From: Flavobacterium galactosidilyticum | GTDB lineage: Bacteria > Bacteroidota > Bacteroidia > Flavobacteriales > Flavobacteriaceae | Assembly (NCBI RefSeq): GCF_020911945.1 | Contig: NZ_CP087135.1 | Coordinates: 2,282,001 to 2,346,000 of the forward strand | DNA length: 64,000 nt | Direction: 5' to 3' | Notes under the pieces: model-generated | What the model was told of the DNA's origin: nothing | Databases searched by the model: none | Seen by the model: only the letters and a program-made list of their open reading frames with translations | Program-made: the position numbers and the translations under genes | In this document: piece after piece, positions 1 through 64,000 of the stretch | How positions within the stretch are numbered: position 1 is the stretch's first letter | Layout of the letters: the number at the start of each line of letters is the position of its first letter

Positions 1-1296
1 TGATTGAATGTTCGCTTTATCATCTACTTGACCAATTTTATTATTTGGTGTTTTAATTTTGTCTTCATTTGTTGTAGTGACATTTGTCTTAAAATTTGAT
101 ATTTGATCATTTTCTGATAAAGGGTTTAAATCCATATTATATCCCATTTCTTTTTTATTTTCATCATAATAGAATTTAAATGGTTTTATAGGTGTATTTC
201 CAGATTGGTTACTACTGCCACTACGATTGTTGTCTTTGAATTCACTTTTAATGCTGATAATTTCTCCATTGGAATTTCTTTTGATATTGAAAAAAGTTAA
301 ATCAATATTATACAAATTCTTTATTTGTTCGCAATGTTCTTTAATTTCCGCGTCGGTGGTGTTTTTGGTAATAACCATGTTGATTTCATCAATTTTAACA
401 TGTTTAATTTCAATGTCATCGGATTTTTTCTCCTGAGCGATGACTTCAATTTGAAATAATAGTACAAAGGCAATAAGTGCCGGTAATACGGAGAAATACT
501 TCCAATAATGGCTGTTTTTTGATTGATTTTTGTTTAACATAACGATTCGTTTTTTGATTAATGATTGATAAAAATGATTACTGATGGCAACACAATTTTC
601 CTGTGTTGTTATTTTTAAAAGGGTGATTTGATAGGCTTTTTTATCCGAAATGTGTTTTGATGCTTCACTATCGGCAATGAATTCTAGATTTTGAACCATC
701 GCTTTTTTGTACAACCAAATCAACGGATTGAACCAAAAAATGACACAAAAAAATCTTGAAATTAGCACATCAATGCTGTGTTTTTGTAGGCTATGTACTT
801 TTTCGTGTTCTAAAATATTTTCTAATTCGACAGCAGTATATAAAGACGAATTGTAAACGATGTAATTGAAATAGGAGAAAGGAGCAATGTTTTCGGCGAT
901 GTCTATTAATTTGAAATTACCATGCTTTTGCATCGTTTTTCCTTTTAATAATTTAATTAGGCTATTAAAATCAAAAACTAGTTTGAGAAACGAAATGACA
1001 ATTCCTATAAAGTACGCATAAGCTAACATTAAGTACCAATTAATTTTTGGTTCTGGAGCAGCTACCGAAGTTGTCACAGGAATATTGGACCAATCGAACG
1101 AAGCTATTGATGGTTCTATCCAAACTATTTTGCTAATAAAAAACAAAGGAAGAATTGTAGAAGTAATTAATCCCAAAAGTAAAAACCATCTGTTTGTCGT
1201 GAAGAAGGTCTCTTTTCTTAAAAGTAACATGTAGGCTAAGTAAAATAGCACAATCAAGGCACTTGCTTTTATAAAGTAAATAAATACATTTTCCAT
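1..1296 (-). CDS. M56 family (BlaR1/MecR1-like) sensor metalloprotease, partial
   Basis: I translated this directly from the minus strand. The start is MENVFIYFIKASALIVLFYL, and the frame stays open for 432 codons to the window edge, so the C-terminus is missing. The N-terminal half has several membrane segments. A zinc-protease HEXXH motif is visible (LEHEKVH), followed by the family signature around NPLIWLYKK and the downstream block QSLIKKRIVMLNK. A further membrane segment leads into a soluble periplasmic part. The family senses cell-wall stress or beta-lactams and cleaves a cognate BlaI repressor. The start lies 5 bases after the blaI stop, so the two form one operon behind the BlaI-type operators at 1684-1739. 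The ligand is unknown; many Bacteroidota copies carry a TonB-like tail, which would lie outside the window. Confidence 0.85.
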   Translation of the reverse strand, partial: MENVFIYFIKASALIVLFYLAYMLLLRKETFFTTNRWFLLLGLITSTILPLFFISKIVWIEPSIASFDWSNIPVTTSVAAPEPKINWYLMLAYAYFIGIVISFLKLVFDFNSLIKLLKGKTMQKHGNFKLIDIAENIAPFSYFNYIVYNSSLYTAVELENILEHEKVHSLQKHSIDVLISRFFCVIFWFNPLIWLYKKAMVQNLEFIADSEASKHISDKKAYQITLLKITTQENCVAISNHFYQSLIKKRIVMLNKNQSKNSHYWKYFSVLPALIAFVLLFQIEVIAQEKKSDDIEIKHVKIDEINMVITKNTTDAEIKEHCEQIKNLYNIDLTFFNIKRNSNGEIISIKSEFKDNNRSGSSNQSGNTPIKPFKFYYDENKKEMGYNMDLNPLSENDQISNFKTNVTTTNEDKIKTPNNKIGQVDDKANIQS

Positions 1297-1301
1297 AACT
1301 A

Positions 1302-1658
1302 TTATTTTTTTTCAATCATGGCTAAAATTTCTCGCAGTTCATCGGCAGATATTTTCTCTTCCTTTGCAAAAAAGGACACCATATTTTTATAAGAACTATT
1401 GAAATAATTATCAATTGCAGTGTTCATGAACTTCTTTCTATAGTCTTCAATAGGAACAATAGGATAATATTGATGGGTATTTCCAAAAGCATTATGAGCG
1501 ACAAAACCTTTTTCCTCGAGATTACGCACAATAGTAGATAGCGTATTGTAATGCGGTTGATCCTCCGTTATTTCAGCCATGACTTCTTTGACGAAAGCTT
1601 TTTTAAGCCTCCATATAATCTGCATGATTTCCTCTTCTTTGTTCGTTAGTTTTTGCAT
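1302..1658 (-). CDS. BlaI/MecI/CopY family transcriptional repressor
   Basis: This 118-residue protein is the usual length for a BlaI family repressor. It opens MQKLTNKEEEIMQIIWRLKK, the typical first helix of the winged-helix domain, with the recognition region around YNTLSTIVRNLEEKGFV. The C-terminal half is a dimerisation helix pair. Family members repress their own operon until an M56 protease cleaves them. Here that protease is encoded immediately downstream in the same operon. Three 16-base palindromes in its own promoter are probable binding sites. Substrate specificity (beta-lactam or other) cannot be read from the sequence. Confidence 0.92.
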   Translation of the reverse strand: MQKLTNKEEEIMQIIWRLKKAFVKEVMAEITEDQPHYNTLSTIVRNLEEKGFVAHNAFGNTHQYYPIVPIEDYRKKFMNTAIDNYFNSSYKNMVSFFAKEEKISADELREILAMIEKK

Positions 1659-1674
1659 GATTTTTTATTTGAAT

Positions 1675-1739
1675 CAAACCTACAACTATATTTTTAGTTA
1701 ACAAACTATTTTTATAGTTATTTAACTATTATTTTAGTT
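1675..1739 (-). promoter_or_regulatory. blaI promoter with three phased BlaI-type operators
   Basis: On the minus strand a -33 box TTTG (1705-1702) and an exact -7 box TAGGTTTG (1682-1675) are 19 bases apart, ending 16 bases before the blaI start. Three inverted repeats of the form AACTA-N6-TAGTT lie at 1684-1699, 1704-1719 and 1724-1739, exactly 20 bases apart. The first fills the spacer and the second overlaps the -33 box. The form is close to the TACTA/TAGTA half-sites known for BlaI and MecI. Confidence 0.8.
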
Positions 1740-1875
1740 TTATATCTATTTTTTTTAGAATAGAGTGCGAAATTTATAACATAAAAAGTGTTTTGTAAAA
1801 TGAAAATAGTTGATGAAAAGGAGATTGCGTGAGGGATAGAAGCTAGCTACCAAAGTAGCGCGTATAGCCCGACAG

Positions 1876-1929
1876 CATTAGGAAAAGGGGCTACGTAACA
1901 AAATTATCACTTAGCCCCTTTTCCTAATG
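1876..1929. repeat. 18-bp perfect inverted repeat, possible terminator of the MFS gene
   Basis: Bases 1876-1893 (CATTAGGAAAAGGGGCTA) are perfectly complementary to 1912-1929, with an 18-base loop. It starts 28 bases past the MFS stop codon, where a minus-strand terminator would be expected. No T-run follows the stem on either strand, so intrinsic termination is uncertain. It may instead protect the mRNA end. Confidence 0.6.
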
Positions 1930-1957
1930 GAGTCACGCACAAAGTATAATAATGAGA

Positions 1958-3175
1958 TTAATTTTCTTCTCTCCGAACTAGTTTTTGCAACCAGATACAA
2001 CCAGCAAGCGATAGCATTCCTAAAGTTCCCATAACAAACCAATTAGTTTGATAGCCAAAGTTAGCTATGATTTCAAGTCCAGTTTTAGAGCTGGCAATAT
2101 GTGCTAAACTAAAACTCATTGTGAACAATGCCATATAACGACCTTCGTGTCCTTTTGGCGCTCTACTTAAAGCAAAAGAGTTCGAGAATGGGAAGATGAA
2201 CATTTCGCCAAAAGTGATAAAAAGGATGCTTACAACGAGCATTCCTGCCCAAATATTGATTAATAGAATATAAAAACTAATCGCCATCAGTAATGAACCC
2301 CAAAGGATAATCTTGATTTTATTGATGTTTTTTCGTTGGCTAAAACTTACAATTGGCATTTCGAGAAAGAATATTAACAAACCATTTAACGATAATAAAA
2401 GTCCACTTTGAAATTCAGTTAGACCAAATTTTTCATTATGATACAAAGGTAATGTTGTGAAAAGTTGGAAGAAAAGCATTGCCGTAATAAAGCAAATGAA
2501 CAGAAAAATCCAGAATATTTTGTCTTTAAAAACGGATGCAGGTATTTCAGTTTCGGTACTACTTACGGCTAAATCAGCTGGTTTTTTGCGCTCTTTTACT
2601 AATAAGGTAAAAATCAAAATAGAAACAATACAAGAAGTTCCATCTATCCAAAACAATCCGCTATAGCCTAAATTCATGATGATTAGACCACCTAATGCGG
2701 GTCCGGCGGTAAATCCTAGATTAACAGCAAGCCTAACCAGAGTCAGTGCTCTGGTGCGATTTTCGGGTTTGGCATACGTTCCTAATGACACAAACATGGC
2801 AGGGCGAAACATATCAGCGACGGTCATAATGAAGAACATCGCAAAACACAATCCCCAGAAAGTGCGCACGTATTGGACTGCAAACAACAACAATCCGCTC
2901 GTAAATAAACTAAAAACCATGATTTTGTAAAACCCTATTTTATCCGTTAATTTTCCGCCAAGCCAAGAGCCCAACATCGAACCAAAACCAAAACATACCA
3001 TTATCCATCCCACTTGAGCGTAGGAAAAATTTAAATCTTCTTTCAAATATTTGGATAAAAACGGTAAAACCATCGTCCCAGCACGATTGATAAAGGTAAT
3101 TAAGGTTAAAACCCAAACCTCTCGTGTAAATCCCCGGTAATTATTGATGTAGCGACTAAAAGCAGTTTTGATCAT
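1958..3175 (-). CDS. MFS transporter, probable drug-type exporter
   Basis: This 405-residue protein has about 12 hydrophobic segments, normal for the major facilitator superfamily. The loop after the second segment carries the family motif A in the form GSWLGGKLTDKIG. The interior sequence FRPAMFVSLGTYAKPENR resembles DHA1-type drug exporters. It is an inner-membrane proton-driven transporter; the substrate cannot be told. It is the last gene before the ICE and looks like host chromosome. Its -7 box coincides with the candidate attachment core at 3194-3203, so ICE insertion may have replaced its upstream promoter half. Confidence 0.85.
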   Translation of the reverse strand: MIKTAFSRYINNYRGFTREVWVLTLITFINRAGTMVLPFLSKYLKEDLNFSYAQVGWIMVCFGFGSMLGSWLGGKLTDKIGFYKIMVFSLFTSGLLLFAVQYVRTFWGLCFAMFFIMTVADMFRPAMFVSLGTYAKPENRTRALTLVRLAVNLGFTAGPALGGLIIMNLGYSGLFWIDGTSCIVSILIFTLLVKERKKPADLAVSSTETEIPASVFKDKIFWIFLFICFITAMLFFQLFTTLPLYHNEKFGLTEFQSGLLLSLNGLLIFFLEMPIVSFSQRKNINKIKIILWGSLLMAISFYILLINIWAGMLVVSILFITFGEMFIFPFSNSFALSRAPKGHEGRYMALFTMSFSLAHIASSKTGLEIIANFGYQTNWFVMGTLGMLSLAGCIWLQKLVRREEN

Positions 3176-3193
3176 AAAATGATTTTATATGGT

Positions 3194-3203
3194 GCAAATT
3201 TAC
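3194..3203 (-). promoter_or_regulatory. -7 box of the MFS gene and exact IntDOT-type att core (GTAAATTTGC)
   Basis: The minus strand reads GTAAATTTGC, an exact match to the GTANNTTTGC core used by the CTnDOT integrase. It contains TAAATTTG, an exact Bacteroidota -7 box, placed about 20 bases before the MFS start. It lies between the last apparent host gene and the integrase, where the left attachment site should be. Because the -7 consensus and the att core overlap by design, a chance match is possible. Confidence 0.4.
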
Positions 3204-3519
3204 AATGTTTTTTAGGAGCTTTTTCCAGCTATCCGCTACAATCTTTTCTTTTTTTTTGAAAAAAGAATTAATAAAAAGCAAAAGTAAGCAAAACGGCGAA
3301 AACCGTTACTATATAGTGGTTTATAAAGTGGTAGTACAAAGTTGGAAGACTGTGTACTTTAGTTTTTGGGCTTGAAATGACAAGGTTAGGTTACTAAATC
3401 GTTACTGGTTAATACCTAAATAAAATACTATAACCGTTTATACTTCAGTTATTTGCATCATTTTTCATATTTACTTGTAACTCAATGAAAGTTAATTTTA
3501 AACATTAAATTTTTGAGTT
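3204..3519. other. Intergenic region upstream of integrase, likely ICE left end
   Basis: No gene is visible. There is a T/A hairpin (3246-3254 with 3259-3267). Bases 3325-3341 carry a GTGGTAGT motif that recurs upstream of traE. The integrase promoter should lie in the last 100 bases, but no exact TAnnTTTG box with good spacing was found. Confidence 0.5.
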
Positions 3520-4785
3520 ATGGAGAAGACAAAAAAATCCACGTTCAAACTACTTTTCTACCTAAAGAAAAATGAACCGAAGAAGAATGGAACAGTTGCA
3601 ATTATGGGGCGTATTACCGTTGATGGTAAACCAACATCTTTCAGTACAAAATTAGAAATAGATCCTAAAATATGGGATTTAAAACACGGTAGGGTTTTAG
3701 GCAAGAGTACCCAAGCATTGGCAATCAACCTTAAATTGGATAAAATAAGATTGCGCATAGACCAGCATTATGATGAAATGTTTAAAGATGAAGGTTTCGT
3801 TACAGCACAAAAACTAAAGATTTCCTTTTTAGGTATCGGTGTTATGGCCGATACAATTCTTACTGTTTTTGCAGATCACAATGGCGACTTTAAAAAAATG
3901 GTCGATAAAGAACAACGTTCTGCAAGCACTTATGCGAAATATGATATTGTTTATAGACACTTAGCTGAGTTTATCCAATTGCGTTATTACAGACCCGATA
4001 TGGCTTTCAGAGAACTTACACCAGATTTTATTCGTGAGTTCGACTTCTTTCTGCGTGTAGATAAGGAATGTACGCATAATACCGTATGGGTTTATACGAT
4101 GCCTGTCATCCGAATGGTAGAGCTTGCTATTAAAAAAGGACTAATCAGAAAAAATCCTTTCGAAGATTACGAGATTACGATGAACGAGAAAGATCGGGGT
4201 TATCTGCTGAAAGAAGATGTGGAGAAGATTATGGTTCATAAAGTAGATGCAAGGTTTGACTTAGTCCGGGATTTATTTGTATTCAGTTGCTTTACAGGTT
4301 TATCTTATGCCGATATTAAGAAGTTAAAGCGAAGCAATATCCAATCATTCTTTGACGGGCATCAATGGATCATAAGCAGGCGTAAAAAATCAGACATTGC
4401 ATCAAATGTGCGTTTGCTTGAAATACCTAAAAGAATAATTAATAAATACGTGGGTGTTATGAGGAATGAACTTGTTTTCCCTATACCATCTAATGCTACT
4501 TGCAACACCCATATCCGCAAGGTTGCAGGGCAGGCAGAGGTTTTTCCAGAGCATAAAATTGGTTTTCATACAGCCAGGCATACTTTCGGAACAATGTTTC
4601 TGACCGAAGGTGTTCCACTTGAAAGCCTTAGCAAAATGATGGGGCATAAAAACATTTCTACCACACAGATTTATGCTAAAATTACCAGCCAAAAAATCAG
4701 TAAGGATATGGATTTGGTTTCAGATAAATTCCAATCTATGGAACGTGCATTTTTAGCTACTAAGGAAGAGCTTGTTGTTGGATAG
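3520..4785 (+). CDS. int: Tyrosine recombinase (ICE integrase, IntDOT-like)
   Basis: This 421-residue protein integrates and excises the element by strand exchange at att sites. Its order is an N-terminal arm-binding region (1-95), a SAM-like core-binding domain (about 110-215) and a catalytic domain (about 225-405). Catalytic residues visible are H-x-x-R in HTARHTFG, the histidine of MMGHKN and the nucleophile tyrosine in TTQIYAKI. The first catalytic arginine is replaced by serine in FTGLSYADI, as reported for IntDOT. The gene reads away from the chromosomal genes into the element and is followed by a strong terminator. The start is preceded by an A/T-rich stretch rather than a Shine-Dalgarno sequence, as is normal in this phylum. 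Confidence 0.93.
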   Translation: MEKTKKSTFKLLFYLKKNEPKKNGTVAIMGRITVDGKPTSFSTKLEIDPKIWDLKHGRVLGKSTQALAINLKLDKIRLRIDQHYDEMFKDEGFVTAQKLKISFLGIGVMADTILTVFADHNGDFKKMVDKEQRSASTYAKYDIVYRHLAEFIQLRYYRPDMAFRELTPDFIREFDFFLRVDKECTHNTVWVYTMPVIRMVELAIKKGLIRKNPFEDYEITMNEKDRGYLLKEDVEKIMVHKVDARFDLVRDLFVFSCFTGLSYADIKKLKRSNIQSFFDGHQWIISRRKKSDIASNVRLLEIPKRIINKYVGVMRNELVFPIPSNATCNTHIRKVAGQAEVFPEHKIGFHTARHTFGTMFLTEGVPLESLSKMMGHKNISTTQIYAKITSQKISKDMDLVSDKFQSMERAFLATKEELVVG

Positions 4786-4814
4786 ATTTTATAATCCTTT
4801 AGGTAAGATTTAGA

Positions 4815-4842
4815 AGCAGGATTTAACGATCCTGCTTTTTTT
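4815..4842 (+). terminator. Rho-independent terminator of int
   Basis: An 8-bp stem AGCAGGAT/ATCCTGCT with a 6-base loop is followed by seven T. It lies 30 bases past the integrase stop. Confidence 0.9.
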
Positions 4843-5329
4843 GTGCCCATATTTTATCCCCAAAGCACATTTATTTTCTTTCCTCAACCCCATCCCATAA
4901 AAGAGCTTTGGTTGGATATACTGAAAAACATATCGAAAAATTCTGGCCAAATTCCAAGCAATATTTTTCAATATCCTTTTGGTGGCTTTCATAGCCACAA
5001 ACACTTAAAAATGGTTAAAAATTCTGCCAGATAAATGCTGGTTTTGTAATCACATAGACCATTTCTTAATGCCTTTTCCATTGGCTTCCACATAGGCTTC
5101 CACATAGGCTTTTATCCAAGAGCCAGTATGCTGTTTTGTCCCATTTCAAGAGCAAAGGTATTTCCGTGTTCTTAACGCAGCATCAAGGTCAAGCCCTGCG
5201 GGTTTGCCAAAAAATCTCCACCCATTCGGGTCGTATTTTTTGTCAAAACCTTGCTGTTGCTAAACACGAACCTTTTATGCTCGTGAAACGAAACAAAGCA
5301 TACTCCGGCTCTTTAAACGAATAAAAAAA
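4843..5329. other. Non-coding leader between int and the ssb cluster
   Basis: I see no convincing gene; the short open frames have unnatural composition. It holds a small hairpin GTGGCT/AGCCAC (4982-4998) and a 12-base tandem repeat with 2.3 copies (5083-5110, unit GGCTTCCACATA). It may carry the promoter of the ssb-PRTRC gene run. Confidence 0.5.
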
Positions 5330-5443
5330 ATGTCAGAAATGAAAAAATACAGCATTAGAAATGGTAAAAGAGAAACGAAACTTCAGCACCTCCTCTCATT
5401 ACCGAATAAATCAAAAAAAATAAAATCAGAACAAAATCAATAA
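5330..5443 (+). CDS. Small basic ORF upstream of ssb (37 aa), uncertain
   Basis: An ATG follows an A-run and opens a 37-residue Lys-rich peptide, MSEMKKYSIRNGKRETKLQH and on. It ends 17 bases before ssb, in the same direction. The composition (K, N, S, Q) is plausible for this genome. No family is recognised, and it could be a leader peptide or chance. Confidence 0.3.
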   Translation: MSEMKKYSIRNGKRETKLQHLLSLPNKSKKIKSEQNQ

Positions 5444-5460
5444 CGCAAAAAATAGAAATT

Positions 5461-5838
5461 ATGAACATCACAGGAAGATTGACGAGAGATGCAGAGGTAC
5501 GCACAACGTCACAGCAAAAACAAGTAGTAAACTTTTCGGTAGCAATCAACGACAGCTACCGTAACAAACAGGGCGAACGCATAGAACAGACGACCTATTT
5601 TGATTGCTCCTATTGGATAACGCCCAATGTTGCCAAAATCCTAACAAAAGGCTCGTTGGTGGAATTATCGGGCAGGGTAACTGCAAGAGCGTGGACAGGC
5701 AATGACGGAGAAGCACACGCAGGACTGAATTTTCACACCTCCCAAATCAAACTGCACGGAGGTGGTAAAAAATTAGAAACTGTACAAGCTACCGTAGAAA
5801 CAGCCACTAAAAAAACAGAGGACGACCTCCCATTTTAA
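5461..5838 (+). CDS. ssb: Single-stranded DNA-binding protein
   Basis: This 125-residue OB-fold protein starts MNITGRLTRDAEVRTT, the usual SSB opening, and ends with the acidic tip DDLPF that contacts replication and repair partners. It is shorter than most chromosomal SSBs because it lacks a long flexible linker, which is common for plasmid and ICE copies. It should coat the transferred strand during conjugation. It opens a plus-strand run of ICE genes with short gaps up to 11613. Confidence 0.95.
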   Translation: MNITGRLTRDAEVRTTSQQKQVVNFSVAINDSYRNKQGERIEQTTYFDCSYWITPNVAKILTKGSLVELSGRVTARAWTGNDGEAHAGLNFHTSQIKLHGGGKKLETVQATVETATKKTEDDLPF

Positions 5839-5873
5839 CAACGAGTATTCAAACAATTTTAAATCATTTTATC

Positions 5874-6947
5874 ATGGCACATAATATCAATTTCAACGAG
5901 AGAACAGGACGTTATTCATTCTTTAGCGTACAACAAAAAGCGTGGCACGGTTTGGGGCAAATCGTAGAGCAATACCCAACAAGCGAGGAAGCTATCAGAC
6001 ACGCAGGATTAGATTATGAAGTCGTAAAATCTCCTCTATTTACCAAAGGTTCGGGTATTGTCGAAACGGCAAACGGCATTGAGATAGGCAGTAGCGAATT
6101 GGAAGTACCTAACTATTTCGCCAACATACGCACCGATAACAATGTAGTATTAGGTGTAGTTGGTAAGGATTACCACATCGTACAAAACCGTGAAGCCTTT
6201 AATTTCTTTGATGCTATTGTAGGCGGTGGCGAGGGTATTCTGTATGAAACCGCAGGAGCGTTAGGCAACGGAGAGCGCATATTTATCACAGCCAAATTGC
6301 CCGACTATATCCGTGTAGGTAATGGTGATGATGTAACAGAAAAATACATTTTCCTAACTACTTCGCACGATGGTAGCGGAAGTATCACAGCCGCATTTAC
6401 ACCTGTCAGAATTGTTTGCCAAAATACGCTAAATGCTTCGCTACGCAGTATGACCAATGTAGTTCGTATCAAACATACTTCGGGAGCAAAACAACGTATC
6501 GAAAACGCCCATAAAATTATGGGACTGGCGAACACTTTGAGCAACCAATTAGAGGACATTTTTAATGAATGGGCAAGCGTAAAAGTAACAGACCGAGAAG
6601 TAAGAAAGCTAATCCAATTGGCACTTTGCCCGAATAAAGAAACGTTTGACTTAATTAAAAAAGGTGCAGAAGATGAAATTTCAACCTTGTTTAAAAACAC
6701 CGTTGATGATGCTTTTTCTTACGCGATGATAAGCGACACGCAACAAATGGATACTACTAAAGGCACATTGTTCGGAGCGTACAATGCCGTTACAGGCTAT
6801 TATCAGAATGTACGCAATTACAAAAATGATGAAGCCAAGTTGCAGAGTATTGTATTGGGTGGTACTGCCCAACTCAAATCACAGAAAGCATTTGACTTGT
6901 GTACCTCTTTTGCAACGGATGGTGCGGAAATCTTAAACCTTAACTAA
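5874..6947 (+). CDS. DUF932 domain protein (phage/plasmid-like)
   Basis: This 357-residue protein has the DUF932 opening MAHNINFNERTGRYSFFSVQ and the typical WHGLGQ box at about residues 24-29. A central VLGVVGKDYHIVQNREAF segment is also characteristic. The family is common on plasmids, phages and ICEs; its biochemical role is not established. It is probably co-transcribed with ssb (35-base gap). The length is normal and no defects are seen. Confidence 0.9.
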   Translation: MAHNINFNERTGRYSFFSVQQKAWHGLGQIVEQYPTSEEAIRHAGLDYEVVKSPLFTKGSGIVETANGIEIGSSELEVPNYFANIRTDNNVVLGVVGKDYHIVQNREAFNFFDAIVGGGEGILYETAGALGNGERIFITAKLPDYIRVGNGDDVTEKYIFLTTSHDGSGSITAAFTPVRIVCQNTLNASLRSMTNVVRIKHTSGAKQRIENAHKIMGLANTLSNQLEDIFNEWASVKVTDREVRKLIQLALCPNKETFDLIKKGAEDEISTLFKNTVDDAFSYAMISDTQQMDTTKGTLFGAYNAVTGYYQNVRNYKNDEAKLQSIVLGGTAQLKSQKAFDLCTSFATDGAEILNLN

Positions 6948-6999
6948 ATAACCACAGGCTATCGCCTTAATCGGTGGTAGTCTACTAATAACAAACATT

Positions 7000-7482
7000 A
7001 TGGCAAATTGGTGTAGTAATACGGTTGTTTTCGAGGGTAAACCCAAAGCAATCGAACAGATACAGAAGCTATTCAAGTTAATGGCAGAACAGGAACTAAA
7101 AGAAAAATGTGGACAGTTACCCGACTTTATTTCGGAAGATAACGGAGGTTATTTCTTTGCTACCTACCAGTATGAAGGCGATACAGACGTATTTCAATAC
7201 GAAACAAAATGGTCGCCTAATATGGAAGTGGTACAAAAAATAGCAGAACACTATAAAGTGAATTTCATACAGGATTATGAGGAATTGGGTTGCTTGATAT
7301 ATGGCAGAGCAACATTTGCTGACAAGCTACTCACAGATATTTATTTGGAAGACGAAGATTTTGAAAAATTTCAATTTGACCAAGAAACCGATACTTATCA
7401 TTTTGAGGGTAAAGAATACGACAGCGAATGGGAAATATTAGAAACCTTGTTAGAGCAGAAAATAGCCAATCATCAACCTTAA
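7000..7482 (+). CDS. DUF1281/YubB-like ferredoxin-fold protein
   Basis: This 160-residue acidic protein opens MANWCSNTVVFEG. This N-terminus marks the YubB/DUF1281 group found on plasmids, phages and ICEs. A second conserved patch reads YETKWSPNMEVVQKIAEHY. The role is unknown; proteins of this group are usually in leading regions of conjugative elements. It lies in the ssb-PRTRC run, 52 bases after the DUF932 gene. Confidence 0.75.
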   Translation: MANWCSNTVVFEGKPKAIEQIQKLFKLMAEQELKEKCGQLPDFISEDNGGYFFATYQYEGDTDVFQYETKWSPNMEVVQKIAEHYKVNFIQDYEELGCLIYGRATFADKLLTDIYLEDEDFEKFQFDQETDTYHFEGKEYDSEWEILETLLEQKIANHQP

Positions 7483-7493
7483 AAACAAGAATA

Positions 7494-7829
7494 ATGGAAA
7501 CGAAAGTAATAGCCACCAAGTTTGTCCGCTATGATGTACCCGAATTGGAAACCCTACAATTTGCAAAGGTTTATCTATTGAGGGAAAAACTGAACAAAGG
7601 CGAAAAAATGAACCGAGCCGAAAAGAATTGGCTTGCAGACGCAGTAAACCGAAATGCCTATTTCAAAAAAGCAGTTCCCTTGCACGGCTATCGGTTTGGT
7701 TTTGAAGATGTTTTGAAAAACTATGTAGTGAAGCAATACGGCAATTGGTCAGAATACAATGCACCCGACAAGACAAGCCTTAGAAGCATTGTATATGGTA
7801 GGATTGAACAAATAGCACAAATTAATTAA
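7494..7829 (+). CDS. ICE hypothetical protein (111 aa)
   Basis: I do not recognise a named family. The open frame extends upstream into the previous gene, but the ATG at 7494 (METKVIATKFVRYD), 11 bases after the preceding stop, fits the spacing of the run. The protein is basic with many aromatic residues and no membrane segment. Small proteins of this look are common between ssb and PRTRC genes in Bacteroidota ICEs. Confidence 0.7.
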   Translation: METKVIATKFVRYDVPELETLQFAKVYLLREKLNKGEKMNRAEKNWLADAVNRNAYFKKAVPLHGYRFGFEDVLKNYVVKQYGNWSEYNAPDKTSLRSIVYGRIEQIAQIN

Positions 7830-7839
7830 TCCAACAGCT

Positions 7840-8034
7840 ATGAAAATAACAGACATAAATGGTTGCCAAATCGAAGTAACAGATTTAAAGGAAGCCATAA
7901 AAATAGCAAGACGATATAAAGAATATCGCCACGAGGACAGCAATTTTTCGGAGTTTGACAAAAGACAGAAAACCTATTGGTCGGATATGTACGAGAAACT
8001 AAGAGCAATCAAAGCACAATTAACAACATCTTAA
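7840..8034 (+). CDS. ICE hypothetical protein (64 aa)
   Basis: This short charged protein begins MKITDINGCQIEVTDLKEAI and has a central helix rich in R, K, E and Y. It is in the operon run, 10 bases after the previous stop. No function can be assigned. Position and spacing support it as a real gene. Confidence 0.65.
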   Translation: MKITDINGCQIEVTDLKEAIKIARRYKEYRHEDSNFSEFDKRQKTYWSDMYEKLRAIKAQLTTS

Positions 8035-8045
8035 ATTTTACAGCA

Positions 8046-8660
8046 ATGAATACTAATTTTTTCAATCAGATAGCACAGTTGGACTTTACAGGGGTATTAC
8101 AACTGAACATTTCAAAAAGAGCAGAAAATAACCTAATCGTTTCGGTTATCCTCAATAACGAACAATGCGGAGATAACGCCAAAAACCTAATTCCGCCACT
8201 AATATTTAACGCAACACCCCAAGAGTTTGACGATGGTTTTTTTGAGCAGATAACCGCACCCATCAAAACCGTTTCGGGTTTAATGGTGGACATGGAAAAA
8301 TTTCTAAAACAATTAGAAGAAGTCAAAAAACAATCGGCTATGGAGAAAGAAAAAGCCGACAAACAGAAGAAAGAACAGGAAGCCAAAGACAAGAAATTTA
8401 AAGACGGAATGGCAAAGGCGGATGAGTTAGAAAAAGAGGGAAAATTCCGTGAAGCGTGGATGAAAGTACCCGAGATAACGGAGTTTCCCGAAAAAGCGGA
8501 CGAGATACGCAAACGTAAAATAGCATTGTCTGACAAGTTTGCAACACCGAGCCTTTTTGGAGCAATGGAAGAAACAAAACCCGAACTGCAACAAGAGGAA
8601 AAAGTTACAGTAGATTATCCTACTGATGAAACGGACGAAGAAGAAGAACAAGAGTATTAA
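8046..8660 (+). CDS. PRTRC system protein E
   Basis: This 204-residue protein begins MNTNFFNQIAQLDFTGVLQL; I chose this ATG over an in-frame upstream one because the latter overlaps the previous gene. Residues 1-95 form the conserved PRTRC-E part. About 95-145 is a Lys/Glu-rich coiled coil, and a strongly acidic tail (TDETDEEEEQEY) closes it. The ParB-related, ThiF-related cassette is known only from sequence surveys of plasmids and ICEs, so the role is unknown. Protein C follows after 17 bases. Confidence 0.85.
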   Translation: MNTNFFNQIAQLDFTGVLQLNISKRAENNLIVSVILNNEQCGDNAKNLIPPLIFNATPQEFDDGFFEQITAPIKTVSGLMVDMEKFLKQLEEVKKQSAMEKEKADKQKKEQEAKDKKFKDGMAKADELEKEGKFREAWMKVPEITEFPEKADEIRKRKIALSDKFATPSLFGAMEETKPELQQEEKVTVDYPTDETDEEEEQEY

Positions 8661-8677
8661 CCCAAAAAATCAGATTT

Positions 8678-8896
8678 ATGTTATTAGCAACGCAATTAGA
8701 GCGAGTTTTTATACTCAAAGATAAAGGACAGGACATCAAACTGACCGACCCCGAACCACGTTGGAGCGTGGAAGCCGTAATGAATTTTTATGCCAATATG
8801 TACCCTATTTTGACAACGGCAAAAGTATCAGCACCGCAAATAAAAGACGATGCAGTTGAGTACAAATTTGAAAGCGTAATGGGTACAAAGGGTTAA
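8678..8896 (+). CDS. PRTRC system protein C, candidate ubiquitin-like modifier
   Basis: This 72-residue protein has the PRTRC-C hallmarks: a central PRWSVEAVMNFYANMYPIL block and the C-terminus VMGTKG. Its size, predicted strand-helix-strand order and terminal glycine suit a beta-grasp ubiquitin-like protein that an E1 could adenylate. I recall such a proposal for PRTRC-C from comparative genomics; the fold assignment here is inference. E2-like and E1-like partners lie downstream in the same run. Confidence 0.85.
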   Translation: MLLATQLERVFILKDKGQDIKLTDPEPRWSVEAVMNFYANMYPILTTAKVSAPQIKDDAVEYKFESVMGTKG

Positions 8897-8912
8897 ACCA
8901 AAAATCAAAACG

Positions 8913-10088
8913 ATGAATTATGCAACCACATATCCTATCGGGAATTATCAGCATACCCGAACAGAAACGACAACGGCAATTGCACCGACAGCTAAACGAG
9001 TTCGCACAATGGATGCAAAGACCAAAAGATGCAAACCAAGTGCAGAAAGACAAGCGGAAAGCAGTACCAATAGCGATGTTGCCAATGGTTTTCTAAAGTC
9101 GGTATTCCTGCCTAAACTGAAAACGGAACAATCCGTACAGGCTTGTAAGGAAACCGCAAAAACAGAGCGGAATTTTTATCAATCCCTTTCCAACCTCGCA
9201 GAGCATTACAGTATTGAACCAATGCAAACACAAATTTATGGCTATCCCTACAATATAGCTTTGGCGATGTGGGATATAAAAACCAAGTTAAAACGTATCC
9301 ATTTAAATTGGGATAGTTTGCAATTGGTACAGAATAGTAAGAAAACCTTTTTTGTAAGTGAGGAACGGTACGATACAAGAACGACCTTGTATTATATTCC
9401 TATGGTTCCGCTCTTTAAAATGCTCAACGACAAAAGGCGTAAAAAGACCGCTCAGTTATTGGTTTGCGTATGCAGTTATCTGTATCACATTGCTGATATT
9501 CCGTATTACAGACAAGAAAATAGCTACCTGTTTTGGATGTATGAAATGATGACCGATTGGGTGGAACAGGACGATGAAACAGACGAAACAGAAAGATACA
9601 AAAGCGAGTTGAAGCAAGCCGAACAAATTGGCGACAAAATGGAACAGAAACTATTCAATCGTATCAATTTACAACTATTTAAACAGCGTTTAAACATCTT
9701 TAAAAGCCTTGATGAATTTGACCAAGAATGTTGGCAATTGGCTTGTAAAGTTTTTGAACTTTTTACGGAATATCCAAAAACAAGTATTTTCAAAAACGCA
9801 CCCATTTCCGAACAAGACCCTTACAATGATGATTATGACAATGAAACCATTGGAATGGAAAAGTACATTTCATTTGTAGCAGATACCAAAGGTTGGCTGT
9901 ATGAAAATCTTTCGGATAGCATTAACAATGAATTTAATGAGTACGGAGCAATGGCAGAACCCACCATTAGCAAACACTTTGACGGAAGTGAAATAACCGC
10001 AACCAACCTTGATTTTGAGAACCGCTTGTTTCCGTTACTGAACCATTTATGCGGTTTATTAGATGAATATAAAATGACGACAAAATGA
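8913..10088 (+). CDS. PRTRC-associated hypothetical protein
   Basis: The 391-residue reading from ATG 8913 is not assigned to a family. From about residue 50 on it looks like a real soluble protein rich in aromatic and charged residues, with a conserved-looking core around YYIPMVPLFKMLNDKRRKK. The first 45 residues (Thr/Ala/Arg-rich) look like a wrong-frame reading of an overlapping small gene at 8920-9096, so the true start may be ATG 9009 or later. It overlaps the protein B start by ATGA and so is probably translationally coupled to it. Confidence 0.7.
   Translation: MNYATTYPIGNYQHTRTETTTAIAPTAKRVRTMDAKTKRCKPSAERQAESSTNSDVANGFLKSVFLPKLKTEQSVQACKETAKTERNFYQSLSNLAEHYSIEPMQTQIYGYPYNIALAMWDIKTKLKRIHLNWDSLQLVQNSKKTFFVSEERYDTRTTLYYIPMVPLFKMLNDKRRKKTAQLLVCVCSYLYHIADIPYYRQENSYLFWMYEMMTDWVEQDDETDETERYKSELKQAEQIGDKMEQKLFNRINLQLFKQRLNIFKSLDEFDQECWQLACKVFELFTEYPKTSIFKNAPISEQDPYNDDYDNETIGMEKYISFVADTKGWLYENLSDSINNEFNEYGAMAEPTISKHFDGSEITATNLDFENRLFPLLNHLCGLLDEYKMTTK
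8920..9096 (+). CDS. Small ORF (58 aa) overlapping the start of the next gene
   Basis: In another frame, ATG 8920 opens 58 codons to TAA 9094. The product begins MQPHILSGIISIPEQKRQRQ and is a basic, Gln-rich, helix-like peptide. Its composition is more natural than that of the overlapping frame in the same bases. Its start lies 23 bases after protein C, like the other gaps in this run. No family is recognised. Confidence 0.5.
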   Translation: MQPHILSGIISIPEQKRQRQLHRQLNEFAQWMQRPKDANQVQKDKRKAVPIAMLPMVF

Positions 10089-10807
10089 ACAATTTAAACG
10101 ACATCACCGAGAATTTTGGAACATTATATTTTCCAAAATCTGCTTTGGTTTTTTATGAAACCAAAGGTATAAATATAGATATGTATGTGGAGCATTTTGA
10201 TATGGATAGAAACGGAAACCCTATCAATGCACACCCTTTGACCGTAAAAGAAGCCAATGTATTGGCAAAATCATTACATACCGATGAAGAAAAGAACAAA
10301 GCCTTTTTAAAGCCAAAGAGAATTTTGTCTACCAACATTTTACACATCAATCCGAGTGAAAAAGGTACAGTACTTTGGTACACCAAAGCACAGCAAAGAC
10401 AACTGTATTTTGTAAATGGTTTGGGCATTCCCAACGGCAAGGCTAAAGTACCGCCAATGCTTTGGTTTGCAAATAAAAATAGCCTTTCTGTATTTGCTTT
10501 GTCAAGCGATAGAAGACCCATAGAAAAAACGCCTTTGCATTACGCTCCATTTTTTAATGTGTACGAAAATGGCAACGTATGTATGGGAACAGTAAATATT
10601 GATATTCAAAATTCGGCTTCGGTGGAAGAATTTATACAAGCGTGGGAAAGCTATTTTTTCAACAGTTATTTCAGCCATTTATTGGGGAATTACAATCCGA
10701 TAAAAGGAAATTGTGTAACCATTTGGAAAGACCTAATTGGTACAGACACCCCCTTTCCAAAAGAAGTATTGAAACCAAATAACAAAACACTTAAAAACCT
10801 ATTGTGA
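10085..10807 (+). CDS. PRTRC system protein B, E2-like
   Basis: This 240-residue protein matches PRTRC protein B. The segment at about residues 155-171, FFNVYENGNVCMGTVNI, closely resembles the active-site stretch of ubiquitin-conjugating E2 enzymes (a Pro/Asn-Val-Tyr run followed by Gly-x-Val-Cys), which puts a candidate catalytic cysteine at 166. The N-terminal half carries KSALVFYE and an ICE-typical MDRNGNPINAHPLT block. Start and stop overlap both neighbours, so translation with the E1 gene is probably coupled. The E2 activity is inference from the motif. Confidence 0.88.
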   Translation: MNNLNDITENFGTLYFPKSALVFYETKGINIDMYVEHFDMDRNGNPINAHPLTVKEANVLAKSLHTDEEKNKAFLKPKRILSTNILHINPSEKGTVLWYTKAQQRQLYFVNGLGIPNGKAKVPPMLWFANKNSLSVFALSSDRRPIEKTPLHYAPFFNVYENGNVCMGTVNIDIQNSASVEEFIQAWESYFFNSYFSHLLGNYNPIKGNCVTIWKDLIGTDTPFPKEVLKPNNKTLKNLL

Positions 10808-11613
10808 TGAATACAGCTAAACAAAAAATACATTTTACAGACAGAGATTTAATCAATCCTACCAATCCGATTTTGATAAATGTAATCGGTGCAGGTGGAA
10901 CAGGTTCAAAGGTTTTGACCGCCTTAATGGAAATGAACCACAGTTTAACTGAGTTGGGACACGCAGGACTACAAATCCGCCTTTGGGATGATGATGTAAT
11001 TACCCAAGCAAATTTGGGCAGACAGCGTTTTGCAGAATGTGAAATTGGATTGTACAAATCCGTTGCACTAATTAACAGAGCCAACCGATTTTCGGGAACA
11101 AATTGGAAAGCCGAAACGGTAAAATTTGAAAAAGACCGTTTGGATAAATTGCCCGAAAATGCAGGAGCAAGTATTTATATTTCTTGCGTGGACAGCGTAA
11201 AAGCAAGGTTTGGGATTGCGGATATTTTGAATATTCTGAACAACGGTAAAGCCTATTCCAACCGCCCACGTTATTGGTTAGATTTCGGTAACAGCCAGCA
11301 CACAGGACAAGTGCTACTATCTACAATAGGAAGAATTAAACAACCCAATTCCGAGAAATACGAAACGGTGGCAAGCCTGCCATTTATTACTGATGAATTT
11401 GGCGAACTTTTAAAACAGTCTGAAGAGCAGGACGACACGCCAAGTTGCAGTTTAGCTGAAGCATTAGAAAAGCAGGATTTATTTATTAATTCGTCATTGG
11501 TACAAATGGGTTGTTCTTTGCTTTGGGGCTTGTTCCGCAATGGAATGACGGAATACAGAGGATTTTTTCATAATCTGAAAGATTTTAATACCCACCCGAT
11601 AAAAGTCACCTGA
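10807..11613 (+). CDS. PRTRC system ThiF family protein (E1-like adenylating enzyme)
   Basis: This 268-residue protein has the ThiF/E1 nucleotide site GAGGTGSK (28-35), the acidic WDDDVITQANLGRQRF block (60-75) that binds ATP-Mg, and a conserved cysteine-bearing loop TPSCSLAEALE (C214) where E1 enzymes carry their thioester cysteine. I take ATG 10807, which overlaps the protein B stop as TGATG; a GTG three bases earlier is possible. It would activate a small modifier, most simply protein C. No MPN/JAB protease gene or ParB gene is visible nearby. Confidence 0.9.
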   Translation: MNTAKQKIHFTDRDLINPTNPILINVIGAGGTGSKVLTALMEMNHSLTELGHAGLQIRLWDDDVITQANLGRQRFAECEIGLYKSVALINRANRFSGTNWKAETVKFEKDRLDKLPENAGASIYISCVDSVKARFGIADILNILNNGKAYSNRPRYWLDFGNSQHTGQVLLSTIGRIKQPNSEKYETVASLPFITDEFGELLKQSEEQDDTPSCSLAEALEKQDLFINSSLVQMGCSLLWGLFRNGMTEYRGFFHNLKDFNTHPIKVT

Positions 11614-11982
11614 CCCGAAAAATCGGGCGGCAAAAATGCAATTCCTCGCTACGGTCGGAAACGCATTTTTGCATTTAATTAGGTGCAACCCCTTTGTCAA
11701 AATGCACTGCTCCACAATTCCCTTCCCCTACATTTTGCCAAACAGGTTGCGTTATTATTTGCGTGGGATACTCATTATCCCATTTTTGCTTTTAGCGAAC
11801 TTCTTTTCTTTTCATATCTGCGACCAAAGAAAAGAAGCAAAAGAACGTCGCTTTTTTAGAATGATTTTGACTAACACTTCCCTCTCTCAAATTTGTGAGA
11901 TAATAAAAAAGTACAACATACAAACTCTATTACATTATCTTTTAAAGTATTTTTGCAATTTGCTATATCAAATATTACCACT
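11614..11982. other. Intergenic region with three hairpins
   Basis: No gene is seen. Hairpins: CCCGA/TCGGG right after the thiF stop (11614-11627), GCAAAAATGC/GCATTTTTGC (11630-11639 with 11663-11672), and a 12-bp CTTCTTTTCTTT/AAAGAAAAGAAG stem (11800-11811 with 11826-11837). The last resembles repetitive stem-loops common in flavobacterial intergenic DNA. No T-run makes any of them a clear terminator. Confidence 0.55.
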
Positions 11983-13032
11983 ATGATGAATATTTTCCTA
12001 GATTCAAATATACTATTTCAAGACTATTTTTTTGATAATAAGTCAAATAAGAAAATACTTGATTATTGTAAAGAAGGTCTGTTGAACCTGTATATGTCTG
12101 AAATTGTTCGTTTGGAATTGCGAAGACAGTTTCAAAGAGAACTTGAGGATAAAAATAGGGAAATAAAAAAAATAATTAAAGATGCTATTCGACTTAAAAT
12201 TGAGGCAGAAATAACAGAAATATCTATTTCCGAACAGTTAGAAAAATTTGACACTTTCTATAAAAGACTAACTTACAATGATAATTTTTTTTTATTACCA
12301 TATTATAACGACTTTTTACCGGATCTTGTAGAAAGAGCAATTTATAGAAAGAAACCATTTACTGAAGAAAAATCAGAATTGAAAGATGCTATAATTTGGA
12401 AAACATATTCTCACTATGTTGAAAGCAATGATACTTCGGATTGTATCCTGTTAACAAATAATACTTCGGATTTTTGCTCAAAACAAGACAAATCAAAAAT
12501 CCATCCAGATTTAGAATTAGATACGACCAGATTTTCAGTAATCAATAAGTCTTTCGAATTTATTAAAACTAATGCAACTGTTCTCGAAGGTCCTGAGAAC
12601 AAATTCCAAGCATACATTAATCAAATTGATATTGACCAAGAATTTGTTTTGAATATCCTAAAAGAGAATTTCGAAAAGGCAATTGAAGACGAAATACACA
12701 AGAAAATAGATAATCTCCATCCTTCCGATATACTTTCTGATGATTATTTTTTTGATGGGCAGATGGTAGCGTATGGATGCGAAATTTTAGACTGCGAAGA
12801 GATTGAACATGAAATTCTTGGTGACACAGCTCTTATTTCAGGTGTAGTTTATGCTAGTTGTGAAGTTGAGATTTTACAATATAATGCAGTACGTGACCCT
12901 GGAGAAGATAGATACTCGAATGTTGGTGAAAAAAATGTAACTTTTAAGGTGTTTTTCAATTTTGATCTAAAAAAGGATGAGATATGTTCTGATTTTGAAA
13001 TTACTGATGTTGAAGTTGGTGATATAGATTAA
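11983..13032 (+). CDS. PIN domain nuclease-like protein (DUF4935-like), cargo gene
   Basis: This 349-residue protein starts MMNIFLDSNILFQDYFF. PIN acidic residues are in place: D7, E40 (YMSEIVRLELR), D135 (ELKDAIIW) and D163 (LTNNTSDF). Residues 45-120 are a charged helical insert, and a C-terminal domain (about 220-349) is unrecognised. PIN domains cleave RNA in toxins, and longer PIN proteins occur in phage defence. The gene stands alone between PRTRC and tra genes, is more A/T-rich than its neighbours and has no antitoxin-like partner next to it. That suggests a late-arriving accessory gene. Confidence 0.75.
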   Translation: MMNIFLDSNILFQDYFFDNKSNKKILDYCKEGLLNLYMSEIVRLELRRQFQRELEDKNREIKKIIKDAIRLKIEAEITEISISEQLEKFDTFYKRLTYNDNFFLLPYYNDFLPDLVERAIYRKKPFTEEKSELKDAIIWKTYSHYVESNDTSDCILLTNNTSDFCSKQDKSKIHPDLELDTTRFSVINKSFEFIKTNATVLEGPENKFQAYINQIDIDQEFVLNILKENFEKAIEDEIHKKIDNLHPSDILSDDYFFDGQMVAYGCEILDCEEIEHEILGDTALISGVVYASCEVEILQYNAVRDPGEDRYSNVGEKNVTFKVFFNFDLKKDEICSDFEITDVEVGDID

Positions 13033-13062
13033 AAACTTAACTGTTTACTAAAACTAAGTATA

Positions 13063-13455
13063 TCATTCATTATATATCCTTTTGAAAGCTTTTTTTAAAT
13101 CGTCTGTATCGCTACCGACAAGTAAATAGCTTGAAAAGCCAAGTTTAACAAGAGAAGATACTATGTTTTCTTCATCAATATCACTATAGGCAATAAGTTT
13201 TATGGAAGGATATTGTGTCCTAATTTCTATAAGTTGTTGGATGATTTCCTTACTGTAAAAATCAAGGTCAATCACGCAAACTTTGGGAAGTGTTTTCAAT
13301 GCTGATAATTGAAATAATCCGTCTTTAATATGCTCTGAACGAAAAACTATTTTAATTCCTGAAGTAGCAAGACTTTTGCAAATCTCATCCAGCACCGGGC
13401 TTATATCATTGATAAATGCTACGCTAATTTCTTTTTGGTGGGCATCTGTTTCCAT
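13063..13455 (-). CDS. Stand-alone response-regulator receiver-like protein
   Basis: About 130 residues from METDAHQKEISVAFINDISP; the frame is open further upstream, but the earlier residues look non-coding. It has the receiver pattern: an acidic/asparagine pocket (FINDIS), a phospho-acceptor candidate in VCVIDLDFYS and a switch residue in LIAYSDID. No DNA-binding output domain follows; the gene stops after the last receiver helix. It may be a truncated LuxR-type regulator or a single-domain partner of a kinase elsewhere. It converges with the PIN gene. Confidence 0.7.
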   Translation of the reverse strand: METDAHQKEISVAFINDISPVLDEICKSLATSGIKIVFRSEHIKDGLFQLSALKTLPKVCVIDLDFYSKEIIQQLIEIRTQYPSIKLIAYSDIDEENIVSSLVKLGFSSYLLVGSDTDDLKKAFKRIYNE

Positions 13456-13516
13456 AACATCAATTTTATTGTTAGTGGACACCTGCAAAAAAATAAGGCG
13501 CAGGCCACTACACTTA

Positions 13517-13631
13517 CCGCACATTGAGGTACTGGTATACCCGACAACGAATAAGCGAGCACCTACGCCTATGGCATAGGTGTTCTTTCTTATTGTCCCG
13601 TTGTCTAAAAATTACCAGTTTTCAATGTGGG
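13517..13631. other. Long multi-stem folded element (115 bases)
   Basis: Five nested stems line up: CACATTGA/TCAATGTG (13520-13527, 13622-13629), CTGGTA/TACCAG (13532-13537, 13613-13618), GACAACG/CGTTGTC (13543-13549, 13599-13605), AATAAG/CTTATT (13550-13555, 13589-13594) and CACCTACGCC/GGCATAGGTG (13560-13569, 13573-13582, one mismatch) around a TAT loop. The whole forms a rod-like hairpin upstream of the receiver gene. It could be a structured RNA, a 5' leader or a DNA cruciform. Confidence 0.6.
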
Positions 13632-13736
13632 ACTTAAAGTAAAAACACTTTAAGATTTTCTATATTTCGTTACAAAGATACTAAACTGCTTTTGATACTC
13701 ACCATACCTTTAAAGCCAATTGGGTCAAAAAAATAA

Positions 13737-13926
13737 TTAATAACTGGCTTTATTGTTTAAATAATTATGCTCTAGTTCAGTGAGTATATCTGTTTGTTTA
13801 AAAATGATCCCCCCCTATTTGGATGTATGGCAGTAATTTATCTTCTCTTTTCGCCATTCCTAAAGGCTCTTTCAGTTCATTTTTATTTCCATCCAATGAA
13901 GATTTCTGTATTGCGATTACTTCCAT
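13737..13926 (-). pseudogene. Remnant of an excisionase-type helix-turn-helix gene
   Basis: From ATG 13926 the minus strand reads MEVIAIQKSSLDGNKNELKE, which resembles the start of small HTH (excisionase-like) proteins of Bacteroidota ICEs. It then jumps to LLPYIQIGG, which resembles their C-terminal wing. The central helix-turn-helix is missing. A run of seven G (complement of 13809-13815) shifts the frame to a stop at 13798. Removing one G restores reading through a matching tail (IIFKQTDILTELEHNY) to TAA 13737. I infer an internal deletion plus a homopolymer frameshift. Confidence 0.65.
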
Positions 13927-14036
13927 TTCTGCTCAATTTTGGTATGAAATCTAATTTATAAAGGCTTTTAAAAGGATTGATAACGTTTGAATTTGTTGGC
14001 ATTTAAAAGAAATATGTGGCTTTTACTAACCGGCAC

Positions 14037-14073
14037 AAAAAAAATCGGATACCCTTTGGGGTTATCCGATTTT
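14037..14073 (-). terminator. Terminator of the distal tra genes
   Basis: A stem AAAATCGGATA/TATCCGATTTT with flanking CC/GG pairs and a short loop; on the minus strand it ends in eight T. It starts 25 bases past the stop of the last minus-strand gene. Confidence 0.85.
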
Positions 14074-14097
14074 CTTACAACCGTATTTTAAAAATCA

Positions 14098-14385
14098 CTA
14101 TCTGCGTTGGTCGGTTGGTTCGGTTTCTATCTCCACTTTCTGTTTTTCATTATCATTTTTTTCGCGTGAATAAACCCATAACGACAATAGCCCAAAAATA
14201 ATCAGTGCATAGGCTACCCATTTGCCAACTCGTTCAATGAATTTAATGCCAATCGATTTTTCGTAAGAAGAAAAACTTTCGGCACCCATAGGACTACGCC
14301 TGTAAAACTTTCTACGATTTATCCAATAGCGAAGTGCCAAGCCTAAAACCAAAAATAGTATCCCTATAACTAATGATGCAACCAT
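14098..14385 (-). CDS. Small inner-membrane protein at the end of the tra operon
   Basis: This 95-residue protein has a first membrane segment at the N-terminus (MVASLVIGILFLVLGLALRY), a basic loop, a second segment (VAYALIIFGLLSLWVY) and a charged tail. No family is recognised. It is 127 bases downstream of traQ and separated by a terminator-like hairpin, so it may be read through or have its own promoter. Confidence 0.65.
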   Translation of the reverse strand: MVASLVIGILFLVLGLALRYWINRRKFYRRSPMGAESFSSYEKSIGIKFIERVGKWVAYALIIFGLLSLWVYSREKNDNEKQKVEIETEPTDQRR

Positions 14386-14480
14386 AATAATAGCTATTAC
14401 ATTTATAAATATGAATTTACAAAAAAAATATTTGTTTCACTACATCACAAAAATATAAAATGTGAGCGTGGTAGTATAAA

Positions 14481-14507
14481 AAAATCCTGTCTTGTGGACA
14501 GGATTTT
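14481..14507 (-). terminator. Terminator after traQ
   Basis: An 11-bp stem AAAATCCTGTC/GACAGGATTTT with a 5-base loop lies 5 bases past the traQ stop; the minus strand continues into a T-run. Confidence 0.88.
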
Positions 14508-14512
14508 ATTTG

Positions 14513-14962
14513 TTAATCGCTACTATTGAATTGGAAAGTGAGTTTCTTCTCATTTCCAAAACTATCAGAAATCCATACATCAAATGATTGCGACACAGTG
14601 CATGAAGAAGTGTAATACAATCGGAACTGCTCTGTTGGTAAAGGATATAAATCGTTTGGTAAGTACGCAAGTTCATTAGAATATCTTAAAGTTCCCTGAC
14701 CATCAAACTGAAAATAACGGATAAAATATTGCGTATCGCTGTAATTACCGCTTCGCTTTATCGCCATCCTTATTTCTACGGTTTGCCCATTCGATACATC
14801 TTTTTGAACAGGCATAACCTGCACTTCAAAAGGAAAATCGTTCTGTATTTCGAGTTCATCATCTTTGCTACAAGATACCAAAGTAACCGAACTTGTGAGG
14901 ATTACCAGCAATACATATACTGGCAGTAATCCTCTTTTGAATTGTTTGAAAAATGTTGTCAT
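14513..14962 (-). CDS. traQ: Conjugal transfer protein TraQ (DUF3872-like)
   Basis: This 149-residue exported lipoprotein has a lipobox ending in TLVSCSKDD (Cys31). The mature part reads as a small beta domain (FPFEVQVMPVQ, then VEIRMAIKRSG) typical of Bacteroides TraQ. In CTnDOT TraQ is the last gene of the transfer operon. Its exact role is unclear, but it belongs to the mating apparatus. traO precedes it by 11 bases. Confidence 0.85.
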   Translation of the reverse strand: MTTFFKQFKRGLLPVYVLLVILTSSVTLVSCSKDDELEIQNDFPFEVQVMPVQKDVSNGQTVEIRMAIKRSGNYSDTQYFIRYFQFDGQGTLRYSNELAYLPNDLYPLPTEQFRLYYTSSCTVSQSFDVWISDSFGNEKKLTFQFNSSD

Positions 14963-14973
14963 TATTATACGTT

Positions 14974-15534
14974 TTAAAAGTTAAACCTTAATCCCACACC
15001 TGCGGACGGTCGGAATTGTTTCATATCCGTACCCCATAAAACCTTTGTACGTCCTTGCAGGACTAATACAAATCGGTCGGACAGATACGTTTCAAAAGTC
15101 AACCTACCGCCAGCTCCGTAAATGAAATTGTCTTCACTCACTATTTTCGCTCCGTCATCCAACATTGCTTCGCCTCGGTTGATGGTTTCATAACCGATGA
15201 CGCCAGATATTCCAGTATTAAGCGTTATGTTTTTTCGGGCATCGCCTAAAAGGAATAAACTGTAACCGCCTTCAGCAGTATAAGTTTCCTTCGGAATGCG
15301 CAAGTCTTTATAAGAATGGTATTGGTGCGTATATTCCAACGCCCAAAATTGGTAATTGCCGTTTTTGCCATTTACGGTCATTGCTACATTGATGTAATAA
15401 TCGTTTCCGATTTTATCATTAGACAATACACCAGCACTTACTTCCAAGCCTTTTTGCTTAGGTAACATTCGTTGTGCCTGTGTAGCGGTAATGCCCATTA
15501 ACACAAGCATTACGGTATGGATATACTTTATCAT
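14974..15534 (-). CDS. traO: Conjugal transfer protein TraO
   Basis: This 186-residue protein has a signal peptide cleaved after TATQAQ and a body of alternating beta strands ending in aromatic GVGLRFNF, as in an outer-membrane barrel. The family is the Bacteroides TraO protein. It sits in the fixed order N-O-Q of the operon. TraP, a primase often found between O and Q in CTnDOT, is absent. Confidence 0.88.
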   Translation of the reverse strand: MIKYIHTVMLVLMGITATQAQRMLPKQKGLEVSAGVLSNDKIGNDYYINVAMTVNGKNGNYQFWALEYTHQYHSYKDLRIPKETYTAEGGYSLFLLGDARKNITLNTGISGVIGYETINRGEAMLDDGAKIVSEDNFIYGAGGRLTFETYLSDRFVLVLQGRTKVLWGTDMKQFRPSAGVGLRFNF

Positions 15535-15554
15535 CTTATTGTTTTAATAGGTTA

Positions 15555-16448
15555 TTAAAATTTCAGGTGCATATCATTAACCAAACGAGCCTTGATTAAA
15601 TCCGAATTTTCTACCTGAAGCGTTTGGTGTCTGCCACCGTTTTTCTCAAAGATTTCAATCAGCAAAACCTTGTCATCGGCAATGGTAAACTGGTCTAAAA
15701 GGAATACGTTTTGTTCGATTGCTTTCCCGCCAATCTCATTCAATGGCTTATAAGTACGTAATGGTATCATTGGTCTTTCCTGCACTACGGTACGCTTGGC
15801 TACTTTTTTATCTACTACTTTGAAATTGATAAAATCAATTCCGAAAGGCACATTGGTACGGTTTCTCAATTCTGTATGGAAATAGTATTTGCCATTGTGT
15901 ATGTAAATTCCTTTTAGGATAAACTGAATACCGAAACTTTTAGCACCGATATGCTTTACAATTCGCTGGTCTTTTTTGTAAATCGTTTCCAAAAGCAAAC
16001 CTGACAATGATGGCGAATTGTTACCCAATTCTTCAAAAAGCACATCATTTCCATTTTCCTTATCCACTGCTTTTTGCATTGTCAGCAGATCGTAACTCAA
16101 CGCTTCCGGATAAGCACTATAATATACATTGAAGCTGTAAAAGCGACCGTCATTGGTAATTACCGAAAAATTGGTTTCAGGCACAAAATCTTTTACCGAT
16201 GCTTTTACACGAAGTACATTTTCTGCGTCTTCTGCCTTTCCTGCAATCAGGTATTCACTTCCCAAATCGACATATCGTATAGCGGTTGGGAAAATCAAAT
16301 GAGTAGTCTTGTCATAGGTTACTTGCATTTGATAGGGTTCTATCTTGCCCAAAGCAAGCGGTGCTTTTAGACTGTCTTGTGCAAAAGTGTTTACGGCAAA
16401 GCCGATGATAAGGGCAAAAGCCCAAAATGTTTTTATTTGATTTTTCAT
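15555..16448 (-). CDS. traN: Conjugal transfer protein TraN (VirB9-like)
   Basis: This 297-residue protein has a signal peptide ending NTFAQD and a TraN beta-sandwich. Typical blocks include LIFPTAIRYVDLGS near the N-terminus and DFINFKVVDKK and RTYKPLN later. By position and fold it is the VirB9-like part of the outer core of the type IV channel, next to the VirB10-like TraM. It starts 24 bases after traM. Confidence 0.92.
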   Translation of the reverse strand: MKNQIKTFWAFALIIGFAVNTFAQDSLKAPLALGKIEPYQMQVTYDKTTHLIFPTAIRYVDLGSEYLIAGKAEDAENVLRVKASVKDFVPETNFSVITNDGRFYSFNVYYSAYPEALSYDLLTMQKAVDKENGNDVLFEELGNNSPSLSGLLLETIYKKDQRIVKHIGAKSFGIQFILKGIYIHNGKYYFHTELRNRTNVPFGIDFINFKVVDKKVAKRTVVQERPMIPLRTYKPLNEIGGKAIEQNVFLLDQFTIADDKVLLIEIFEKNGGRHQTLQVENSDLIKARLVNDMHLKF

Positions 16449-16472
16449 CTTTTTAATTATTTGAGTTAAATA

Positions 16473-17789
16473 TTATTTTTTAGAAACAAGGAAAACCTGG
16501 TGTCCTGCTTTTAGCGTAACCTTTGGTGTTCTTATTTTTTTTGCGAAATAACCCGAAATACCTTGTACGGCACTTTTACTAAGGTCGGAACCAATCTGTT
16601 GACCTGTTGAGGAGTTCATACTGAAACTTGAACCTGTGGCATTTCCCATATTTGCAACAATGTCTGTTACCGCATTCCGTTCAGGCGAGTAGGGAACGTA
16701 CAAACCTTGTTGTCCGTCAAGGTCGTAGATGGTTATATCTACTGGGATAATATTACCCTCCAATTCTATGGAAGTAACTTTTAGATGTAATCTGCCACCT
16801 TGAAATTTCCCGATTGCCGTTAAAATTGTTCCCTGAGGAATCGTACGGTTAGGCGTTTGAGCAGGTTCTAATAAACGTAGTCGTACACCGCTTTCGCCAA
16901 TTATTGTCTGTGTTTCTTGTATGCTGGCTTTTACGCTATTTTTTGGTTGAGCCACTTGTTCTACAGATCCAGCAGTATAGAAACCTCGGTTCTTGTTTTC
17001 GCTCCAGTCTGCTAAAAAAGCACTATCGGTAGGTTCTCTGTACAAAGCCGATACAGCTTTCTTTCTTGTAGGTGTGAATGCTACAAAATATTCTTTCTGA
17101 GAATTTGAAGAAGAACCTCGGCTAGCACTGTCGGTGCTTACAGGTTTTTCGGTATTTCCTCCCGAAGGCAGATACTTTGAAGCCATCTGATACGATTTTT
17201 CCATCAACGTCAATTGGTCATTTACAGTTACACCGACAGGTATATCTTTTTCAGCCAATTTTTCTTTTAGTTCGTCCAATTGCCTGCGTAGTTCTTGTGT
17301 TTCGCTGTTATTATCCTGATAAAATGAACCTAATGTGCTTTGTGCATTTCGGTAACTGTTTAGTGTAGAAGTGCCCGATTTTCCAGTCATCATACCATTG
17401 TTTTGGTCTTCTTCGGGCAATTCTTCTTTAGTCTGCTGTGTGCTATCGTTATTCCAATAATCCGATAGCGTAGTTAGGGCATTTCGGCTTTCCTGGTCTT
17501 TCTGTTCCAGCATATCTTGCTCATAAGCTTTTTGTTTATCATCCTGCATTCCTGCTTCGGTAGCCTGTGGAAAAGCATCGTTTAGTCCGATGTTTTCCAT
17601 TTCTTTTTTATCTGCCGAGGGTTTAAATATCAGGTATAAACAACCCATAAAAACAATCCCCATTAAACCAAAAATGAGTGGTTTTTTAAATCGTTCAATG
17701 GCACTCTTTTTATCCTCCGTAAGGTTGGATACTTTGTTTTGGTCGCCTTCCTCAACCAGAATGCTGACCCTTTTTTCATTTTCTTTCAT
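16473..17789 (-). CDS. traM: Conjugative transposon protein TraM (VirB10-like)
   Basis: This 438-residue protein has a cytoplasmic N-terminus, one membrane segment (about 35-58, FGLMGIVFMGCLYLIF), a long Gln/Glu/Ser-rich periplasmic region with a predicted coiled coil, and a C-terminal VirB10-like beta domain ending TLKAGHQVFLVSKK. VirB10 proteins span both membranes and gate the channel. It overlaps traL by 14 bases. Confidence 0.92.
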   Translation of the reverse strand: MKENEKRVSILVEEGDQNKVSNLTEDKKSAIERFKKPLIFGLMGIVFMGCLYLIFKPSADKKEMENIGLNDAFPQATEAGMQDDKQKAYEQDMLEQKDQESRNALTTLSDYWNNDSTQQTKEELPEEDQNNGMMTGKSGTSTLNSYRNAQSTLGSFYQDNNSETQELRRQLDELKEKLAEKDIPVGVTVNDQLTLMEKSYQMASKYLPSGGNTEKPVSTDSASRGSSSNSQKEYFVAFTPTRKKAVSALYREPTDSAFLADWSENKNRGFYTAGSVEQVAQPKNSVKASIQETQTIIGESGVRLRLLEPAQTPNRTIPQGTILTAIGKFQGGRLHLKVTSIELEGNIIPVDITIYDLDGQQGLYVPYSPERNAVTDIVANMGNATGSSFSMNSSTGQQIGSDLSKSAVQGISGYFAKKIRTPKVTLKAGHQVFLVSKK

Positions 17790-18063
17790 AAAATTTATTT
17801 TTAAAAATTGTTGTCAATGTGTCCTTCAGCTTTTCAGGACTTTCTTTCTTTTTGAGAACAGGATTTTCGATATGCTCAATGACCAAATTGTTATCGGCTT
17901 TGCCTGCATCATACCATACTTTTAAAATAACTCCTGCGGTAAGCAGTAGATAGCCTATAAAAAAGTATAAGGTGTATTTATGCTGTTTTCCAACGGGTAA
18001 TGCCCGCCATCGTTCGTCCAACTTGTTAAAATACCTATCCATATTTGCTCTTAATTTTTTCAT
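17776..18063 (-). CDS. traL: Conjugal transfer protein TraL (DUF3989-like)
   Basis: This 95-residue protein has one membrane helix (about 29-49, YTLYFFIGYLLLTAGVILKV) and charged ends, matching small TraL proteins that precede traM in Bacteroidota elements. It overlaps traM, so translation is coupled. It probably helps assemble the inner-membrane complex. Confidence 0.8.
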   Translation of the reverse strand: MKKLRANMDRYFNKLDERWRALPVGKQHKYTLYFFIGYLLLTAGVILKVWYDAGKADNNLVIEHIENPVLKKKESPEKLKDTLTTIFKNKFYERK

Positions 18064-18084
18064 GTCTTAAATTATTATTGGCTA

Positions 18085-18516
18085 TCACATTTTAAACCCT
18101 CTTTTTTGGGAAGAAATGTGTTGTTTAGGATCTTCAGATACTTGGGCTACGGCTTCCTTTAATGTAGGAACCGAACCTGTTGAAAGATTTGTTAGTTCTG
18201 ATTTCTTCAATAGTTGTCCGTAGCGGTCTGTCCTTTCAATGTCCATCTTTTGTACATCGAAAATGCCGTTTTTATGTCTTATCCACATATTACATTCAAT
18301 CCTCGGCTTGTCATCTCCATTCCATTGGAGGTAAGTCGATAATAAAAAAAGTTCATGTCTATTCGGTTTTTTCGTACCGTTGTGAGAGGCTTCCAAGTAT
18401 TCATTAATGCTTTCTTTTAACTTGCCCGGATAAGATGCTTCCGTTTGGAAGTAACCGTTGTATCCTTTATCTGTCAGTGTTTTCACGAATGTGTCTAAAT
18501 CAAGTAACTGTTTCAT
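18085..18516 (-). CDS. Hypothetical protein inside the tra operon
   Basis: This 143-residue soluble protein begins MKQLLDLDTFVKTLTDKGYN and has a conserved-looking central part (NMWIRHKNGIFDVQKMDIER). It lies between traK and traL with small gaps and the same strand. No CTnDOT tra letter corresponds to it as far as I can tell. Flavobacterial ICEs often have an extra gene here. The function is unknown. Confidence 0.7.
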   Translation of the reverse strand: MKQLLDLDTFVKTLTDKGYNGYFQTEASYPGKLKESINEYLEASHNGTKKPNRHELFLLSTYLQWNGDDKPRIECNMWIRHKNGIFDVQKMDIERTDRYGQLLKKSELTNLSTGSVPTLKEAVAQVSEDPKQHISSQKRGFKM

Positions 18517-18527
18517 AATCTTTGATT

Positions 18528-19151
18528 TTAACGTTGAATAACTTCAATGTCCTTATTCTCTACCACGGCAAATTTTTCAATATTGAAACCTTGCGGGTTA
18601 TTGTCTGAACGGACAGAGTTTACAAGGAAACAGGACGTTACCAAGCTTCGCTTTGTCACATTGCTGGAACGGATGATGAATTGCTTAGCGTAAGTACGCA
18701 CTGCATAAGGATGATTGTCGAAATTGCAGACCACACTATCCACCTCGATACGTTGCTGTACATTACCCGATATGATACGGTTGTAATAGCCTTTTTCGGA
18801 AAGATCTTTGTAATAATCAAAGGCACTTTTATCGGCAAGATTGAACGCCCGTTTCATATTGCTTTCAATGGCATTTTTGTCGGGTGCAAGTGTAAAAAAG
18901 AGTTCGTGAAAACGTCTTACGTGTTCCCTTGCCTCAACTGGACGGTTGATGGACGCATCTTGCGAAAGAGCCAACATCAATGATTTCCCATTGTCCAGTA
19001 CATAAACTTTTTGGCGTTGTTCTGTTGCAAAGCTGTAGGACTGCCATACGGCATATCCTACAACGCTAATGCATAGAACGGCAAACACAATGGCGTACAG
19101 CCTTATCTGTCTAAAGCTGTTTTCGATATTTCTGAGTGTTTTAAATTCCAT
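18528..19151 (-). CDS. traK: Conjugative transposon protein TraK (VirB8-like)
   Basis: This 207-residue protein opens MEFKTLRNIENSFRQIRLYA, has one membrane helix (about 18-38) and then a periplasmic VirB8-like domain, with the family block HELFFTLAPD. VirB8-like proteins nucleate the inner-membrane part of the channel. It is 21 bases after traJ. Confidence 0.92.
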   Translation of the reverse strand: MEFKTLRNIENSFRQIRLYAIVFAVLCISVVGYAVWQSYSFATEQRQKVYVLDNGKSLMLALSQDASINRPVEAREHVRRFHELFFTLAPDKNAIESNMKRAFNLADKSAFDYYKDLSEKGYYNRIISGNVQQRIEVDSVVCNFDNHPYAVRTYAKQFIIRSSNVTKRSLVTSCFLVNSVRSDNNPQGFNIEKFAVVENKDIEVIQR

Positions 19152-19172
19152 TTCTTAAGTGATTAATTTTAT

Positions 19173-20168
19173 TTACTTATTAATTAGCCTGCCACCAATA
19201 TTTCCTGCAACAGACCCAGCTCCAGCTCCGGCAAGATTTCCCGATTTCATTGCAGTTTGGTTAACATTACGGGTAAAGTTTCCGGCACCCCCTGCCTGAA
19301 TAATCCAACCCGTTACCGTTGGAATTGTAAAATATCCTACAATACCGATAATCATAAAAATGATATACACGGTATTACTTGTATCGGGTATATAGGTTGG
19401 GTCGGCAAGCATTTCGATATCCCGTTCCAATATCAGCGATTGTATCCTTGCTAACATCGAACTGAACAAATCTGAAACTGGAAGCCAGAGGTAAACACTT
19501 ATATACCTTGTAAACCATTGCGAGAGCGTGGATTGAAAACCGTCCCACACGGAAATAGCAAAGGCAATTGGTCCGAGTATGGACAACACTATCAGAAAAA
19601 ATGTTCGTATGGTATCAATAACCAATGCAGCCGCCTGAAAAAGTATTTCCAGTAAATTGCGAAACCATTCCTTTATTGCTTTCTCAATCTTGTAGGCTTG
19701 CCTGTCCATATACATTCCTGCCATTGTTCCCACATCAGAAGGCGACCAGCCCAATTCCTCCAATTTCTTATCGAATTCCTCATCCGATGCCATATAAGCA
19801 GTTTCGGGATTTCTTACCATTGCTTCGTATTCCAATTGGTCTTTCTGCTGTTGCAATTTATTGAGGTCAAGTACCTGGTCTTCGAGAATGGAATGGGTTC
19901 CTGTTACTATCGGATTGAGAATTGCATTGATGGTTCCCAACACGATTGTTGGGAAAAACATAATGCAAAGTCCCAAAGCAAACGGACGTAACAATGGAAA
20001 CATATCAATTGGTTCGGCTCGGCTTAAAGCCTGCCAAACCTTTAATGCCACATAGAACAAAGCGCCTAATCCGGCCACACCTTTAGCTACTCCTGCCATA
20101 TCACCGGCAAGTGGCATCATATCATCGTACAGCGAACGCAGTACTTCGTGAAGATTATTCCATTCCAT
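19173..20168 (-). CDS. traJ: Conjugative transposon protein TraJ (VirB6-like)
   Basis: This 331-residue protein has several membrane segments, including one about 58-80 and a cluster near 175-215 (LFQAAALVIDTIRTFFLIVL), and a Gly/Ala-rich C-terminus. The block LRPFALGLCIMFFPTIVLG is a TraJ signature. It is the polytopic VirB6-like channel component. It starts 2 bases after the DUF4141 gene. Confidence 0.92.
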   Translation of the reverse strand: MEWNNLHEVLRSLYDDMMPLAGDMAGVAKGVAGLGALFYVALKVWQALSRAEPIDMFPLLRPFALGLCIMFFPTIVLGTINAILNPIVTGTHSILEDQVLDLNKLQQQKDQLEYEAMVRNPETAYMASDEEFDKKLEELGWSPSDVGTMAGMYMDRQAYKIEKAIKEWFRNLLEILFQAAALVIDTIRTFFLIVLSILGPIAFAISVWDGFQSTLSQWFTRYISVYLWLPVSDLFSSMLARIQSLILERDIEMLADPTYIPDTSNTVYIIFMIIGIVGYFTIPTVTGWIIQAGGAGNFTRNVNQTAMKSGNLAGAGAGSVAGNIGGRLINK

Positions 20169-20170
20169 TT

Positions 20171-20803
20171 TTACCAGTATTTTTGGTTAGAAGTTCCATA
20201 CAAGTCAAGCACTCGTTTGGCATCGTTTTTCTTTTTCGCTCTCAGGTAGCTTACAGATATGTTCTTGTTGGTGTAATAGCGAACAAGACTGTGATAATGC
20301 TTTACCTCTTTGTACACACGGTCGATAACATCCATACGCTCTTTGTCATTTAGCGAAAGGCTGGACGAGGTTATAATCTGCTTCAATTCCTTTAGCAGTT
20401 CCGTACTTTCATTTAGCAATGAAGAATAACCGTTGCCGATGGCTACCAATTCCTGTGGCGAAAAATTTGGATCGTTCATCATCTTGCCAAAATTCTGCAC
20501 ATACATTTCCGAAACATCACCTACCAACAAAGCAGTCTGTTGCACTTTACGAGCATCTTTTACAAGGTTGTTTATAGCCTGTAGTTTGTCGTAATACTCT
20601 TTGCCTTGCTTATACACTTTTTCCACTTCCTTAAAATTCTTAACCACATTGCTTACAGTGGAAGAAGTCTGTATAATTTCGTTCGCACTATTGAGGATGC
20701 CTGAAGCCAGATTTGCAGGATCTGTAACCACGAATTGTGCTTTTGCGGACGGTGCTACGGCAAGCGTTAATGCCATACACACCATAAAAATGATTTTTTT
20801 CAT
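20171..20803 (-). CDS. traI: DUF4141 conjugal transfer protein (TraI-like, VirB5-like)
   Basis: This 210-residue protein has a signal peptide (cut near SAKAQF) followed by long amphipathic helices with the pattern FVVTDPANLASGILNSANEI, the DUF4141 opening. In the CTnDOT order it occupies the traI position between the VirB4-like ATPase and traJ. By structure it resembles VirB5 pilus-tip proteins, which is inference. A traH gene, present in some elements, is missing. Confidence 0.85.
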   Translation of the reverse strand: MKKIIFMVCMALTLAVAPSAKAQFVVTDPANLASGILNSANEIIQTSSTVSNVVKNFKEVEKVYKQGKEYYDKLQAINNLVKDARKVQQTALLVGDVSEMYVQNFGKMMNDPNFSPQELVAIGNGYSSLLNESTELLKELKQIITSSSLSLNDKERMDVIDRVYKEVKHYHSLVRYYTNKNISVSYLRAKKKNDAKRVLDLYGTSNQKYW

Positions 20804-20830
20804 TTTCTTAAATTTTAAATTGTTAATGAA

Positions 20831-23335
20831 TTATTGATTTGCACTATCACGCCGTTGCATAGCGATGTGCTTAATGGCGAGTTCTACATTGCCATCCAGT
20901 TCAGATGCGAGTTGCATCACTTCCAGTTTTTCGGTTTCTTCGGTGGTGTATGCGAGATATTCCTCCAAACTAACTTCTGTGGCATATACCGCAGAGTGTG
21001 TTCCACCCAAGCCAATCCATACTTCCTTGTAAAGTCGTGATGGGTCGTTGTTCATATTGATAGAAAGTACTTGCGCTTTTTCCTTATCTGTAAGTCCTAG
21101 CATTGCCTGTATATCATCGAACTTGTTCATATACTTTCGCTGGTCGAGCAGGATTTTACAATCGCTGTTGTTTATGATACTTTCCTTTACAATGGGCGAT
21201 TGGATGATATCGTCCACTTCTTGTGTTACCACAATGGCTTCGCCAAAAAACTTCCTTACCGTTTTGAATAAATACTTGATGTATTCAGCCATTCCTTCTT
21301 TGGCGATGGCTTTCCAGGCTTCTTCAATCAGGATGAGTTTTCGGATACCTTTTAGCCTTCTCATTTTGTTGATGAAGACTTCCATAATGATGATGGTCAC
21401 AATTGGAAAGAGGATTTTATGGTCTTTGATGGCATCAATCTCAAACACAATAAAGCGTTTGGAAAGCAGGTCTAATTGTTTATCAGAATTCAACAGATAA
21501 TCATATTCGCCACCTTTGTAATAAGGTTCCAAAACATTGAGAAAATTGGCAATGTCAAAGTCTTTTTCCCTTACTTGTTTTTCTTCCAATACCTTACGAT
21601 AATCGCCTTTCACATATTCATAGAAACCATTGAAGGATGGAAAAATATCATCTTGTTTAATGCGTTCGATGTAACCGCTTACGGCATTTGATAATGCAAC
21701 TTCTTCCGAACGGGTCGGTGGTTCATCATCACGTTTCCAAAGGGTAAGTATTAAGGTTTTAACACTTTCTCTTTTTTCAATGTCAAACACACCATCATCG
21801 GTGTAGAAAGGATTAAAGGCAATAGGATTATCTTCGGTATAAGTAAAGTAAACGCCGTCTTCGCCTTTGGTTTTGCCTTTGATGAGTTCGCATAAACCCT
21901 GATAAGAATTGCCAGTATCAACCAACAAAACGTGAGCACCTTGCTCATAATATTGGCGAACCATATGGTTAGTGAAAAACGATTTTCCACTTCCCGAAGG
22001 ACCCAGTATAAACTTGTTCCGGTTCGTGATGATACCCCGTTTCATCGGTAAATCCGATATATCCAAATGAATAGGCTTTCCGGTCAATCGGTCAGCCATC
22101 TTAATGCCAAATGGCGATGGCGAATTGTCGTAATTGGTTTCTTCTGTAAAAAAACACAAAGCAGGTTCAATGAACGTGTAAAAACTTTCCTCACTCGGAA
22201 AATCGCCTGCATTACCCGGCATTCCTGCCCAATATAGTGTTGCTACATCCGTAGTGTTGTGGCGTGGTTTGCATTCCATTAATGCCAAAGCGCTACCACT
22301 ATCATTTTTTATTTGTTTGAGTTCGTTGGCATCATCTGACCAAGCCATAATATTGAAATGCGCTCTGATGGATGACAGTCCAAAACTATGTGCCTCATTC
22401 AGGTATTTTTCTATCCACTCTTTGTTGATTTGATTTGCCCGACTGTAGCGAGCCAACGAGTGCATATTTCTTGCAGACTTTTCAAACTTTTGCAGGTTGG
22501 CTTCGCTATTATCCAAAAACAAATACTGGTTGTAAATATGATTACAGCTTAACAGCAATCCCACAGGTGCAGCAAACGACAAACGGCAGTCGCTTCGGTC
22601 GGTAGATAGTTTTTCAAAACGGGTATCAGCAGATACTGTTCCGGGTAAATCGTCGGTATCAGATAAAGTGTGCAGGCACAATCTTTTGTTACCAATACGA
22701 ATTTCTTCGCCACCCAATGCAATGTCTTGCATCGGTGTTCCAACTTCTCTTGATAATGTTAGGTATTGCTCCAATAATCCCTGCTTTCCATCTGTACCTA
22801 TGATTTCGTCTTCGGTCAACCGTTGCAGTTTGATAAACCCACTATCGTTTACGATACGTTCAAATTGTGCAATGGCTTCCATAAAGCGATGTATCACTTC
22901 CTTATCCCTGATTTCCTTCGGTATCAGCGTTCCTTTGCAAAGCGAACTGAAATTACTCTGCATTCGCATACGCTCTTTGCTCGTTTTAGTTAGAAATAGA
23001 TAACAATAATGGTTCAGAAAAGGACGTTCATTGAAATGGCGTTGGTAGGATTTTGCTAGAAAACTTTGGTCATCTTTTGCCAGATCTGGCGCATAATTTT
23101 CTTTGATGTACCAATCCTGTTTATGGACTATCGTGAAATCTGGCAAGGTTTTGATAGCCTTATGCCAAGCGGAATGGATAGCTTCATATTCAGCAGAAGC
23201 CACGGTAAACAGCTCCGGCAGACGTACTTCAAAGCAGGCAGTAATGTCCGCATCTTTTGACAGAATACAATTGTTCTCTACCGCCAATAATGGAAACTTG
23301 CTTTCCAGTGTTGTTGATTTTGCTGTATTTATCAT
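20831..23335 (-). CDS. traG: TraG family conjugation ATPase (VirB4-like)
   Basis: This 834-residue ATPase powers the mating channel. The N-terminal part (1-400) is the CagE/TrbE-like domain; Walker A is LGPSGSGKSFFTNHM at about 440 and Walker B is LILIEEAWKAIAKEG at about 675, followed by VVTQEVDDI. Length and layout are normal for Bacteroides TraG. It overlaps traF by 4 bases. Confidence 0.95.
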   Translation of the reverse strand: MINTAKSTTLESKFPLLAVENNCILSKDADITACFEVRLPELFTVASAEYEAIHSAWHKAIKTLPDFTIVHKQDWYIKENYAPDLAKDDQSFLAKSYQRHFNERPFLNHYCYLFLTKTSKERMRMQSNFSSLCKGTLIPKEIRDKEVIHRFMEAIAQFERIVNDSGFIKLQRLTEDEIIGTDGKQGLLEQYLTLSREVGTPMQDIALGGEEIRIGNKRLCLHTLSDTDDLPGTVSADTRFEKLSTDRSDCRLSFAAPVGLLLSCNHIYNQYLFLDNSEANLQKFEKSARNMHSLARYSRANQINKEWIEKYLNEAHSFGLSSIRAHFNIMAWSDDANELKQIKNDSGSALALMECKPRHNTTDVATLYWAGMPGNAGDFPSEESFYTFIEPALCFFTEETNYDNSPSPFGIKMADRLTGKPIHLDISDLPMKRGIITNRNKFILGPSGSGKSFFTNHMVRQYYEQGAHVLLVDTGNSYQGLCELIKGKTKGEDGVYFTYTEDNPIAFNPFYTDDGVFDIEKRESVKTLILTLWKRDDEPPTRSEEVALSNAVSGYIERIKQDDIFPSFNGFYEYVKGDYRKVLEEKQVREKDFDIANFLNVLEPYYKGGEYDYLLNSDKQLDLLSKRFIVFEIDAIKDHKILFPIVTIIIMEVFINKMRRLKGIRKLILIEEAWKAIAKEGMAEYIKYLFKTVRKFFGEAIVVTQEVDDIIQSPIVKESIINNSDCKILLDQRKYMNKFDDIQAMLGLTDKEKAQVLSINMNNDPSRLYKEVWIGLGGTHSAVYATEVSLEEYLAYTTEETEKLEVMQLASELDGNVELAIKHIAMQRRDSANQ

Positions 23336-23664
23336 CGTACATTGGATTTAGTGGTAAACTTTAAATAACGATGTACAGGCTTGCGACAAATGATGTAACG
23401 AGGATGCCGTTTATTAGCCGCTATTTTCATTAATCCGTGTTCTCCATATTTTCTATTCAGTGAGAAGGTTTGCCACACAATTAGCGAAGCACCACCTGCT
23501 CCAAGAAAAAGACAGATGTAAGAATTAACCCCGATCATATATAATATCATCACGAGGATTAGGGTTCCGAGCAATCCACCTGCGAAAATGAACAAGTATT
23601 GTGCTTTCAACCCTTTAAATTCCACCGTTCTTCCAATACCCTTATTGATGTTATAATTACTCAT
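23332..23664 (-). CDS. traF: DUF4133 conjugal transfer protein TraF (VirB3-like)
   Basis: 110 residues from MSNYNINKGIGRTVEFKGLK; an upstream in-frame start would overlap traE in an unnatural sequence. Two adjacent membrane helices (about 27-70) and a basic tail match DUF4133. VirB3-like proteins partner the VirB4 ATPase encoded next, with which it overlaps by ATGA-type coupling. Confidence 0.92.
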   Translation of the reverse strand: MSNYNINKGIGRTVEFKGLKAQYLFIFAGGLLGTLILVMILYMIGVNSYICLFLGAGGASLIVWQTFSLNRKYGEHGLMKIAANKRHPRYIICRKPVHRYLKFTTKSNVR

Positions 23665-23675
23665 AAGGCAGGGGA

Positions 23676-23981
23676 TTAAAGAAAGAATGAACGAAGGACG
23701 GTTGCCGCTACGATGAGAAAAATACACGCACCGAACCACGAAGCCGCCGTTTTGCTCGTATCAGGATCACCTGAACTGAACTTGTTGTACACTTTAACAC
23801 CTCCGATGAGACCTACTACGGCACCAATGGCGTAGATGAGTTGTGTGGCAGGGTCGAAATAAGACGTTACCATTTGGGTTGCTTCGTTGATACCGGCTGT
23901 ACCATTTCCTTGGGCGAAGGCACCAATTCCTGACAGCATTGCTACCGCTGCCAGCAAAGCTTTTTTTCTCTGTTTTTTCAT
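23676..23981 (-). CDS. traE: DUF4134 conjugal transfer protein TraE (VirB2-like pilin)
   Basis: This 101-residue protein has a signal peptide ending GAFAQ, then two membrane helices around IYAIGAVVGLIGGVKVYNKF and FGACIFLIVAATVL. This is the small pilin-like DUF4134 protein that starts the tra operon. The promoter region upstream contains the 46-base element shared with mobC. Confidence 0.92.
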   Translation of the reverse strand: MKKQRKKALLAAVAMLSGIGAFAQGNGTAGINEATQMVTSYFDPATQLIYAIGAVVGLIGGVKVYNKFSSGDPDTSKTAASWFGACIFLIVAATVLRSFFL

Positions 23982-24060
23982 AATTGAAACACATTAAATT
24001 GTTATTCTTTCCCACACCTTGCGGGCTTTCGTGACAAAGGTGTCTCAGAAATGAAGGCGT

Positions 24061-24106
24061 TATAACAAAGTGGTAGTCAAAGGAATTGTTTGGCTGTGGG
24101 TGGCGG
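24061..24106 (-). promoter_or_regulatory. Conserved upstream element of the traE operon (shared with mobC)
   Basis: Read on the minus strand, this 46-base stretch begins CCGCCACCCACAGCC and ends ACTACCACTTTGTTATA, 79 bases before the traE start. It aligns without gaps to 33807-33852, which lies 51 bases before the mobC start (33 of 46 identical by my count, 17 of the last 22). A promoter or operator used by both transfer units is the simplest reading. Confidence 0.55.
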
Positions 24107-24133
24107 TTAGAAAAAAGAAATGTAGTATATTAG

Positions 24134-24141
24134 TACATTTG
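24134..24141 (+). promoter_or_regulatory. -7 box of the OLD/UvrD module
   Basis: TACATTTG matches TAnnTTTG exactly and would start transcription near 24145, after an upstream in-frame ATG (24144) but before ATG 24171. This supports the later start. No good -33 box was seen at normal spacing. Confidence 0.5.
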
Positions 24142-24170
24142 AAATGTTCAATTATAAACTTCATTTTTTA

Positions 24171-26309
24171 ATGTATATATCTAAAGTTAGCCTCATCAAT
24201 TACAGAAATTTCGCAAATGCAAATTTTAATTTCAAAAAAGGAATTAATACCATTATAGGCGAGAATGGATCTGGAAAAACAAATGTTTTTAAGGCTGTAA
24301 GATTGCTTTTGGAAGATGCTTCCTTACAATATGCTTACAAGCTTACGGAAGGAGATTTTAATAGAACTTTGGATAAGAATAAATGGAAAGGTCATTGGAT
24401 AATAATCAGTATTGAATTTGATGAACTTAATGATGAAGAAGCTATTCAATCGTTATTTATCCACGGAGCCGGAATTGCGGAAGAGGACTATGTGAAAAAA
24501 GCTACCTATAATCTTTTCTTTCGTCCCAAAGCGGATATAAGACAAAAGCTATCTGAATTAGCCAAAGGAGATACTGCTGGATTACAAACCTTGCTTGATG
24601 AAATCAATATTCAGGATAACTACGAAACTTTCTTTACAGGAAAAAGTATCGCTGACTTTAATGACCCGGCTGTATATAAGGAATTGGTTGGTGATTTTGA
24701 AAATGTTATTTTTCCTCCCACAATAGATGCCTCAAAATTCGGGTCAAAAATCCCACATCAAATGTCAGTTGCTAAAGAAATCTCTTTTACATTCATTCAA
24801 GCTTTGCGGGATGTTGTTAGCGATTTTCATAATAACAGAACTAATCCATTATTTACACTTTTGAAAAATAAAAGTGGTGAAATTAAAGAAGCGGATTATA
24901 AGCCAATTAGTGATTTGGTTAACGATTTGAATGAAAGTATTGAAGCACTTCCCGATGTACAAAATATTAGGGATGATATTAAATCTACAATTCAAGATGC
25001 TGCAGGACTTACTTATTCTCCGTCATCATTATCTATCAAATCCAGCGTTCCAGACGAAGCAGAAAAATTGCTTCAATCTTTAAAGCTATTTATTGGCGAG
25101 CCTGGAGAAGAATATGAAGGTGGCATTCACGAATTGAGTTTAGGTGGAGCAAATCTAATTTTCCTAACTCTAAAGCTGTTAGAGTTTAAATATCAAAAGT
25201 CCAAAGATACTTTTGCTAATTTTTTAATCATTGAAGAGCCCGAAGCCCATATTCACAATCACATTCAAAAGGCTTTATTTGATAAGCTGGATTATGGAGA
25301 TACACAGATTATATATTCAACACATTCTACACAAATATCTGAAGTAAGCAATGTTGAGAACATTAATATTTTGGCTAAAAAATTAAATTATGCTGAAGTA
25401 TATCAGCCCTCTACGGGATTAGGACCTGAAAATATAAATCAGATACAACGCTATTTGGACGCTGTGAGAACCAATTTGCTTTTTGCTAAAGGGGTAATTT
25501 TAGTAGAAGGAGATGCCGAAGAAATTTTAATCCCTACTATGGTTAAAAAAGCTTTTGGAGTAAGTTTAGATGAACTTGGTATTAGTCTTATAAATATTAG
25601 AAGTACAGGTTTTGAAAACGTGGCTCAGCTTTTTCATAATGACCGAATACAAAGAAAGTGTGCCATACTCACAGATTTAGATGATGCTATCTGTGACACC
25701 ACAGAAGTTGTGGGTGATAGTGATGCATTGAAAAAGTATAAAAAGAAAGTGGCCGGTTCCAAACAAAAAGGTTTGGCTAGAAAGGTGAAATTAGATGCAT
25801 TTGAAGTTGGCAATATTTGGGTGAAAGCTTTTTATGCAAAACATACTTTTGAAGTAGATTTCATTACTGAAGGAAATGAATTGGAAGTTAAGAAAATAAT
25901 TAACCAAGTTTATGTAGATCAAGATACACGTGATACTGCAAAGGCAGATATTGAAGATGCTGACGTTTCTATTTATGGGAAACGTGTACTTACGATGGCA
26001 AAACAAGAAGGAAAAGGTTGGTTTGCTATAATGTTAGGAAAGCATATTTCGTACAAGACTATTCTTCCCAGTTATATAATTGATGCCATTTTTTTTGCTA
26101 AAGAAACGTCTCCAAATATCATTGCAGATATAATTGATTATCGAATTAAGAAAAATTTTGGGGATGATAACAAATTGGATTTTACAAGTTGCAAAGTAGA
26201 ATTGTTAAAATATAGAAACGGAGAAACCACTTTAGGAGACTTAGCTTTCGACTTCGACCTCGTTATTCCTGACGATCAAATTTTAACGCTAATAGATAAA
26301 TTGAAGTAG
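24171..26309 (+). CDS. OLD family ATP-dependent nuclease (GajA-like, AAA-TOPRIM)
   Basis: 712 residues from MYISKVSLINYRNFANANFN. The ATPase part has Walker A GENGSGKT (30-37), an ABC signature LSLGGANL (about 321) and Walker B FLIIEEPEAHIHNH (about 350). The TOPRIM part has ILVEGDAEE (about 440) and the acidic pair in ILTDLDDA (about 501). These are class-2 OLD features; such genes next to a UvrD helicase define the Gabija defence system, in which GajA nicks phage DNA. This copy is longer than typical GajA (about 580 residues). It stands on the plus strand inside a minus-strand tra region as cargo. Confidence 0.9.
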   Translation: MYISKVSLINYRNFANANFNFKKGINTIIGENGSGKTNVFKAVRLLLEDASLQYAYKLTEGDFNRTLDKNKWKGHWIIISIEFDELNDEEAIQSLFIHGAGIAEEDYVKKATYNLFFRPKADIRQKLSELAKGDTAGLQTLLDEINIQDNYETFFTGKSIADFNDPAVYKELVGDFENVIFPPTIDASKFGSKIPHQMSVAKEISFTFIQALRDVVSDFHNNRTNPLFTLLKNKSGEIKEADYKPISDLVNDLNESIEALPDVQNIRDDIKSTIQDAAGLTYSPSSLSIKSSVPDEAEKLLQSLKLFIGEPGEEYEGGIHELSLGGANLIFLTLKLLEFKYQKSKDTFANFLIIEEPEAHIHNHIQKALFDKLDYGDTQIIYSTHSTQISEVSNVENINILAKKLNYAEVYQPSTGLGPENINQIQRYLDAVRTNLLFAKGVILVEGDAEEILIPTMVKKAFGVSLDELGISLINIRSTGFENVAQLFHNDRIQRKCAILTDLDDAICDTTEVVGDSDALKKYKKKVAGSKQKGLARKVKLDAFEVGNIWVKAFYAKHTFEVDFITEGNELEVKKIINQVYVDQDTRDTAKADIEDADVSIYGKRVLTMAKQEGKGWFAIMLGKHISYKTILPSYIIDAIFFAKETSPNIIADIIDYRIKKNFGDDNKLDFTSCKVELLKYRNGETTLGDLAFDFDLVIPDDQILTLIDKLK

Positions 26310-26311
26310 TT

Positions 26312-28117
26312 ATGTTTATTTGGGAAAAAGACAGTATCAATAAAGAACAGGAAGATGCAATTCTCGAAAACAACAGCGTACTTCTTATTGCTTGTCCCGG
26401 TAGCGGTAAAACAAGAACTTTGACATTCAAAATTGCTTATGAGTTAAGCAGATTGAAGTCAGACAAAGAGTTCGTGATTGCTATAACCTATACCAACAGA
26501 GCTTCTGATGAGATCAAGGAACGAGTTGAATTATTAGGCGTAGATACAACCCAATTATGGATAGGCACTATCCATTCTTTTTGTATGGAATGGATTTTAA
26601 AACCATACCATCTGTATTCTGAAAGATTGAAGAACGGTTTTAAGGTCATCAATTCCTTTGATTCAGAGAAGATTTTAACCGAATTATGTGCCCCCTATAA
26701 GAAAGAGAAAATAACATATTATGATTGTGGTATTCTTGCCAAACCGGATGGTTTTTACTTAACCTGTCTTGATAGTGGTAAACATAATTCATTAAAGAAG
26801 ATTCTTGGAGAATATTTTAAAGTTCTTGAAAAAAATCGACAAATTGATTTTGAGCAAATCTTATTTTATTCTTATGAAATTCTCAAATCAAAACCAGTTA
26901 TAGCTAATATTTTGTGCAAATTATTTCCGTTTGTTTTAATTGACGAGTATCAAGATACCAAAGAAATACAGTATCATATTATATCCAAAATATTAAGCGT
27001 AAGCAAAGGAGCTTCAAAAACACTGATCGTAGGTGATCCAAATCAATCTATTTACGATTCACTGGGAGGGTATCCGATGCCGAAAGATGAATTAGAAAAA
27101 TTATTAGGATTTGAATTGACTCCATTAAGCCTTGACAAAAACTATAGGTCATCTTCTGCTATTATTAGCTATTTTGATTATTATAAAACTTTCGATACCC
27201 CAATTGTAGCCTTTGGAAATGGAAAAGATTATTCAAGTTCAATCACATTTAACTCTTCCGTTTCAGTAGATAATTTAATTGAAGAATTGACTCAGTTAAT
27301 ATTGTATAATGTTGAGAAAGCAGGGATTAGTCCCAATGAAATATGCATCACTGCACCACAATGGGTACACATAGCAAGTATTACAAGAAAACTTATCATT
27401 CGACTTCCTGATTTCAGTTTTGACGGACCAGGGATGGCACCGTTTTCTCGGGATATTGATAATTTTTGGTTCAAGGTTTCAAGAATTGCATTGACAGAAC
27501 CATCTGCTTTTATGTATGTAAGAAGATTAAGGTGGAGCAATGAAATTTTAAATGAACTTGATTCCGCAGGAGTTGATGTTTCAAATATGACTAGTAAGAA
27601 ATTTTTAAGAATTTGTAATTCTTTGGAGATTATCGAGAAAGATGGATTAACTTATTTAAGGACTTTTTTTAATCAGATCTGTGAAAAACTGAAAATTGCA
27701 TCACCCAATTTTCCTTTGTTAGATGAACATTTCAATTCATTTTTTGCAAGTTCTGAAAGTAGAATTCAGAGGCTGATTGATGAAGGAAATCCATATATTG
27801 GTGATATTGAAAATTTCAGAAAAGTATTCAGACAGCGAGATGGAATTACAGTATCCACTATCCACGGCACCAAGGGCGAAGAATACGATACAGTTATAGG
27901 TTTTGGCTTGTTAGATGGCTATGTTCCTCATTTTAACGATAATAATGGTCTTGAAAATTCAAAGAAGCTATTATATGTCTTAGCTTCAAGAGCGAGAAAA
28001 AATTTACATCTTATTTCGGAAAGAAATAGAAACGTACATAAGTTTTATGCTCCGGATGGAAAGCCACCAACTTCACATTTAACTGATTACAATTTCAAGT
28101 ATTTACATGTTCTGTAA
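26312..28117 (+). CDS. UvrD/PcrA-like superfamily 1 helicase (GajB-like)
   Basis: This 601-residue helicase has Walker A ACPGSGKTRT (27-36), motif Ia TYTNRAS, the IGTIHSFCMEW box, Walker B VLIDEYQDT (about 209), motif III GDPNQSIYDS, motif IV NYRSS, and VSTIHGTKGEEYDTV (about 513) with a C-terminal LLYVLASRARKN arginine motif. It starts 2 bases after the nuclease gene, so the pair is one operon. In Gabija, GajB is an ATP-using partner of GajA. It is somewhat longer than the usual GajB. Related SF1 helicases also act in repair, but this pairing points to defence. Confidence 0.9.
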   Translation: MFIWEKDSINKEQEDAILENNSVLLIACPGSGKTRTLTFKIAYELSRLKSDKEFVIAITYTNRASDEIKERVELLGVDTTQLWIGTIHSFCMEWILKPYHLYSERLKNGFKVINSFDSEKILTELCAPYKKEKITYYDCGILAKPDGFYLTCLDSGKHNSLKKILGEYFKVLEKNRQIDFEQILFYSYEILKSKPVIANILCKLFPFVLIDEYQDTKEIQYHIISKILSVSKGASKTLIVGDPNQSIYDSLGGYPMPKDELEKLLGFELTPLSLDKNYRSSSAIISYFDYYKTFDTPIVAFGNGKDYSSSITFNSSVSVDNLIEELTQLILYNVEKAGISPNEICITAPQWVHIASITRKLIIRLPDFSFDGPGMAPFSRDIDNFWFKVSRIALTEPSAFMYVRRLRWSNEILNELDSAGVDVSNMTSKKFLRICNSLEIIEKDGLTYLRTFFNQICEKLKIASPNFPLLDEHFNSFFASSESRIQRLIDEGNPYIGDIENFRKVFRQRDGITVSTIHGTKGEEYDTVIGFGLLDGYVPHFNDNNGLENSKKLLYVLASRARKNLHLISERNRNVHKFYAPDGKPPTSHLTDYNFKYLHVL

Positions 28118-28119
28118 CT

Positions 28120-28150
28120 AAAAAAAGGGAGTTTGCTCACACAAACTCCC
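28120..28150 (-). terminator. Terminator of the traABD unit
   Basis: A 9-bp stem GGGAGTTTG/CAAACTCCC with a 6-base loop ends in seven T on the minus strand. It overlaps the last codons of traD, and it lies between convergent ends of the helicase gene and traD. Confidence 0.85.
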
Positions 28151-28772
28151 CAATATCAAAATCTCTCAAATCATTTTTCCGCAAAGTGGAAGAACCGGCT
28201 TCCGTTTCAGATGAGAATGTGCTGTCCAATAGCTCTGCTATTTTTTGGGAAGCACCCTCCATAGAGTTTTCCAGTAGGCTGAATAATTCGGTTCCTTGTA
28301 TTTTCTGAACTATGGCTATCGCTGTTTCCTTTTGAGACGGCTCCAATTTTTCTTTTTGTAGCAACATCCCCACGGAGCTTAGTTCTTCAAAGGTAACCCC
28401 TTGGGCAAAACCGTTATCGCTACTGGATATTCCGTACCTGTTCCATTCATCTTCTTCATCATCAAAATCAGACATATTACTGAAAACTTCGTCCAGCTCT
28501 TCCTGCGGAATTTGAATGTCGACGTTTTCATTTTCGTCGTATTCTATGTCAAAATTATCAGGATTTACTTCCTGCTCCTCATTTTGGCGTTCAGTGGCAT
28601 TGTTTGGCACCGAAAGGCTTCTCTTAGGTCTAGGTTGCCCCATAATATCGGGCAGTTTAGGGTTGCTTTTTCCCTGTATCGGTTTTCTTTCTGAACTTTT
28701 TTTGATTACAATCTTGTCCTGCACAAGCAGGGCAATCAAAATCAGCAGGCATATCACAATTACTATTTCCAT
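28137..28772 (-). CDS. traD: Conjugal transfer protein TraD
   Basis: This 211-residue protein has an N-terminal membrane helix (MEIVIVICLLILIALLVQDK), a basic linker, an acidic Asp/Glu-rich middle (about 75-115) and a helical C-terminal domain around ELSSVGMLLQKEKLEPSQKE. This fits the Bacteroides TraD group (DUF4122-like) encoded after traA and traB. The function is unknown but transfer-linked. It starts 3 bases after traB. Confidence 0.8.
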   Translation of the reverse strand: MEIVIVICLLILIALLVQDKIVIKKSSERKPIQGKSNPKLPDIMGQPRPKRSLSVPNNATERQNEEQEVNPDNFDIEYDENENVDIQIPQEELDEVFSNMSDFDDEEDEWNRYGISSSDNGFAQGVTFEELSSVGMLLQKEKLEPSQKETAIAIVQKIQGTELFSLLENSMEGASQKIAELLDSTFSSETEAGSSTLRKNDLRDFDIGEFV

Positions 28773-28775
28773 AAC

Positions 28776-29216
28776 TTATAAAATAGGTTTGTATTTATCA
28801 TTAAAACTCTTGGTAATCTGCTCGCCAAATTCCTGAAAATGGTAGTCCAGTAAATTGTCTAAATAACCGTAAATGGTTATTTTGTCTTCGCCTATCACTT
28901 GTACAATACGTGACAATTTTTCGTGAAAATCTGGTCGGATATATACCGTTTTTCCATCTCGGGCATTCGTGTCTGTTCTTTTGAAAAAGAGGCTTTCGTA
29001 ATCTGTTTCGTTTGTTTTTTTAATTTTGGTCTTTTCCTTCACAGCAGATTTCTCCAATGGTAGTTTTTCGGGCTGAACATATTCCTTTTCGAGGGCTTCA
29101 ACAGTTTGTTCTGTGGGTAACTGTAATCCCTCTCTTTTTACGCCAATTACCATCAGGCTCATCATCAGTTCCTCGTTAATATCGGGCGTACTTTTTTTCT
29201 TATTTTCTTTTTCCAT
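28776..29216 (-). CDS. traB: DUF3408 conjugal transfer protein TraB
   Basis: This 146-residue protein has a charged, disordered N-terminal half and a C-terminal ribbon-helix-helix-like part (KTVYIRPDFHEKLSRIVQVI) typical of DUF3408. Proteins of this sort act with the ParA-like TraA gene next to them, perhaps as a DNA-binding partner. It lies 4 bases after traA and 3 before traD. Confidence 0.82.
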   Translation of the reverse strand: MEKENKKKSTPDINEELMMSLMVIGVKREGLQLPTEQTVEALEKEYVQPEKLPLEKSAVKEKTKIKKTNETDYESLFFKRTDTNARDGKTVYIRPDFHEKLSRIVQVIGEDKITIYGYLDNLLDYHFQEFGEQITKSFNDKYKPIL

Positions 29217-29220
29217 TAGA

Positions 29221-29988
29221 CTATAATTGAATGATTCTTAAAAATTCATTTACAAATTGATCTAACTGACAGGCTTTCATCAAGCGTTCATCAGGTGGCA
29301 TTACCGTAGAACGGAAAACGGCTTTGCTGTTTACTTCACTTTCTTTGCGAAAACGGGTGCTGTTTTTGATTTGGCTCTGCATCAGGCTTAATCCTAATTG
29401 TTTGATGAGCTCGTTATAAACCTCATATAAAGGTGTACTTTCCCTGCCATCAACCTGGTTCCAAAACAGGTTGATGGTTTCTATGGAAGTTTCGCCTTTT
29501 TTCATAATCACATCCTGCAAAAGCTGTGTAAAAATCAGTGTGCTTTCCATTACCACTCGGTCTGCCGTGATAGGTGTAAAAATGTGGTGCATTCCTGCCA
29601 ATGCATTCAAAATACCAGGCGTGTTAACCGTTCCGGGCAGGTCAAAAAAGACCACATCAATAGGTACTGAAGAACTACTTAAAAATTCGTGAGCGGTTTC
29701 CAATACGCTATCAGCTTTGGATTGCATAATCGGATAGGCTTTTTTGTTGATGGTGGTAAATTGTTTGTAAGCCAGCTTTTTTAAAGCTTCGTTTTCCATT
29801 ACCATCGCCAAATCACGAGCCTTCATTTTCATCAGGCTGTGCTGGGGAAAATCGGCATCAAATACGGCTACATTATAGCCCAACCGATAGTGCATCGTAC
29901 TTGCAACCAATGTTGTAAATGTACTTTTTCCCACACCGCCTTTTTGAGATGAAAAGGCGATAAATACTGTTTTGTGTTTTGCATTCAT
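29221..29988 (-). CDS. traA: ParA family ATPase TraA
   Basis: This 255-residue ATPase has the deviant Walker A motif SQKGGVGKSTF (14-24), DADFPQHS (about 44) and VVFFDLPG (about 113), as in ParA/MinD proteins. In CTnDOT this is traA, first gene of the transfer region. It may position the element or the transfer complex in the cell. It probably forms an operon with traB and traD, divergent from the mob genes. Confidence 0.9.
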   Translation of the reverse strand: MNAKHKTVFIAFSSQKGGVGKSTFTTLVASTMHYRLGYNVAVFDADFPQHSLMKMKARDLAMVMENEALKKLAYKQFTTINKKAYPIMQSKADSVLETAHEFLSSSSVPIDVVFFDLPGTVNTPGILNALAGMHHIFTPITADRVVMESTLIFTQLLQDVIMKKGETSIETINLFWNQVDGRESTPLYEVYNELIKQLGLSLMQSQIKNSTRFRKESEVNSKAVFRSTVMPPDERLMKACQLDQFVNEFLRIIQL

Positions 29989-30522
29989 ATTTCAACTGTT
30001 TTTAAAATTTATATCCTCAATTACTTAGGTGCGCATATAGGTTTGTAGCTCTATACAGAATTATAGAGATAAACAGGTAATTACGCACTAGGCTATTTAT
30101 GTACTTGAATACTTTTTTATGGCTGTAGGCAAATAGATTTGTACAACCATAATTACTTATTTATATACCTGCTTTTTTGCGTACACAATTGCATATTCAA
30201 GTATTTCAATGGGTGCTTTTTTACATCTTCACATTTGTATTTATTTACATCGGTAATGAAGTACTTACGTTGTTACCTGCATAGCTAACTACGTCCCTAT
30301 ATGTGTTTGTAAGTACAAATAAATGCAGATAAATAGGTGTTTACATTGTCGTGGTAGTGTTTGGCTTCTAAAGGCAGAGTTTGTCCTAGTATCACATTGC
30401 AATACTCTTATCAACAGGTCTTTACTTTGTAAAATGAATTTTACTAACGGATTTATGCAAAGCATCTTGATAAAATGGACACGAAGCAGAACGGCATCGA
30501 GCCGATTTTCCCTGCTACATTT
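29989..30522. other. Divergent intergenic region between traA and mob genes
   Basis: An A/T-rich stretch with many short TACTT/AAGTA words and no convincing gene. Promoters for traA (minus) and mobA (plus) are expected here. Short frames have unnatural composition. With the hairpin at 30564-30619, this is the likely transfer-origin region. Confidence 0.5.
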
Positions 30523-30547
30523 AATCCGTCCCGCAGGGCGGATTTTT
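30523..30547 (+). terminator. Hairpin with T-run upstream of oriT candidate
   Basis: AATCCG-T-CCC pairs with GGG-CGGATT around a 3-base loop and ends in TTTTT on the plus strand. It could be an intrinsic terminator for leader transcription or part of the oriT structure. Confidence 0.5.
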
Positions 30548-30563
30548 GTGTTCATCAGAACAC

Positions 30564-30619
30564 GGCAAGTTGTGTTTTGAGCATCTCGAAACGATTTCGG
30601 ATGCTCAAAACAACTTGCC
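30564..30619 (+). other. Candidate oriT hairpin
   Basis: Stem arms GGCAAGTTG (30564-30572) and TTTTGAGCATC (30575-30585) pair perfectly with 30600-30619, with one 2-base bulge; the loop itself holds a further CGAAA/TTTCG stem. The GC-rich flank CCCTGCCGGGGG follows at 30618-30629, resembling the region near nic sites of MOBP relaxases. The place, 65 bases before the mob genes, fits an origin of transfer. Confidence 0.6.
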
Positions 30620-30683
30620 CTGCCGGGGGCTGAAAAACACCTTCCGAAGTCAGGGTTTTGTGTAAATTATAAATGGATTTGTG

Positions 30684-31121
30684 ATGAACGAAAACAACAG
30701 AAAACAATTAAAAAAGACCGGACGCCGACCTAAGGAAGACCCGGCGAAGATTAGATATACAATTTCCTTTAATGAAGAAGAGCACAGCCGATTTCTTTCG
30801 CTCTTTGACCAATCGGGAATGCTGGTAAAGGCACATTTTATAACGTCCTGCATCTTTGATAAGACGATGAAATCCGTTAAAATAGACAAAGGAACCGTTG
30901 ATTTTTATATGCGATTGACTTCATTTCACAGTCAATTTCGTTCCGTTGGCGTGAATTATAACCAAGTCGTAAAACTATTGTATAAGAATTTTTCAGAGAA
31001 AAAAGGATCTGCCTACCTCTATAAATTGGAAAAACAGACGATTGAAATGGTATTGTTATGCCAAAAAATAATTCATCTAATCGAAGAATTTGAAGCAAAA
31101 CATCTGAAAAAACAGGTCTAA
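30684..31121 (+). CDS. mobA: Mobilization accessory protein MobA (ribbon-helix-helix)
   Basis: This 145-residue protein starts with a basic arm, then KIRYTISFNEEEHSRFLSLF, the ribbon-helix-helix-like opening of relaxosome accessory proteins. It also has the family end region VGVNYNQVVKLL, found in MobC-type proteins. It should bind oriT next to the relaxase. ATG 30684 is preferred over GTG 30681. The relaxase starts 2 bases after. Confidence 0.85.
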   Translation: MNENNRKQLKKTGRRPKEDPAKIRYTISFNEEEHSRFLSLFDQSGMLVKAHFITSCIFDKTMKSVKIDKGTVDFYMRLTSFHSQFRSVGVNYNQVVKLLYKNFSEKKGSAYLYKLEKQTIEMVLLCQKIIHLIEEFEAKHLKKQV

Positions 31122-31123
31122 AA

Positions 31124-32401
31124 ATGATAGCAAAAATTGGAAGAAGCAGTAATTTATATGGTGCTTTGGCGTACAATAATCTTAAAGTGGAAAAGGAAAA
31201 CGGACAAATTCTGTTTGCTAATAAGATAATTGAAACACCAAGCGGACATTATTCTGTAGCACAATTAAGCCAATCTTTTACACCTTATCTTATTGCAAAT
31301 CGAAATACCGAAAAACATACGTTGCATATTTCGCTCAATCCAGACCCGAAAGATAATGTTAGTGATGAAAAATTTAGGGAGTTGGCAGAGCAGTATATGC
31401 GTGAAATGGGTTATGGCGAACAGCCTTTTGTCGTGTTCAAGCATACTGATATCGACAGAACGCACATACATATTGTTTCGGTTTGTGTGAATGAAGAAGG
31501 CAAAAAGATTTCAGATAAATTTGAGAAAATGCGGTCTATGAATGTGTGCCGAGAACTCGAAAGGCAACACGGATTGGTATCTGCAACAGATAAGGAACAC
31601 AAGCAGAACGATAAGATTTTTAGCCCTGTGAATTACCAGAAAGGTGATGTAAAAAGTCAGATAGCTTCGGTAGTTCGCCATTTACCGAACTATTACCAAT
31701 ACCAGACATTGGGCGAATACAACGCATTGCTTTCGTTATTCAATATTACTACTGAAAAAGTTGAGGACGAATTGCAGGGAAAATCTCAGCAGGGTTTATT
31801 GTATATTCCGTTAAATGAAAAAGGAGAAAGGGCCGGACATCCATTCAAGGCTTCGCTTTTCGGAAAGAGCGCAGGGCTTCCGACTTTGGAATTGCATTTT
31901 GCGAAATGCAAAGAGGCTTTGAAAGACCACCCGACAAAGCCAACTATCAAAGCTGCCATTACCATTGCCCTGAAAACCACGAGCGATGAACAGGCATTTA
32001 AAAAGCAGTTAACGGAACAGGGCATTAACGTAGTAGTGCGCCGGAATGATACAGGGCGTATTTATGGTATCACATTTATTGACCACAATTCCAAAGCGGT
32101 TTGGAACGGTTCCCGTTTAGGAACAGAACTTTCTGCCAATACCTTTAATGATTATTGGAACAATAATATCAAACCCGACATTAAAGAACCAGTTGAACTA
32201 CAATCGAAAATATCAAGACCGAACGATGCAAATCTTCCTGCGGAAAAACCTCATCATTTATTCGATTTCATGAATACTGAAAAACACGAAGACGGCTTGA
32301 TTGAAGCATTTGGCGGATTGTTACCCGAAGCACAGGGCGAAGATTATGAGGAACTGGATTTTGCCGATAAAATGAAGAAGAAGAAAAAAAGAAGACTGTA
32401 A
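31124..32401 (+). CDS. mobB: Relaxase MobB (MOBP-like)
   Basis: This 425-residue relaxase nicks oriT and leads the strand through the channel. The N-terminal domain has candidate catalytic tyrosines (Y12 and Y17 in LYGALAYN) and the metal-binding histidine motif HTDIDRTHIHIV at about 106-117. The C-terminal part is helical and ends in a basic KKKKKRR tail. The length is normal for Bacteroides MobB. Its usual neighbour mobC is displaced by the mercury-type operon. Confidence 0.92.
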   Translation: MIAKIGRSSNLYGALAYNNLKVEKENGQILFANKIIETPSGHYSVAQLSQSFTPYLIANRNTEKHTLHISLNPDPKDNVSDEKFRELAEQYMREMGYGEQPFVVFKHTDIDRTHIHIVSVCVNEEGKKISDKFEKMRSMNVCRELERQHGLVSATDKEHKQNDKIFSPVNYQKGDVKSQIASVVRHLPNYYQYQTLGEYNALLSLFNITTEKVEDELQGKSQQGLLYIPLNEKGERAGHPFKASLFGKSAGLPTLELHFAKCKEALKDHPTKPTIKAAITIALKTTSDEQAFKKQLTEQGINVVVRRNDTGRIYGITFIDHNSKAVWNGSRLGTELSANTFNDYWNNNIKPDIKEPVELQSKISRPNDANLPAEKPHHLFDFMNTEKHEDGLIEAFGGLLPEAQGEDYEELDFADKMKKKKKRRL

Positions 32402-32482
32402 TAGGTCAGATTTTGGAATTAAAAATCTGTTTTTAAAAAGATTTATTGAGCTGTCACTTTATAATTCTGAAAGAATTTGAGT

Positions 32483-32525
32483 TGTATTTAAGCAATTGCT
32501 TAAATACACAAATTGACTATCTTTG
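32483..32525 (+). promoter_or_regulatory. arsR promoter with 26-bp perfect palindrome operator
   Basis: Bases 32483-32508 are a perfect palindrome centred on TAAGCAATTGCTTA. It overlaps the -33 TTG (32496-32498); an exact -7 box TATCTTTG follows at 32518-32525 with 19 bases between. Transcription would start at or near the ATG at 32530, so the mRNA may be leaderless. Confidence 0.8.
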
Positions 32526-32529
32526 TGCT

Positions 32530-32904
32530 ATGGACAATAATTCTTGCATACGACAACAAGCAGACATTAAACAAATAAACCGCTGTAAAGACCGAGTTTC
32601 AGAACTCAACGGTTCTTTTGACTATTTATCGAACGGACTTGAATTAGCGGGAAACAATGTAAGATTGAAAATACTCTTTCTACTTTATGAAGAAAAACGA
32701 CTTTGTGTTTGTGATATAAGCGACATTCTTGGTATGACAATTTCAGCGGTTTCACAACACTTGCGGAAACTCAAAGACAGAAAACTTATTGAAACCGAAC
32801 GAGAAGCTCAAACTATTTTTCACTCCCTGACTAAAGAGTATGAAAAAATGCTGAAACCATTTTTCAAAATACTTGGCGAAAACAAAATATTAGAAACAAT
32901 ATGA
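32530..32904 (+). CDS. ArsR/SmtB family metal-responsive repressor
   Basis: 124 residues from MDNNSCIRQQADIKQINRCK; earlier in-frame starts lie inside the promoter. A winged helix follows with the metal-site motif RLCVCDISDILG and recognition helix TISAVSQHLRKLK. Family members leave DNA on binding metal. It opens a three-gene operon with merTP and the GDCC gene (4-base overlap). Mercury is the likely inducer from context; other thiophilic metals are possible. Confidence 0.88.
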   Translation: MDNNSCIRQQADIKQINRCKDRVSELNGSFDYLSNGLELAGNNVRLKILFLLYEEKRLCVCDISDILGMTISAVSQHLRKLKDRKLIETEREAQTIFHSLTKEYEKMLKPFFKILGENKILETI

Positions 32905-33494
32905 AAACTGACAAAAAAATAATTGGTGCAGGACTTTTGACTGCAATTGCAGCTTCTCTTTGTTGCATCACACCAGTATTAGCTCTTATTGCAGGAACAA
33001 GCGGTCTTGCTTCCACTTTTTCTTGGCTTGAACCTTTTCGACCGTATTTTATCGGGTTGACAATTTTGGTTCTTGGTTTTGCTTGGTATCAAAAGTTGAA
33101 ACTCAAAAAGCAAATAGATTGCAATTGTGAGACAGAAGAAAAACCAAAATTCATTCAGTCAAAAATGTTTTTAGGAATTGTAACAGCATTTGCAATCGTA
33201 ATGCTTGCCTTTCCATACTACTCAAGCATTTTCTACCCAAAGACAGAAAAGCAAATTATAGTGGTGGACAAATCCAATATTCAAAAAGTAGAATTTACGA
33301 TTAGCGGAATGACTTGTGCAAGTTGTGGCGAACACGTAAATCACGAAGTAAATAAATTGACAGGAATAATAAGTTCAAACGCCTCATACGAAAAAGAAAA
33401 CGCAATCGTAGAATTTGACAACTCAAAAACTAACATTTTTGAAATTGAAAAAGCAATAAACTCGACAGGATATTCTGTAACCGACAAAAAATAA
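32901..33494 (+). CDS. merTP: Fused mercuric transporter MerTP
   Basis: This 197-residue protein has MerT-like membrane segments with the cysteine pair in SLCCITPVLALI (C21, C22), further helices around 45-65 and 85-110, and a C-terminal MerP/HMA domain with GMTCASCGEH. It would bring Hg(II) into the cell for reduction. No merA reductase or merB lyase gene is seen in the window. An uptake protein without a reductase is odd. Confidence 0.88.
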   Translation: MKTDKKIIGAGLLTAIAASLCCITPVLALIAGTSGLASTFSWLEPFRPYFIGLTILVLGFAWYQKLKLKKQIDCNCETEEKPKFIQSKMFLGIVTAFAIVMLAFPYYSSIFYPKTEKQIIVVDKSNIQKVEFTISGMTCASCGEHVNHEVNKLTGIISSNASYEKENAIVEFDNSKTNIFEIEKAINSTGYSVTDKK

Positions 33495-33500
33495 AATGAA

Positions 33501-33707
33501 ATGGAAATCAAATTGCAATCAACAATAACCTGCCCCAACTGCGAACACAAGAAAGAAGAAACAATGCCGACAGATGCTTGCCAATATTTCTACGAATGTG
33601 AAAAATGCAAACAAGTTCTTAAACCAAAACAAGGCGACTGTTGTGTTTATTGTAGTTACGGAAGTGTTCCTTGTCCACCTATTCAGCAAGACAAAAAATG
33701 TTGCTAA
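33501..33707 (+). CDS. Small Cys-rich GDCC-type protein linked to mer genes
   Basis: This 68-residue protein has eleven cysteines in pairs: CPNC, CEKC, then the signature GDCCVYCSYGSVPCPP and a CC end. The GDCC family is often next to mer genes, and probably binds metal. It is 6 bases after merTP. The precise role is not known. Confidence 0.85.
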   Translation: MEIKLQSTITCPNCEHKKEETMPTDACQYFYECEKCKQVLKPKQGDCCVYCSYGSVPCPPIQQDKKCC

Positions 33708-33806
33708 CGGACAGAAAACAAAAGAGCAATTAAAAGTATTTTTTATTTGGATGCTTCATAAATGTTACCATACAAAAGGATCATAGAAGCTACAACTCTT
33801 ATCACT

Positions 33807-33852
33807 CCGCCAAACACTGCCACGCACCGCCATTGACTGCCACATCCTTATA
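33807..33852 (+). promoter_or_regulatory. Conserved upstream element of mobC (shared with traE)
   Basis: 46 bases beginning CCGCCAAACACTGCCACGC and ending TTGACTGCCACATCCTTATA align without gaps to the sequence upstream of traE (24106-24061, minus). It lies 51 bases before the mobC ATG. It marks the backbone side of the junction with the mer-type cargo. Confidence 0.55.
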
Positions 33853-33903
33853 GCTACTATATAGAGCCTTTAAATTCACGCCCGAACATTAAAAATTAAA
33901 ATA

Positions 33904-35901
33904 ATGCAGGGAGAAGATGATTTACGAGGACTTGCCAAGATTATGGCTTTTATGCGGGCAGTCAGCATTCTTTTGGTACTTATGCACCTTTATTGGTTTT
34001 GTTATGGTTTCTTTATAGAACGTGGCTGGACACTGGAACTCATCAACAAAATATTAGGCAATTTTCAACGGACCGCTGGATTGTTTTCGCATACCTTAAA
34101 TACCAAAGTATTTGCTTTGGTATTGCTGGCTTTGAGTTGTTTGGGAACCAAAGGTGTTAAAAATGAAAAAATAACTTGGACTAAAATTTATGTGGCTTGG
34201 GGAATTGGCTTTGTCCTGTTTTTTCTGAACACACCTTTACTAAAGTTATCATTAAACACAGCTACATTCCTTTATGTCCTTACCACAGGTTTAGGCTACA
34301 TCGCTTTGATGGTAGCTGGCGTTTGGATGAGCCGTTTACTTCGCACCAACCTGATGGACGATGTTTTCAATAATGAAAACGAAAGCTTTCAGCAGGAAAC
34401 CAAATTGATGGAAAATGAATATTCGGTCAATCTTCCTACAAAATTTTATTACAAAAACAAATGGAATAACGGCTGGATAAACATCGTCAATCCTTTTCGG
34501 GCAACCATTGTTTTAGGAACGCCAGGTTCCGGAAAATCGTATGCTATCGTAAACAACTATATCAAGCAACAGATTGAGAAAGGGTTCTCAATGTACATCT
34601 ACGATTTCAAGTTTGACGACCTTTCTACTATTGCTTATAACCATCTTTTGAAACACGGCGATAAGTACAAAGTTCAACCCAAACTCTACATCATCAATTT
34701 TGACGATCCACGTAAGAGCCACCGTTGCAATCCTCTCAATCCCAACTTTATGACGGACATTTCCGATGCTTACGAAGCCGCATATACCATAATGCTGAAC
34801 CTCAATCGTAGCTGGATACAGAAGCAAGGCGATTTCTTTGTGGAAAGCCCGATTATATTATTGGCTGCTATTATTTGGTATCTGAAAATCTATGAGGACG
34901 GTAAGTACTGTACATTCCCACACGCCATTGAATTGCTGAATAAAAAGTATTCGGACGTATTTACTATTTTAACTTCATATCCTGATTTGGAAAATTATCT
35001 TTCGCCGTTTATGGATGCGTGGCAAAGTGGCGCACAAGACCAATTACAGGGACAGATTGCATCAGCAAAAATTCCTTTATCAAGAATGATTTCGCCACAA
35101 TTGTATTGGGTAATGACTGGCGATGATTTTTCTTTGGATATTAATAATCCCAAAGAACCCAAGATTTTGTGTGTTGGTAATAATCCCGACCGTCAAAATA
35201 TTTATTCGGCAGCTTTGGGATTGTATAATTCAAGGATTGTCAAACTCATTAATAAAAAAGGGCAATTAAAGAGTTCTGTTATTATTGATGAGTTGCCCAC
35301 TATTTATTTTCGGGGATTAGATAATCTTATTGCAACTGCCCGAAGTAATAAAGTGGCAGTTTGTTTAGGCTTTCAGGATTTTTCGCAATTGATAAGGGAT
35401 TATGGCGATAAAGAAGCAAAGGTTATCCAAAACACTGTGGGCAATATATTTTCGGGTCAGGTAGTTGGCGAAACGGCAAAGAGCCTTTCGGAAAGGTTCG
35501 GAAAAGTTTTGCAGAAACGTCAAAGTTTATCAATCAATAGAAATGATACCTCAACTTCAATATCGACACAATTAGATAGTTTAATTCCGGCTTCCAAAAT
35601 CTCAACATTAACCCAAGGTATGTTTGTAGGTGCTGTTTCGGACAACTTTGACGAACGCATCGAGCAAAAGATTTTCCACGCTGAAATTGTCGTGGACAAT
35701 GAAAAAGTTGCCGCAGAAACTAAAGTATATCAGAGGATACCAGAAATTCTATCCTTTGTTGATGAACAGGGAGAAGATAAAATGAAGCAGGAAATAGAAA
35801 CGAATTATAAACAAATCAAACAAGATATTGTTCAAGTCATTAAAACGGAATTGGAGCGCATTAAGAATGATCCTGATTTACAGCATTTGATGCAGGAATA
35901 A
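33904..35901 (+). CDS. mobC: Type IV coupling protein MobC (VirD4/TraG-like)
   Basis: This 665-residue protein links the relaxosome to the mating channel. Several N-terminal membrane segments (to about 150) precede the ATPase. Walker A is LGTPGSGKSYAIVNNY at about 205; the Walker B region is SSVIIDELPTIYFRGL near 460, and GFQDFSQLIRDYGDKEA follows. In CTnDOT nomenclature this is mobC; elsewhere it is called TraG. In the backbone it directly follows mobB; here 1.5 kb of cargo lies between. Confidence 0.93.
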   Translation: MQGEDDLRGLAKIMAFMRAVSILLVLMHLYWFCYGFFIERGWTLELINKILGNFQRTAGLFSHTLNTKVFALVLLALSCLGTKGVKNEKITWTKIYVAWGIGFVLFFLNTPLLKLSLNTATFLYVLTTGLGYIALMVAGVWMSRLLRTNLMDDVFNNENESFQQETKLMENEYSVNLPTKFYYKNKWNNGWINIVNPFRATIVLGTPGSGKSYAIVNNYIKQQIEKGFSMYIYDFKFDDLSTIAYNHLLKHGDKYKVQPKLYIINFDDPRKSHRCNPLNPNFMTDISDAYEAAYTIMLNLNRSWIQKQGDFFVESPIILLAAIIWYLKIYEDGKYCTFPHAIELLNKKYSDVFTILTSYPDLENYLSPFMDAWQSGAQDQLQGQIASAKIPLSRMISPQLYWVMTGDDFSLDINNPKEPKILCVGNNPDRQNIYSAALGLYNSRIVKLINKKGQLKSSVIIDELPTIYFRGLDNLIATARSNKVAVCLGFQDFSQLIRDYGDKEAKVIQNTVGNIFSGQVVGETAKSLSERFGKVLQKRQSLSINRNDTSTSISTQLDSLIPASKISTLTQGMFVGAVSDNFDERIEQKIFHAEIVVDNEKVAAETKVYQRIPEILSFVDEQGEDKMKQEIETNYKQIKQDIVQVIKTELERIKNDPDLQHLMQE

Positions 35902-35943
35902 AAAACAATATTCAACATAATATTTATGCTTTAATTTAAATCG

Positions 35944-35951
35944 TAAATTTG
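35944..35951 (+). promoter_or_regulatory. -7 box before the AraC regulator gene
   Basis: TAAATTTG matches TAnnTTTG exactly, 32 bases before ATG 35984, so the leader would be about 29 bases. A clear -33 box was not identified. Confidence 0.5.
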
Positions 35952-35983
35952 GCTATTCTGCTTAATATGAATAGGTAATAAAT

Positions 35984-36547
35984 ATGACGACACTCTTTAT
36001 TAAAAACATGGTTTGCAACCGCTGTATTATGGTAGTACAAAATGAATTGGATAAATTCGATTTAGAGGTAAAAAATATAAGGTTGGGAGAAGCCATATTG
36101 GATAAAGAGCCTACTACTGAGGAAAAAGATAAATTGGAAAAGGCTCTAATTTTGTTAGGTTTTGAGGTAATAGATGATAGAAAAAGCCTCATCATTGAAA
36201 AGATAAAGAATATAATTATTGACCTTGTCCATCATCAGGACAACGACACCAAAAAAAATCTGTCAGATATATTAAGCTGCAAACTGCATCATGATTATAA
36301 TTATCTGTCCAACCTGTTTTCTGAGATAGAAGGTACTACGATTGAAAAGTATTTTATTGCCCAAAAAATAGAGAAGGTAAAAGAATTATTGGTATATGAT
36401 GAACTGTCTTTGAGTGAAATTGCTTTCCGTTTAAATTACTCAAGTGTAGCCTATTTAAGCAACCAATTCAAAAAGGTAACAGGACTTACCCCAAGTCATT
36501 TCAAGCAAATACGGGAAGATAAAAGGAAGTCTTTGGATAAGGTCTAA
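35984..36547 (+). CDS. AraC family regulator with N-terminal HMA-like domain
   Basis: In this 187-residue protein, residues 1-65 look like a heavy-metal-associated fold: LFIKNMVCNRCIMVVQNELD has the CxxC pair (C11, C14). Residues about 80-180 are an AraC HTH pair, with LSLSEIAFRLNYSSVAYLSNQFKKV. This looks like a direct metal sensor joined to DNA binding. It lies first in the copper island, 87 bases before the CopA gene, and probably controls it. Metal binding is inference. Confidence 0.85.
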   Translation: MTTLFIKNMVCNRCIMVVQNELDKFDLEVKNIRLGEAILDKEPTTEEKDKLEKALILLGFEVIDDRKSLIIEKIKNIIIDLVHHQDNDTKKNLSDILSCKLHHDYNYLSNLFSEIEGTTIEKYFIAQKIEKVKELLVYDELSLSEIAFRLNYSSVAYLSNQFKKVTGLTPSHFKQIREDKRKSLDKV

Positions 36548-36633
36548 GTAAATCTTACAAATCATTCCCAAAATTCCACAACGAAAAAATGGAAACAATA
36601 TGGAACTTTGTATCACAATAAAACTCATACAAA

Positions 36634-39174
36634 ATGGTACACAAATATCAAGTAACAGGTATGACCTGTGGAGGTTGCGAAGCAAAGGTGAAATCGGCTT
36701 TATTAAAGGTTGAAAATGTGACAAATGTTGAAGTTTCAAAAGATGAAAACTCAGCTACCCTGACAATGGATAAACACATTCCAACTACACAATTGCAAAA
36801 AGCATTAACCGCTGTTGGAAAATATACCATAGAAATGAGCAATAACAAAAGCCCACAACATACCACGACAAATGAACCAGTGGCAAAATCCTGCTGCTCC
36901 GCTCATTCTCACGATGATAAAAAAATAATCGAAGTGACTAGCAATATAAAAGGCAAATACTATTGCCCAATGCATTGTGAAGGCGATAAAACCTATGATA
37001 AAGCTGGCGATTGCCCTGTTTGTGGAATGCATTTGGTAAAAGAAGCAGAATTGAATGTAAAGAAAACGATGTACACCTGCCCAATGCATCCCGAAGTTAT
37101 TCAAGATAGTCCGGGTTCATGTCCTATATGCGGAATGGATTTAGTACCCATGGAACCAAGCGATTCCGAAGAAAAAAAAACCTATCTGGATTTGCTTAAA
37201 AAAATGAAAATTGCAACCCTCTTTACGGTGCCAATTTTCATTATTGCCATGATGGAAATGGTGCATAACAATCCGTTATTTCAAATAATGGACAGCAACA
37301 TGTGGAACTGGGTGCAATTTCTGTTTTCAATTCCTGTTATTTTCTATGCTGGTTGGATGTTTTTTGTACGAGCTTGGAAATCCATAATCACTTGGAATCT
37401 AAATATGTTTACCCTTATCGGAATAGGAACTGGAGTTGCATTTTTGTTTAGTATTGTAGGAATGCTGTTTCCGAATATCTTTCCCGAAGAATTTAAAACC
37501 GAACACGGAACCATTCATCTTTATTTTGAAGCAGCAACAGTAATCATTACACTGGTCTTGTTGGGACAATTGTTAGAAGCAAGAGCACATAGCCAAACCA
37601 GTGGAGCTATAAAAGCGTTATTACAATTAGCGCCAACAGAAGCTACTTTGATTGGTGAAGGAGGCGATAAAGTGATTTCCATTCATGATATTAAGAAAGG
37701 TGATTTATTACGCGTAAAACCAGGAGATAAAATTCCAGTTGACGGAAAAATAACCGATGGTGAAAGCAGTATTGATGAAGCAATGATTACAGGAGAACCA
37801 ATTCCCGTTGACAAAAAGAAAGACGATAATGTAATTTCGGGAACAATCAACGGGAACAAATCATTTATAATGATGGCCGAAAAAGTAGGTTCTGAAACAT
37901 TACTTTCTCAAATTGTACAAATGGTTAACGATGCTTCTCGTTCAAGAGCACCCATTCAAAAATTAGCCGATAGTATTTCTAAATATTTTGTACCCATTGT
38001 AGTAATCATTTCAGTAATTACCTTTTTTGTTTGGGCACTATCTGGTCCAGAACCAGCGAAGGTTTATGGATTTATAAATGCCATTGCAGTTTTAATCATA
38101 GCTTGTCCTTGTGCTTTAGGTTTAGCCACGCCGATGTCTGTGATGGTGGGTGTGGGCAAAGGAGCACAATCTGGAGTATTAATTAAAAATGCCGAAGCCT
38201 TAGAAAATATGAATAAGGTAGATGTTTTAATAACAGATAAAACAGGAACGCTAACAGAGGGAAAACCTTCGGTAGAAAAAATTTACGCATCAACTAATAA
38301 CGAGGATGATTTATTGCAAAATATAGCTTCCTTAAACCAATACAGTGAACATCCATTGGCACAAGCAGTAGTCAATTATGCCAAAACAAAATCTATTTCA
38401 TTAATTGAAGTCAAAGATTTTGAAAATGTTACAGGAAAAGGAGTTACAGGAACGGTTACCAATAGAAAAGTAGCATTAGGCAATAAAAAACTAATGGAAC
38501 AGGTTAAGGCAACTATTTCTGACGATTTAGAAAACAAAATTATTGCAGAACAAAAACTTGGTAAAACGGTTTCTTACATTGCTGTTGATGGTGTTACAGT
38601 TGGCTTTGTTTCAATTGCCGATGCGATAAAAACTTCGAGTGCAGCAGCGATAAAAGAACTAATGCTCCAAGGTGTAGAAGTAATTATACTTACTGGCGAC
38701 AATGTTAATACAGCCAAAGCAGTAGCGGATGAATTAGGTTTGTCTTCCTATAAAGCAGGATGCTTACCCGAAGATAAACTCAACGAAATTAAACGTTTAC
38801 AAGCAGAAGGGAAAATTGTAGCTATGGCTGGTGATGGTATAAATGATGCTCCAGCATTAGCACAAGCCAATATCGGAATAGCTATGGGAACTGGAACCGA
38901 CGTAGCCATAGAAAGTGCCAAAATAACTTTAGTAAAAGGCGATTTATTAGGTATAGTTAAAGCAAAAAATTTGAGCCATGCTGTTATGAAAAACATCAAG
39001 CAAAACTTATTCTTTGCCTTTTTCTACAATGTGCTTGGTGTTCCAATTGCAGCAGGTATTTTATATCCGTTTTTCGGAATTTTATTATCACCAATGATTG
39101 CAGCTTTAGCAATGTCTTTAAGTTCTGTATCGGTAATCGTAAATGCATTGCGATTACGCAGTTTTAAACTTTAA
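36634..39174 (+). CDS. copA: Copper-type P1B ATPase CopA
   Basis: This 846-residue exporter has, in order: an HMA domain with GMTCGGC (9-15), a Cys/His patch SCCSAHSHDD, two heavy-metal-binding modules (CPMHCEGDK to CPVCGM near 110, and CPMHPEVIQ to CPICGMDL near 148), eight membrane helices, the TGEP loop, CPC at about 491-493, phosphorylation DKTGT at 535, SEHPLAQA and GDGINDAPAL. It pumps Cu(I) out of the cytoplasm. The doubled Cys-x-His modules are a Bacteroidota habit. The chaperone gene follows at once. Confidence 0.95.
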   Translation: MVHKYQVTGMTCGGCEAKVKSALLKVENVTNVEVSKDENSATLTMDKHIPTTQLQKALTAVGKYTIEMSNNKSPQHTTTNEPVAKSCCSAHSHDDKKIIEVTSNIKGKYYCPMHCEGDKTYDKAGDCPVCGMHLVKEAELNVKKTMYTCPMHPEVIQDSPGSCPICGMDLVPMEPSDSEEKKTYLDLLKKMKIATLFTVPIFIIAMMEMVHNNPLFQIMDSNMWNWVQFLFSIPVIFYAGWMFFVRAWKSIITWNLNMFTLIGIGTGVAFLFSIVGMLFPNIFPEEFKTEHGTIHLYFEAATVIITLVLLGQLLEARAHSQTSGAIKALLQLAPTEATLIGEGGDKVISIHDIKKGDLLRVKPGDKIPVDGKITDGESSIDEAMITGEPIPVDKKKDDNVISGTINGNKSFIMMAEKVGSETLLSQIVQMVNDASRSRAPIQKLADSISKYFVPIVVIISVITFFVWALSGPEPAKVYGFINAIAVLIIACPCALGLATPMSVMVGVGKGAQSGVLIKNAEALENMNKVDVLITDKTGTLTEGKPSVEKIYASTNNEDDLLQNIASLNQYSEHPLAQAVVNYAKTKSISLIEVKDFENVTGKGVTGTVTNRKVALGNKKLMEQVKATISDDLENKIIAEQKLGKTVSYIAVDGVTVGFVSIADAIKTSSAAAIKELMLQGVEVIILTGDNVNTAKAVADELGLSSYKAGCLPEDKLNEIKRLQAEGKIVAMAGDGINDAPALAQANIGIAMGTGTDVAIESAKITLVKGDLLGIVKAKNLSHAVMKNIKQNLFFAFFYNVLGVPIAAGILYPFFGILLSPMIAALAMSLSSVSVIVNALRLRSFKL

Positions 39175-39195
39175 GTGAATTATTCAATAAACAAA

Positions 39196-39423
39196 ATGGA
39201 AAAGAATAATCAAGACTTACGATTCAAAACAAATATTAACTGTGGTGGATGTGTAGCATCTGTAAAACCTTATTTGGATAATGCCGATGGTATATGCCAT
39301 TGGGAAGTAGATACAACTAAAGACAAGGTGCTTACCGTAAAATCACAAGGAATTACACAAGAACAGGTAATTGAAACTGTACAGAAAGCAGGTTTTAAGA
39401 TAGAACCATTAAGCAAAGATTAA
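39196..39423 (+). CDS. copZ: Heavy-metal-associated domain protein, CopZ-like chaperone
   Basis: 75 residues from MEKNNQDLRFKTNINCGGCV; an upstream GTG would add an unlikely tail. The CxxC is CGGC, in the usual first loop, and the fold ends TVQKAGFKIEPL. It should hand copper to CopA, encoded 22 bases upstream. Confidence 0.88.
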   Translation: MEKNNQDLRFKTNINCGGCVASVKPYLDNADGICHWEVDTTKDKVLTVKSQGITQEQVIETVQKAGFKIEPLSKD

Positions 39424-39611
39424 TTTCCTTATCCTACTAATACCTGCTTAGTTATTTAGCTTATAACAAACACTTTAGGGAATTAACTAGATATTTATTT
39501 TAATAAGCATAAAAAGGACTATGCAGACTAGTGATTTAGACATTTTATCTATAATTCTGTGTTTGCAGTTCACGAATGTGCAAAATATAGCAATTAAAAG
39601 AAATAATTTCA

Positions 39612-39619
39612 TAATTTTG
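39612..39619 (+). promoter_or_regulatory. -7 box adjacent to a start codon
   Basis: TAATTTTG matches TAnnTTTG exactly and ends 2 bases before the ATG at 39622. If used, transcription would start about at the ATG, so the message would be leaderless. Confidence 0.45.
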
Positions 39620-39621
39620 TA

Positions 39622-40014
39622 ATGTTGAAAAATTTGAGTAAACATATCAGCTTTGTCATCTTATTGTGTTTGGGCTTTTTCCTAATGCCAAGCATAAGCT
39701 ATGCTTGTGCCAAAAAAACAGCCAATACAGAACAAAAAAGTTGCTCAAAAGACCAATCTGCAAAAGCAGAACATAAAAGCAGTTGCAAGGACAAGTCCTG
39801 TAAAAAATGTAAAGATGGTCACGACTGCGACGGCAATTGTAAGCACAGTTCTTGCGGATGTAGCACTTCTTCATCTTCGGTAAGTTTACAAATCCCCATC
39901 GATTTAAAAATAACACACCCTTTTGGCGAAACTAAAAAGCAAAAATTCGGTTTCAAACAAGCCTATTATTCTTCAGGTTACTCTTCCATTTGGCAACCGC
40001 CTAAAATAAGCTAA
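39622..40014 (+). CDS. Small exported Cys/His/Lys-rich protein, SIWQPPK family
   Basis: This 130-residue protein has a signal peptide (MLKNLSKHISFVILLCLGFF to SYA), then a Lys/Cys-rich region with many CK and SC pairs (CKKCKDGHDCDGNC), and a C-terminus SGYSSIWQPPKIS. The same ending occurs in the proteins at 45656 and 54607. It probably binds metal in the periplasm. No named family is certain (DUF6660 is my guess for the group). Confidence 0.8.
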   Translation: MLKNLSKHISFVILLCLGFFLMPSISYACAKKTANTEQKSCSKDQSAKAEHKSSCKDKSCKKCKDGHDCDGNCKHSSCGCSTSSSSVSLQIPIDLKITHPFGETKKQKFGFKQAYYSSGYSSIWQPPKIS

Positions 40015-40109
40015 AACGATGGCTTGTTAGCCATACGTGTGCCTTGTCGAAAGCTAAATCCAGTTTTCGCAAATTCTTCGTATATCTTATTAAATTAAAA
40101 AAAATCAAA

Positions 40110-40988
40110 ATGAAATCAATTTCAAAAATATTGATGGTAATCACTGTATTACTATCAGCCGTAAACAGTTTTGCACAAATCAAAAATGCAAAAACAGAAA
40201 CCGTAAAAATATATGGCAACTGCGAAATGTGCAAAACTACCATTGAAAAAGCAGGAAATGTAAAAAATGTTGCCACAGTAGAATGGAATAAAGATACCAA
40301 AATGGCTATTCTCAACTATGATGATAAAAAAACAAGCCAGGATGAAATTCTGAAACGTATTGCTTTAGTAGGGTACGACAGTGAAAAATTTTTAGCACCT
40401 GATGATGTTTATGCTAAACTATCCGGATGCTGCCAATACAATAGAGAATTAAAACCAGTTGCAAAAACTAAAGATGCCGGTATGGATATGAAAAACGAAC
40501 ACAGCAACCACGGCGAAATGGCTCAAACAAATACCGCTGCAACCCAAAATGCACCACAACTGAAAGCCGTTTTCGATAATTATTTTTCTGTGAAAGATGC
40601 TTTGGTGAAAACCGATGCAGGTACTTCATCTGCAAAAGCTTCTGAACTGGTAAAAGCAATTAAAGCAGTAGAAATGACGAAACTTTCTAATGAAGAACAT
40701 ACCGTTTGGATGAAAGTAATGAAGGATTTAACTGCTAATGCAGAAAAAATTGCTGTAGCAAAAGATGTTACCAAACAAAGAGAAATTTTCGCTTTACTGG
40801 CTAATAATATGTACGAATTAGCCAAAGTTTCAAAACAAGAAACACCTGTTTATTATCAGCATTGCCCAATGTACAATAATGGTAAAGGAGCAAATTGGCT
40901 AAGCAAAGAAGAAGCAATTAAAAACCCGTATTACGGCTCCAAAATGCTTACTTGCGGAAGCGTACAGGAAACTATTAATAACAAATAA
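40110..40988 (+). CDS. HMA plus DUF3347 exported protein
   Basis: 292 residues from MKSISKILMVITVLLSAVNS, with a signal peptide ending SFAQ. An HMA domain follows (VKIYGNCEMCKTTIEKAGNV, CxxC), then a Met/His-rich linker (GMDMKNEHSNHGEM) and a C-terminal DUF3347 helical domain. The last part has HCPMYNNGKGANWLS and PYYGSKMLTCGSV, shared with the protein at 41562. I prefer ATG 40110 because earlier residues are basic and non-signal-like. It probably binds periplasmic copper. Confidence 0.85.
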   Translation: MKSISKILMVITVLLSAVNSFAQIKNAKTETVKIYGNCEMCKTTIEKAGNVKNVATVEWNKDTKMAILNYDDKKTSQDEILKRIALVGYDSEKFLAPDDVYAKLSGCCQYNRELKPVAKTKDAGMDMKNEHSNHGEMAQTNTAATQNAPQLKAVFDNYFSVKDALVKTDAGTSSAKASELVKAIKAVEMTKLSNEEHTVWMKVMKDLTANAEKIAVAKDVTKQREIFALLANNMYELAKVSKQETPVYYQHCPMYNNGKGANWLSKEEAIKNPYYGSKMLTCGSVQETINNK

Positions 40989-41000
40989 AACGCTATTGTT

Positions 41001-41522
41001 ATGGAAAGTATGGAAAACCAACACGAAATGCAACATAACCATAAGAATGAAAAGCATAATACTAATCACTCTTTAGCAATGTACAAACGCTTTGCTGTAA
41101 TGGCTGTTGCTATGTTCATAGCTATGTACTTCATTATGTATGCTATGATTGACGGCTTACAGAACCTTATCCTGAACATCAATAATTTGTATATGACATT
41201 GCTGATGGTTTCTGCAATGTTGATTATAGAACTATTGATAATGAAAGGAATGTATGAAAACAAAAAAATCAACTGGGCAATCATAACGGTTTCCTTTGCG
41301 ATTGGCATCTTTTCTTGGTTTGGTATTCGGGAGCAATTATTTGTGGGCGATAAGGAGTTTGTAAAAGGTATGATACCACATCACGCAGCAGCAGTATTGA
41401 TGTCTGAAAAAGCTAAGCTTACCGACCCCGAATTGATACAGTTACAAAAAAACATACTGGAAACACAGGCACAAGAAATCGAATTTATGAAGCGTAAGCT
41501 AAATGAATTTGAAAACAAATAA
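41001..41522 (+). CDS. DUF305 membrane protein
   Basis: This 173-residue protein has a His/Met-rich N-terminus (MENQHEMQHNHKNEKHNTNH), three membrane helices (about 28-110) and a C-terminal DUF305 part with VKGMIPHHAAAVLMSEKA. DUF305 proteins are common in copper-resistance loci; they are thought to bind metal in the periplasm. It lies 12 bases after the HMA-DUF3347 gene. Confidence 0.85.
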   Translation: MESMENQHEMQHNHKNEKHNTNHSLAMYKRFAVMAVAMFIAMYFIMYAMIDGLQNLILNINNLYMTLLMVSAMLIIELLIMKGMYENKKINWAIITVSFAIGIFSWFGIREQLFVGDKEFVKGMIPHHAAAVLMSEKAKLTDPELIQLQKNILETQAQEIEFMKRKLNEFENK

Positions 41523-41561
41523 ATAAGATAAATTTCTTCAATAATATCAAAAATAAATAAA

Positions 41562-42221
41562 ATGAAAAATATAATTTTCTCAATCATTACATTAGTAACA
41601 GTTGCAGTGGCAACAATTTCCTGCAATCAATCTTCAAATAAAAATAGCGACCAGCAAGCTAATGATAGCACAACAATTGCTGCAATTCCGGAGTTACAAT
41701 CACCTACACACAATGATACGGTAGCAACTGTTACTTCAACGGATACGTCTTCTCAAGAGGCAGAAAAATCCGATGTGAAGCAAGCTCAAAAGTTTACTAT
41801 CGCACCTATAATTAAGGATTATTTGACTTTAAAAAATGCACTTGTCTCAGATAACGACCAAGCAGCTGCTAATGCAGGGAAGCAATTATTTACAACTTTA
41901 AACAATGTAAATATGAAATCCATTCCTGCCAACAAACATAAAGAATATATGGAGATAGCTGAAAATGCTAAGGAAAATGCAGAACACATTGGTGATAATG
42001 CAGGCAAAATAGACCATCAAAGAGAACATTTAGCATCATTAAGCAAAGATGTTTCCGATCTTATAGTATTATTTGGAACTACACAAAAATTATATCAAGA
42101 CCATTGTCCAATGTATAACGATGGTAAAGGTGCGGTTTGGATTAGCGAAGCTAAAGCTATCAAAAACCCTTACTATGGCGGTAAAATGCTTACCTGTGGC
42201 TCTGTAAAAAAAGAGTTCTAA
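41562..42221 (+). CDS. DUF3347 lipoprotein
   Basis: This 219-residue lipoprotein has a lipobox TISCNQSS (C21), a Ser/Thr-rich linker and the DUF3347 domain (FTIAPIIKDYLTLKNALVSD). Its ending DHCPMYNDGKGAVWISEAKA then PYYGGKMLTCGSV copies the end of the 40110 protein. This end is like the C-terminal Cys-Pro-Met segment of CusB adaptors. It may bind periplasmic copper at the membrane. The haem protein gene follows directly. Confidence 0.88.
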   Translation: MKNIIFSIITLVTVAVATISCNQSSNKNSDQQANDSTTIAAIPELQSPTHNDTVATVTSTDTSSQEAEKSDVKQAQKFTIAPIIKDYLTLKNALVSDNDQAAANAGKQLFTTLNNVNMKSIPANKHKEYMEIAENAKENAEHIGDNAGKIDHQREHLASLSKDVSDLIVLFGTTQKLYQDHCPMYNDGKGAVWISEAKAIKNPYYGGKMLTCGSVKKEF

Positions 42222-42222
42222 A

Positions 42223-42672
42223 ATGAAGAAAGTATTAAAGATAATATTGACAATAGTGCTGTTTATTTTTATTGGAATACAATTTTATCAGCCTGCCCTT
42301 AATGTAGATAATGGGCAGGTTTACACAACCGATTTTACCCAAGCCTATAAAATGCCTGTTCAAGTAAAAGCGATGTTTCAAACCTCTTGCTACGATTGTC
42401 ATAGCAACAATACCAACTACGTTTGGTACGACTATGTACAGCCTGCAAGAACATTGGTAGAAAATCACATCAAAAACGCAAAAGAGGATTTGAATTTCAA
42501 CGAATGGGGTATATATTCAAATAGGAAGCAGGAAAGATTATTAAACTCAATTAAAGAACAAATCGAGACTAAACAAATGCCCTTATCATCATATACAATA
42601 ATGCATAAAAAGGCAAAACTGAATGATGAGCAAATCAAAGTATTAACCAATTGGTTAAAAGAGCAGGAATAA
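42223..42672 (+). CDS. Haem-binding domain protein
   Basis: This 149-residue protein has an N-terminal membrane anchor (about 3-22) and one CYDCHSNNTNYVWYDYVQPA haem c site (C56, C59, H60), as in the haem-bd family of Bacteroidota. It should sit in the periplasm with covalently bound haem. In copper loci it may pass electrons to or from the multicopper oxidase encoded next. It starts 1 base after the DUF3347 stop. Confidence 0.85.
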   Translation: MKKVLKIILTIVLFIFIGIQFYQPALNVDNGQVYTTDFTQAYKMPVQVKAMFQTSCYDCHSNNTNYVWYDYVQPARTLVENHIKNAKEDLNFNEWGIYSNRKQERLLNSIKEQIETKQMPLSSYTIMHKKAKLNDEQIKVLTNWLKEQE

Positions 42673-42695
42673 GTTTCATTAATAAAAATATTAAA

Positions 42696-44966
42696 ATGAA
42701 TATACCCAGAAATATCACTATCAGATTGCTACAGGCAGTTTTCATACTGTTGTGTTCGCAATCTCTTTTTGCACAAAAGGTAGTCCGTTATGACCTTTAT
42801 GTAAAAGACACACTTGTAAACTATGCAGGCAAAGAAAAAAGAGCCATTGCTGTAAATGGTCAAATACCAATGCCTACCCTAACATTTACGAAGGGAGATA
42901 CTGCCGAAATTGTAGTACACAACCAATTAAAAGAAAGTACATCATTGCATTGGCACGGTGTGTTCTTGCCCAATAAGGAAGATGGAGTGCCCTGGCTTAC
43001 ACAAAAACCGATTGAGGCAGGTACAACATATACCTATCGTTTTCCTATTATCCAACACGGAACGCACTGGTATCACTCCCATTCTGGTTTGCAGGAGCAA
43101 ATTGGGATGTATGGAAGTTTTATAATGAAGAAAAAGGATGATGATAAATCTTTTAGAAAAGGAATTGATGATTTACCTACCATTCCTATTATTTTAAGTG
43201 AATGGACAAACCTTAATCCCGATAACATCAACCGTATGTTGCATAATGCCAATGATTGGGCAGCGATTAAAAAAAATGCGACACAATCTTATGCAGAAGC
43301 TATCAAAGAAGGTCATTTCAAAACAAAAATTAAGAACGAATGGAAGCGTATGTTGGCAATGGATGTAAGCGATGTTTATTATGACAAAATTTTAATCAAC
43401 GGAAATCATTCTACTGATTTAAAAACGGTTGATGGCAAAACGTTAAAAGCAGGCGATAAAGTACGGTTACGAGTATCAAACGGTGGTGCTTCTTCTTATT
43501 TTTGGTTGAGGTATGCAGGCGGAAAAATCACCGTAGTAGCCAATGATGGTAATGATGTAGAGCCTGTAGAAGTTGATAGATTAATTATTGCAGTTTCTGA
43601 AACTTATGATGTGGTGGTAACCATTCCTGAAGATGGTGTTGCCTATGAATTTTTAGCAACTACCGAAGACAGAACACAGTCAGCAAGCTATTTTGTAGGT
43701 AATGGCATCAAACAGCTCATTTCACCACTTCCAAAATTGAAATATTTTGAAGGGATGAAAATGATGAATGATATGATGAAGATGAACGGCGATTTGGACG
43801 ATATGGGAATGAAAATGAGCTTGAACCAAATGGATATGAATGTGGTAATGTATCCCGAAATCACAGGAGATAGTAAGCAGAAAGAAGACCACAGCCAACA
43901 CAATATGAATATGGAAAATGATCCCAACCGTTACAATGCAAATGCTTTGGGAGAAATCAAAACGCTGAATTATGCAATGCTACAATCTCCTTCCAATACC
44001 TCACTTCCTAAAGATGCGCCAGTAAAAGAATTGAAATTTACTCTTACCGGAAATATGAACCGTTATGTGTGGAGTATGGATAATAAAATACTTTCAGAAG
44101 TTGATAAAATACCTGTAAAAAAAGGAGAAATTCTACGAATTACCATTCATAATAACTCAATGATGCGCCACCCAATGCATTTGCATGGTTTTGATTTCAG
44201 GGTAATCAACGGCAAAGGCGAAAAATCACCGCTTAAAAATGTGTTGGATATAATGCCAATGGAAACTGATACTATTGAGTTTTTAGCTAATGAAGAAGGA
44301 GATTGGTTTTTTCACTGTCATATCTTATATCATATGATGGGCGGGATGAATAGAGTTTTTGCAGTTGATGATTACCAAAATCCATATTTGCCCAACAAAA
44401 AACAAGCCTATAATAAATTGCAGAGAGAAAGCAATATGCCTCACTTTATGGCACAGAACGATTTTGCAACCAATGGAAATGATGGAGAAGCGATGGTTCA
44501 GAATGCAAGATGGAGTTTAGGTACAGAATGGCGTTTAGGATATAATGATATGCACGGTTACGAGGTGGAAACCCATTTAGGAAGATATATAGGAAAAACG
44601 CAATGGTTTATGCCGTTTATTGGTTTTGACTGGCGTTACAGAAAAATGGGTATGGATGAACACGAAACCAATTTATTCGGACAGAAAAATGAAAAAGATA
44701 CACGTAGAGCTATTAGCTTAGGTTTTATGTACACTTTGCCAATGTTAGTAAACTTTCAGGCAGAAGTATATCATGATGGAATTGTTCGTTTGTCATTAAT
44801 GCGTGAAGATATTCCTATTTCTAAAAGATTAAGAGCAGGTTTTATGGTTAATACTGATATGGAATATATGGCAGACCTAAAGTACATCATCAACAAAAAC
44901 ATTGGCATCCGTACACATTACGATAGCGATATGGGTTTTGGAGTGGGGCTCGCACTGAATTATTAG
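42696..44966 (+). CDS. Multicopper oxidase fused to a CopB-like barrel domain
   Basis: 756 residues from MNIPRNITIRLLQAVFILLC with a signal peptide. Cupredoxin copper sites visible: LHWHGVF (about 86), THWYHSHSGL, RHPMHLHGFDF and FFHCHILYHMMGGM, so types 1 to 3 are complete. A Met-rich segment (MMNDMMKMNGDLDDMGMKM) is typical of CopA/PcoA oxidases. From about residue 605 (WSLGTEWRLGYNDMHGYEVE) the sequence is like CopB outer-membrane proteins, normally a separate gene. It should oxidise Cu(I) to Cu(II). Confidence 0.9.
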   Translation: MNIPRNITIRLLQAVFILLCSQSLFAQKVVRYDLYVKDTLVNYAGKEKRAIAVNGQIPMPTLTFTKGDTAEIVVHNQLKESTSLHWHGVFLPNKEDGVPWLTQKPIEAGTTYTYRFPIIQHGTHWYHSHSGLQEQIGMYGSFIMKKKDDDKSFRKGIDDLPTIPIILSEWTNLNPDNINRMLHNANDWAAIKKNATQSYAEAIKEGHFKTKIKNEWKRMLAMDVSDVYYDKILINGNHSTDLKTVDGKTLKAGDKVRLRVSNGGASSYFWLRYAGGKITVVANDGNDVEPVEVDRLIIAVSETYDVVVTIPEDGVAYEFLATTEDRTQSASYFVGNGIKQLISPLPKLKYFEGMKMMNDMMKMNGDLDDMGMKMSLNQMDMNVVMYPEITGDSKQKEDHSQHNMNMENDPNRYNANALGEIKTLNYAMLQSPSNTSLPKDAPVKELKFTLTGNMNRYVWSMDNKILSEVDKIPVKKGEILRITIHNNSMMRHPMHLHGFDFRVINGKGEKSPLKNVLDIMPMETDTIEFLANEEGDWFFHCHILYHMMGGMNRVFAVDDYQNPYLPNKKQAYNKLQRESNMPHFMAQNDFATNGNDGEAMVQNARWSLGTEWRLGYNDMHGYEVETHLGRYIGKTQWFMPFIGFDWRYRKMGMDEHETNLFGQKNEKDTRRAISLGFMYTLPMLVNFQAEVYHDGIVRLSLMREDIPISKRLRAGFMVNTDMEYMADLKYIINKNIGIRTHYDSDMGFGVGLALNY

Positions 44967-44979
44967 TAAACAGTGTATA

Positions 44980-45084
44980 TAATACGAATTAAGGGTTAAA
45001 ACCATCAATTAATTTGCGGTTTATTACAAAAAATTAAATATTGCAAAACCATAACTATTAAGACCCAACCCTTAATTCGTATTA
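44980..45084. repeat. MITE-like unit with 18-bp inverted ends
   Basis: Bases 44980-44997 (TAATACGAATTAAGGGTT) are a perfect reverse complement of 45067-45084, with 69 A/T-rich bases between and no ORF. It may be a small non-autonomous element or a very long-looped terminator after the oxidase gene. No target-site duplication was seen. Confidence 0.5.
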
Positions 45085-45188
45085 ATAAGAAATTATATTG
45101 TAGATTAAATAGCAAAACCGTTAGTTTGAACACCCATTTTAACATAGCCTCTCGATTTTGGAGTAAATGGCAATAGAAATTGATCATT

Positions 45189-45596
45189 ATGAAAAATGAA
45201 GAAAATATTTTACAACAAAGAAATATTAAACCCACAGCAATGCGTTTGTTGGTAATAGAAAAATTGTTAAAACAGCAATATGCCATCAGTCATAAGGAAT
45301 TAGCAGAACAGTTTGAAAATGCAGACAATGTTACACTATTCAGAACGCTGAAAACTTTTTTAGAGCACAAACTTATCCATACTATTGACGACGGAACAGG
45401 AGTTGTAAAATATGCACTTTGTCAATCGGGTTGCAATTGCAAACCTTCAGAACAGCATACGCATTTTCATTGCTCCCAGTGCCAGCGAACTTTTTGTCTT
45501 ACCGATACTGAAATTCCAAACATCAATATTCCACTAAATTTTAAATTAGAAGGCATCAATTTGGTACTCAAAGGACGGTGTGACAGATGCAACTAA
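45189..45596 (+). CDS. Fur family transcriptional regulator
   Basis: 135 residues from MKNEENILQQRNIKPTAMRL. The winged helix has NVTLFRTLKTFLEHKLI; the dimer domain has HTHFHCSQC and CDRC zinc pairs. Its metal, iron or zinc, is not clear; in this island zinc is the more likely (Zur-like). It could act on the palindrome at 45606-45632, immediately downstream. Confidence 0.88.
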   Translation: MKNEENILQQRNIKPTAMRLLVIEKLLKQQYAISHKELAEQFENADNVTLFRTLKTFLEHKLIHTIDDGTGVVKYALCQSGCNCKPSEQHTHFHCSQCQRTFCLTDTEIPNINIPLNFKLEGINLVLKGRCDRCN

Positions 45597-45605
45597 AATA
45601 CTATG

Positions 45606-45632
45606 AAACTTTGCAATCCGATTGCAAAGTTT
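45606..45632 (+). promoter_or_regulatory. Perfect 12-bp inverted repeat: Fur-box candidate and/or fur terminator
   Basis: AAACTTTGCAAT pairs with ATTGCAAAGTTT around CCG. It lies 9 bases after the fur stop and just upstream of a -7 box, and its form and size fit a Fur-family operator. A T-rich tail (ATTTTTCT) means it could also end the fur transcript. Confidence 0.6.
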
Positions 45633-45639
45633 ATTTTTC

Positions 45640-45647
45640 TATATTTG
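45640..45647 (+). promoter_or_regulatory. -7 box of the 45656 gene
   Basis: TATATTTG matches TAnnTTTG exactly, 8 bases before the ATG at 45656, so the leader would be about 4 bases. Confidence 0.55.
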
Positions 45648-45655
45648 CACTATAA

Positions 45656-45982
45656 ATGAGATGGATAATCACAATATTGACTTTTTACCTGATGGTACTT
45701 TTTTCATTGCCTTGTAGCGATGGAAGTAATCAGTGTGAAGATACCATTCCTAAAATTGAAACCGTTCAATCTCACGACCACAACAAAGATAGCGATGACA
45801 ATTGCGGTCCTTTTTGTTATTGCGATTGTTGTAGTATAAGTATTACTACTTACCATTTCAAACCTTTTGAAATCAAGCAACCTAAACCCACTCTTGTTGT
45901 TAAAAAAATTACACTTCGTGATTTTACTTTAATTTCCTTCTACTCAGGAAGTATTTGGCATCCTCCCAAATTTACTGTTTAA
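45656..45982 (+). CDS. Small exported Cys/His protein, SIWHPPK (DUF6660-like)
   Basis: This 108-residue protein has a signal peptide (MRWIITILTFYLMVLFSLPC), a His/Asp stretch (QSHDHNKDSDDNC), a cysteine cluster CGPFCYCDCC and the C-terminus YSGSIWHPPKFTV. It resembles the DUF6660 family as I recall it. Family genes lie before RND metal pumps; here CzcA follows after 234 bases. It probably binds zinc or copper in the periplasm. Confidence 0.8.
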   Translation: MRWIITILTFYLMVLFSLPCSDGSNQCEDTIPKIETVQSHDHNKDSDDNCGPFCYCDCCSISITTYHFKPFEIKQPKPTLVVKKITLRDFTLISFYSGSIWHPPKFTV

Positions 45983-46216
45983 TTTTTTCAGATTTTCTTA
46001 ATGCTATTGATGGTTTGTTGCAAGCCTCAGTAATTGTATGCCTTTTATTGGCTTTATGGTACTGTTAGCGTGTTCGTGTTATGTATTTTCTATGAATGTT
46101 TGTTTATAGAAATAATTACAGGCATTATCCACTTCATCCAATAGTTATTTGATTATCTGTTGGCTTCTTATGACAAGAGGCAATAATTTATTTATCAAAA
46201 ATTAAAACAGATATAC

Positions 46217-49200
46217 GTGTTAGATAACATTATAAAATTTAGTATTCAGAACAAGCTTGTCATTGGTATAATGACCTTGTTACTCATCATTTGGGGAGTG
46301 TGGAGTGCCACAAAACTACCCATTGATGCCGTACCCGATATTACTAATAATCAGGTGCAAATAATTACGGTTTGCCCTACGTTGGCAGGGCAAGAAGTAG
46401 AACAATTAGTAACCTTCCCTATTGAACAAAGCATTGCCAATATTCCAGATATAGAAGAAACAAGGAGTATTTCAAGATTTGGCTTATCGGTAATTACAGT
46501 AGTATTTAAAGATAAAGTAGACATTTATTTTGCCCGTCAGCTTATCAATGAAAAACTAAAAGAAGCAGAGGAAAATATACCTAAAGGTATTGGCAAGCCA
46601 GAACTTGCACCAGTAAGTACCGGATTGGGAGAAGTCTATCAATACATCATCCATCCGAAAAAAGGCAGTGAAAAAAAATACAATGCAAAAGACCTACGCA
46701 CAATGCAGGATTGGATTGTAGCAAGACAATTATATGGAACTCCCGGAATTGCCGAAGTAAATAGTTTTGGTGGCGAACTGAAACAATATGAAGTAGCAGT
46801 AAATCCCAATCGCTTAAAAGCTATGGGGGTAAGTGTTACCGACATTTTTACCGCATTAGAAAAAAACAATCAAAATACTGGTGGTGCATATATCGACAAA
46901 AAACCAAACGCTTATTTCATCCGAGGTATCGGTTTGGTAACTTCATTGGATGATGTAAAAAATATCAGTGTAAAAAATGATGGCGGCAGTATTCCCATTT
47001 TTATAAAAGACGTAGCAGATGTACGTTTCGGAAGTGCTGTAAGATACGGAGCAATGACCTACAACGGCGAAGTAGATGCAGTTGGCGGTGTGGTAATGAT
47101 GTTGAAAGGCGAGAACAGCAATGAGGTGGTAAATCGCATCAAAGAAAAATTACCTATTATTCAAAAATCCTTACCCGAAGATGTAATTATTGAACCCTAT
47201 TTAGACCGTACAGATTTGGTTGACAGAGCTATGAGTACCGTTGAAAAGAACCTGATAGAAGGCGCACTGATTGTCATTTTTGTATTGGTGCTTTTCTTAG
47301 GAAATTTTAGGGCAGGATTGATTGTAGCATCCGCTATTCCTTTGGCGATGTTGTTTGCATTGGCTTTAATGAATGTGTTTGGCGTAAGTGCCAATTTAAT
47401 GAGTTTGGGAGCAATAGATTTTGGATTAATTGTAGATGGTGCGGTAATTATTGTAGAAGCTACATTGCATCATTTAGGTTTAAGGAAATCTACACAAAGG
47501 CTCACACAGCAAGAAATGGATAATGAAGTATTTACCTCAGCTTCCAAAATTCGTAATAGTGCAGCCTTTGGTGAAATCATTATCCTTATAGTTTATATTC
47601 CTATTCTTACATTGGTAGGTGTAGAAGGTAAAATGTTCCGTCCTATGGCACAAACAGTAGGTTTTGCAATATTCGGAGCATTGATATTATCTTTAACATA
47701 TATCCCGATGATGTGCGCTTTGTTCTTATCTAAAAAGCCGATGCTCAAAGAAACCATTTCGGATAAAATGATGAATTGGTTGCAAAAAATGTATCAACCA
47801 TTATTAGAAAAAGCCATCAAAATAAAATATTGGCTAGTAGGAATTACCGTTGGTATATTTGTTTTTAGTCTTTTCTTATTTAGCAGAATGGGTGGCGAAT
47901 TTATACCACAATTACAGGAAGGAGATTTTGCCTTCCATTGTATTTTACCACAAGGCAGTTCATTGAGCCAGAGTATAGAAACCTCTATGCAAGCTTCAAG
48001 AATTATTAAAGAATTTGATGAAGTAAAAATGGTAGTAGGTAAAACTGGAGCGGCAGAAGTGCCAACGGATCCAATGCCACCCGAAGCTACTGATATGATG
48101 ATATTGCTAAAGCCTCAAAGCGAATGGAAAAGTGGCAGAAGTTATGATGAATTGGGAGATGCTATCAATGAAAAATTAGAAGCAATACCTGGTGTGTTCT
48201 TTGAAAAAAATCAGCCAATACAAATGCGTTTTAATGAGTTGATGACAGGTATTAGGCAAGATGTAGCAGTAAAAATATTTGGAGAAAATTTAGATACGCT
48301 TGCCTTGAATGCTGATAAGGTTAGTAAAATTATACAAACAGTAGAAGGTGCTACATCTCCACAAGTAGAACGTGTGAGTGGTTTACCGCAAATAAATATA
48401 GAATACGACCGTACACGTTTAGCCAATTATGGGATAACGGTAGAAGATGTAAACAATGTAGTAAGCACTGCATTTGCAGGAAAAAGTGCTGGTGTAGTAT
48501 ATGAAAACGAAAGAAGATTTGAACTGGTAGTTCGGTTGGATAGTGTTTACCGTAACAGTATCGAAGATGTAAACAATTTGATGATACCAACTTCAACTGG
48601 TAATCAAATTCCGCTTTCGCAAGTAGCAACTATTGATTACAAATTAGGACCGGCACAGATAAGCCGTGAAGCAGGAAAACGTAGAATTGTAATCGGGTTC
48701 AACGTTGCAGGCAGGGATGTACAAAGTGTGGTAGAAGAAATTCAGCAAAAATTAAATACACAGGTAAAATTACCACCGGGCTACTATTTCACGTATGGCG
48801 GTCAATTTGAAAACTTGCAGGAAGCCAGTAACCGATTAATGATAGCCGTTCCGGTTTCTTTGTTATTGATTTTTGTATTGCTCTATTTCACGTTCCGTTC
48901 CTTTAAACAGGCAGGCTTAATATTTACAGCTATCCCAATGAGTGCGATCGGTGGTATATTGGCTTTATTACTTCGTGGTATGCCGTTCAGCATCAGTGCA
49001 GGAATTGGATTTATTGCTTTGTTTGGTGTAGCAGTTCTCAACGGAATTGTATTGATAGGTACTTTCAACCAATTGGAAAAAGAAGGCGTAAAAGACGTAT
49101 TTAAACGAGTAATAGAAGGAACTAAAATCCGATTGCGACCAGTATTGATGACGGCAACAGTTGCCAGTTTAGGATTTTTACCAATGGCATTGAGTAGTAG

Positions 49201-50584
49201 TGCAGGTGCTGAAGTTCAAAAACCTTTAGCAACGGTGGTTATCGGTGGTTTAATTACCGCAACTTTCCTTACCCTATTTGTACTGCCATTACTCTATATC
49301 ATTTTCAATTCAAAAATTAAATTAAAAAGAAAGCCACAAGTGAAACCCATTGTAACCATCATTGTATTGCTTTTATCAACGGTAGGCTTTACAGCAAATG
49401 CACAGACAAAAAGTTTAACTAACGTTGACGATGCGATAAATATTGCACTTCAAAATAATCAAACCTTAAAAGCTTCAGATTTAGAAATTGATGCCAGCAA
49501 AGCTTTGAAAAAAACTGCTGGAGAATTACCAAAACTTGGTTTTAATGCACAATTAGGGCAATATAGCAGTACCAAATTCGACCAGTCTTTTCAGGTGTCA
49601 CAAACCATTCCGTTTCCATCATTATTCGGAGCAAAAAAACAATTGATTAATGCTGAAATAAAAGGCAAAGAATTGCAGAAAAACCTTTCGGTATTGGAGC
49701 TGAAAAATCAGGTGCGTACTTATTATTATCAAATTTTGTATTTGCAACACAATCAAAAACAATTGCAACAATTGGATAGTTTGTACAATGATTTTATCAA
49801 AATTGCACAACTTCGATACAAAACTGGCGACACCAAAAAAGTGGACATCAGCACAGCGGAAGCCAAGAAAGGCGAAATCAATTTATTGCTGAAACAAAAC
49901 GGAGTATTCCTAAGCAATGCAGTTGCCAATCTAAAAACATTGATGAACACAAAAGACGATTTTGCCATTGCAGAAAACGGCAATTTTCAGCCTTTGCAAA
50001 TTTCTAATTTGTTGGGTGATGAAGCTGTAGCCAATCATCCTGCCATTCAATCTTTGTATCAAGATGCCGTTATTGCAGAGCAAACAAAAAAGGTAGAACG
50101 TTCGCAAGGCTTACCCGATTTTACCATTGGTTATGTCAATCAGTCTTTAATTGGTTTTCAAAATGTAAACGGAGCAGAGAAATTTTTTAATGGTGGAAAC
50201 CGATTTAGTTCTGTAAACATTGGTATTGCTATTCCCATCACTTATGGTGCTACCAAAGCCAGAATAAAATCTTTAGATTACAGAAAACAAGCAGCCGAAG
50301 CCAATGCACAGCAACAGCAAAAAACATTGGCTACGCAAATGCAAAATGCCTTGCAACAATATCAGCAAGACATACAGCAATTCAATTATTTTGAGAAAGA
50401 AGCATTGCCAAATGCCAAGGAAATTGTATCAGCAGCACAATTGGGTTACAGAACAGGCGAAATCAGTTATGTAGAATATCTTTTTGCGCTGCAAACTGCC
50501 ACCGATATTCAGTTGAATTACTTGAAAAGTATTCAGCAGGTAAACCAATCCGTAATCAATATTTATTCATTCATTAATCAATAA
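46217..50584 (+). CDS. CzcA/CusA heavy-metal RND pump fused to a TolC-type outer membrane protein
   Basis: 1455 residues from a GTG start (MLDNIIKFSIQNKLVIGIMT). Residues about 1-1035 are a full heavy-metal RND transporter: PIDAVPDITNNQVQI, GAIDFGLIVDGAVIIVE in TM4 and large periplasmic loops. After it comes a signal-peptide-like helix with a possible signal peptidase site ANA-Q (about 1060-1063). Residues about 1065-1455 are a TolC-like outer-membrane channel (DDAINIALQNNQTLKASD). The normal separate tolC gene is thus joined. It forms an efflux unit with the CusB gene next. Confidence 0.93.
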   Translation: MLDNIIKFSIQNKLVIGIMTLLLIIWGVWSATKLPIDAVPDITNNQVQIITVCPTLAGQEVEQLVTFPIEQSIANIPDIEETRSISRFGLSVITVVFKDKVDIYFARQLINEKLKEAEENIPKGIGKPELAPVSTGLGEVYQYIIHPKKGSEKKYNAKDLRTMQDWIVARQLYGTPGIAEVNSFGGELKQYEVAVNPNRLKAMGVSVTDIFTALEKNNQNTGGAYIDKKPNAYFIRGIGLVTSLDDVKNISVKNDGGSIPIFIKDVADVRFGSAVRYGAMTYNGEVDAVGGVVMMLKGENSNEVVNRIKEKLPIIQKSLPEDVIIEPYLDRTDLVDRAMSTVEKNLIEGALIVIFVLVLFLGNFRAGLIVASAIPLAMLFALALMNVFGVSANLMSLGAIDFGLIVDGAVIIVEATLHHLGLRKSTQRLTQQEMDNEVFTSASKIRNSAAFGEIIILIVYIPILTLVGVEGKMFRPMAQTVGFAIFGALILSLTYIPMMCALFLSKKPMLKETISDKMMNWLQKMYQPLLEKAIKIKYWLVGITVGIFVFSLFLFSRMGGEFIPQLQEGDFAFHCILPQGSSLSQSIETSMQASRIIKEFDEVKMVVGKTGAAEVPTDPMPPEATDMMILLKPQSEWKSGRSYDELGDAINEKLEAIPGVFFEKNQPIQMRFNELMTGIRQDVAVKIFGENLDTLALNADKVSKIIQTVEGATSPQVERVSGLPQINIEYDRTRLANYGITVEDVNNVVSTAFAGKSAGVVYENERRFELVVRLDSVYRNSIEDVNNLMIPTSTGNQIPLSQVATIDYKLGPAQISREAGKRRIVIGFNVAGRDVQSVVEEIQQKLNTQVKLPPGYYFTYGGQFENLQEASNRLMIAVPVSLLLIFVLLYFTFRSFKQAGLIFTAIPMSAIGGILALLLRGMPFSISAGIGFIALFGVAVLNGIVLIGTFNQLEKEGVKDVFKRVIEGTKIRLRPVLMTATVASLGFLPMALSSSAGAEVQKPLATVVIGGLITATFLTLFVLPLLYIIFNSKIKLKRKPQVKPIVTIIVLLLSTVGFTANAQTKSLTNVDDAINIALQNNQTLKASDLEIDASKALKKTAGELPKLGFNAQLGQYSSTKFDQSFQVSQTIPFPSLFGAKKQLINAEIKGKELQKNLSVLELKNQVRTYYYQILYLQHNQKQLQQLDSLYNDFIKIAQLRYKTGDTKKVDISTAEAKKGEINLLLKQNGVFLSNAVANLKTLMNTKDDFAIAENGNFQPLQISNLLGDEAVANHPAIQSLYQDAVIAEQTKKVERSQGLPDFTIGYVNQSLIGFQNVNGAEKFFNGGNRFSSVNIGIAIPITYGATKARIKSLDYRKQAAEANAQQQQKTLATQMQNALQQYQQDIQQFNYFEKEALPNAKEIVSAAQLGYRTGEISYVEYLFALQTATDIQLNYLKSIQQVNQSVINIYSFINQ

Positions 50585-50590
50585 GCAAAA

Positions 50591-51877
50591 ATGAAATTCA
50601 ATATAAATAAAATCACGTCTATCACAGCGATAATTGTTTTAATATTTACTTTTTCCGCGTGTAAAAACGATAAACAAAAAGAGGGTCAGGCTACAGAAGC
50701 AAAAGCAACCGAAAAAGCTGAAGCTCCTCACGAAGAAGAAACGCCAACCATTGCCACACTTACCGAAGAACAAATAAAAACGGTAGGCATACAATTAGGC
50801 GTAATAGAGCAAAAAGAATTAACGGCAACCATCCGAGCAAATGGTTTGCTGAAAGTTCCCAATAACAACAAAGCCAACGCAACTTCTTTGTATGGTGGTG
50901 TAATAAAAACACTGAACGTACAAATTGGAGATTATGTAAAAAAAGGACAAGTAATAGCCACTATTGCCAATCCGCAGTTTATACAATTGCAGGAAGAATA
51001 TTTGAGTACTGCAAGCAGAATAACTTTTGCAGAACAAGAGTTAGCAAGACAAAAAGAATTGAACGAAGGCAATGCAGGTGCTAAGAAAAATCTACAAAGT
51101 GCCACAGCCGAACTCAATAGTTTACGTACCAGAAGAGCTTCCTTACAACAACAGATACAATTAATGGGCATCAATCCAGGTTCTGTTTCAAATGGTAATC
51201 TAAAATCAGCATTGGTTGTAACCAGTCCTTTGAATGGTACGGTTAGTAACGTTTTCGCTAAAATAGGAAGCTATGTAGATGTTTCTTCACCTGTTATAGA
51301 AATTGTAGATAACAGTTCCTTGCATTTGGATTTGAATGTTTTTGAAAAAGATTTGCCGATGCTCAAAGTAGGGCAAACTATTCATTTTAGAATAACCAAC
51401 AATGCAGTAGAAGACTATAATGCTAAAATATTTGCAATAGGCTCATCTTTTGAAAACGAAAGCAAAACAATTGCCGCTCACGCCGTGGTACAAGGCAATA
51501 AAACAGGACTTATAGACGGAATGAATGTTACTGCCATTGTAAGTCTTAATAATGTAACAACTTCGGCTGTACCGAATGATGCCATTGTAAATGCCGATGG
51601 AAAATACTATATTTTTGTACAAACCAATAAAAAAGCAGAAGAACATCACGAAGAAGGCGAAGAAGAAGGCGGTCATAAAGAGGAAGAAGAAAAAGACCAT
51701 AAGGAAGATAAAACCAGCAAGAATTTTGAAAAAGTGGAAGTGTTTAAAGGCGTATCTGATATGGGTTATACCGCAGTATCTTTTGTAAATGAAATTCCTG
51801 CCGATGCAAAAATTGTGGTAAAAGGAGCATTCTTTGTAAACGCAAAACTGAGCAATACAGGTGGGCACGGACATTAA
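50591..51877 (+). CDS. CusB/CzcB-type RND adaptor lipoprotein
   Basis: This 428-residue periplasmic adaptor has a lipobox FSACKND (C24), a barrel-sandwich hybrid domain around VQIGDYVKKGQVIATIANPQ and the coiled hairpin ITFAEQELARQKELNEG. The usual CusB domain follows. Near the end is a His/Glu-rich loop (EEHHEEGEEEGGHKEEEE), likely a metal-binding part. It starts 6 bases after the fusion pump gene and links pump and channel. Confidence 0.92.
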   Translation: MKFNINKITSITAIIVLIFTFSACKNDKQKEGQATEAKATEKAEAPHEEETPTIATLTEEQIKTVGIQLGVIEQKELTATIRANGLLKVPNNNKANATSLYGGVIKTLNVQIGDYVKKGQVIATIANPQFIQLQEEYLSTASRITFAEQELARQKELNEGNAGAKKNLQSATAELNSLRTRRASLQQQIQLMGINPGSVSNGNLKSALVVTSPLNGTVSNVFAKIGSYVDVSSPVIEIVDNSSLHLDLNVFEKDLPMLKVGQTIHFRITNNAVEDYNAKIFAIGSSFENESKTIAAHAVVQGNKTGLIDGMNVTAIVSLNNVTTSAVPNDAIVNADGKYYIFVQTNKKAEEHHEEGEEEGGHKEEEEKDHKEDKTSKNFEKVEVFKGVSDMGYTAVSFVNEIPADAKIVVKGAFFVNAKLSNTGGHGH

Positions 51878-51888
51878 AAATAGGAACT

Positions 51889-52488
51889 ATGATTTGGTTA
51901 AAATTTTATTTGCCTTTGTATTTGGTGTTGTATATGACGGTAGCATTTGTGCTACCGTCATACCGCACCTATAAGCAAACAGGCATCAATCCGATAACAT
52001 TTGGCAAAACGGATAACGCACACGATTACATCGGTTTTGTAATGAAAATATTGATAGCCTTGCTTTTTATAGCGGTATTCATTTATTCATTCAGCGATAA
52101 AGCATATCAGTATTTAGTACCCATTTCTTATTTAATGAAAGAGGTATTTTTGATAATTGGATTAATATTGATACACCTTTCACTATTCTGGATTTCAGTA
52201 GCCCAATACCAAATGAGCAACAGCTGGCGTATTGGTATCGATGAAAATTATAAAACCGAACTAATAACAAAAGGCTTATTTTCTTACAGCCGAAACCCTA
52301 TTTTTTTAGGAATGATAATCAGTGTTGCCGGAATATTTTTTATACTGCCCAATGCACTTACATTTTTTCTGATGCTTGCAACTTACATCGTTATCCAAAT
52401 TCAGATAAGATTGGAAGAAGAATTTTTAGAAAAACAACACGGAGAACAATATTTAATTTACAAACAAACTACTAAAAGACTACTATAA
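51889..52488 (+). CDS. Isoprenylcysteine-methyltransferase-like membrane protein
   Basis: This 199-residue protein has five or so membrane helices, and a C-terminal LFSYSRNPIFLGMIISVAG and EEEFLEKQHGEQYLIYKQ pair, the SAM-binding signature of the ICMT/PEMT-like family. Such genes recur in heavy-metal efflux operons without a known substrate. It overlaps the ATPase gene by 1 base. Confidence 0.85.
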   Translation: MIWLKFYLPLYLVLYMTVAFVLPSYRTYKQTGINPITFGKTDNAHDYIGFVMKILIALLFIAVFIYSFSDKAYQYLVPISYLMKEVFLIIGLILIHLSLFWISVAQYQMSNSWRIGIDENYKTELITKGLFSYSRNPIFLGMIISVAGIFFILPNALTFFLMLATYIVIQIQIRLEEEFLEKQHGEQYLIYKQTTKRLL

Positions 52489-54524
52489 TGGAACATAAAC
52501 ATAAATACGATGCACAAGGCAAACAGCTTTGTTGCACCCCACAAGAAGAAAAAATATATACCGATGCCAATGCAAAAAAGCTATTGGAAAAACATACCGA
52601 CGATGATGGGCACAATCACGACCACTCCGACGACGACGGTCATAACCACGGAAGTAGCGATAAATCTACCTTTCAAATGTTTTTACCAGCCATCATCAGT
52701 TTCGCATTATTGATGATTGCAATTGCTTTAGATAATTGGCTTCCTCAATCTTGGTTTACAGGTTGGGTAAGGATTGTTTGGTATGTGGTAGCCTATGCAC
52801 CTGTAGGATTTCCAGTAATTAAAGAAGCATTTGAAAGCATTAGAAAAGGCGATGTGTTTTCAGAATTTTTATTGATGAGCATTGCCACCATCGGAGCTTT
52901 TGCCATTGGCGAATATCCGGAAGGGGTTGCCGTAATGTTGTTTTATGCCGTTGGCGAAGTGTTCCAAACATTGGCTGTAACAAGAGCCAAAGCCAATATT
53001 AAAACCTTGCTCGACCAAAGACCCGATGAAGTAACAATTTTAGAAAACAATCAGGCAAAAACGGTAAAAGCTGAAACCGTAAACATCGGAAATATCATCC
53101 AATTAAAACCCGGAGAAAAATTAGGATTAGACGGAGAATTATTATCCGAAACAGCATCATTCAACACCGCTGCATTGACAGGAGAAAGCAAGCCCGACAC
53201 CAAAACCAAAGGCGAAACCGTATTGGCTGGAATGATAAATTTAAACACCGTTGCACAGGTAAAAGTAACCACCGCTTATACCGATAGCAAGCTTTCTAAA
53301 ATTTTGGAACTGGTACAAAATGCCACCGCCCAAAAAGCGCCCACCGAATTATTCATCAGAAAATTTGCAAAAATCTACACGCCGATTGTTGTGTTTTTAG
53401 CGATTGCAATTTGTCTTTTTCCGATGGTGTTTGTAGAAAATTATGAGTTTAAAACTTGGCTGTACAGAGCATTGGTATTCTTGGTTATTTCTTGTCCGTG
53501 TGCTTTGGTCATCAGTATTCCTTTAGGTTATTTTGGTGGAATTGGAGCCGCTTCCAAGAATGGAATTTTGTTTAAAGGAAGCAACTTTTTAGATGCCATT
53601 GCCGATATTAAAAACGTAGTAATGGACAAAACGGGTACAATGACCGAGGGCGTTTTCAAAGTTCAGGAAGTGGTATTAAAATCTGAATTTAATAAAGATG
53701 AAATCCTGAAAATGGTCAACGCTCTGGAAAGCCAAAGTACACATCCGGTCGCAACAGCTATTCATCAATACGTAGGCGAAATTGACAGCTCAATAAAGTT
53801 AGAAAATACCGAAGAAATCGCAGGTCACGGTTTGAAAGCCAATGTAAATGGAAAAGAATTATTGGTCGGGAATTTTAAGTTGATGGATAAATTCAACATC
53901 AATTATGATTTAGACCCGACCACAATTGTTTACACCCTAATTGCCATTGCTTACGATGGGAAATTTGCAGGATATATTACCATTGCAGACAGCATCAAAG
54001 AAGATGCACAGCTTACAATTGACAAACTGAAAGCATTAGGCGTAAAAACCACAATGTTGAGCGGAGACAAAAGCACCGTAGTAAAATTTGTTGCAGATAA
54101 ATTAGGAATTAATAATGCTTTTGGCGATTTATTACCCGAAGACAAAGTAAATAAAGTAAAAGAAATAAAAGCCCAAAACGAAACCGTAGCATTCGTAGGC
54201 GATGGCGTGAACGACGCACCAGTAGTAGCTTTGAGCGATGTAGGAATTGCAATGGGTGGTTTAGGAAGTGATGCCACCATCGAAACTGCAGATGTGGTTA
54301 TTCAGGATGATAAGCCAAGCAAAATCCCGATGGCAATCAATATTGGGAAGCAAACAAAAAAAATAGTTTGGCAAAATATCATTTTAGCATTTGCTGTAAA
54401 AGCAATCGTTTTAGTACTTGGCGCAGGTGGTTTAGCCACAATGTGGGAAGCCGTTTTTGCTGATGTTGGTGTGGCTTTATTGGCAATTTTAAACGCTGTA
54501 CGCATACAAAGGATGAAATTTTAA
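52488..54524 (+). CDS. Zn/Cd/Co-type P1B ATPase
   Basis: This 678-residue pump has no HMA domain; instead a His/Asp-rich N-terminus (HTDDDGHNHDHSDDDGHNHG). Membrane segments are followed by TGES, the CPC triplet near 337 (VISCPCALVISIPLG), the DKTGT site (VMDKTGTMTEG, about 380), STHPVATAIH and GDGVNDAPVVALSDVGIAMG. The CPC plus His-rich end points to zinc or cadmium export. It differs clearly from the CopA at 36634. Start overlaps the previous stop. Confidence 0.93.
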   Translation: MEHKHKYDAQGKQLCCTPQEEKIYTDANAKKLLEKHTDDDGHNHDHSDDDGHNHGSSDKSTFQMFLPAIISFALLMIAIALDNWLPQSWFTGWVRIVWYVVAYAPVGFPVIKEAFESIRKGDVFSEFLLMSIATIGAFAIGEYPEGVAVMLFYAVGEVFQTLAVTRAKANIKTLLDQRPDEVTILENNQAKTVKAETVNIGNIIQLKPGEKLGLDGELLSETASFNTAALTGESKPDTKTKGETVLAGMINLNTVAQVKVTTAYTDSKLSKILELVQNATAQKAPTELFIRKFAKIYTPIVVFLAIAICLFPMVFVENYEFKTWLYRALVFLVISCPCALVISIPLGYFGGIGAASKNGILFKGSNFLDAIADIKNVVMDKTGTMTEGVFKVQEVVLKSEFNKDEILKMVNALESQSTHPVATAIHQYVGEIDSSIKLENTEEIAGHGLKANVNGKELLVGNFKLMDKFNINYDLDPTTIVYTLIAIAYDGKFAGYITIADSIKEDAQLTIDKLKALGVKTTMLSGDKSTVVKFVADKLGINNAFGDLLPEDKVNKVKEIKAQNETVAFVGDGVNDAPVVALSDVGIAMGGLGSDATIETADVVIQDDKPSKIPMAINIGKQTKKIVWQNIILAFAVKAIVLVLGAGGLATMWEAVFADVGVALLAILNAVRIQRMKF

Positions 54525-54594
54525 AGAATAGTTGGTTTTATACAAAATGGGTAGTAATGATAACAGGGGTAGTAGTTTGTAACGTAGTTTTCAA

Positions 54595-54602
54595 TATCTT
54601 TG
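54595..54602 (+). promoter_or_regulatory. -7 box of the 54607 gene
   Basis: TATCTTTG matches TAnnTTTG exactly and ends 4 bases before the ATG at 54607, so transcription would start at the ATG (leaderless). A TTTG at 54576-54579 is 15 bases upstream, shorter than normal. Confidence 0.5.
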
Positions 54603-54606
54603 GGAA

Positions 54607-54918
54607 ATGAAACATTTATCATCCATATTAGCATTAATGGTCTTGGTCTTATCGACCTTGCCAGGCTTTATGGAAGATAAATGCTTTGACGTCATACATC
54701 AAACAACAAATAGTCAGGAAGAAGATAGCGACGGTTGCGGTATGGAATGTTGCTCGCCTTTTTCTAAATGCAATACCTGTACCGGATTTGTAATTACCTC
54801 TTTTTATGCTTTAACAACAAATTCTGCCCAACAACCTGAAAAGAAATTAAGTGTAATAACTGCCTCAGCTGTTTCAGACTTCCTCTCTTCCATTTGGCAA
54901 CCGCCTAAGATTAATTAA
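54607..54918 (+). CDS. Small exported Cys-rich protein, SIWQPPK (DUF6660-like)
   Basis: This 103-residue protein has a signal peptide (MKHLSSILALMVLVLSTLPG), the cluster DGCGMECCSPFSKCNTCTG and the C-terminus FLSSIWQPPKIN. It is the third member of the group in this island. It lies 88 bases before a TonB-dependent receptor gene. It is likely to hold metal outside the inner membrane. Confidence 0.8.
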   Translation: MKHLSSILALMVLVLSTLPGFMEDKCFDVIHQTTNSQEEDSDGCGMECCSPFSKCNTCTGFVITSFYALTTNSAQQPEKKLSVITASAVSDFLSSIWQPPKIN

Positions 54919-55005
54919 TGTTTTTAGTGTCTTCGGCACAATAACAAATTGCGGTGCTACAAACCGTCAATTCTTATTTTTTAAACATTAATAATTTTTC
55001 ATATA

Positions 55006-57177
55006 ATGAAAAAAATACTCTTTATGTCATTTTTTATGACACTAAATCTCTGTGTCTTTGCACAAAACACATTTAATGCTGTTGTTAGAAACAGTGAAAA
55101 CAAAAATCCTTTGATTGGTGTGACAGCATCTATAAAAGGAACCTCGCTTGCCGCTACATCAAACGAAAACGGTCAAATCATAATAGTAAATGTTCCTGAT
55201 GGTGTACAGGAAATACATTTTAGTTACGTAGGCTTTTATGAACGTATTGATACACTGGAATTTCCATTAAAGGACACCAGCGTTATTGAAATCTTACTCA
55301 AAGAAAATTCAGAAGAATTGGATGAAGTGGTTATATCTTCTACAAGAAGTACAAGGAGCATACAAAATATTCCAACCCGTATTGAATTTATCGGAAGTGA
55401 GGAATTGGGAGAAAAAGGAAATATGAAACCTGGGGATATTCGTATGCTTTTGGCGGAAAGTACAGGTATTCACGTACAAACCACTTCGCCTACCAGTGCC
55501 AATGCAAGTATCCGTATTCAGGGGCTTGACGGACGATATACGCAAATTCTAAAAGACGGCTTCCCTATTTTTTCGGGTGCTTCAAGCGGATTAGGTTTGT
55601 TGCAAATTCCACCGCTTGACTTAAAGCAGGTTGAAGTTATCAAAGGTTCTACATCTACGCTGTATGGTGGTGGAGCAATAGCAGGTTTGGTAAACCTAAT
55701 TTCCAAGACACCAACGGAAGAAAGGGATTTGCGTTTTCATTTAAACGGAACATCAGGCGGAGGTTTAGACATCAACGGTTTTTACGGACAGAAGTTTAAG
55801 AAAATCGGAACAACCATATTTGCTTCGCATAATAGAAACGAAGCTTACGACCCTGCAAAAATTGGTTTTTCTGCCATTCCAAAATTTGAACGTTTTGTAC
55901 TGAACCCTAAATTGTTTGTTTATTTCAATGATAAAACAAAAATGAATTTCGGTGTCAATACAACTATCGAAAACCGTTTGGGAGGTGATATGCTTTACAT
56001 CAAAGGTAAAGGAGATAACACGCATCAGTATTTCGAGAAAAATAAAACACAACGCTATTCCACTCAATTTGTTTTCGACCATTTGATTAATGAAAAAAGT
56101 TCTTTTCAAATTAAAAACAGCGTGAGTTATTTTAACCGAAATACAACAATTCCCAACTATCAGTTTGAGGGAACACAAACCGCAACTTTTACAGAAGCAA
56201 ATTATACCAACAGTACAGAAAAATCGGAATGGGTAGCCGGGGTCAATATTTGGACAGACAATTTTAAAGAAAAGCAGATTACTGCATTTCCGTTGAGGGA
56301 TTACAGCCAAAACACATTCGGAGCTTTCGTTCAAAATTCTTTTAAGGCTACTGATTGGCTTCAATTAGAAGCGGGTTTAAGAACGGATTACGTGATAGAT
56401 TACGGAGCTGTATTTTTGCCAAGAGTATCTGCATTGTTTAAGATTGCAAACGGATTGACTTCACGTATTGGAGGTGGATTTGGGTATAAAACACCAACCA
56501 TTTTTACAGAAGAAAGCGAACGCCTACAATATCAAAATGTAATGCCTATTGACAACAAAATCAATAAATTGGAAAAAAGTTATGGAGCAAATGCAGACAT
56601 CAATTACCGCACCTACATTGGGGAAGATTGGTCATTTAGCATAAACCAATTGTTCTTTTACACCTATCTGGATAATCCCTTGTTACTTGAAAACCCCTCT
56701 GCAAATCTGTATCAGTTCGTTAATTCTCCAGGTTATATTCATACTAAAGGAACAGAAACCAATATTAAAATTGGTTACGATGACCTGAAATTATTTTTGG
56801 GATACACTTATACAGATGCTCGATTAAACCAAAATGGAATGACTGTAGAAAGCCCGTTAACGCCAAAGCACCGCATTAATTCCATCCTGATGTATGAAAT
56901 AGAAGACAAATGGAAAGTTGGTCTGGAAGCCTATTATTTCAGTCCTCAAAAACTGAATAATGGAACTACGGGCAAAGGTTACTTTATTACCGGGTTTATG
57001 GCTGAAAAGATTTGGGAAAGATTTTCTCTGTACATCAACTTTGAAAACTTCCTTGACACCCGACAAACACGCTTTGGTAGCATTTATACAGGAACAATAA
57101 CCAATCCGGTTTTTAAAGACATTTATGCACCTTTGGACGGATTTGTGATTAACGGAGGAATAAAATTCAAGCTTTAA
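55006..57177 (+). CDS. TonB-dependent receptor
   Basis: This 723-residue outer-membrane receptor has a signal peptide ending NLCVFAQ, a carboxypeptidase-D-like domain (about 20-100, ENKNPLIGVTASIKGTSLAA), a plug with VVISSTRSTRSIQNIPTRIE, the LKDGFPIFSG and VEVIKGSTSTLYGGGAIAG boxes, then a beta barrel ending GFVINGGIKFKL. In the metal island it may take up metal or a metal complex; some such receptors are induced by zinc shortage. The substrate cannot be read. Confidence 0.9.
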   Translation: MKKILFMSFFMTLNLCVFAQNTFNAVVRNSENKNPLIGVTASIKGTSLAATSNENGQIIIVNVPDGVQEIHFSYVGFYERIDTLEFPLKDTSVIEILLKENSEELDEVVISSTRSTRSIQNIPTRIEFIGSEELGEKGNMKPGDIRMLLAESTGIHVQTTSPTSANASIRIQGLDGRYTQILKDGFPIFSGASSGLGLLQIPPLDLKQVEVIKGSTSTLYGGGAIAGLVNLISKTPTEERDLRFHLNGTSGGGLDINGFYGQKFKKIGTTIFASHNRNEAYDPAKIGFSAIPKFERFVLNPKLFVYFNDKTKMNFGVNTTIENRLGGDMLYIKGKGDNTHQYFEKNKTQRYSTQFVFDHLINEKSSFQIKNSVSYFNRNTTIPNYQFEGTQTATFTEANYTNSTEKSEWVAGVNIWTDNFKEKQITAFPLRDYSQNTFGAFVQNSFKATDWLQLEAGLRTDYVIDYGAVFLPRVSALFKIANGLTSRIGGGFGYKTPTIFTEESERLQYQNVMPIDNKINKLEKSYGANADINYRTYIGEDWSFSINQLFFYTYLDNPLLLENPSANLYQFVNSPGYIHTKGTETNIKIGYDDLKLFLGYTYTDARLNQNGMTVESPLTPKHRINSILMYEIEDKWKVGLEAYYFSPQKLNNGTTGKGYFITGFMAEKIWERFSLYINFENFLDTRQTRFGSIYTGTITNPVFKDIYAPLDGFVINGGIKFKL

Positions 57178-57182
57178 AACAA

Positions 57183-57977
57183 ATGGAAAAAACCATATTC
57201 AATATAACTAAAATGGATTGCCCAAGCGAGGAGCAATTAATCCGTATGAAACTGCAAGACTTTGATACGGTAAAAGGATTGGAATTTGATATAGCCAATA
57301 GAAAATTGGACGTTTATCACAATGGAAACCCAGAGCCAATTTTTTTGGCTTTGGGAACACTGAACCTAAATACGACATTGGTTTCAACTGAAAAAAGCAA
57401 TTTTGTTGTTGAAACAGATACAAGCAACAAGCAACGGAAATTACTTTGGATCGTGTTGATTATCAACTTCCTGTTCTTTGGATTGGAAATGTTATTCGGT
57501 ATTTTTTCAGGTTCAATGGGATTGATAGCCGATAGCTTGGATATGCTTGCGGACAGTGTCGTTTACGCATTGGCTTTAATAGCTGTGGGGGGAACAATCG
57601 CCCTAAAAAACAACATCGCCAGATTTGCAGGATACTTCCAAGTCTTACTTGCTATTGTAGGTTTCGTTGAAGTGATCAGACGTTTTATGGGAATTGAAGC
57701 TATGCCCGATTTCAAAACAATGATTGTCGTTTCAGTTTTAGCATTGATTGCAAACGTATTTTGCCTTTATCTCTTACAAAAGAACAAAAGTAAAGAAGCG
57801 CATATGCAGGCTTCGATGATATTCACATCAAATGATGTCATTATCAATTCGGGAGTTATTGTTGCTGGTCTTTTAGTTAATTGGCTCAATTCAAGTTATC
57901 CAGATTTGATTATTGGGGCTATTGTATTTGTAATTGTAGCAAGAGGGGCTTACAGAATATTGAAGTTGGCAAAGTAA
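57183..57977 (+). CDS. Cation diffusion facilitator-like transporter with HMA-like N-terminus
   Basis: This 264-residue protein has residues 1-70 like a degenerate HMA domain with only one cysteine (ITKMDCPSEEQLI). Then come five or six membrane helices with the CDF motif GSMGLIADSLDMLADSVVYAL (HxxxD-type site replaced by D-S-L-D). It is short for a CDF and lacks a long C-terminal domain. It likely exports zinc. It starts 5 bases after the TonB receptor stop. Confidence 0.85.
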   Translation: MEKTIFNITKMDCPSEEQLIRMKLQDFDTVKGLEFDIANRKLDVYHNGNPEPIFLALGTLNLNTTLVSTEKSNFVVETDTSNKQRKLLWIVLIINFLFFGLEMLFGIFSGSMGLIADSLDMLADSVVYALALIAVGGTIALKNNIARFAGYFQVLLAIVGFVEVIRRFMGIEAMPDFKTMIVVSVLALIANVFCLYLLQKNKSKEAHMQASMIFTSNDVIINSGVIVAGLLVNWLNSSYPDLIIGAIVFVIVARGAYRILKLAK

Positions 57978-58042
57978 ATCCCTAAATCTATAATTGCCTT
58001 TATCTTAGAAGAATAGGAGATAATAGAAATAAAAAAAGAGTG

Positions 58043-58073
58043 TTCAGGAATTGTTCTAATAAACATTCCTGAA
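58043..58073 (+). terminator. Hairpin after the metal island
   Basis: TTCAGGAAT/ATTCCTGAA with a 13-base loop and TCTTTT after it. It lies 66 bases past the CDF gene and is probably its terminator, though the T-run is weak. Confidence 0.6.
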
Positions 58074-58218
58074 ATCTTTTAACCGATTATGGAAGAAGCT
58101 AAGCTATTGCAAATAGGCTCTATAATAATTTCAAAAAAATTCATTAGATGTGATATAGCCTACAAATTACACAGTTTATTTTTTTCTCTAACCCAAATAT
58201 AGATTTCAAAATAGCCAA

Positions 58219-59043
58219 ATGAACAAATTTTATACAGAAACACTACACAAGCTGGAAACAGAAATCAACGATTTGGAGATTGAAACCGATCACTCTATAC
58301 AACGGATAGAAGCCGTTATAGGTATCATTCTAAAATGTTTGTCGGAAGTAAAGAAATATGTTCTAAACAGAGGATTTAAGAATATTGGGGAAGAAATCCA
58401 CTTTTTCAAACATCAGAAGCCTATTATTGTTTCAAAACTTATTTACTACAATGCCATATATAAAATTGAGGCGAAAAAGCCTTATGGAGCAAAACCAGTC
58501 AGAAAATATCTTAACAAAGAACTAAAAAAACTCAAAGGGTTCTTTGACAATAACATTGATTTTTATAAATATTACCGCAGTAATAACTCCTTTCTTGACG
58601 AAAGATTTTTTGTTCGTGGCAAACACGATATAAAACTATGGTTGGACACAATTTATTTTGAAACTGACCAAAGCTTCTCTACATCCCACGATTATAAAGT
58701 AGCTAAAATCGTAGCTAATGATTTGATACAAGTTTACATTGAAAACCAATTGAATACTAAAAACTATAATAAGATTTCTCATGAATCTCCTTTAAATTGG
58801 ACTGGTAACAAAACAGCATTAACCGAATTGATTTACGCATTATATTCACTAGGCGTATTTGAAAACGGAAATGTTGACATAAAGCTTATCTCCAAAACTT
58901 TTGAAAGAACCTTTAATATTGACTTAGGTGATTTCTATCATACGTTCATGGAACTTAAATCCCGGAAGATAAACCGAACAAAATTCCTTGACAGCCTCCG
59001 AGATGCATTGATTAAGAAAATGGACGAACAGGACGAAATGTAG
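58219..59043 (+). CDS. rteC: RteC domain regulator
   Basis: This 274-residue protein has the RteC pattern: a coiled N-terminus (ETLHKLETEINDLEIETD), KIEAKKPYGAKPVRKYLNKE and a C-terminal winged-helix-like half with FYHTFMELKSRKINRTKFLD. In CTnDOT RteC switches on excision genes. It is back in ICE backbone after the metal island and converges with the helicase gene. rteA and rteB partners are not in the window. Confidence 0.9.
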   Translation: MNKFYTETLHKLETEINDLEIETDHSIQRIEAVIGIILKCLSEVKKYVLNRGFKNIGEEIHFFKHQKPIIVSKLIYYNAIYKIEAKKPYGAKPVRKYLNKELKKLKGFFDNNIDFYKYYRSNNSFLDERFFVRGKHDIKLWLDTIYFETDQSFSTSHDYKVAKIVANDLIQVYIENQLNTKNYNKISHESPLNWTGNKTALTELIYALYSLGVFENGNVDIKLISKTFERTFNIDLGDFYHTFMELKSRKINRTKFLDSLRDALIKKMDEQDEM

Positions 59044-59059
59044 CAAATTCTTTTGCATA

Positions 59060-62000
59060 TTACAATACTCCACGTGGTAAATGAACACCTTTTATCCGTA
59101 CAATATTCTCCGAAATGCTTGGCGTTTGCTTTTGTTTTTCGGTTTGTTCCGCAGGTTCCTCTTTAGTTTCCTGCGTAATTGATAACTGTATCTTTCGTTC
59201 AACGGCGGCCAGTTCGGTTTTGAGTTCGCTCAATCGGCTTTCCTTAGACCACGTACCATTTATGACCTCCTGAAGAATAGGTAGGTCTTTTTGTATTTCC
59301 GTAATTTTCTTTTGCTCCTGCTCAATATATCCAGGCAATTTTTCCAGTGCGTTAAGGAAGTTCATAGCAGCTAGCTTTTCATCTTTAGCGATTAGACCAT
59401 TGTTGTAGGTATATTTGATATTTCCCTCGCCTTGCATCAAAAAACGATTTACACGAATATCCACACCGTCTTTTTGTGACATTTCCGTTTTTACCAAAAG
59501 CTGAAAACCATAAAGACTTCCGATTTCCTCGTAATCACCACCTGTACGGGCTTTATCCGCAAGCTGGTTGAGTTTTGCACCGATTTGTTTTATATCCGCA
59601 TTGGGCGGTAAACCGTCCAACTGAACAGGATTGGTAATAGTACCGTCAGAACGTTTTTGGATACGTCCTTGCAGATTATTCCAATCTAGGCTCATACGGT
59701 CATATCGGGATTGGGCTTTGTCCAATTCAGCCGTATAGTCTTCCAATTTGTACTTCGCACTATACTTTGAACGGTTGAAAGCCTGTTTTTCGCTTTCCAA
59801 TCCGGCAATCTGTTTTTCTAATTTGGCTTTATCCAACAAGTCTGTATTTCCTGAAAGGATAGCCACATATTCCGAGAAATTCATTCCCGATTTTTCGTCC
59901 ATACTTCCTTCATCAATGGTACGTTTGCCGAGGTTATTGGTTTTAAGCTGGTCTATAAAAAGTTGCTTGTTGTACAAGAGATTGAACTTATAGCTATCCA
60001 ACGATTTTTCTGTAGCATAAATAATTACATCCACTTTATTGTTTGCGAAATGCTTGGCAATTTCATTACCCTTTCGTATTGCTCTTCCATCCCTTTGGGT
60101 AAGGTCGCTTGGTCGCCAAGGCGTATCTAAATGATGAACGGCAACGGCTTTTTTCTGTGCATTCACGCCAGTTCCAAGCATACTTGTAGAACCGAAAATC
60201 ACACGAATTTTACCCTCGTTCATATCCTTGATAAGTCCTTTACGCTGGTTATCGTTTTTGGCTTCCTGTATAAAACGGACTTCGTGTGCCGGAATACCGT
60301 GATTTTCCACAAGTTTGCGTTTTATTTCAGAATATACATTCCATTCGCCAGGCTTGTAGGTGCCGAGGTCGGAAAAGATAAACTGTGTACCTTTCAGTGC
60401 ATTGAATTTGTTGTAATATTTCGCAATGTTTGTCGCACAATGGGATGCTTTATTGTCGGGATGGTCATCATACCTACCGCCAACCATTCGCATATCTAAA
60501 GACATTTTTCGGGCATAGTCGGTAGCGATAAGCATTTTTGCTTTTTCTTCTCGTTGCGATAAAGGTGCTCTTCCCAGCAAAGTCGCATTACCCGATTTTG
60601 CAAAATCCATCAGATTTTGGATAAATGCTGTCTGGTCGGGCGTTGGTGGAATGTTATACAGTATTTCGTTCTTTTCAGGGCGGTCAATGCCAATATCTTT
60701 TGCCGTTCTGTAATCTGTAATTTCAGAGTAGAATTGTGCCAATTCTGGCACTTTAATAAAGTATCGGAAACGTTCTTTTGCTACAATATTGTTGGCAACC
60801 GAGAATTCATAATCCGTAGTTTTTCTTGCATAAATAGCAGACCACGCATCGAAACAGTTAATTCCTTGCTTTTCCAACGCTCTTGGTCTCAGGTATTTGA
60901 ACAAAAGGTACAATTCCGTAAGTGAATTACTGATTGTTGTTCCGGAAAGGAAAGTCGCACCCATATCCGCTTGTATTTTGTCTTGAATGGTTCGAATTGC
61001 AAAAAGCAGGTTCATTGCTTTTTGGCTTCCATCTACATTTCCCAATCCGGCAACCCTTGTGTGGCGTGTGTTGAACATCAAATTTTTGAATTGATGGCTT
61101 TCGTCCACAAACAAATGGTCGATGCCCATCATTTTGAAGTCTACTACATCATCCTTTCTGTTATCAATATCGTGTTGCAGGGTTTTCAGTTTTACCTCAA
61201 GATTTTCTTTCCGTTTGATAGCACCCGCAAGCATCCCTCGTGTAACTTCACTGCCTTCAGATTTTAGAGCATCGAGATTTCGCTCTACACTGTCTAATTC
61301 AATTTCGAGAATTTCCTTTTGCATTTCGGGCGATTGCGGTATCATACCGAACTGGTCGTGGGTTAATATCACACAATCCCAATCGTTGTTTTTAATATCC
61401 CCGAAAATCCGCAAGCGTTTTTTGGGCGTAAAATCTTCTTTGCCAGGATAGAGAATTTTTGCGTGTGGATAGGCGGTTCTGTAAGCTTCTGCAATTTCGT
61501 GAACGTTACTTTTTAACCCGATAATCATCGGTTTGTGTGCCAAACCCAAACGCTTCATTTCTTGTGAAGCCGTACACATTACCAATGTTTTCCCAGCGCC
61601 AACTTCGTGGTCGCAAATAGCACCGTTGTTCAGCTTTATCATCCAAACAGTATCTTTCTGGCTCGAATACAAGTCTTCAATACCTAATGATTTTCTATCC
61701 AAACCCGGAAATTCCTGATGGCTTCCATCATAATTCGGTCGTACAAAACAGTTGAATGTGTTGTTATACTGGTCGGTCAACCTATTTTTAAATTCATCGT
61801 TTTGAGCGTGAAGCCAATCGGTAAAAGCAGTACGGATTTCGTCAATCTTGGTATTCGCCACCTGTACGGCTTCCATATCCCTGACCTTGACTTCTTGGTC
61901 ACCAACCTTGATTTTTTTGGTAATGTCTGGTGTGGTATTTACGAGTGCGTGTTTAAGCAAAGCAATCCCATCAAAGGTTCTACTCTCTGATTTTACGGCA

Positions 62001-64000
62001 TATTTATCCCATATATGTACATTCTTTTGATTGCACTTTACCGAAAAATCATCCGAACTTTCGGAATAATGGATATTGACTTCCGTATCAAACAAGTGCG
62101 AAGCAAAACGGGCATAAATCCCTGTGGGTATCCAGCGTTCGCCGAGATTGAAATCCAGTTCTTCAAACTCAATGCGTCTTGGTTTGGCTTCTTCCAAAAC
62201 CGTAAGACTTACTTTGGCTTCTGCATCATCGGGACTACTTTCAAGATAGGCTTTGACCTCTTCAGATTTCTCTACTATATTTCCAGCAATCCATCGTTCG
62301 GCTATATCATATTCCTTTTGTAAAGGATTATAGAAAATACGACCGTGTAGGGCTTCTTTCAAAGCATCGGCAGGCATACTGCTGATTTCGGACATATAAT
62401 ACAAATCCACCTTGCCGTATTTGTTCAGTGATGATGCTAAAGCCTCATCGGGATTGTCTGTTGCTAAAATAGTAGTAGAAAAAGTAACGGGACGACTGAA
62501 TATATCCGCCTTATGCACCACACCACCAACTACACGTTCCAGATAAGGAATTTCTTTCCCTGCACTGTCTGTTTTAATCAATTTGATATTTTCGGCACTG
62601 TTCAAATTGCCATATCTTTTTACAAAAACATCATACAAATTATTCAGCGTTTCCCTTTCTACTGTATGTTCGTTTTGCTTTTCGGCTTCCTTTTGATACA
62701 AATCGAGATAGCTATCTCTTACTGAAATGTAGGCTTCGGCTCTTACTTTCTGGAATGATGGTAATTGCAAGGGATGGAACATTGCCGTTGCTCCATTTTT
62801 ATCAACATCTTGCAAATGACCAACCCAACCATTATCTATAACAAGACAATCACTTCGATGAAATGATTGTAATCCTTTGCTGTATAGAGCAGGTTCGGGA
62901 ATGGTACTGACAACGGTTTGCTTTTGAGCCTGACCATTTCCGTTTAAGCCCGAAAACAGGTCGCCGATAACTTCCTCTTTTTTGCTGACAGTTGAAGTAT
63001 TTCCATTGGTATTTCCATTTGAAATTGGAGGGATATAAGGTGGTTGTATCGCCGAACTGAACAAGTCTGCTTGGCGAACAATATTGGCTCTTCGCTTCGT
63101 GGAAGTTTGCCTTTGAGTTTGAGTACCTTTTTTTGGTGGAGCAATAACCGCTACTGGTTCGTCCACATTTTCAAACAAGTCGAAAATGCTTAATTGTTTT
63201 AATTCATTTGGATTTTCCTGAATGGTTACAGGTGTTGGTTTAATCGTTATAGGCTCTACAATGGGAGCTGTAATAGTTGTTGTAATTGGAATTTGTATGT
63301 TCGGCTCGCCTTTGTATAAACTCAAATTCAGATGATTTTTAAAATCTTCTGAAAGCATTTTTTTAAGGTCTTTGGTAATTCCGGTAACGCCTTCTTTATG
63401 CGTATAAATTAAGGCTGGTTTTCCATAAGGGTCGGTGTCTAATTTTCTATCTGTATGAACAATTCTTGTGCTATCCTGAAAAAAAACATTGTTTGGTGTA
63501 TTATATTCTGTTGTATTACTTTGGCAAAACAGTTCTTCCACTTCGGTCAAACTTTGTTTTGCCGTATTTTTTTGCAGGATAATCAGGTCGCTTCCAACTT
63601 CTGTACCTGCATATTCAGTAAACAGATTATTTGGCAATCTAACAACCGAGACCAGATTACTATTCTGCATCAACGCCCTGCGTATCGGTTCGTTTTTTGG
63701 GCTATTTAGAATACCCTGCGAAGTAACAAATGCCAACAAGCCACCGTCACGGAGCATATCCGTTCCTTTTAAAAAAAAATAATTTTGGATGCTTCGAGAT
63801 GCCTGTATTTTTGCTTCGTCTTTACTTCGGGAATAAGAAAGGTCAAAAACGGAAGTATCACCAAAAGGGATATTACTTGCAATTACATCATAAGTGTTTT
63901 GTTCCTTTTGGGGTATTTCCTCAAAACCACTTACACGGACATTGCTTTCGGGATAAAGCTGTTTTAAAATCTTTCCTGTAAGCAAATCCTTTTCATAAGC
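59060..64000 (-). CDS. Giant N6-methylase/SNF2-like helicase of ICE (partial)
   Basis: 1646 residues are visible; the N-terminus continues past the window end ([17 protein letters not shown] precedes the first possible start). The first part is a methyltransferase with the [11 protein letters not shown] catalytic motif (a variant of NPPF). A long low-complexity Pro/Thr/Gln linker follows. The helicase has a Walker-like [11 protein letters not shown] and [10 protein letters not shown], then a C-terminal [20 protein letters not shown] and [18 protein letters not shown]. It ends in a coiled coil. Related to phage P1 DarB-like proteins that protect DNA from restriction; the role in ICE is probably entry defence or DNA processing. 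Confidence 0.9.

Follow-up and report, generated by a model that had tools for sequence, protein, structure and literature searches.

Does the PRTRC cassette on a mobile DNA element of Flavobacterium galactosidilyticum encode a dedicated ubiquitin-like conjugation pathway and, if so, what might that pathway do for the element? We analysed a window of 64,000 nt (contig NZ_CP087135.1, positions 2,282,001 to 2,346,000), in which an earlier note had read a ThiF-family protein, protein C and protein B as E1, modifier and E2. The ubiquitin-like reading of PRTRC is already known: it equals operon type 6d of a survey published in 2006 by Iyer et al. There, operon type 6d was predicted to comprise a ubiquitin-like protein (Ubl), an E1, an E2, an alpha-helical protein and a JAB, with B. 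thetaiotaomicron among the organisms listed (PMC1779556). The standalone 6d Ubl was described as having a conserved terminal glycine, and the JAB in such systems was predicted both to process and to remove the Ubl (PMC1779556). In the literature searched, largely that outside subscription, mentions of PRTRC are limited to annotations and expression tables, and we found no experiment.

Organization of the PRTRC operon and its host element

The cassette (8046-11613) consists of five forward-strand genes in the order E-C-F-B-ThiF; Pfam and NCBIfam assign names to E, C (Prok_Ub), B (Prok-E2_D) and ThiF. Protein E (8046-8660, 204 aa) matches PF19556 (249 bits) and TIGR03741 (45.9 bits), both above cut-off, as expected of a PRTRC member. 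It is followed by C, a predicted ubiquitin-like modifier (8678-8896, 72 aa; PF14454, TIGR03738), and by a 391-aa protein identified as F from its position between C and B (8913-10088). The run ends with B, the predicted E2 (10085-10807, 240 aa; PF14460), and the PRTRC ThiF-family protein, the predicted E1 (10807-11613; TIGR03736), which has 268 aa when read from the ATG at 10807. GTG at 10804 is an alternative start; the overlap with B amounts to one base for the ATG and four for the GTG. The compact set proposed in the earlier note is therefore real, but its membership of three is not: E and F also belong, and the note named neither, although its span covered both. Nor do C, B and ThiF all overlap or abut; B and ThiF do, but the 1,176-bp F gene separates C from B.

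No Pfam or NCBIfam family scored above its cut-off with F, although some relatives bear the UniRef name 'PRTRC system protein F'. It shares position and a similar size with the proteobacterial F, but sequence comparison detected no homology between the two (hhalign probability 0.2). The protein at this position was described as rapidly diverging in the 2006 survey (PMC1779556).

The PRTRC genes end a same-strand run headed by an SSB gene (5461-5838, +; TIGR00621, 72 bits). Between them lie a gene for a DUF932/phage-plasmid-like protein (5874-6947, +; Pfam and TIGR03299), a type matched in 27/42 Bacteroidota loci, and three small genes on the same strand, at 7000-7482 (Api92-like DUF1281_C domain), 7494-7829 and 7840-8034. 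The intergenic gaps from SSB through F are 10 to 52 bp. ParB had been reported as missing, and indeed a PRTRC-ParB profile had no match in the window's initial 30 kb; upstream of the cassette, SSB is found instead. The element also encodes a tyrosine-recombinase integrase (3520-4785, +; PF00589, PF13102, PF17293), Bacteroidota-type conjugative transfer genes (14513-23335, -; TIGR03779, TIGR03780, TIGR03781, TIGR03782, TIGR03783), a MobB relaxase (31124-32401, +; NF041325) and a MobC coupling protein (33904-35901, +; NF041326). In the transfer region the models name TraM, TraN, TraK, TraJ and TraG, the remaining genes being assigned by position only.

Conserved catalytic positions in ThiF and B

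ThiF scored 236.3 bits against PRTRC_ThiF (TIGR03736; cut-off 144.75). The motifs seen previously, GAGGTGSK and WDDDVITQANLGRQRF, are both present, as is the Cys, which is C214 counted from the ATG at 10807 and residue 215 from the GTG. Residues G29, G31, G32, G34, D62, N70, R73, Q74, K85, D130 and R135 were retained in 131/131 loci and the Cys in 129/131, giving the cassette an E1-like protein with adenylation core and Cys, as in operon type 6d. A ThiF profile searched against solved structures had its best match with NEDD8-E1 (5.7e-10), and also matched ThiF, MoeB, UBA6, Cap2 (1.6e-7) and UBA5; in all, 55 distinct solved sequences were matched at E <= 0.001. The single sequence gave no match to solved structures at 0.01, and the sequence relationship to known E1 enzymes is one seen with the profile. 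The ThiF protein had matches on 374 plasmid records, and 33 of the 40 matches listed were annotated as PRTRC ThiF; many Bacteroidota elements also carry it.

Protein B matched Prok-E2_D (PF14460) at 122.8 bits (cut-off 25) and PRTRC_B (TIGR03737) at 127.2, slightly below the curated cut-off of 131.45. The stretch picked out earlier as E2-like is present: B contains FFNVYENGNVCMG with C166. N158, C166 and G168 (N-x7-C-x-G) were invariant in 129/129 loci, and the downstream H198 was present in 123/129, so that B has the conserved Cys and downstream His of a 6d E2-like protein. In eukaryotic E2 enzymes, the catalytic Cys follows the HPN Asn at this same spacing. Against a background of ORFs over 150 aa within the loci (760,791 residues), N-x4-G-x2-C occurred 134 times, 116 of them in B proteins, and P-x2-N-x4-G-x2-C occurred 116 times, all within B proteins; the enrichment exceeds chance. 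Comparisons by hhalign were not significant, with a probability of 0.6 for three UQ_con proteins, the sole aligned stretch pairing the active-site segments, and of 0.4 for two Prok-E2_B proteins. Neither the B profile nor the C profile had a meaningful match by sequence among solved structures, and the E2-like fold of B and ubiquitin-like beta-grasp fold of C are predictions from family membership.

The C-terminus of C and the presence of JAB

Protein C scored 96.7 bits against Prok_Ub (PF14454; cut-off 25) and 60.4 bits against PRTRC_C (TIGR03738; cut-off 45.95). Its translation ends ...MGTKG, with Gly72 the last residue of 72, as had been noted; C is a small Ubl-family protein with a terminal glycine, as described for operon type 6d. 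The conserved Gly was found in 126/126 aligned loci and the preceding Lys in 124/126. In one relative (L204), C terminates in Ala rather than Gly.

In 125 scored loci, we compared the C-terminus with the presence of a JAB gene next to the operon. Where JAB was adjacent (66 loci), C had a tail beyond the conserved glycine in 56 and was tail-less in 10; where it was absent (59 loci), C was tail-less in all 59. Amongst 14 further plasmid loci with C, two had JAB and a tail, three had JAB and no tail, none had a tail without JAB, and nine had neither, this last group including one (L203) whose JAB status is uncertain. This one-way relation among PRTRC loci is a new observation. It reflects shared descent in part, the loci having common ancestry, and a tree-aware test found 2 to 3 independent pairs on supported branches, too few for significance. 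The relation nonetheless gives a sequence reason to see the terminal glycine as the working end and JAB as its trimmer. Since 10 of the 66 JAB loci are tail-less, trimming cannot be the sole job of JAB. Comparison with relatives suggests that the set in the window yields C already trimmed, so that the protease would not be needed.

The earlier statement that no JAB is present was borne out: TIGR03735 had no match in the genome, in a search that had no positive control, and neither did the wider Prok-JAB (PF14464), a profile that had matches in 8/14 control genomes. As a contrast to other PRTRC sets the absence carries less weight, with 59/125 scored loci having no adjacent JAB, and for this reason we did not treat JAB (protein A) as defining PRTRC membership. 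An adjacent JAB was found in 0/42 other Bacteroidota loci, and 24/31 other PRTRC-bearing genomes of the same order had no Prok-JAB match.

Proposed conjugation pathway

We consider it likely, judging from these sequence features, that the operon is a dedicated ubiquitin-like conjugation pathway with a ready-trimmed C and no JAB. ThiF (E1) would adenylate the carboxylate of Gly72 and then bond C as a thioester via C214. C would next move onto C166 of B (E2), which would link it to a target; E or F might serve in this step as a substrate receptor or an adaptor. In relatives where C has residues past the glycine, JAB most likely removes them. As C in the window ends at the glycine and JAB is absent, no maturation step would be needed and there is probably no dedicated eraser. 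The E1-Ubl-E2 route of the earlier note is supported in part, by the families, the E1 profile and catalytic positions that scarcely vary across 126 to 131 loci, but it had already been predicted as operon type 6d (PMC1779556).

Possible alternative roles of the operon

What such a pathway might serve is less certain. One possible, if doubtful, role is element maintenance, in which the Ubl would be joined to proteins that handle DNA, whether the element's or the host's (SSB, ParB, clamp), and would thereby aid transfer, establishment or partition. SSB heads the same-strand run in 39/42 Bacteroidota loci, and 15/42 have tra gene matches; ParB lies upstream in 56/88 non-Bacteroidota loci and 0/43 Bacteroidota loci; and dnaN or holA lies within 7 kb in 7/27 annotated plasmid loci. 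The plasmid map in one genome paper marks PRTRC as a partition system (PMC7466150). However, being a neighbour does not make a protein a substrate, and a similarity search of the 88 non-Bacteroidota loci found SSB close to just 4 of them and dnaN close to just 3, two loci in each count having supplied the query. Moreover, PRTRC is missing from many relatives of the element, a search of the same contig out to 70 kb finding none for 32/53 TraG loci, and is therefore not required for transfer.

By analogy with SUMO and ubiquitin on PCNA in eukaryotes, a JAB-less PRTRC could be a write-only system: B would attach ready-trimmed C to SSB or a partner of the element's ssDNA machinery when the element is in single-stranded form or has just become established, whilst in the proteobacterial branch ParB or the clamp would be modified, with JAB as trimmer and eraser. 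We regard this as highly speculative and very improbable.

A role in anti-phage defence resembling that of Bil or CBASS Cap2, with phage or sensor proteins being tagged, seems unlikely. Bil is a ubiquitin-like conjugation system of anti-phage defence, the same element carries Gabija (GajA/GajB), and ThiF weakly matches the PADLOC E1-E2 models (best 0.00032). Ubiquitin-like conjugation in CBASS is reported to boost anti-phage defence (PMC10097602). Against this, the PADLOC models identify no known anti-phage system in the operon, E, C, F and B having no match to any model at 0.01; the Gabija genes are 12.5 kb away; and the constant neighbours, SSB in Bacteroidota and ParB elsewhere, are not defence genes.

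It is improbable that C is instead a sulfur carrier, activated by ThiF as ThiS and MoaD are by ThiF and MoeB, with its thiocarboxylate serving biosynthesis or sulfur transfer and B not an E2. The E1 profile does match ThiF and MoeB, and a terminal Gly is common to small carriers and modifiers. Of the annotated plasmid loci, 6/27 have genes named phosphoadenosine phosphosulfate reductase family at a distance of up to 7 kb, but none is inside the operon, and such names may also denote DNA-modification or DndC-like proteins. A ThiS-family search of this genome gave no match, comparison of C with ThiS/MoaD detected no similarity (hhalign probability 3.1, not significant), and the invariant N158 and C166 of B would be superfluous for a sulfur carrier. 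The 2006 survey argues likewise for E1s linked to E2/JAB (PMC1779556). Least probable of all is addiction, in which modifying and de-modifying host proteins would retain the element in the cell: it fits the patchy spread of PRTRC on mobile elements and was proposed in 2006 for such operons generally (PMC1779556), but requires an opposed writer and eraser, and Prok-JAB had no match in this genome or in 24/31 other PRTRC-bearing genomes of its order.

Should the conjugation pathway be confirmed, transfer elements would carry a complete ubiquitin-like pathway in five small genes. The JAB-less PRTRC is the simplest form for rebuilding in the test tube, because C would need no trimming and no protease would reverse the reaction, and the 2006 prediction is therefore directly testable.

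Comparison with known systems

The set in the window shares with operon type 6d (PMC1779556) the standalone Ubl, the E1-like protein, the E2-like protein with Cys and downstream His, and the alpha-helical protein; type 6d was described with a JAB gene, whereas here none is adjacent. A proteobacterial PRTRC on a Burkholderia aenigmatica plasmid (L031) has the same E-C-F-B-ThiF order and the same families for E, C, B and ThiF; in L031, however, ParB lies upstream, JAB (A) separates B from ThiF, C ends GAKG-AHA, and F has no detectable homology to that of the window. The plasmid sets of Pseudomonas asiatica (L035), P. fluorescens (L040) and Alteromonas macleodii (L033) also combine a Gly-ending C with no JAB; they differ in having a ParB gene upstream, which the window's set lacks. 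With ThiF-ThiS and MoeB-MoaD the operon shares the ThiF-family adenylation core, but it adds an E2-like partner and a C without significant similarity to ThiS/MoaD. The E1 core of Cap2 from type II CBASS is related to ThiF at the profile level. Unlike Cap2 and Bil, the window has separate E1, E2 and Ubl genes, and no cyclase, effector or JAB in the operon; both of those systems use E1/E2-driven conjugation, as proposed here for PRTRC.

Gene content of the operon and its element

Reading of the ORFs gives five genes on the + strand at 8046–11613. They encode E (204 aa), C (72 aa, ending at glycine), F (391 aa), B (240 aa) and, counted from the ATG at 10807, a 268-aa ThiF-family protein. E, C, B and the ThiF-family protein matched families in Pfam or NCBIfam; for F, between C and B, the same profile search gave no family over the cut-off. 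The sequence motifs that an earlier note had picked out in C, B and ThiF were all found as stated, but its claim that C and B abut was wrong, as F intervenes. The PRTRC genes end a same-strand run that starts with SSB (5461) and DUF932 (5874); from SSB to ThiF the gaps are at most 52 bp and the last two junctions overlap. Matches to the Bacteroidota-type promoter pattern numbered 4 against 6.53 expected, with none close to the operon. Directly downstream of ThiF, 11986–13032 encodes a PIN-domain protein (PIN_12, 79 bits), which was matched in 0/42 Bacteroidota PRTRC loci.

The host genome is a single contig of 3.53 Mb. Because a tyrosine integrase (3520–4785), Bacteroidota-type tra genes including TraM, N, K, J and G (14513–23335) and MobB/MobC (31124–35901) lie near the operon, an integrative conjugative element around it is well supported, as the earlier note had held. 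A similarity search with the left flank matched just itself and a scattered repeat, which leaves the ends of the element undefined; the part of the flank at 3207–3270, to the left of the integrase, belongs to this repeat, which recurs at 18 other places in the genome, mostly over ∼30–70 bases. The element also carries a Gabija-type pair at 24144–28117 (best PADLOC models: GajA, 1035.9 bits; GajB, 848.7 bits). Putative metal-handling genes form a long cargo in 32901–57977, where ORFs named by eye include P-type ATPases, a multicopper-oxidase-like protein, an RND efflux pump and a cation transporter.

Gene order among relatives

ThiF matches were found over the PRTRC cut-off in 10/296 genomes of a phylum sample, at 1e-25 in 32/395 genomes of an order sample (the window's genome included) and at 1e-5 in 374 records of a plasmid collection. 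Two ThiF copies have in-frame stops (genome G277, contig C1, 1280491–1281282; genome G506, contig C8, 1047–1846), and both genomes also have an intact copy. We compared 131 loci, comprising the window, 10 plasmid loci, 40 Bacteroidota genome loci and 80 other genome loci, by scanning the ORFs with one profile per PRTRC protein and then laying out the gene order. The 80 were the best 80 of 339 confirmed loci from a search seeded with a proteobacterial ThiF, so Burkholderiales are over-represented.

The recurrent order was (ParB)-E-C-F-B-(A)-ThiF. ParB was found within 7 kb upstream in 56/88 non-Bacteroidota loci versus 0/43 Bacteroidota loci, some of the stretches compared being cut by contig ends; the Bacteroidota loci include the window, where the earlier note had likewise seen no ParB gene. 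A single F family across phyla was not supported: direct comparison of the Bacteroidota and proteobacterial F proteins gave a probability of 0.2. An iterated F model did match both phyla, but its seeds mixed the two kinds of F, so that cross-phylum F marks are no evidence of homology. As judged from sequence, the Bacteroidota F is not detectably of the same family as the proteobacterial F.

Conserved residues and the proposed route

All 126 aligned C proteins have the glycine at which the window's C ends, and in 124 it is preceded by Lys. In B, N158, C166 and G168 are invariant (129/129) and H198 is found in 123/129; four of the six proteins lacking H198 have a His two positions further on. 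Eukaryotic E2 enzymes show the same spacing in their HPN...C motif as the N-x7-C of B. The pattern N-x4-G-x2-C occurred 134 times in 760,791 residues, 116 of these in B proteins, and adding a Pro three places ahead of the Asn gave 116 occurrences, exclusively in B. In ThiF, the four nucleotide-loop glycines, D62, N70, R73, Q74, K85, D130 and R135 are invariant (131/131), and the Cys is found in 129/131.

Against solved structures, the ThiF profile matched NEDD8-E1, ThiF, UBA6, Cap2 and UBA5, and the profiles of B, C and F gave no meaningful match. Profile comparison gave no support for C as a relative of ThiS/MoaD, or for B as a relative of UQ_con or Prok-E2_B.

The most likely working of the operon is a route from ThiF through C to B, in which every chemical step is proposed. 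ThiF would activate Gly72 of C, C would be handed on via C214 of ThiF to C166 of B, and B would attach C to a target, with E or F perhaps serving as adaptor.

Tailed C proteins were found only with an adjacent JAB gene

Where a JAB gene (A) is adjacent, it lies between B and ThiF; other loci are without it. C extends beyond its conserved glycine, as a tail, in 56/66 JAB loci versus 0/59 JAB-less loci (125 loci; Fisher 1.4e-25) and, outside Bacteroidota, in 56/66 versus 0/16 (1.3e-10); because the loci share ancestry, both p-values are far too small. One locus (L149) was left out of the table, as its 25-bit JAB match is out of place. After clustering ThiF at 45% identity, a tail was found in 7/9 cases with JAB and 0/10 without (7e-4). 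On a tree of 84 scored rows, JAB and tail each change seven times. Supported branches give just two to three independent JAB/tail pairs, too few to reach significance; in these, the second trait shifts alike or stays equal, never opposite.

A further 14 plasmid loci with C agree with the relation: two had JAB and a tail, three JAB and no tail, none a tail without JAB, and nine neither, counting among these L203, whose ThiF is displaced and whose JAB status is uncertain. Loci L199 and L200 were dropped for C (none, or a spurious match), and L215 and L216 stood outside C and JAB scoring. In this set 12 C proteins are tailless; eleven end in Gly and one in Ala. The latter, from a Pelobacter propionicus plasmid (L204, 4828–5031), ends GTKA and is the sole scored tailless C without a final Gly.

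JAB loci without a tail number 13 in total, and the JAB ORF keeps the HxH...SxxD pattern in 12 of them, which suggests that JAB may have a second task, such as detaching C from targets. A 2006 survey predicted that JAB both trims and removes the Ubl in systems of this kind (PMC1779556), and an archaeal Rpn11 is reported to process a ubiquitin precursor (PMC6043591). No published report of tail–JAB covariation was found in a search that left most subscription literature outside.

The earlier note's observation that no JAB is visible extends to the whole of the window's genome, where a profile search gave no match; the same result gave no support for supply of JAB from elsewhere in this genome. 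Nor is the absence peculiar to this element: 59/125 loci are without JAB, including those of Acidobacteria, Pseudomonas and Alteromonas. An adjacent JAB is absent in 43/43 Bacteroidota loci, the window included, and Bacteroidota C has Gly at its end wherever aligned. The order sample has 31 further genomes with PRTRC; a Prok-JAB search gave no match in 24 of them and a match in seven, with JAB and ThiF on the same contig only in genomes G095 (23 kb apart), G394 (46 kb), G277 (74 kb) and G452 (439 kb; a match below cut-off). Without JAB, modification by C may be one-way.

Neighbouring genes and possible targets

In 39/42 Bacteroidota loci, SSB is an upstream gene on the strand of the PRTRC set; the exceptions are two divergent sets (L037, L057) and one locus truncated at a contig end (L054). 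DUF932 was found in 27/42, and tra genes of the window's type in at least 15/42 (stretches of ∼10 kb, some shorter). Within the order, a PRTRC ThiF lay within 70 kb of 21/53 TraG loci: 13/18 at ≥91% TraG identity, 5/21 at 71–88% and 3/14 at 55–57%. These are 53 of 59 TraG rows (two partial or broken, and four at 35–36% identity, were dropped). Conversely, at least 21/38 ThiF rows had TraG nearby, with two TraG candidates scored per genome; three of 41 rows were dropped (one contained stops, and two were fragments of a broken copy). From these counts, PRTRC is an optional module, linked more tightly to SSB than to transfer genes. We found no leading-region literature with DUF932 or PRTRC.

By similarity, SSB was near 4/88 and dnaN near 3/88 non-Bacteroidota loci. 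In annotated plasmid loci, dnaN or holA lay within 7 kb in 7/27 (dnaN in L035, L038, L194, L197, L198 and L200; holA in L199).

There are two main ideas for the target of C. The first, favoured by the neighbouring genes, is that C would modify DNA-handling proteins of the element. The second is a role in defence, which would follow by analogy with the defence systems Bil and CBASS and is also favoured by the Gabija pair that this element carries. In two cyanobacterial plasmids, a PRTRC-like set adjoins a CBASS-like pair (DncV-like, SAVED) or type III CRISPR genes (L039, 7865–11062; L200, 1–2627).

A role for C as a sulfur carrier is improbable; slightly in its favour, a gene with a sulfate-reductase name lies near PRTRC in 6/27 annotated plasmid loci. 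The window's genome gave 0 matches to ThiS (PF02597), the single carrier family searched. Genes named as phosphoadenosine phosphosulfate reductase family lie within ∼7 kb on the proteobacterial plasmids L032, L033, L040, L196, L215 and L216.

Comparison with known systems

The kind of operon is already known. The 2006 survey describes operon type 6d as Ubl, E1, E2, an alpha-helical protein and JAB, includes B. thetaiotaomicron in its list and places some such operons on conjugative elements (PMC1779556); the PRTRC families are already in Pfam and NCBIfam. One B. thetaiotaomicron transcriptome table contains PRTRC E, E2 family D and ThiF genes (BT2645, BT2648-49); their entries in the column that we took as p-values run from 0.35 to 0.44 (PMC10434189). 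Many literature matches to PRTRC look false, the two checked cases being a plasmid name (pRtrCIAT899) and a promoter (PRtrc1O). Beyond these precedents, the present analysis adds the relation between tail and JAB, the lack of an adjacent JAB throughout the Bacteroidota loci together with their C, Gly-ended wherever aligned, the association with SSB, and a Bacteroidota F that is not detectably of the proteobacterial family.
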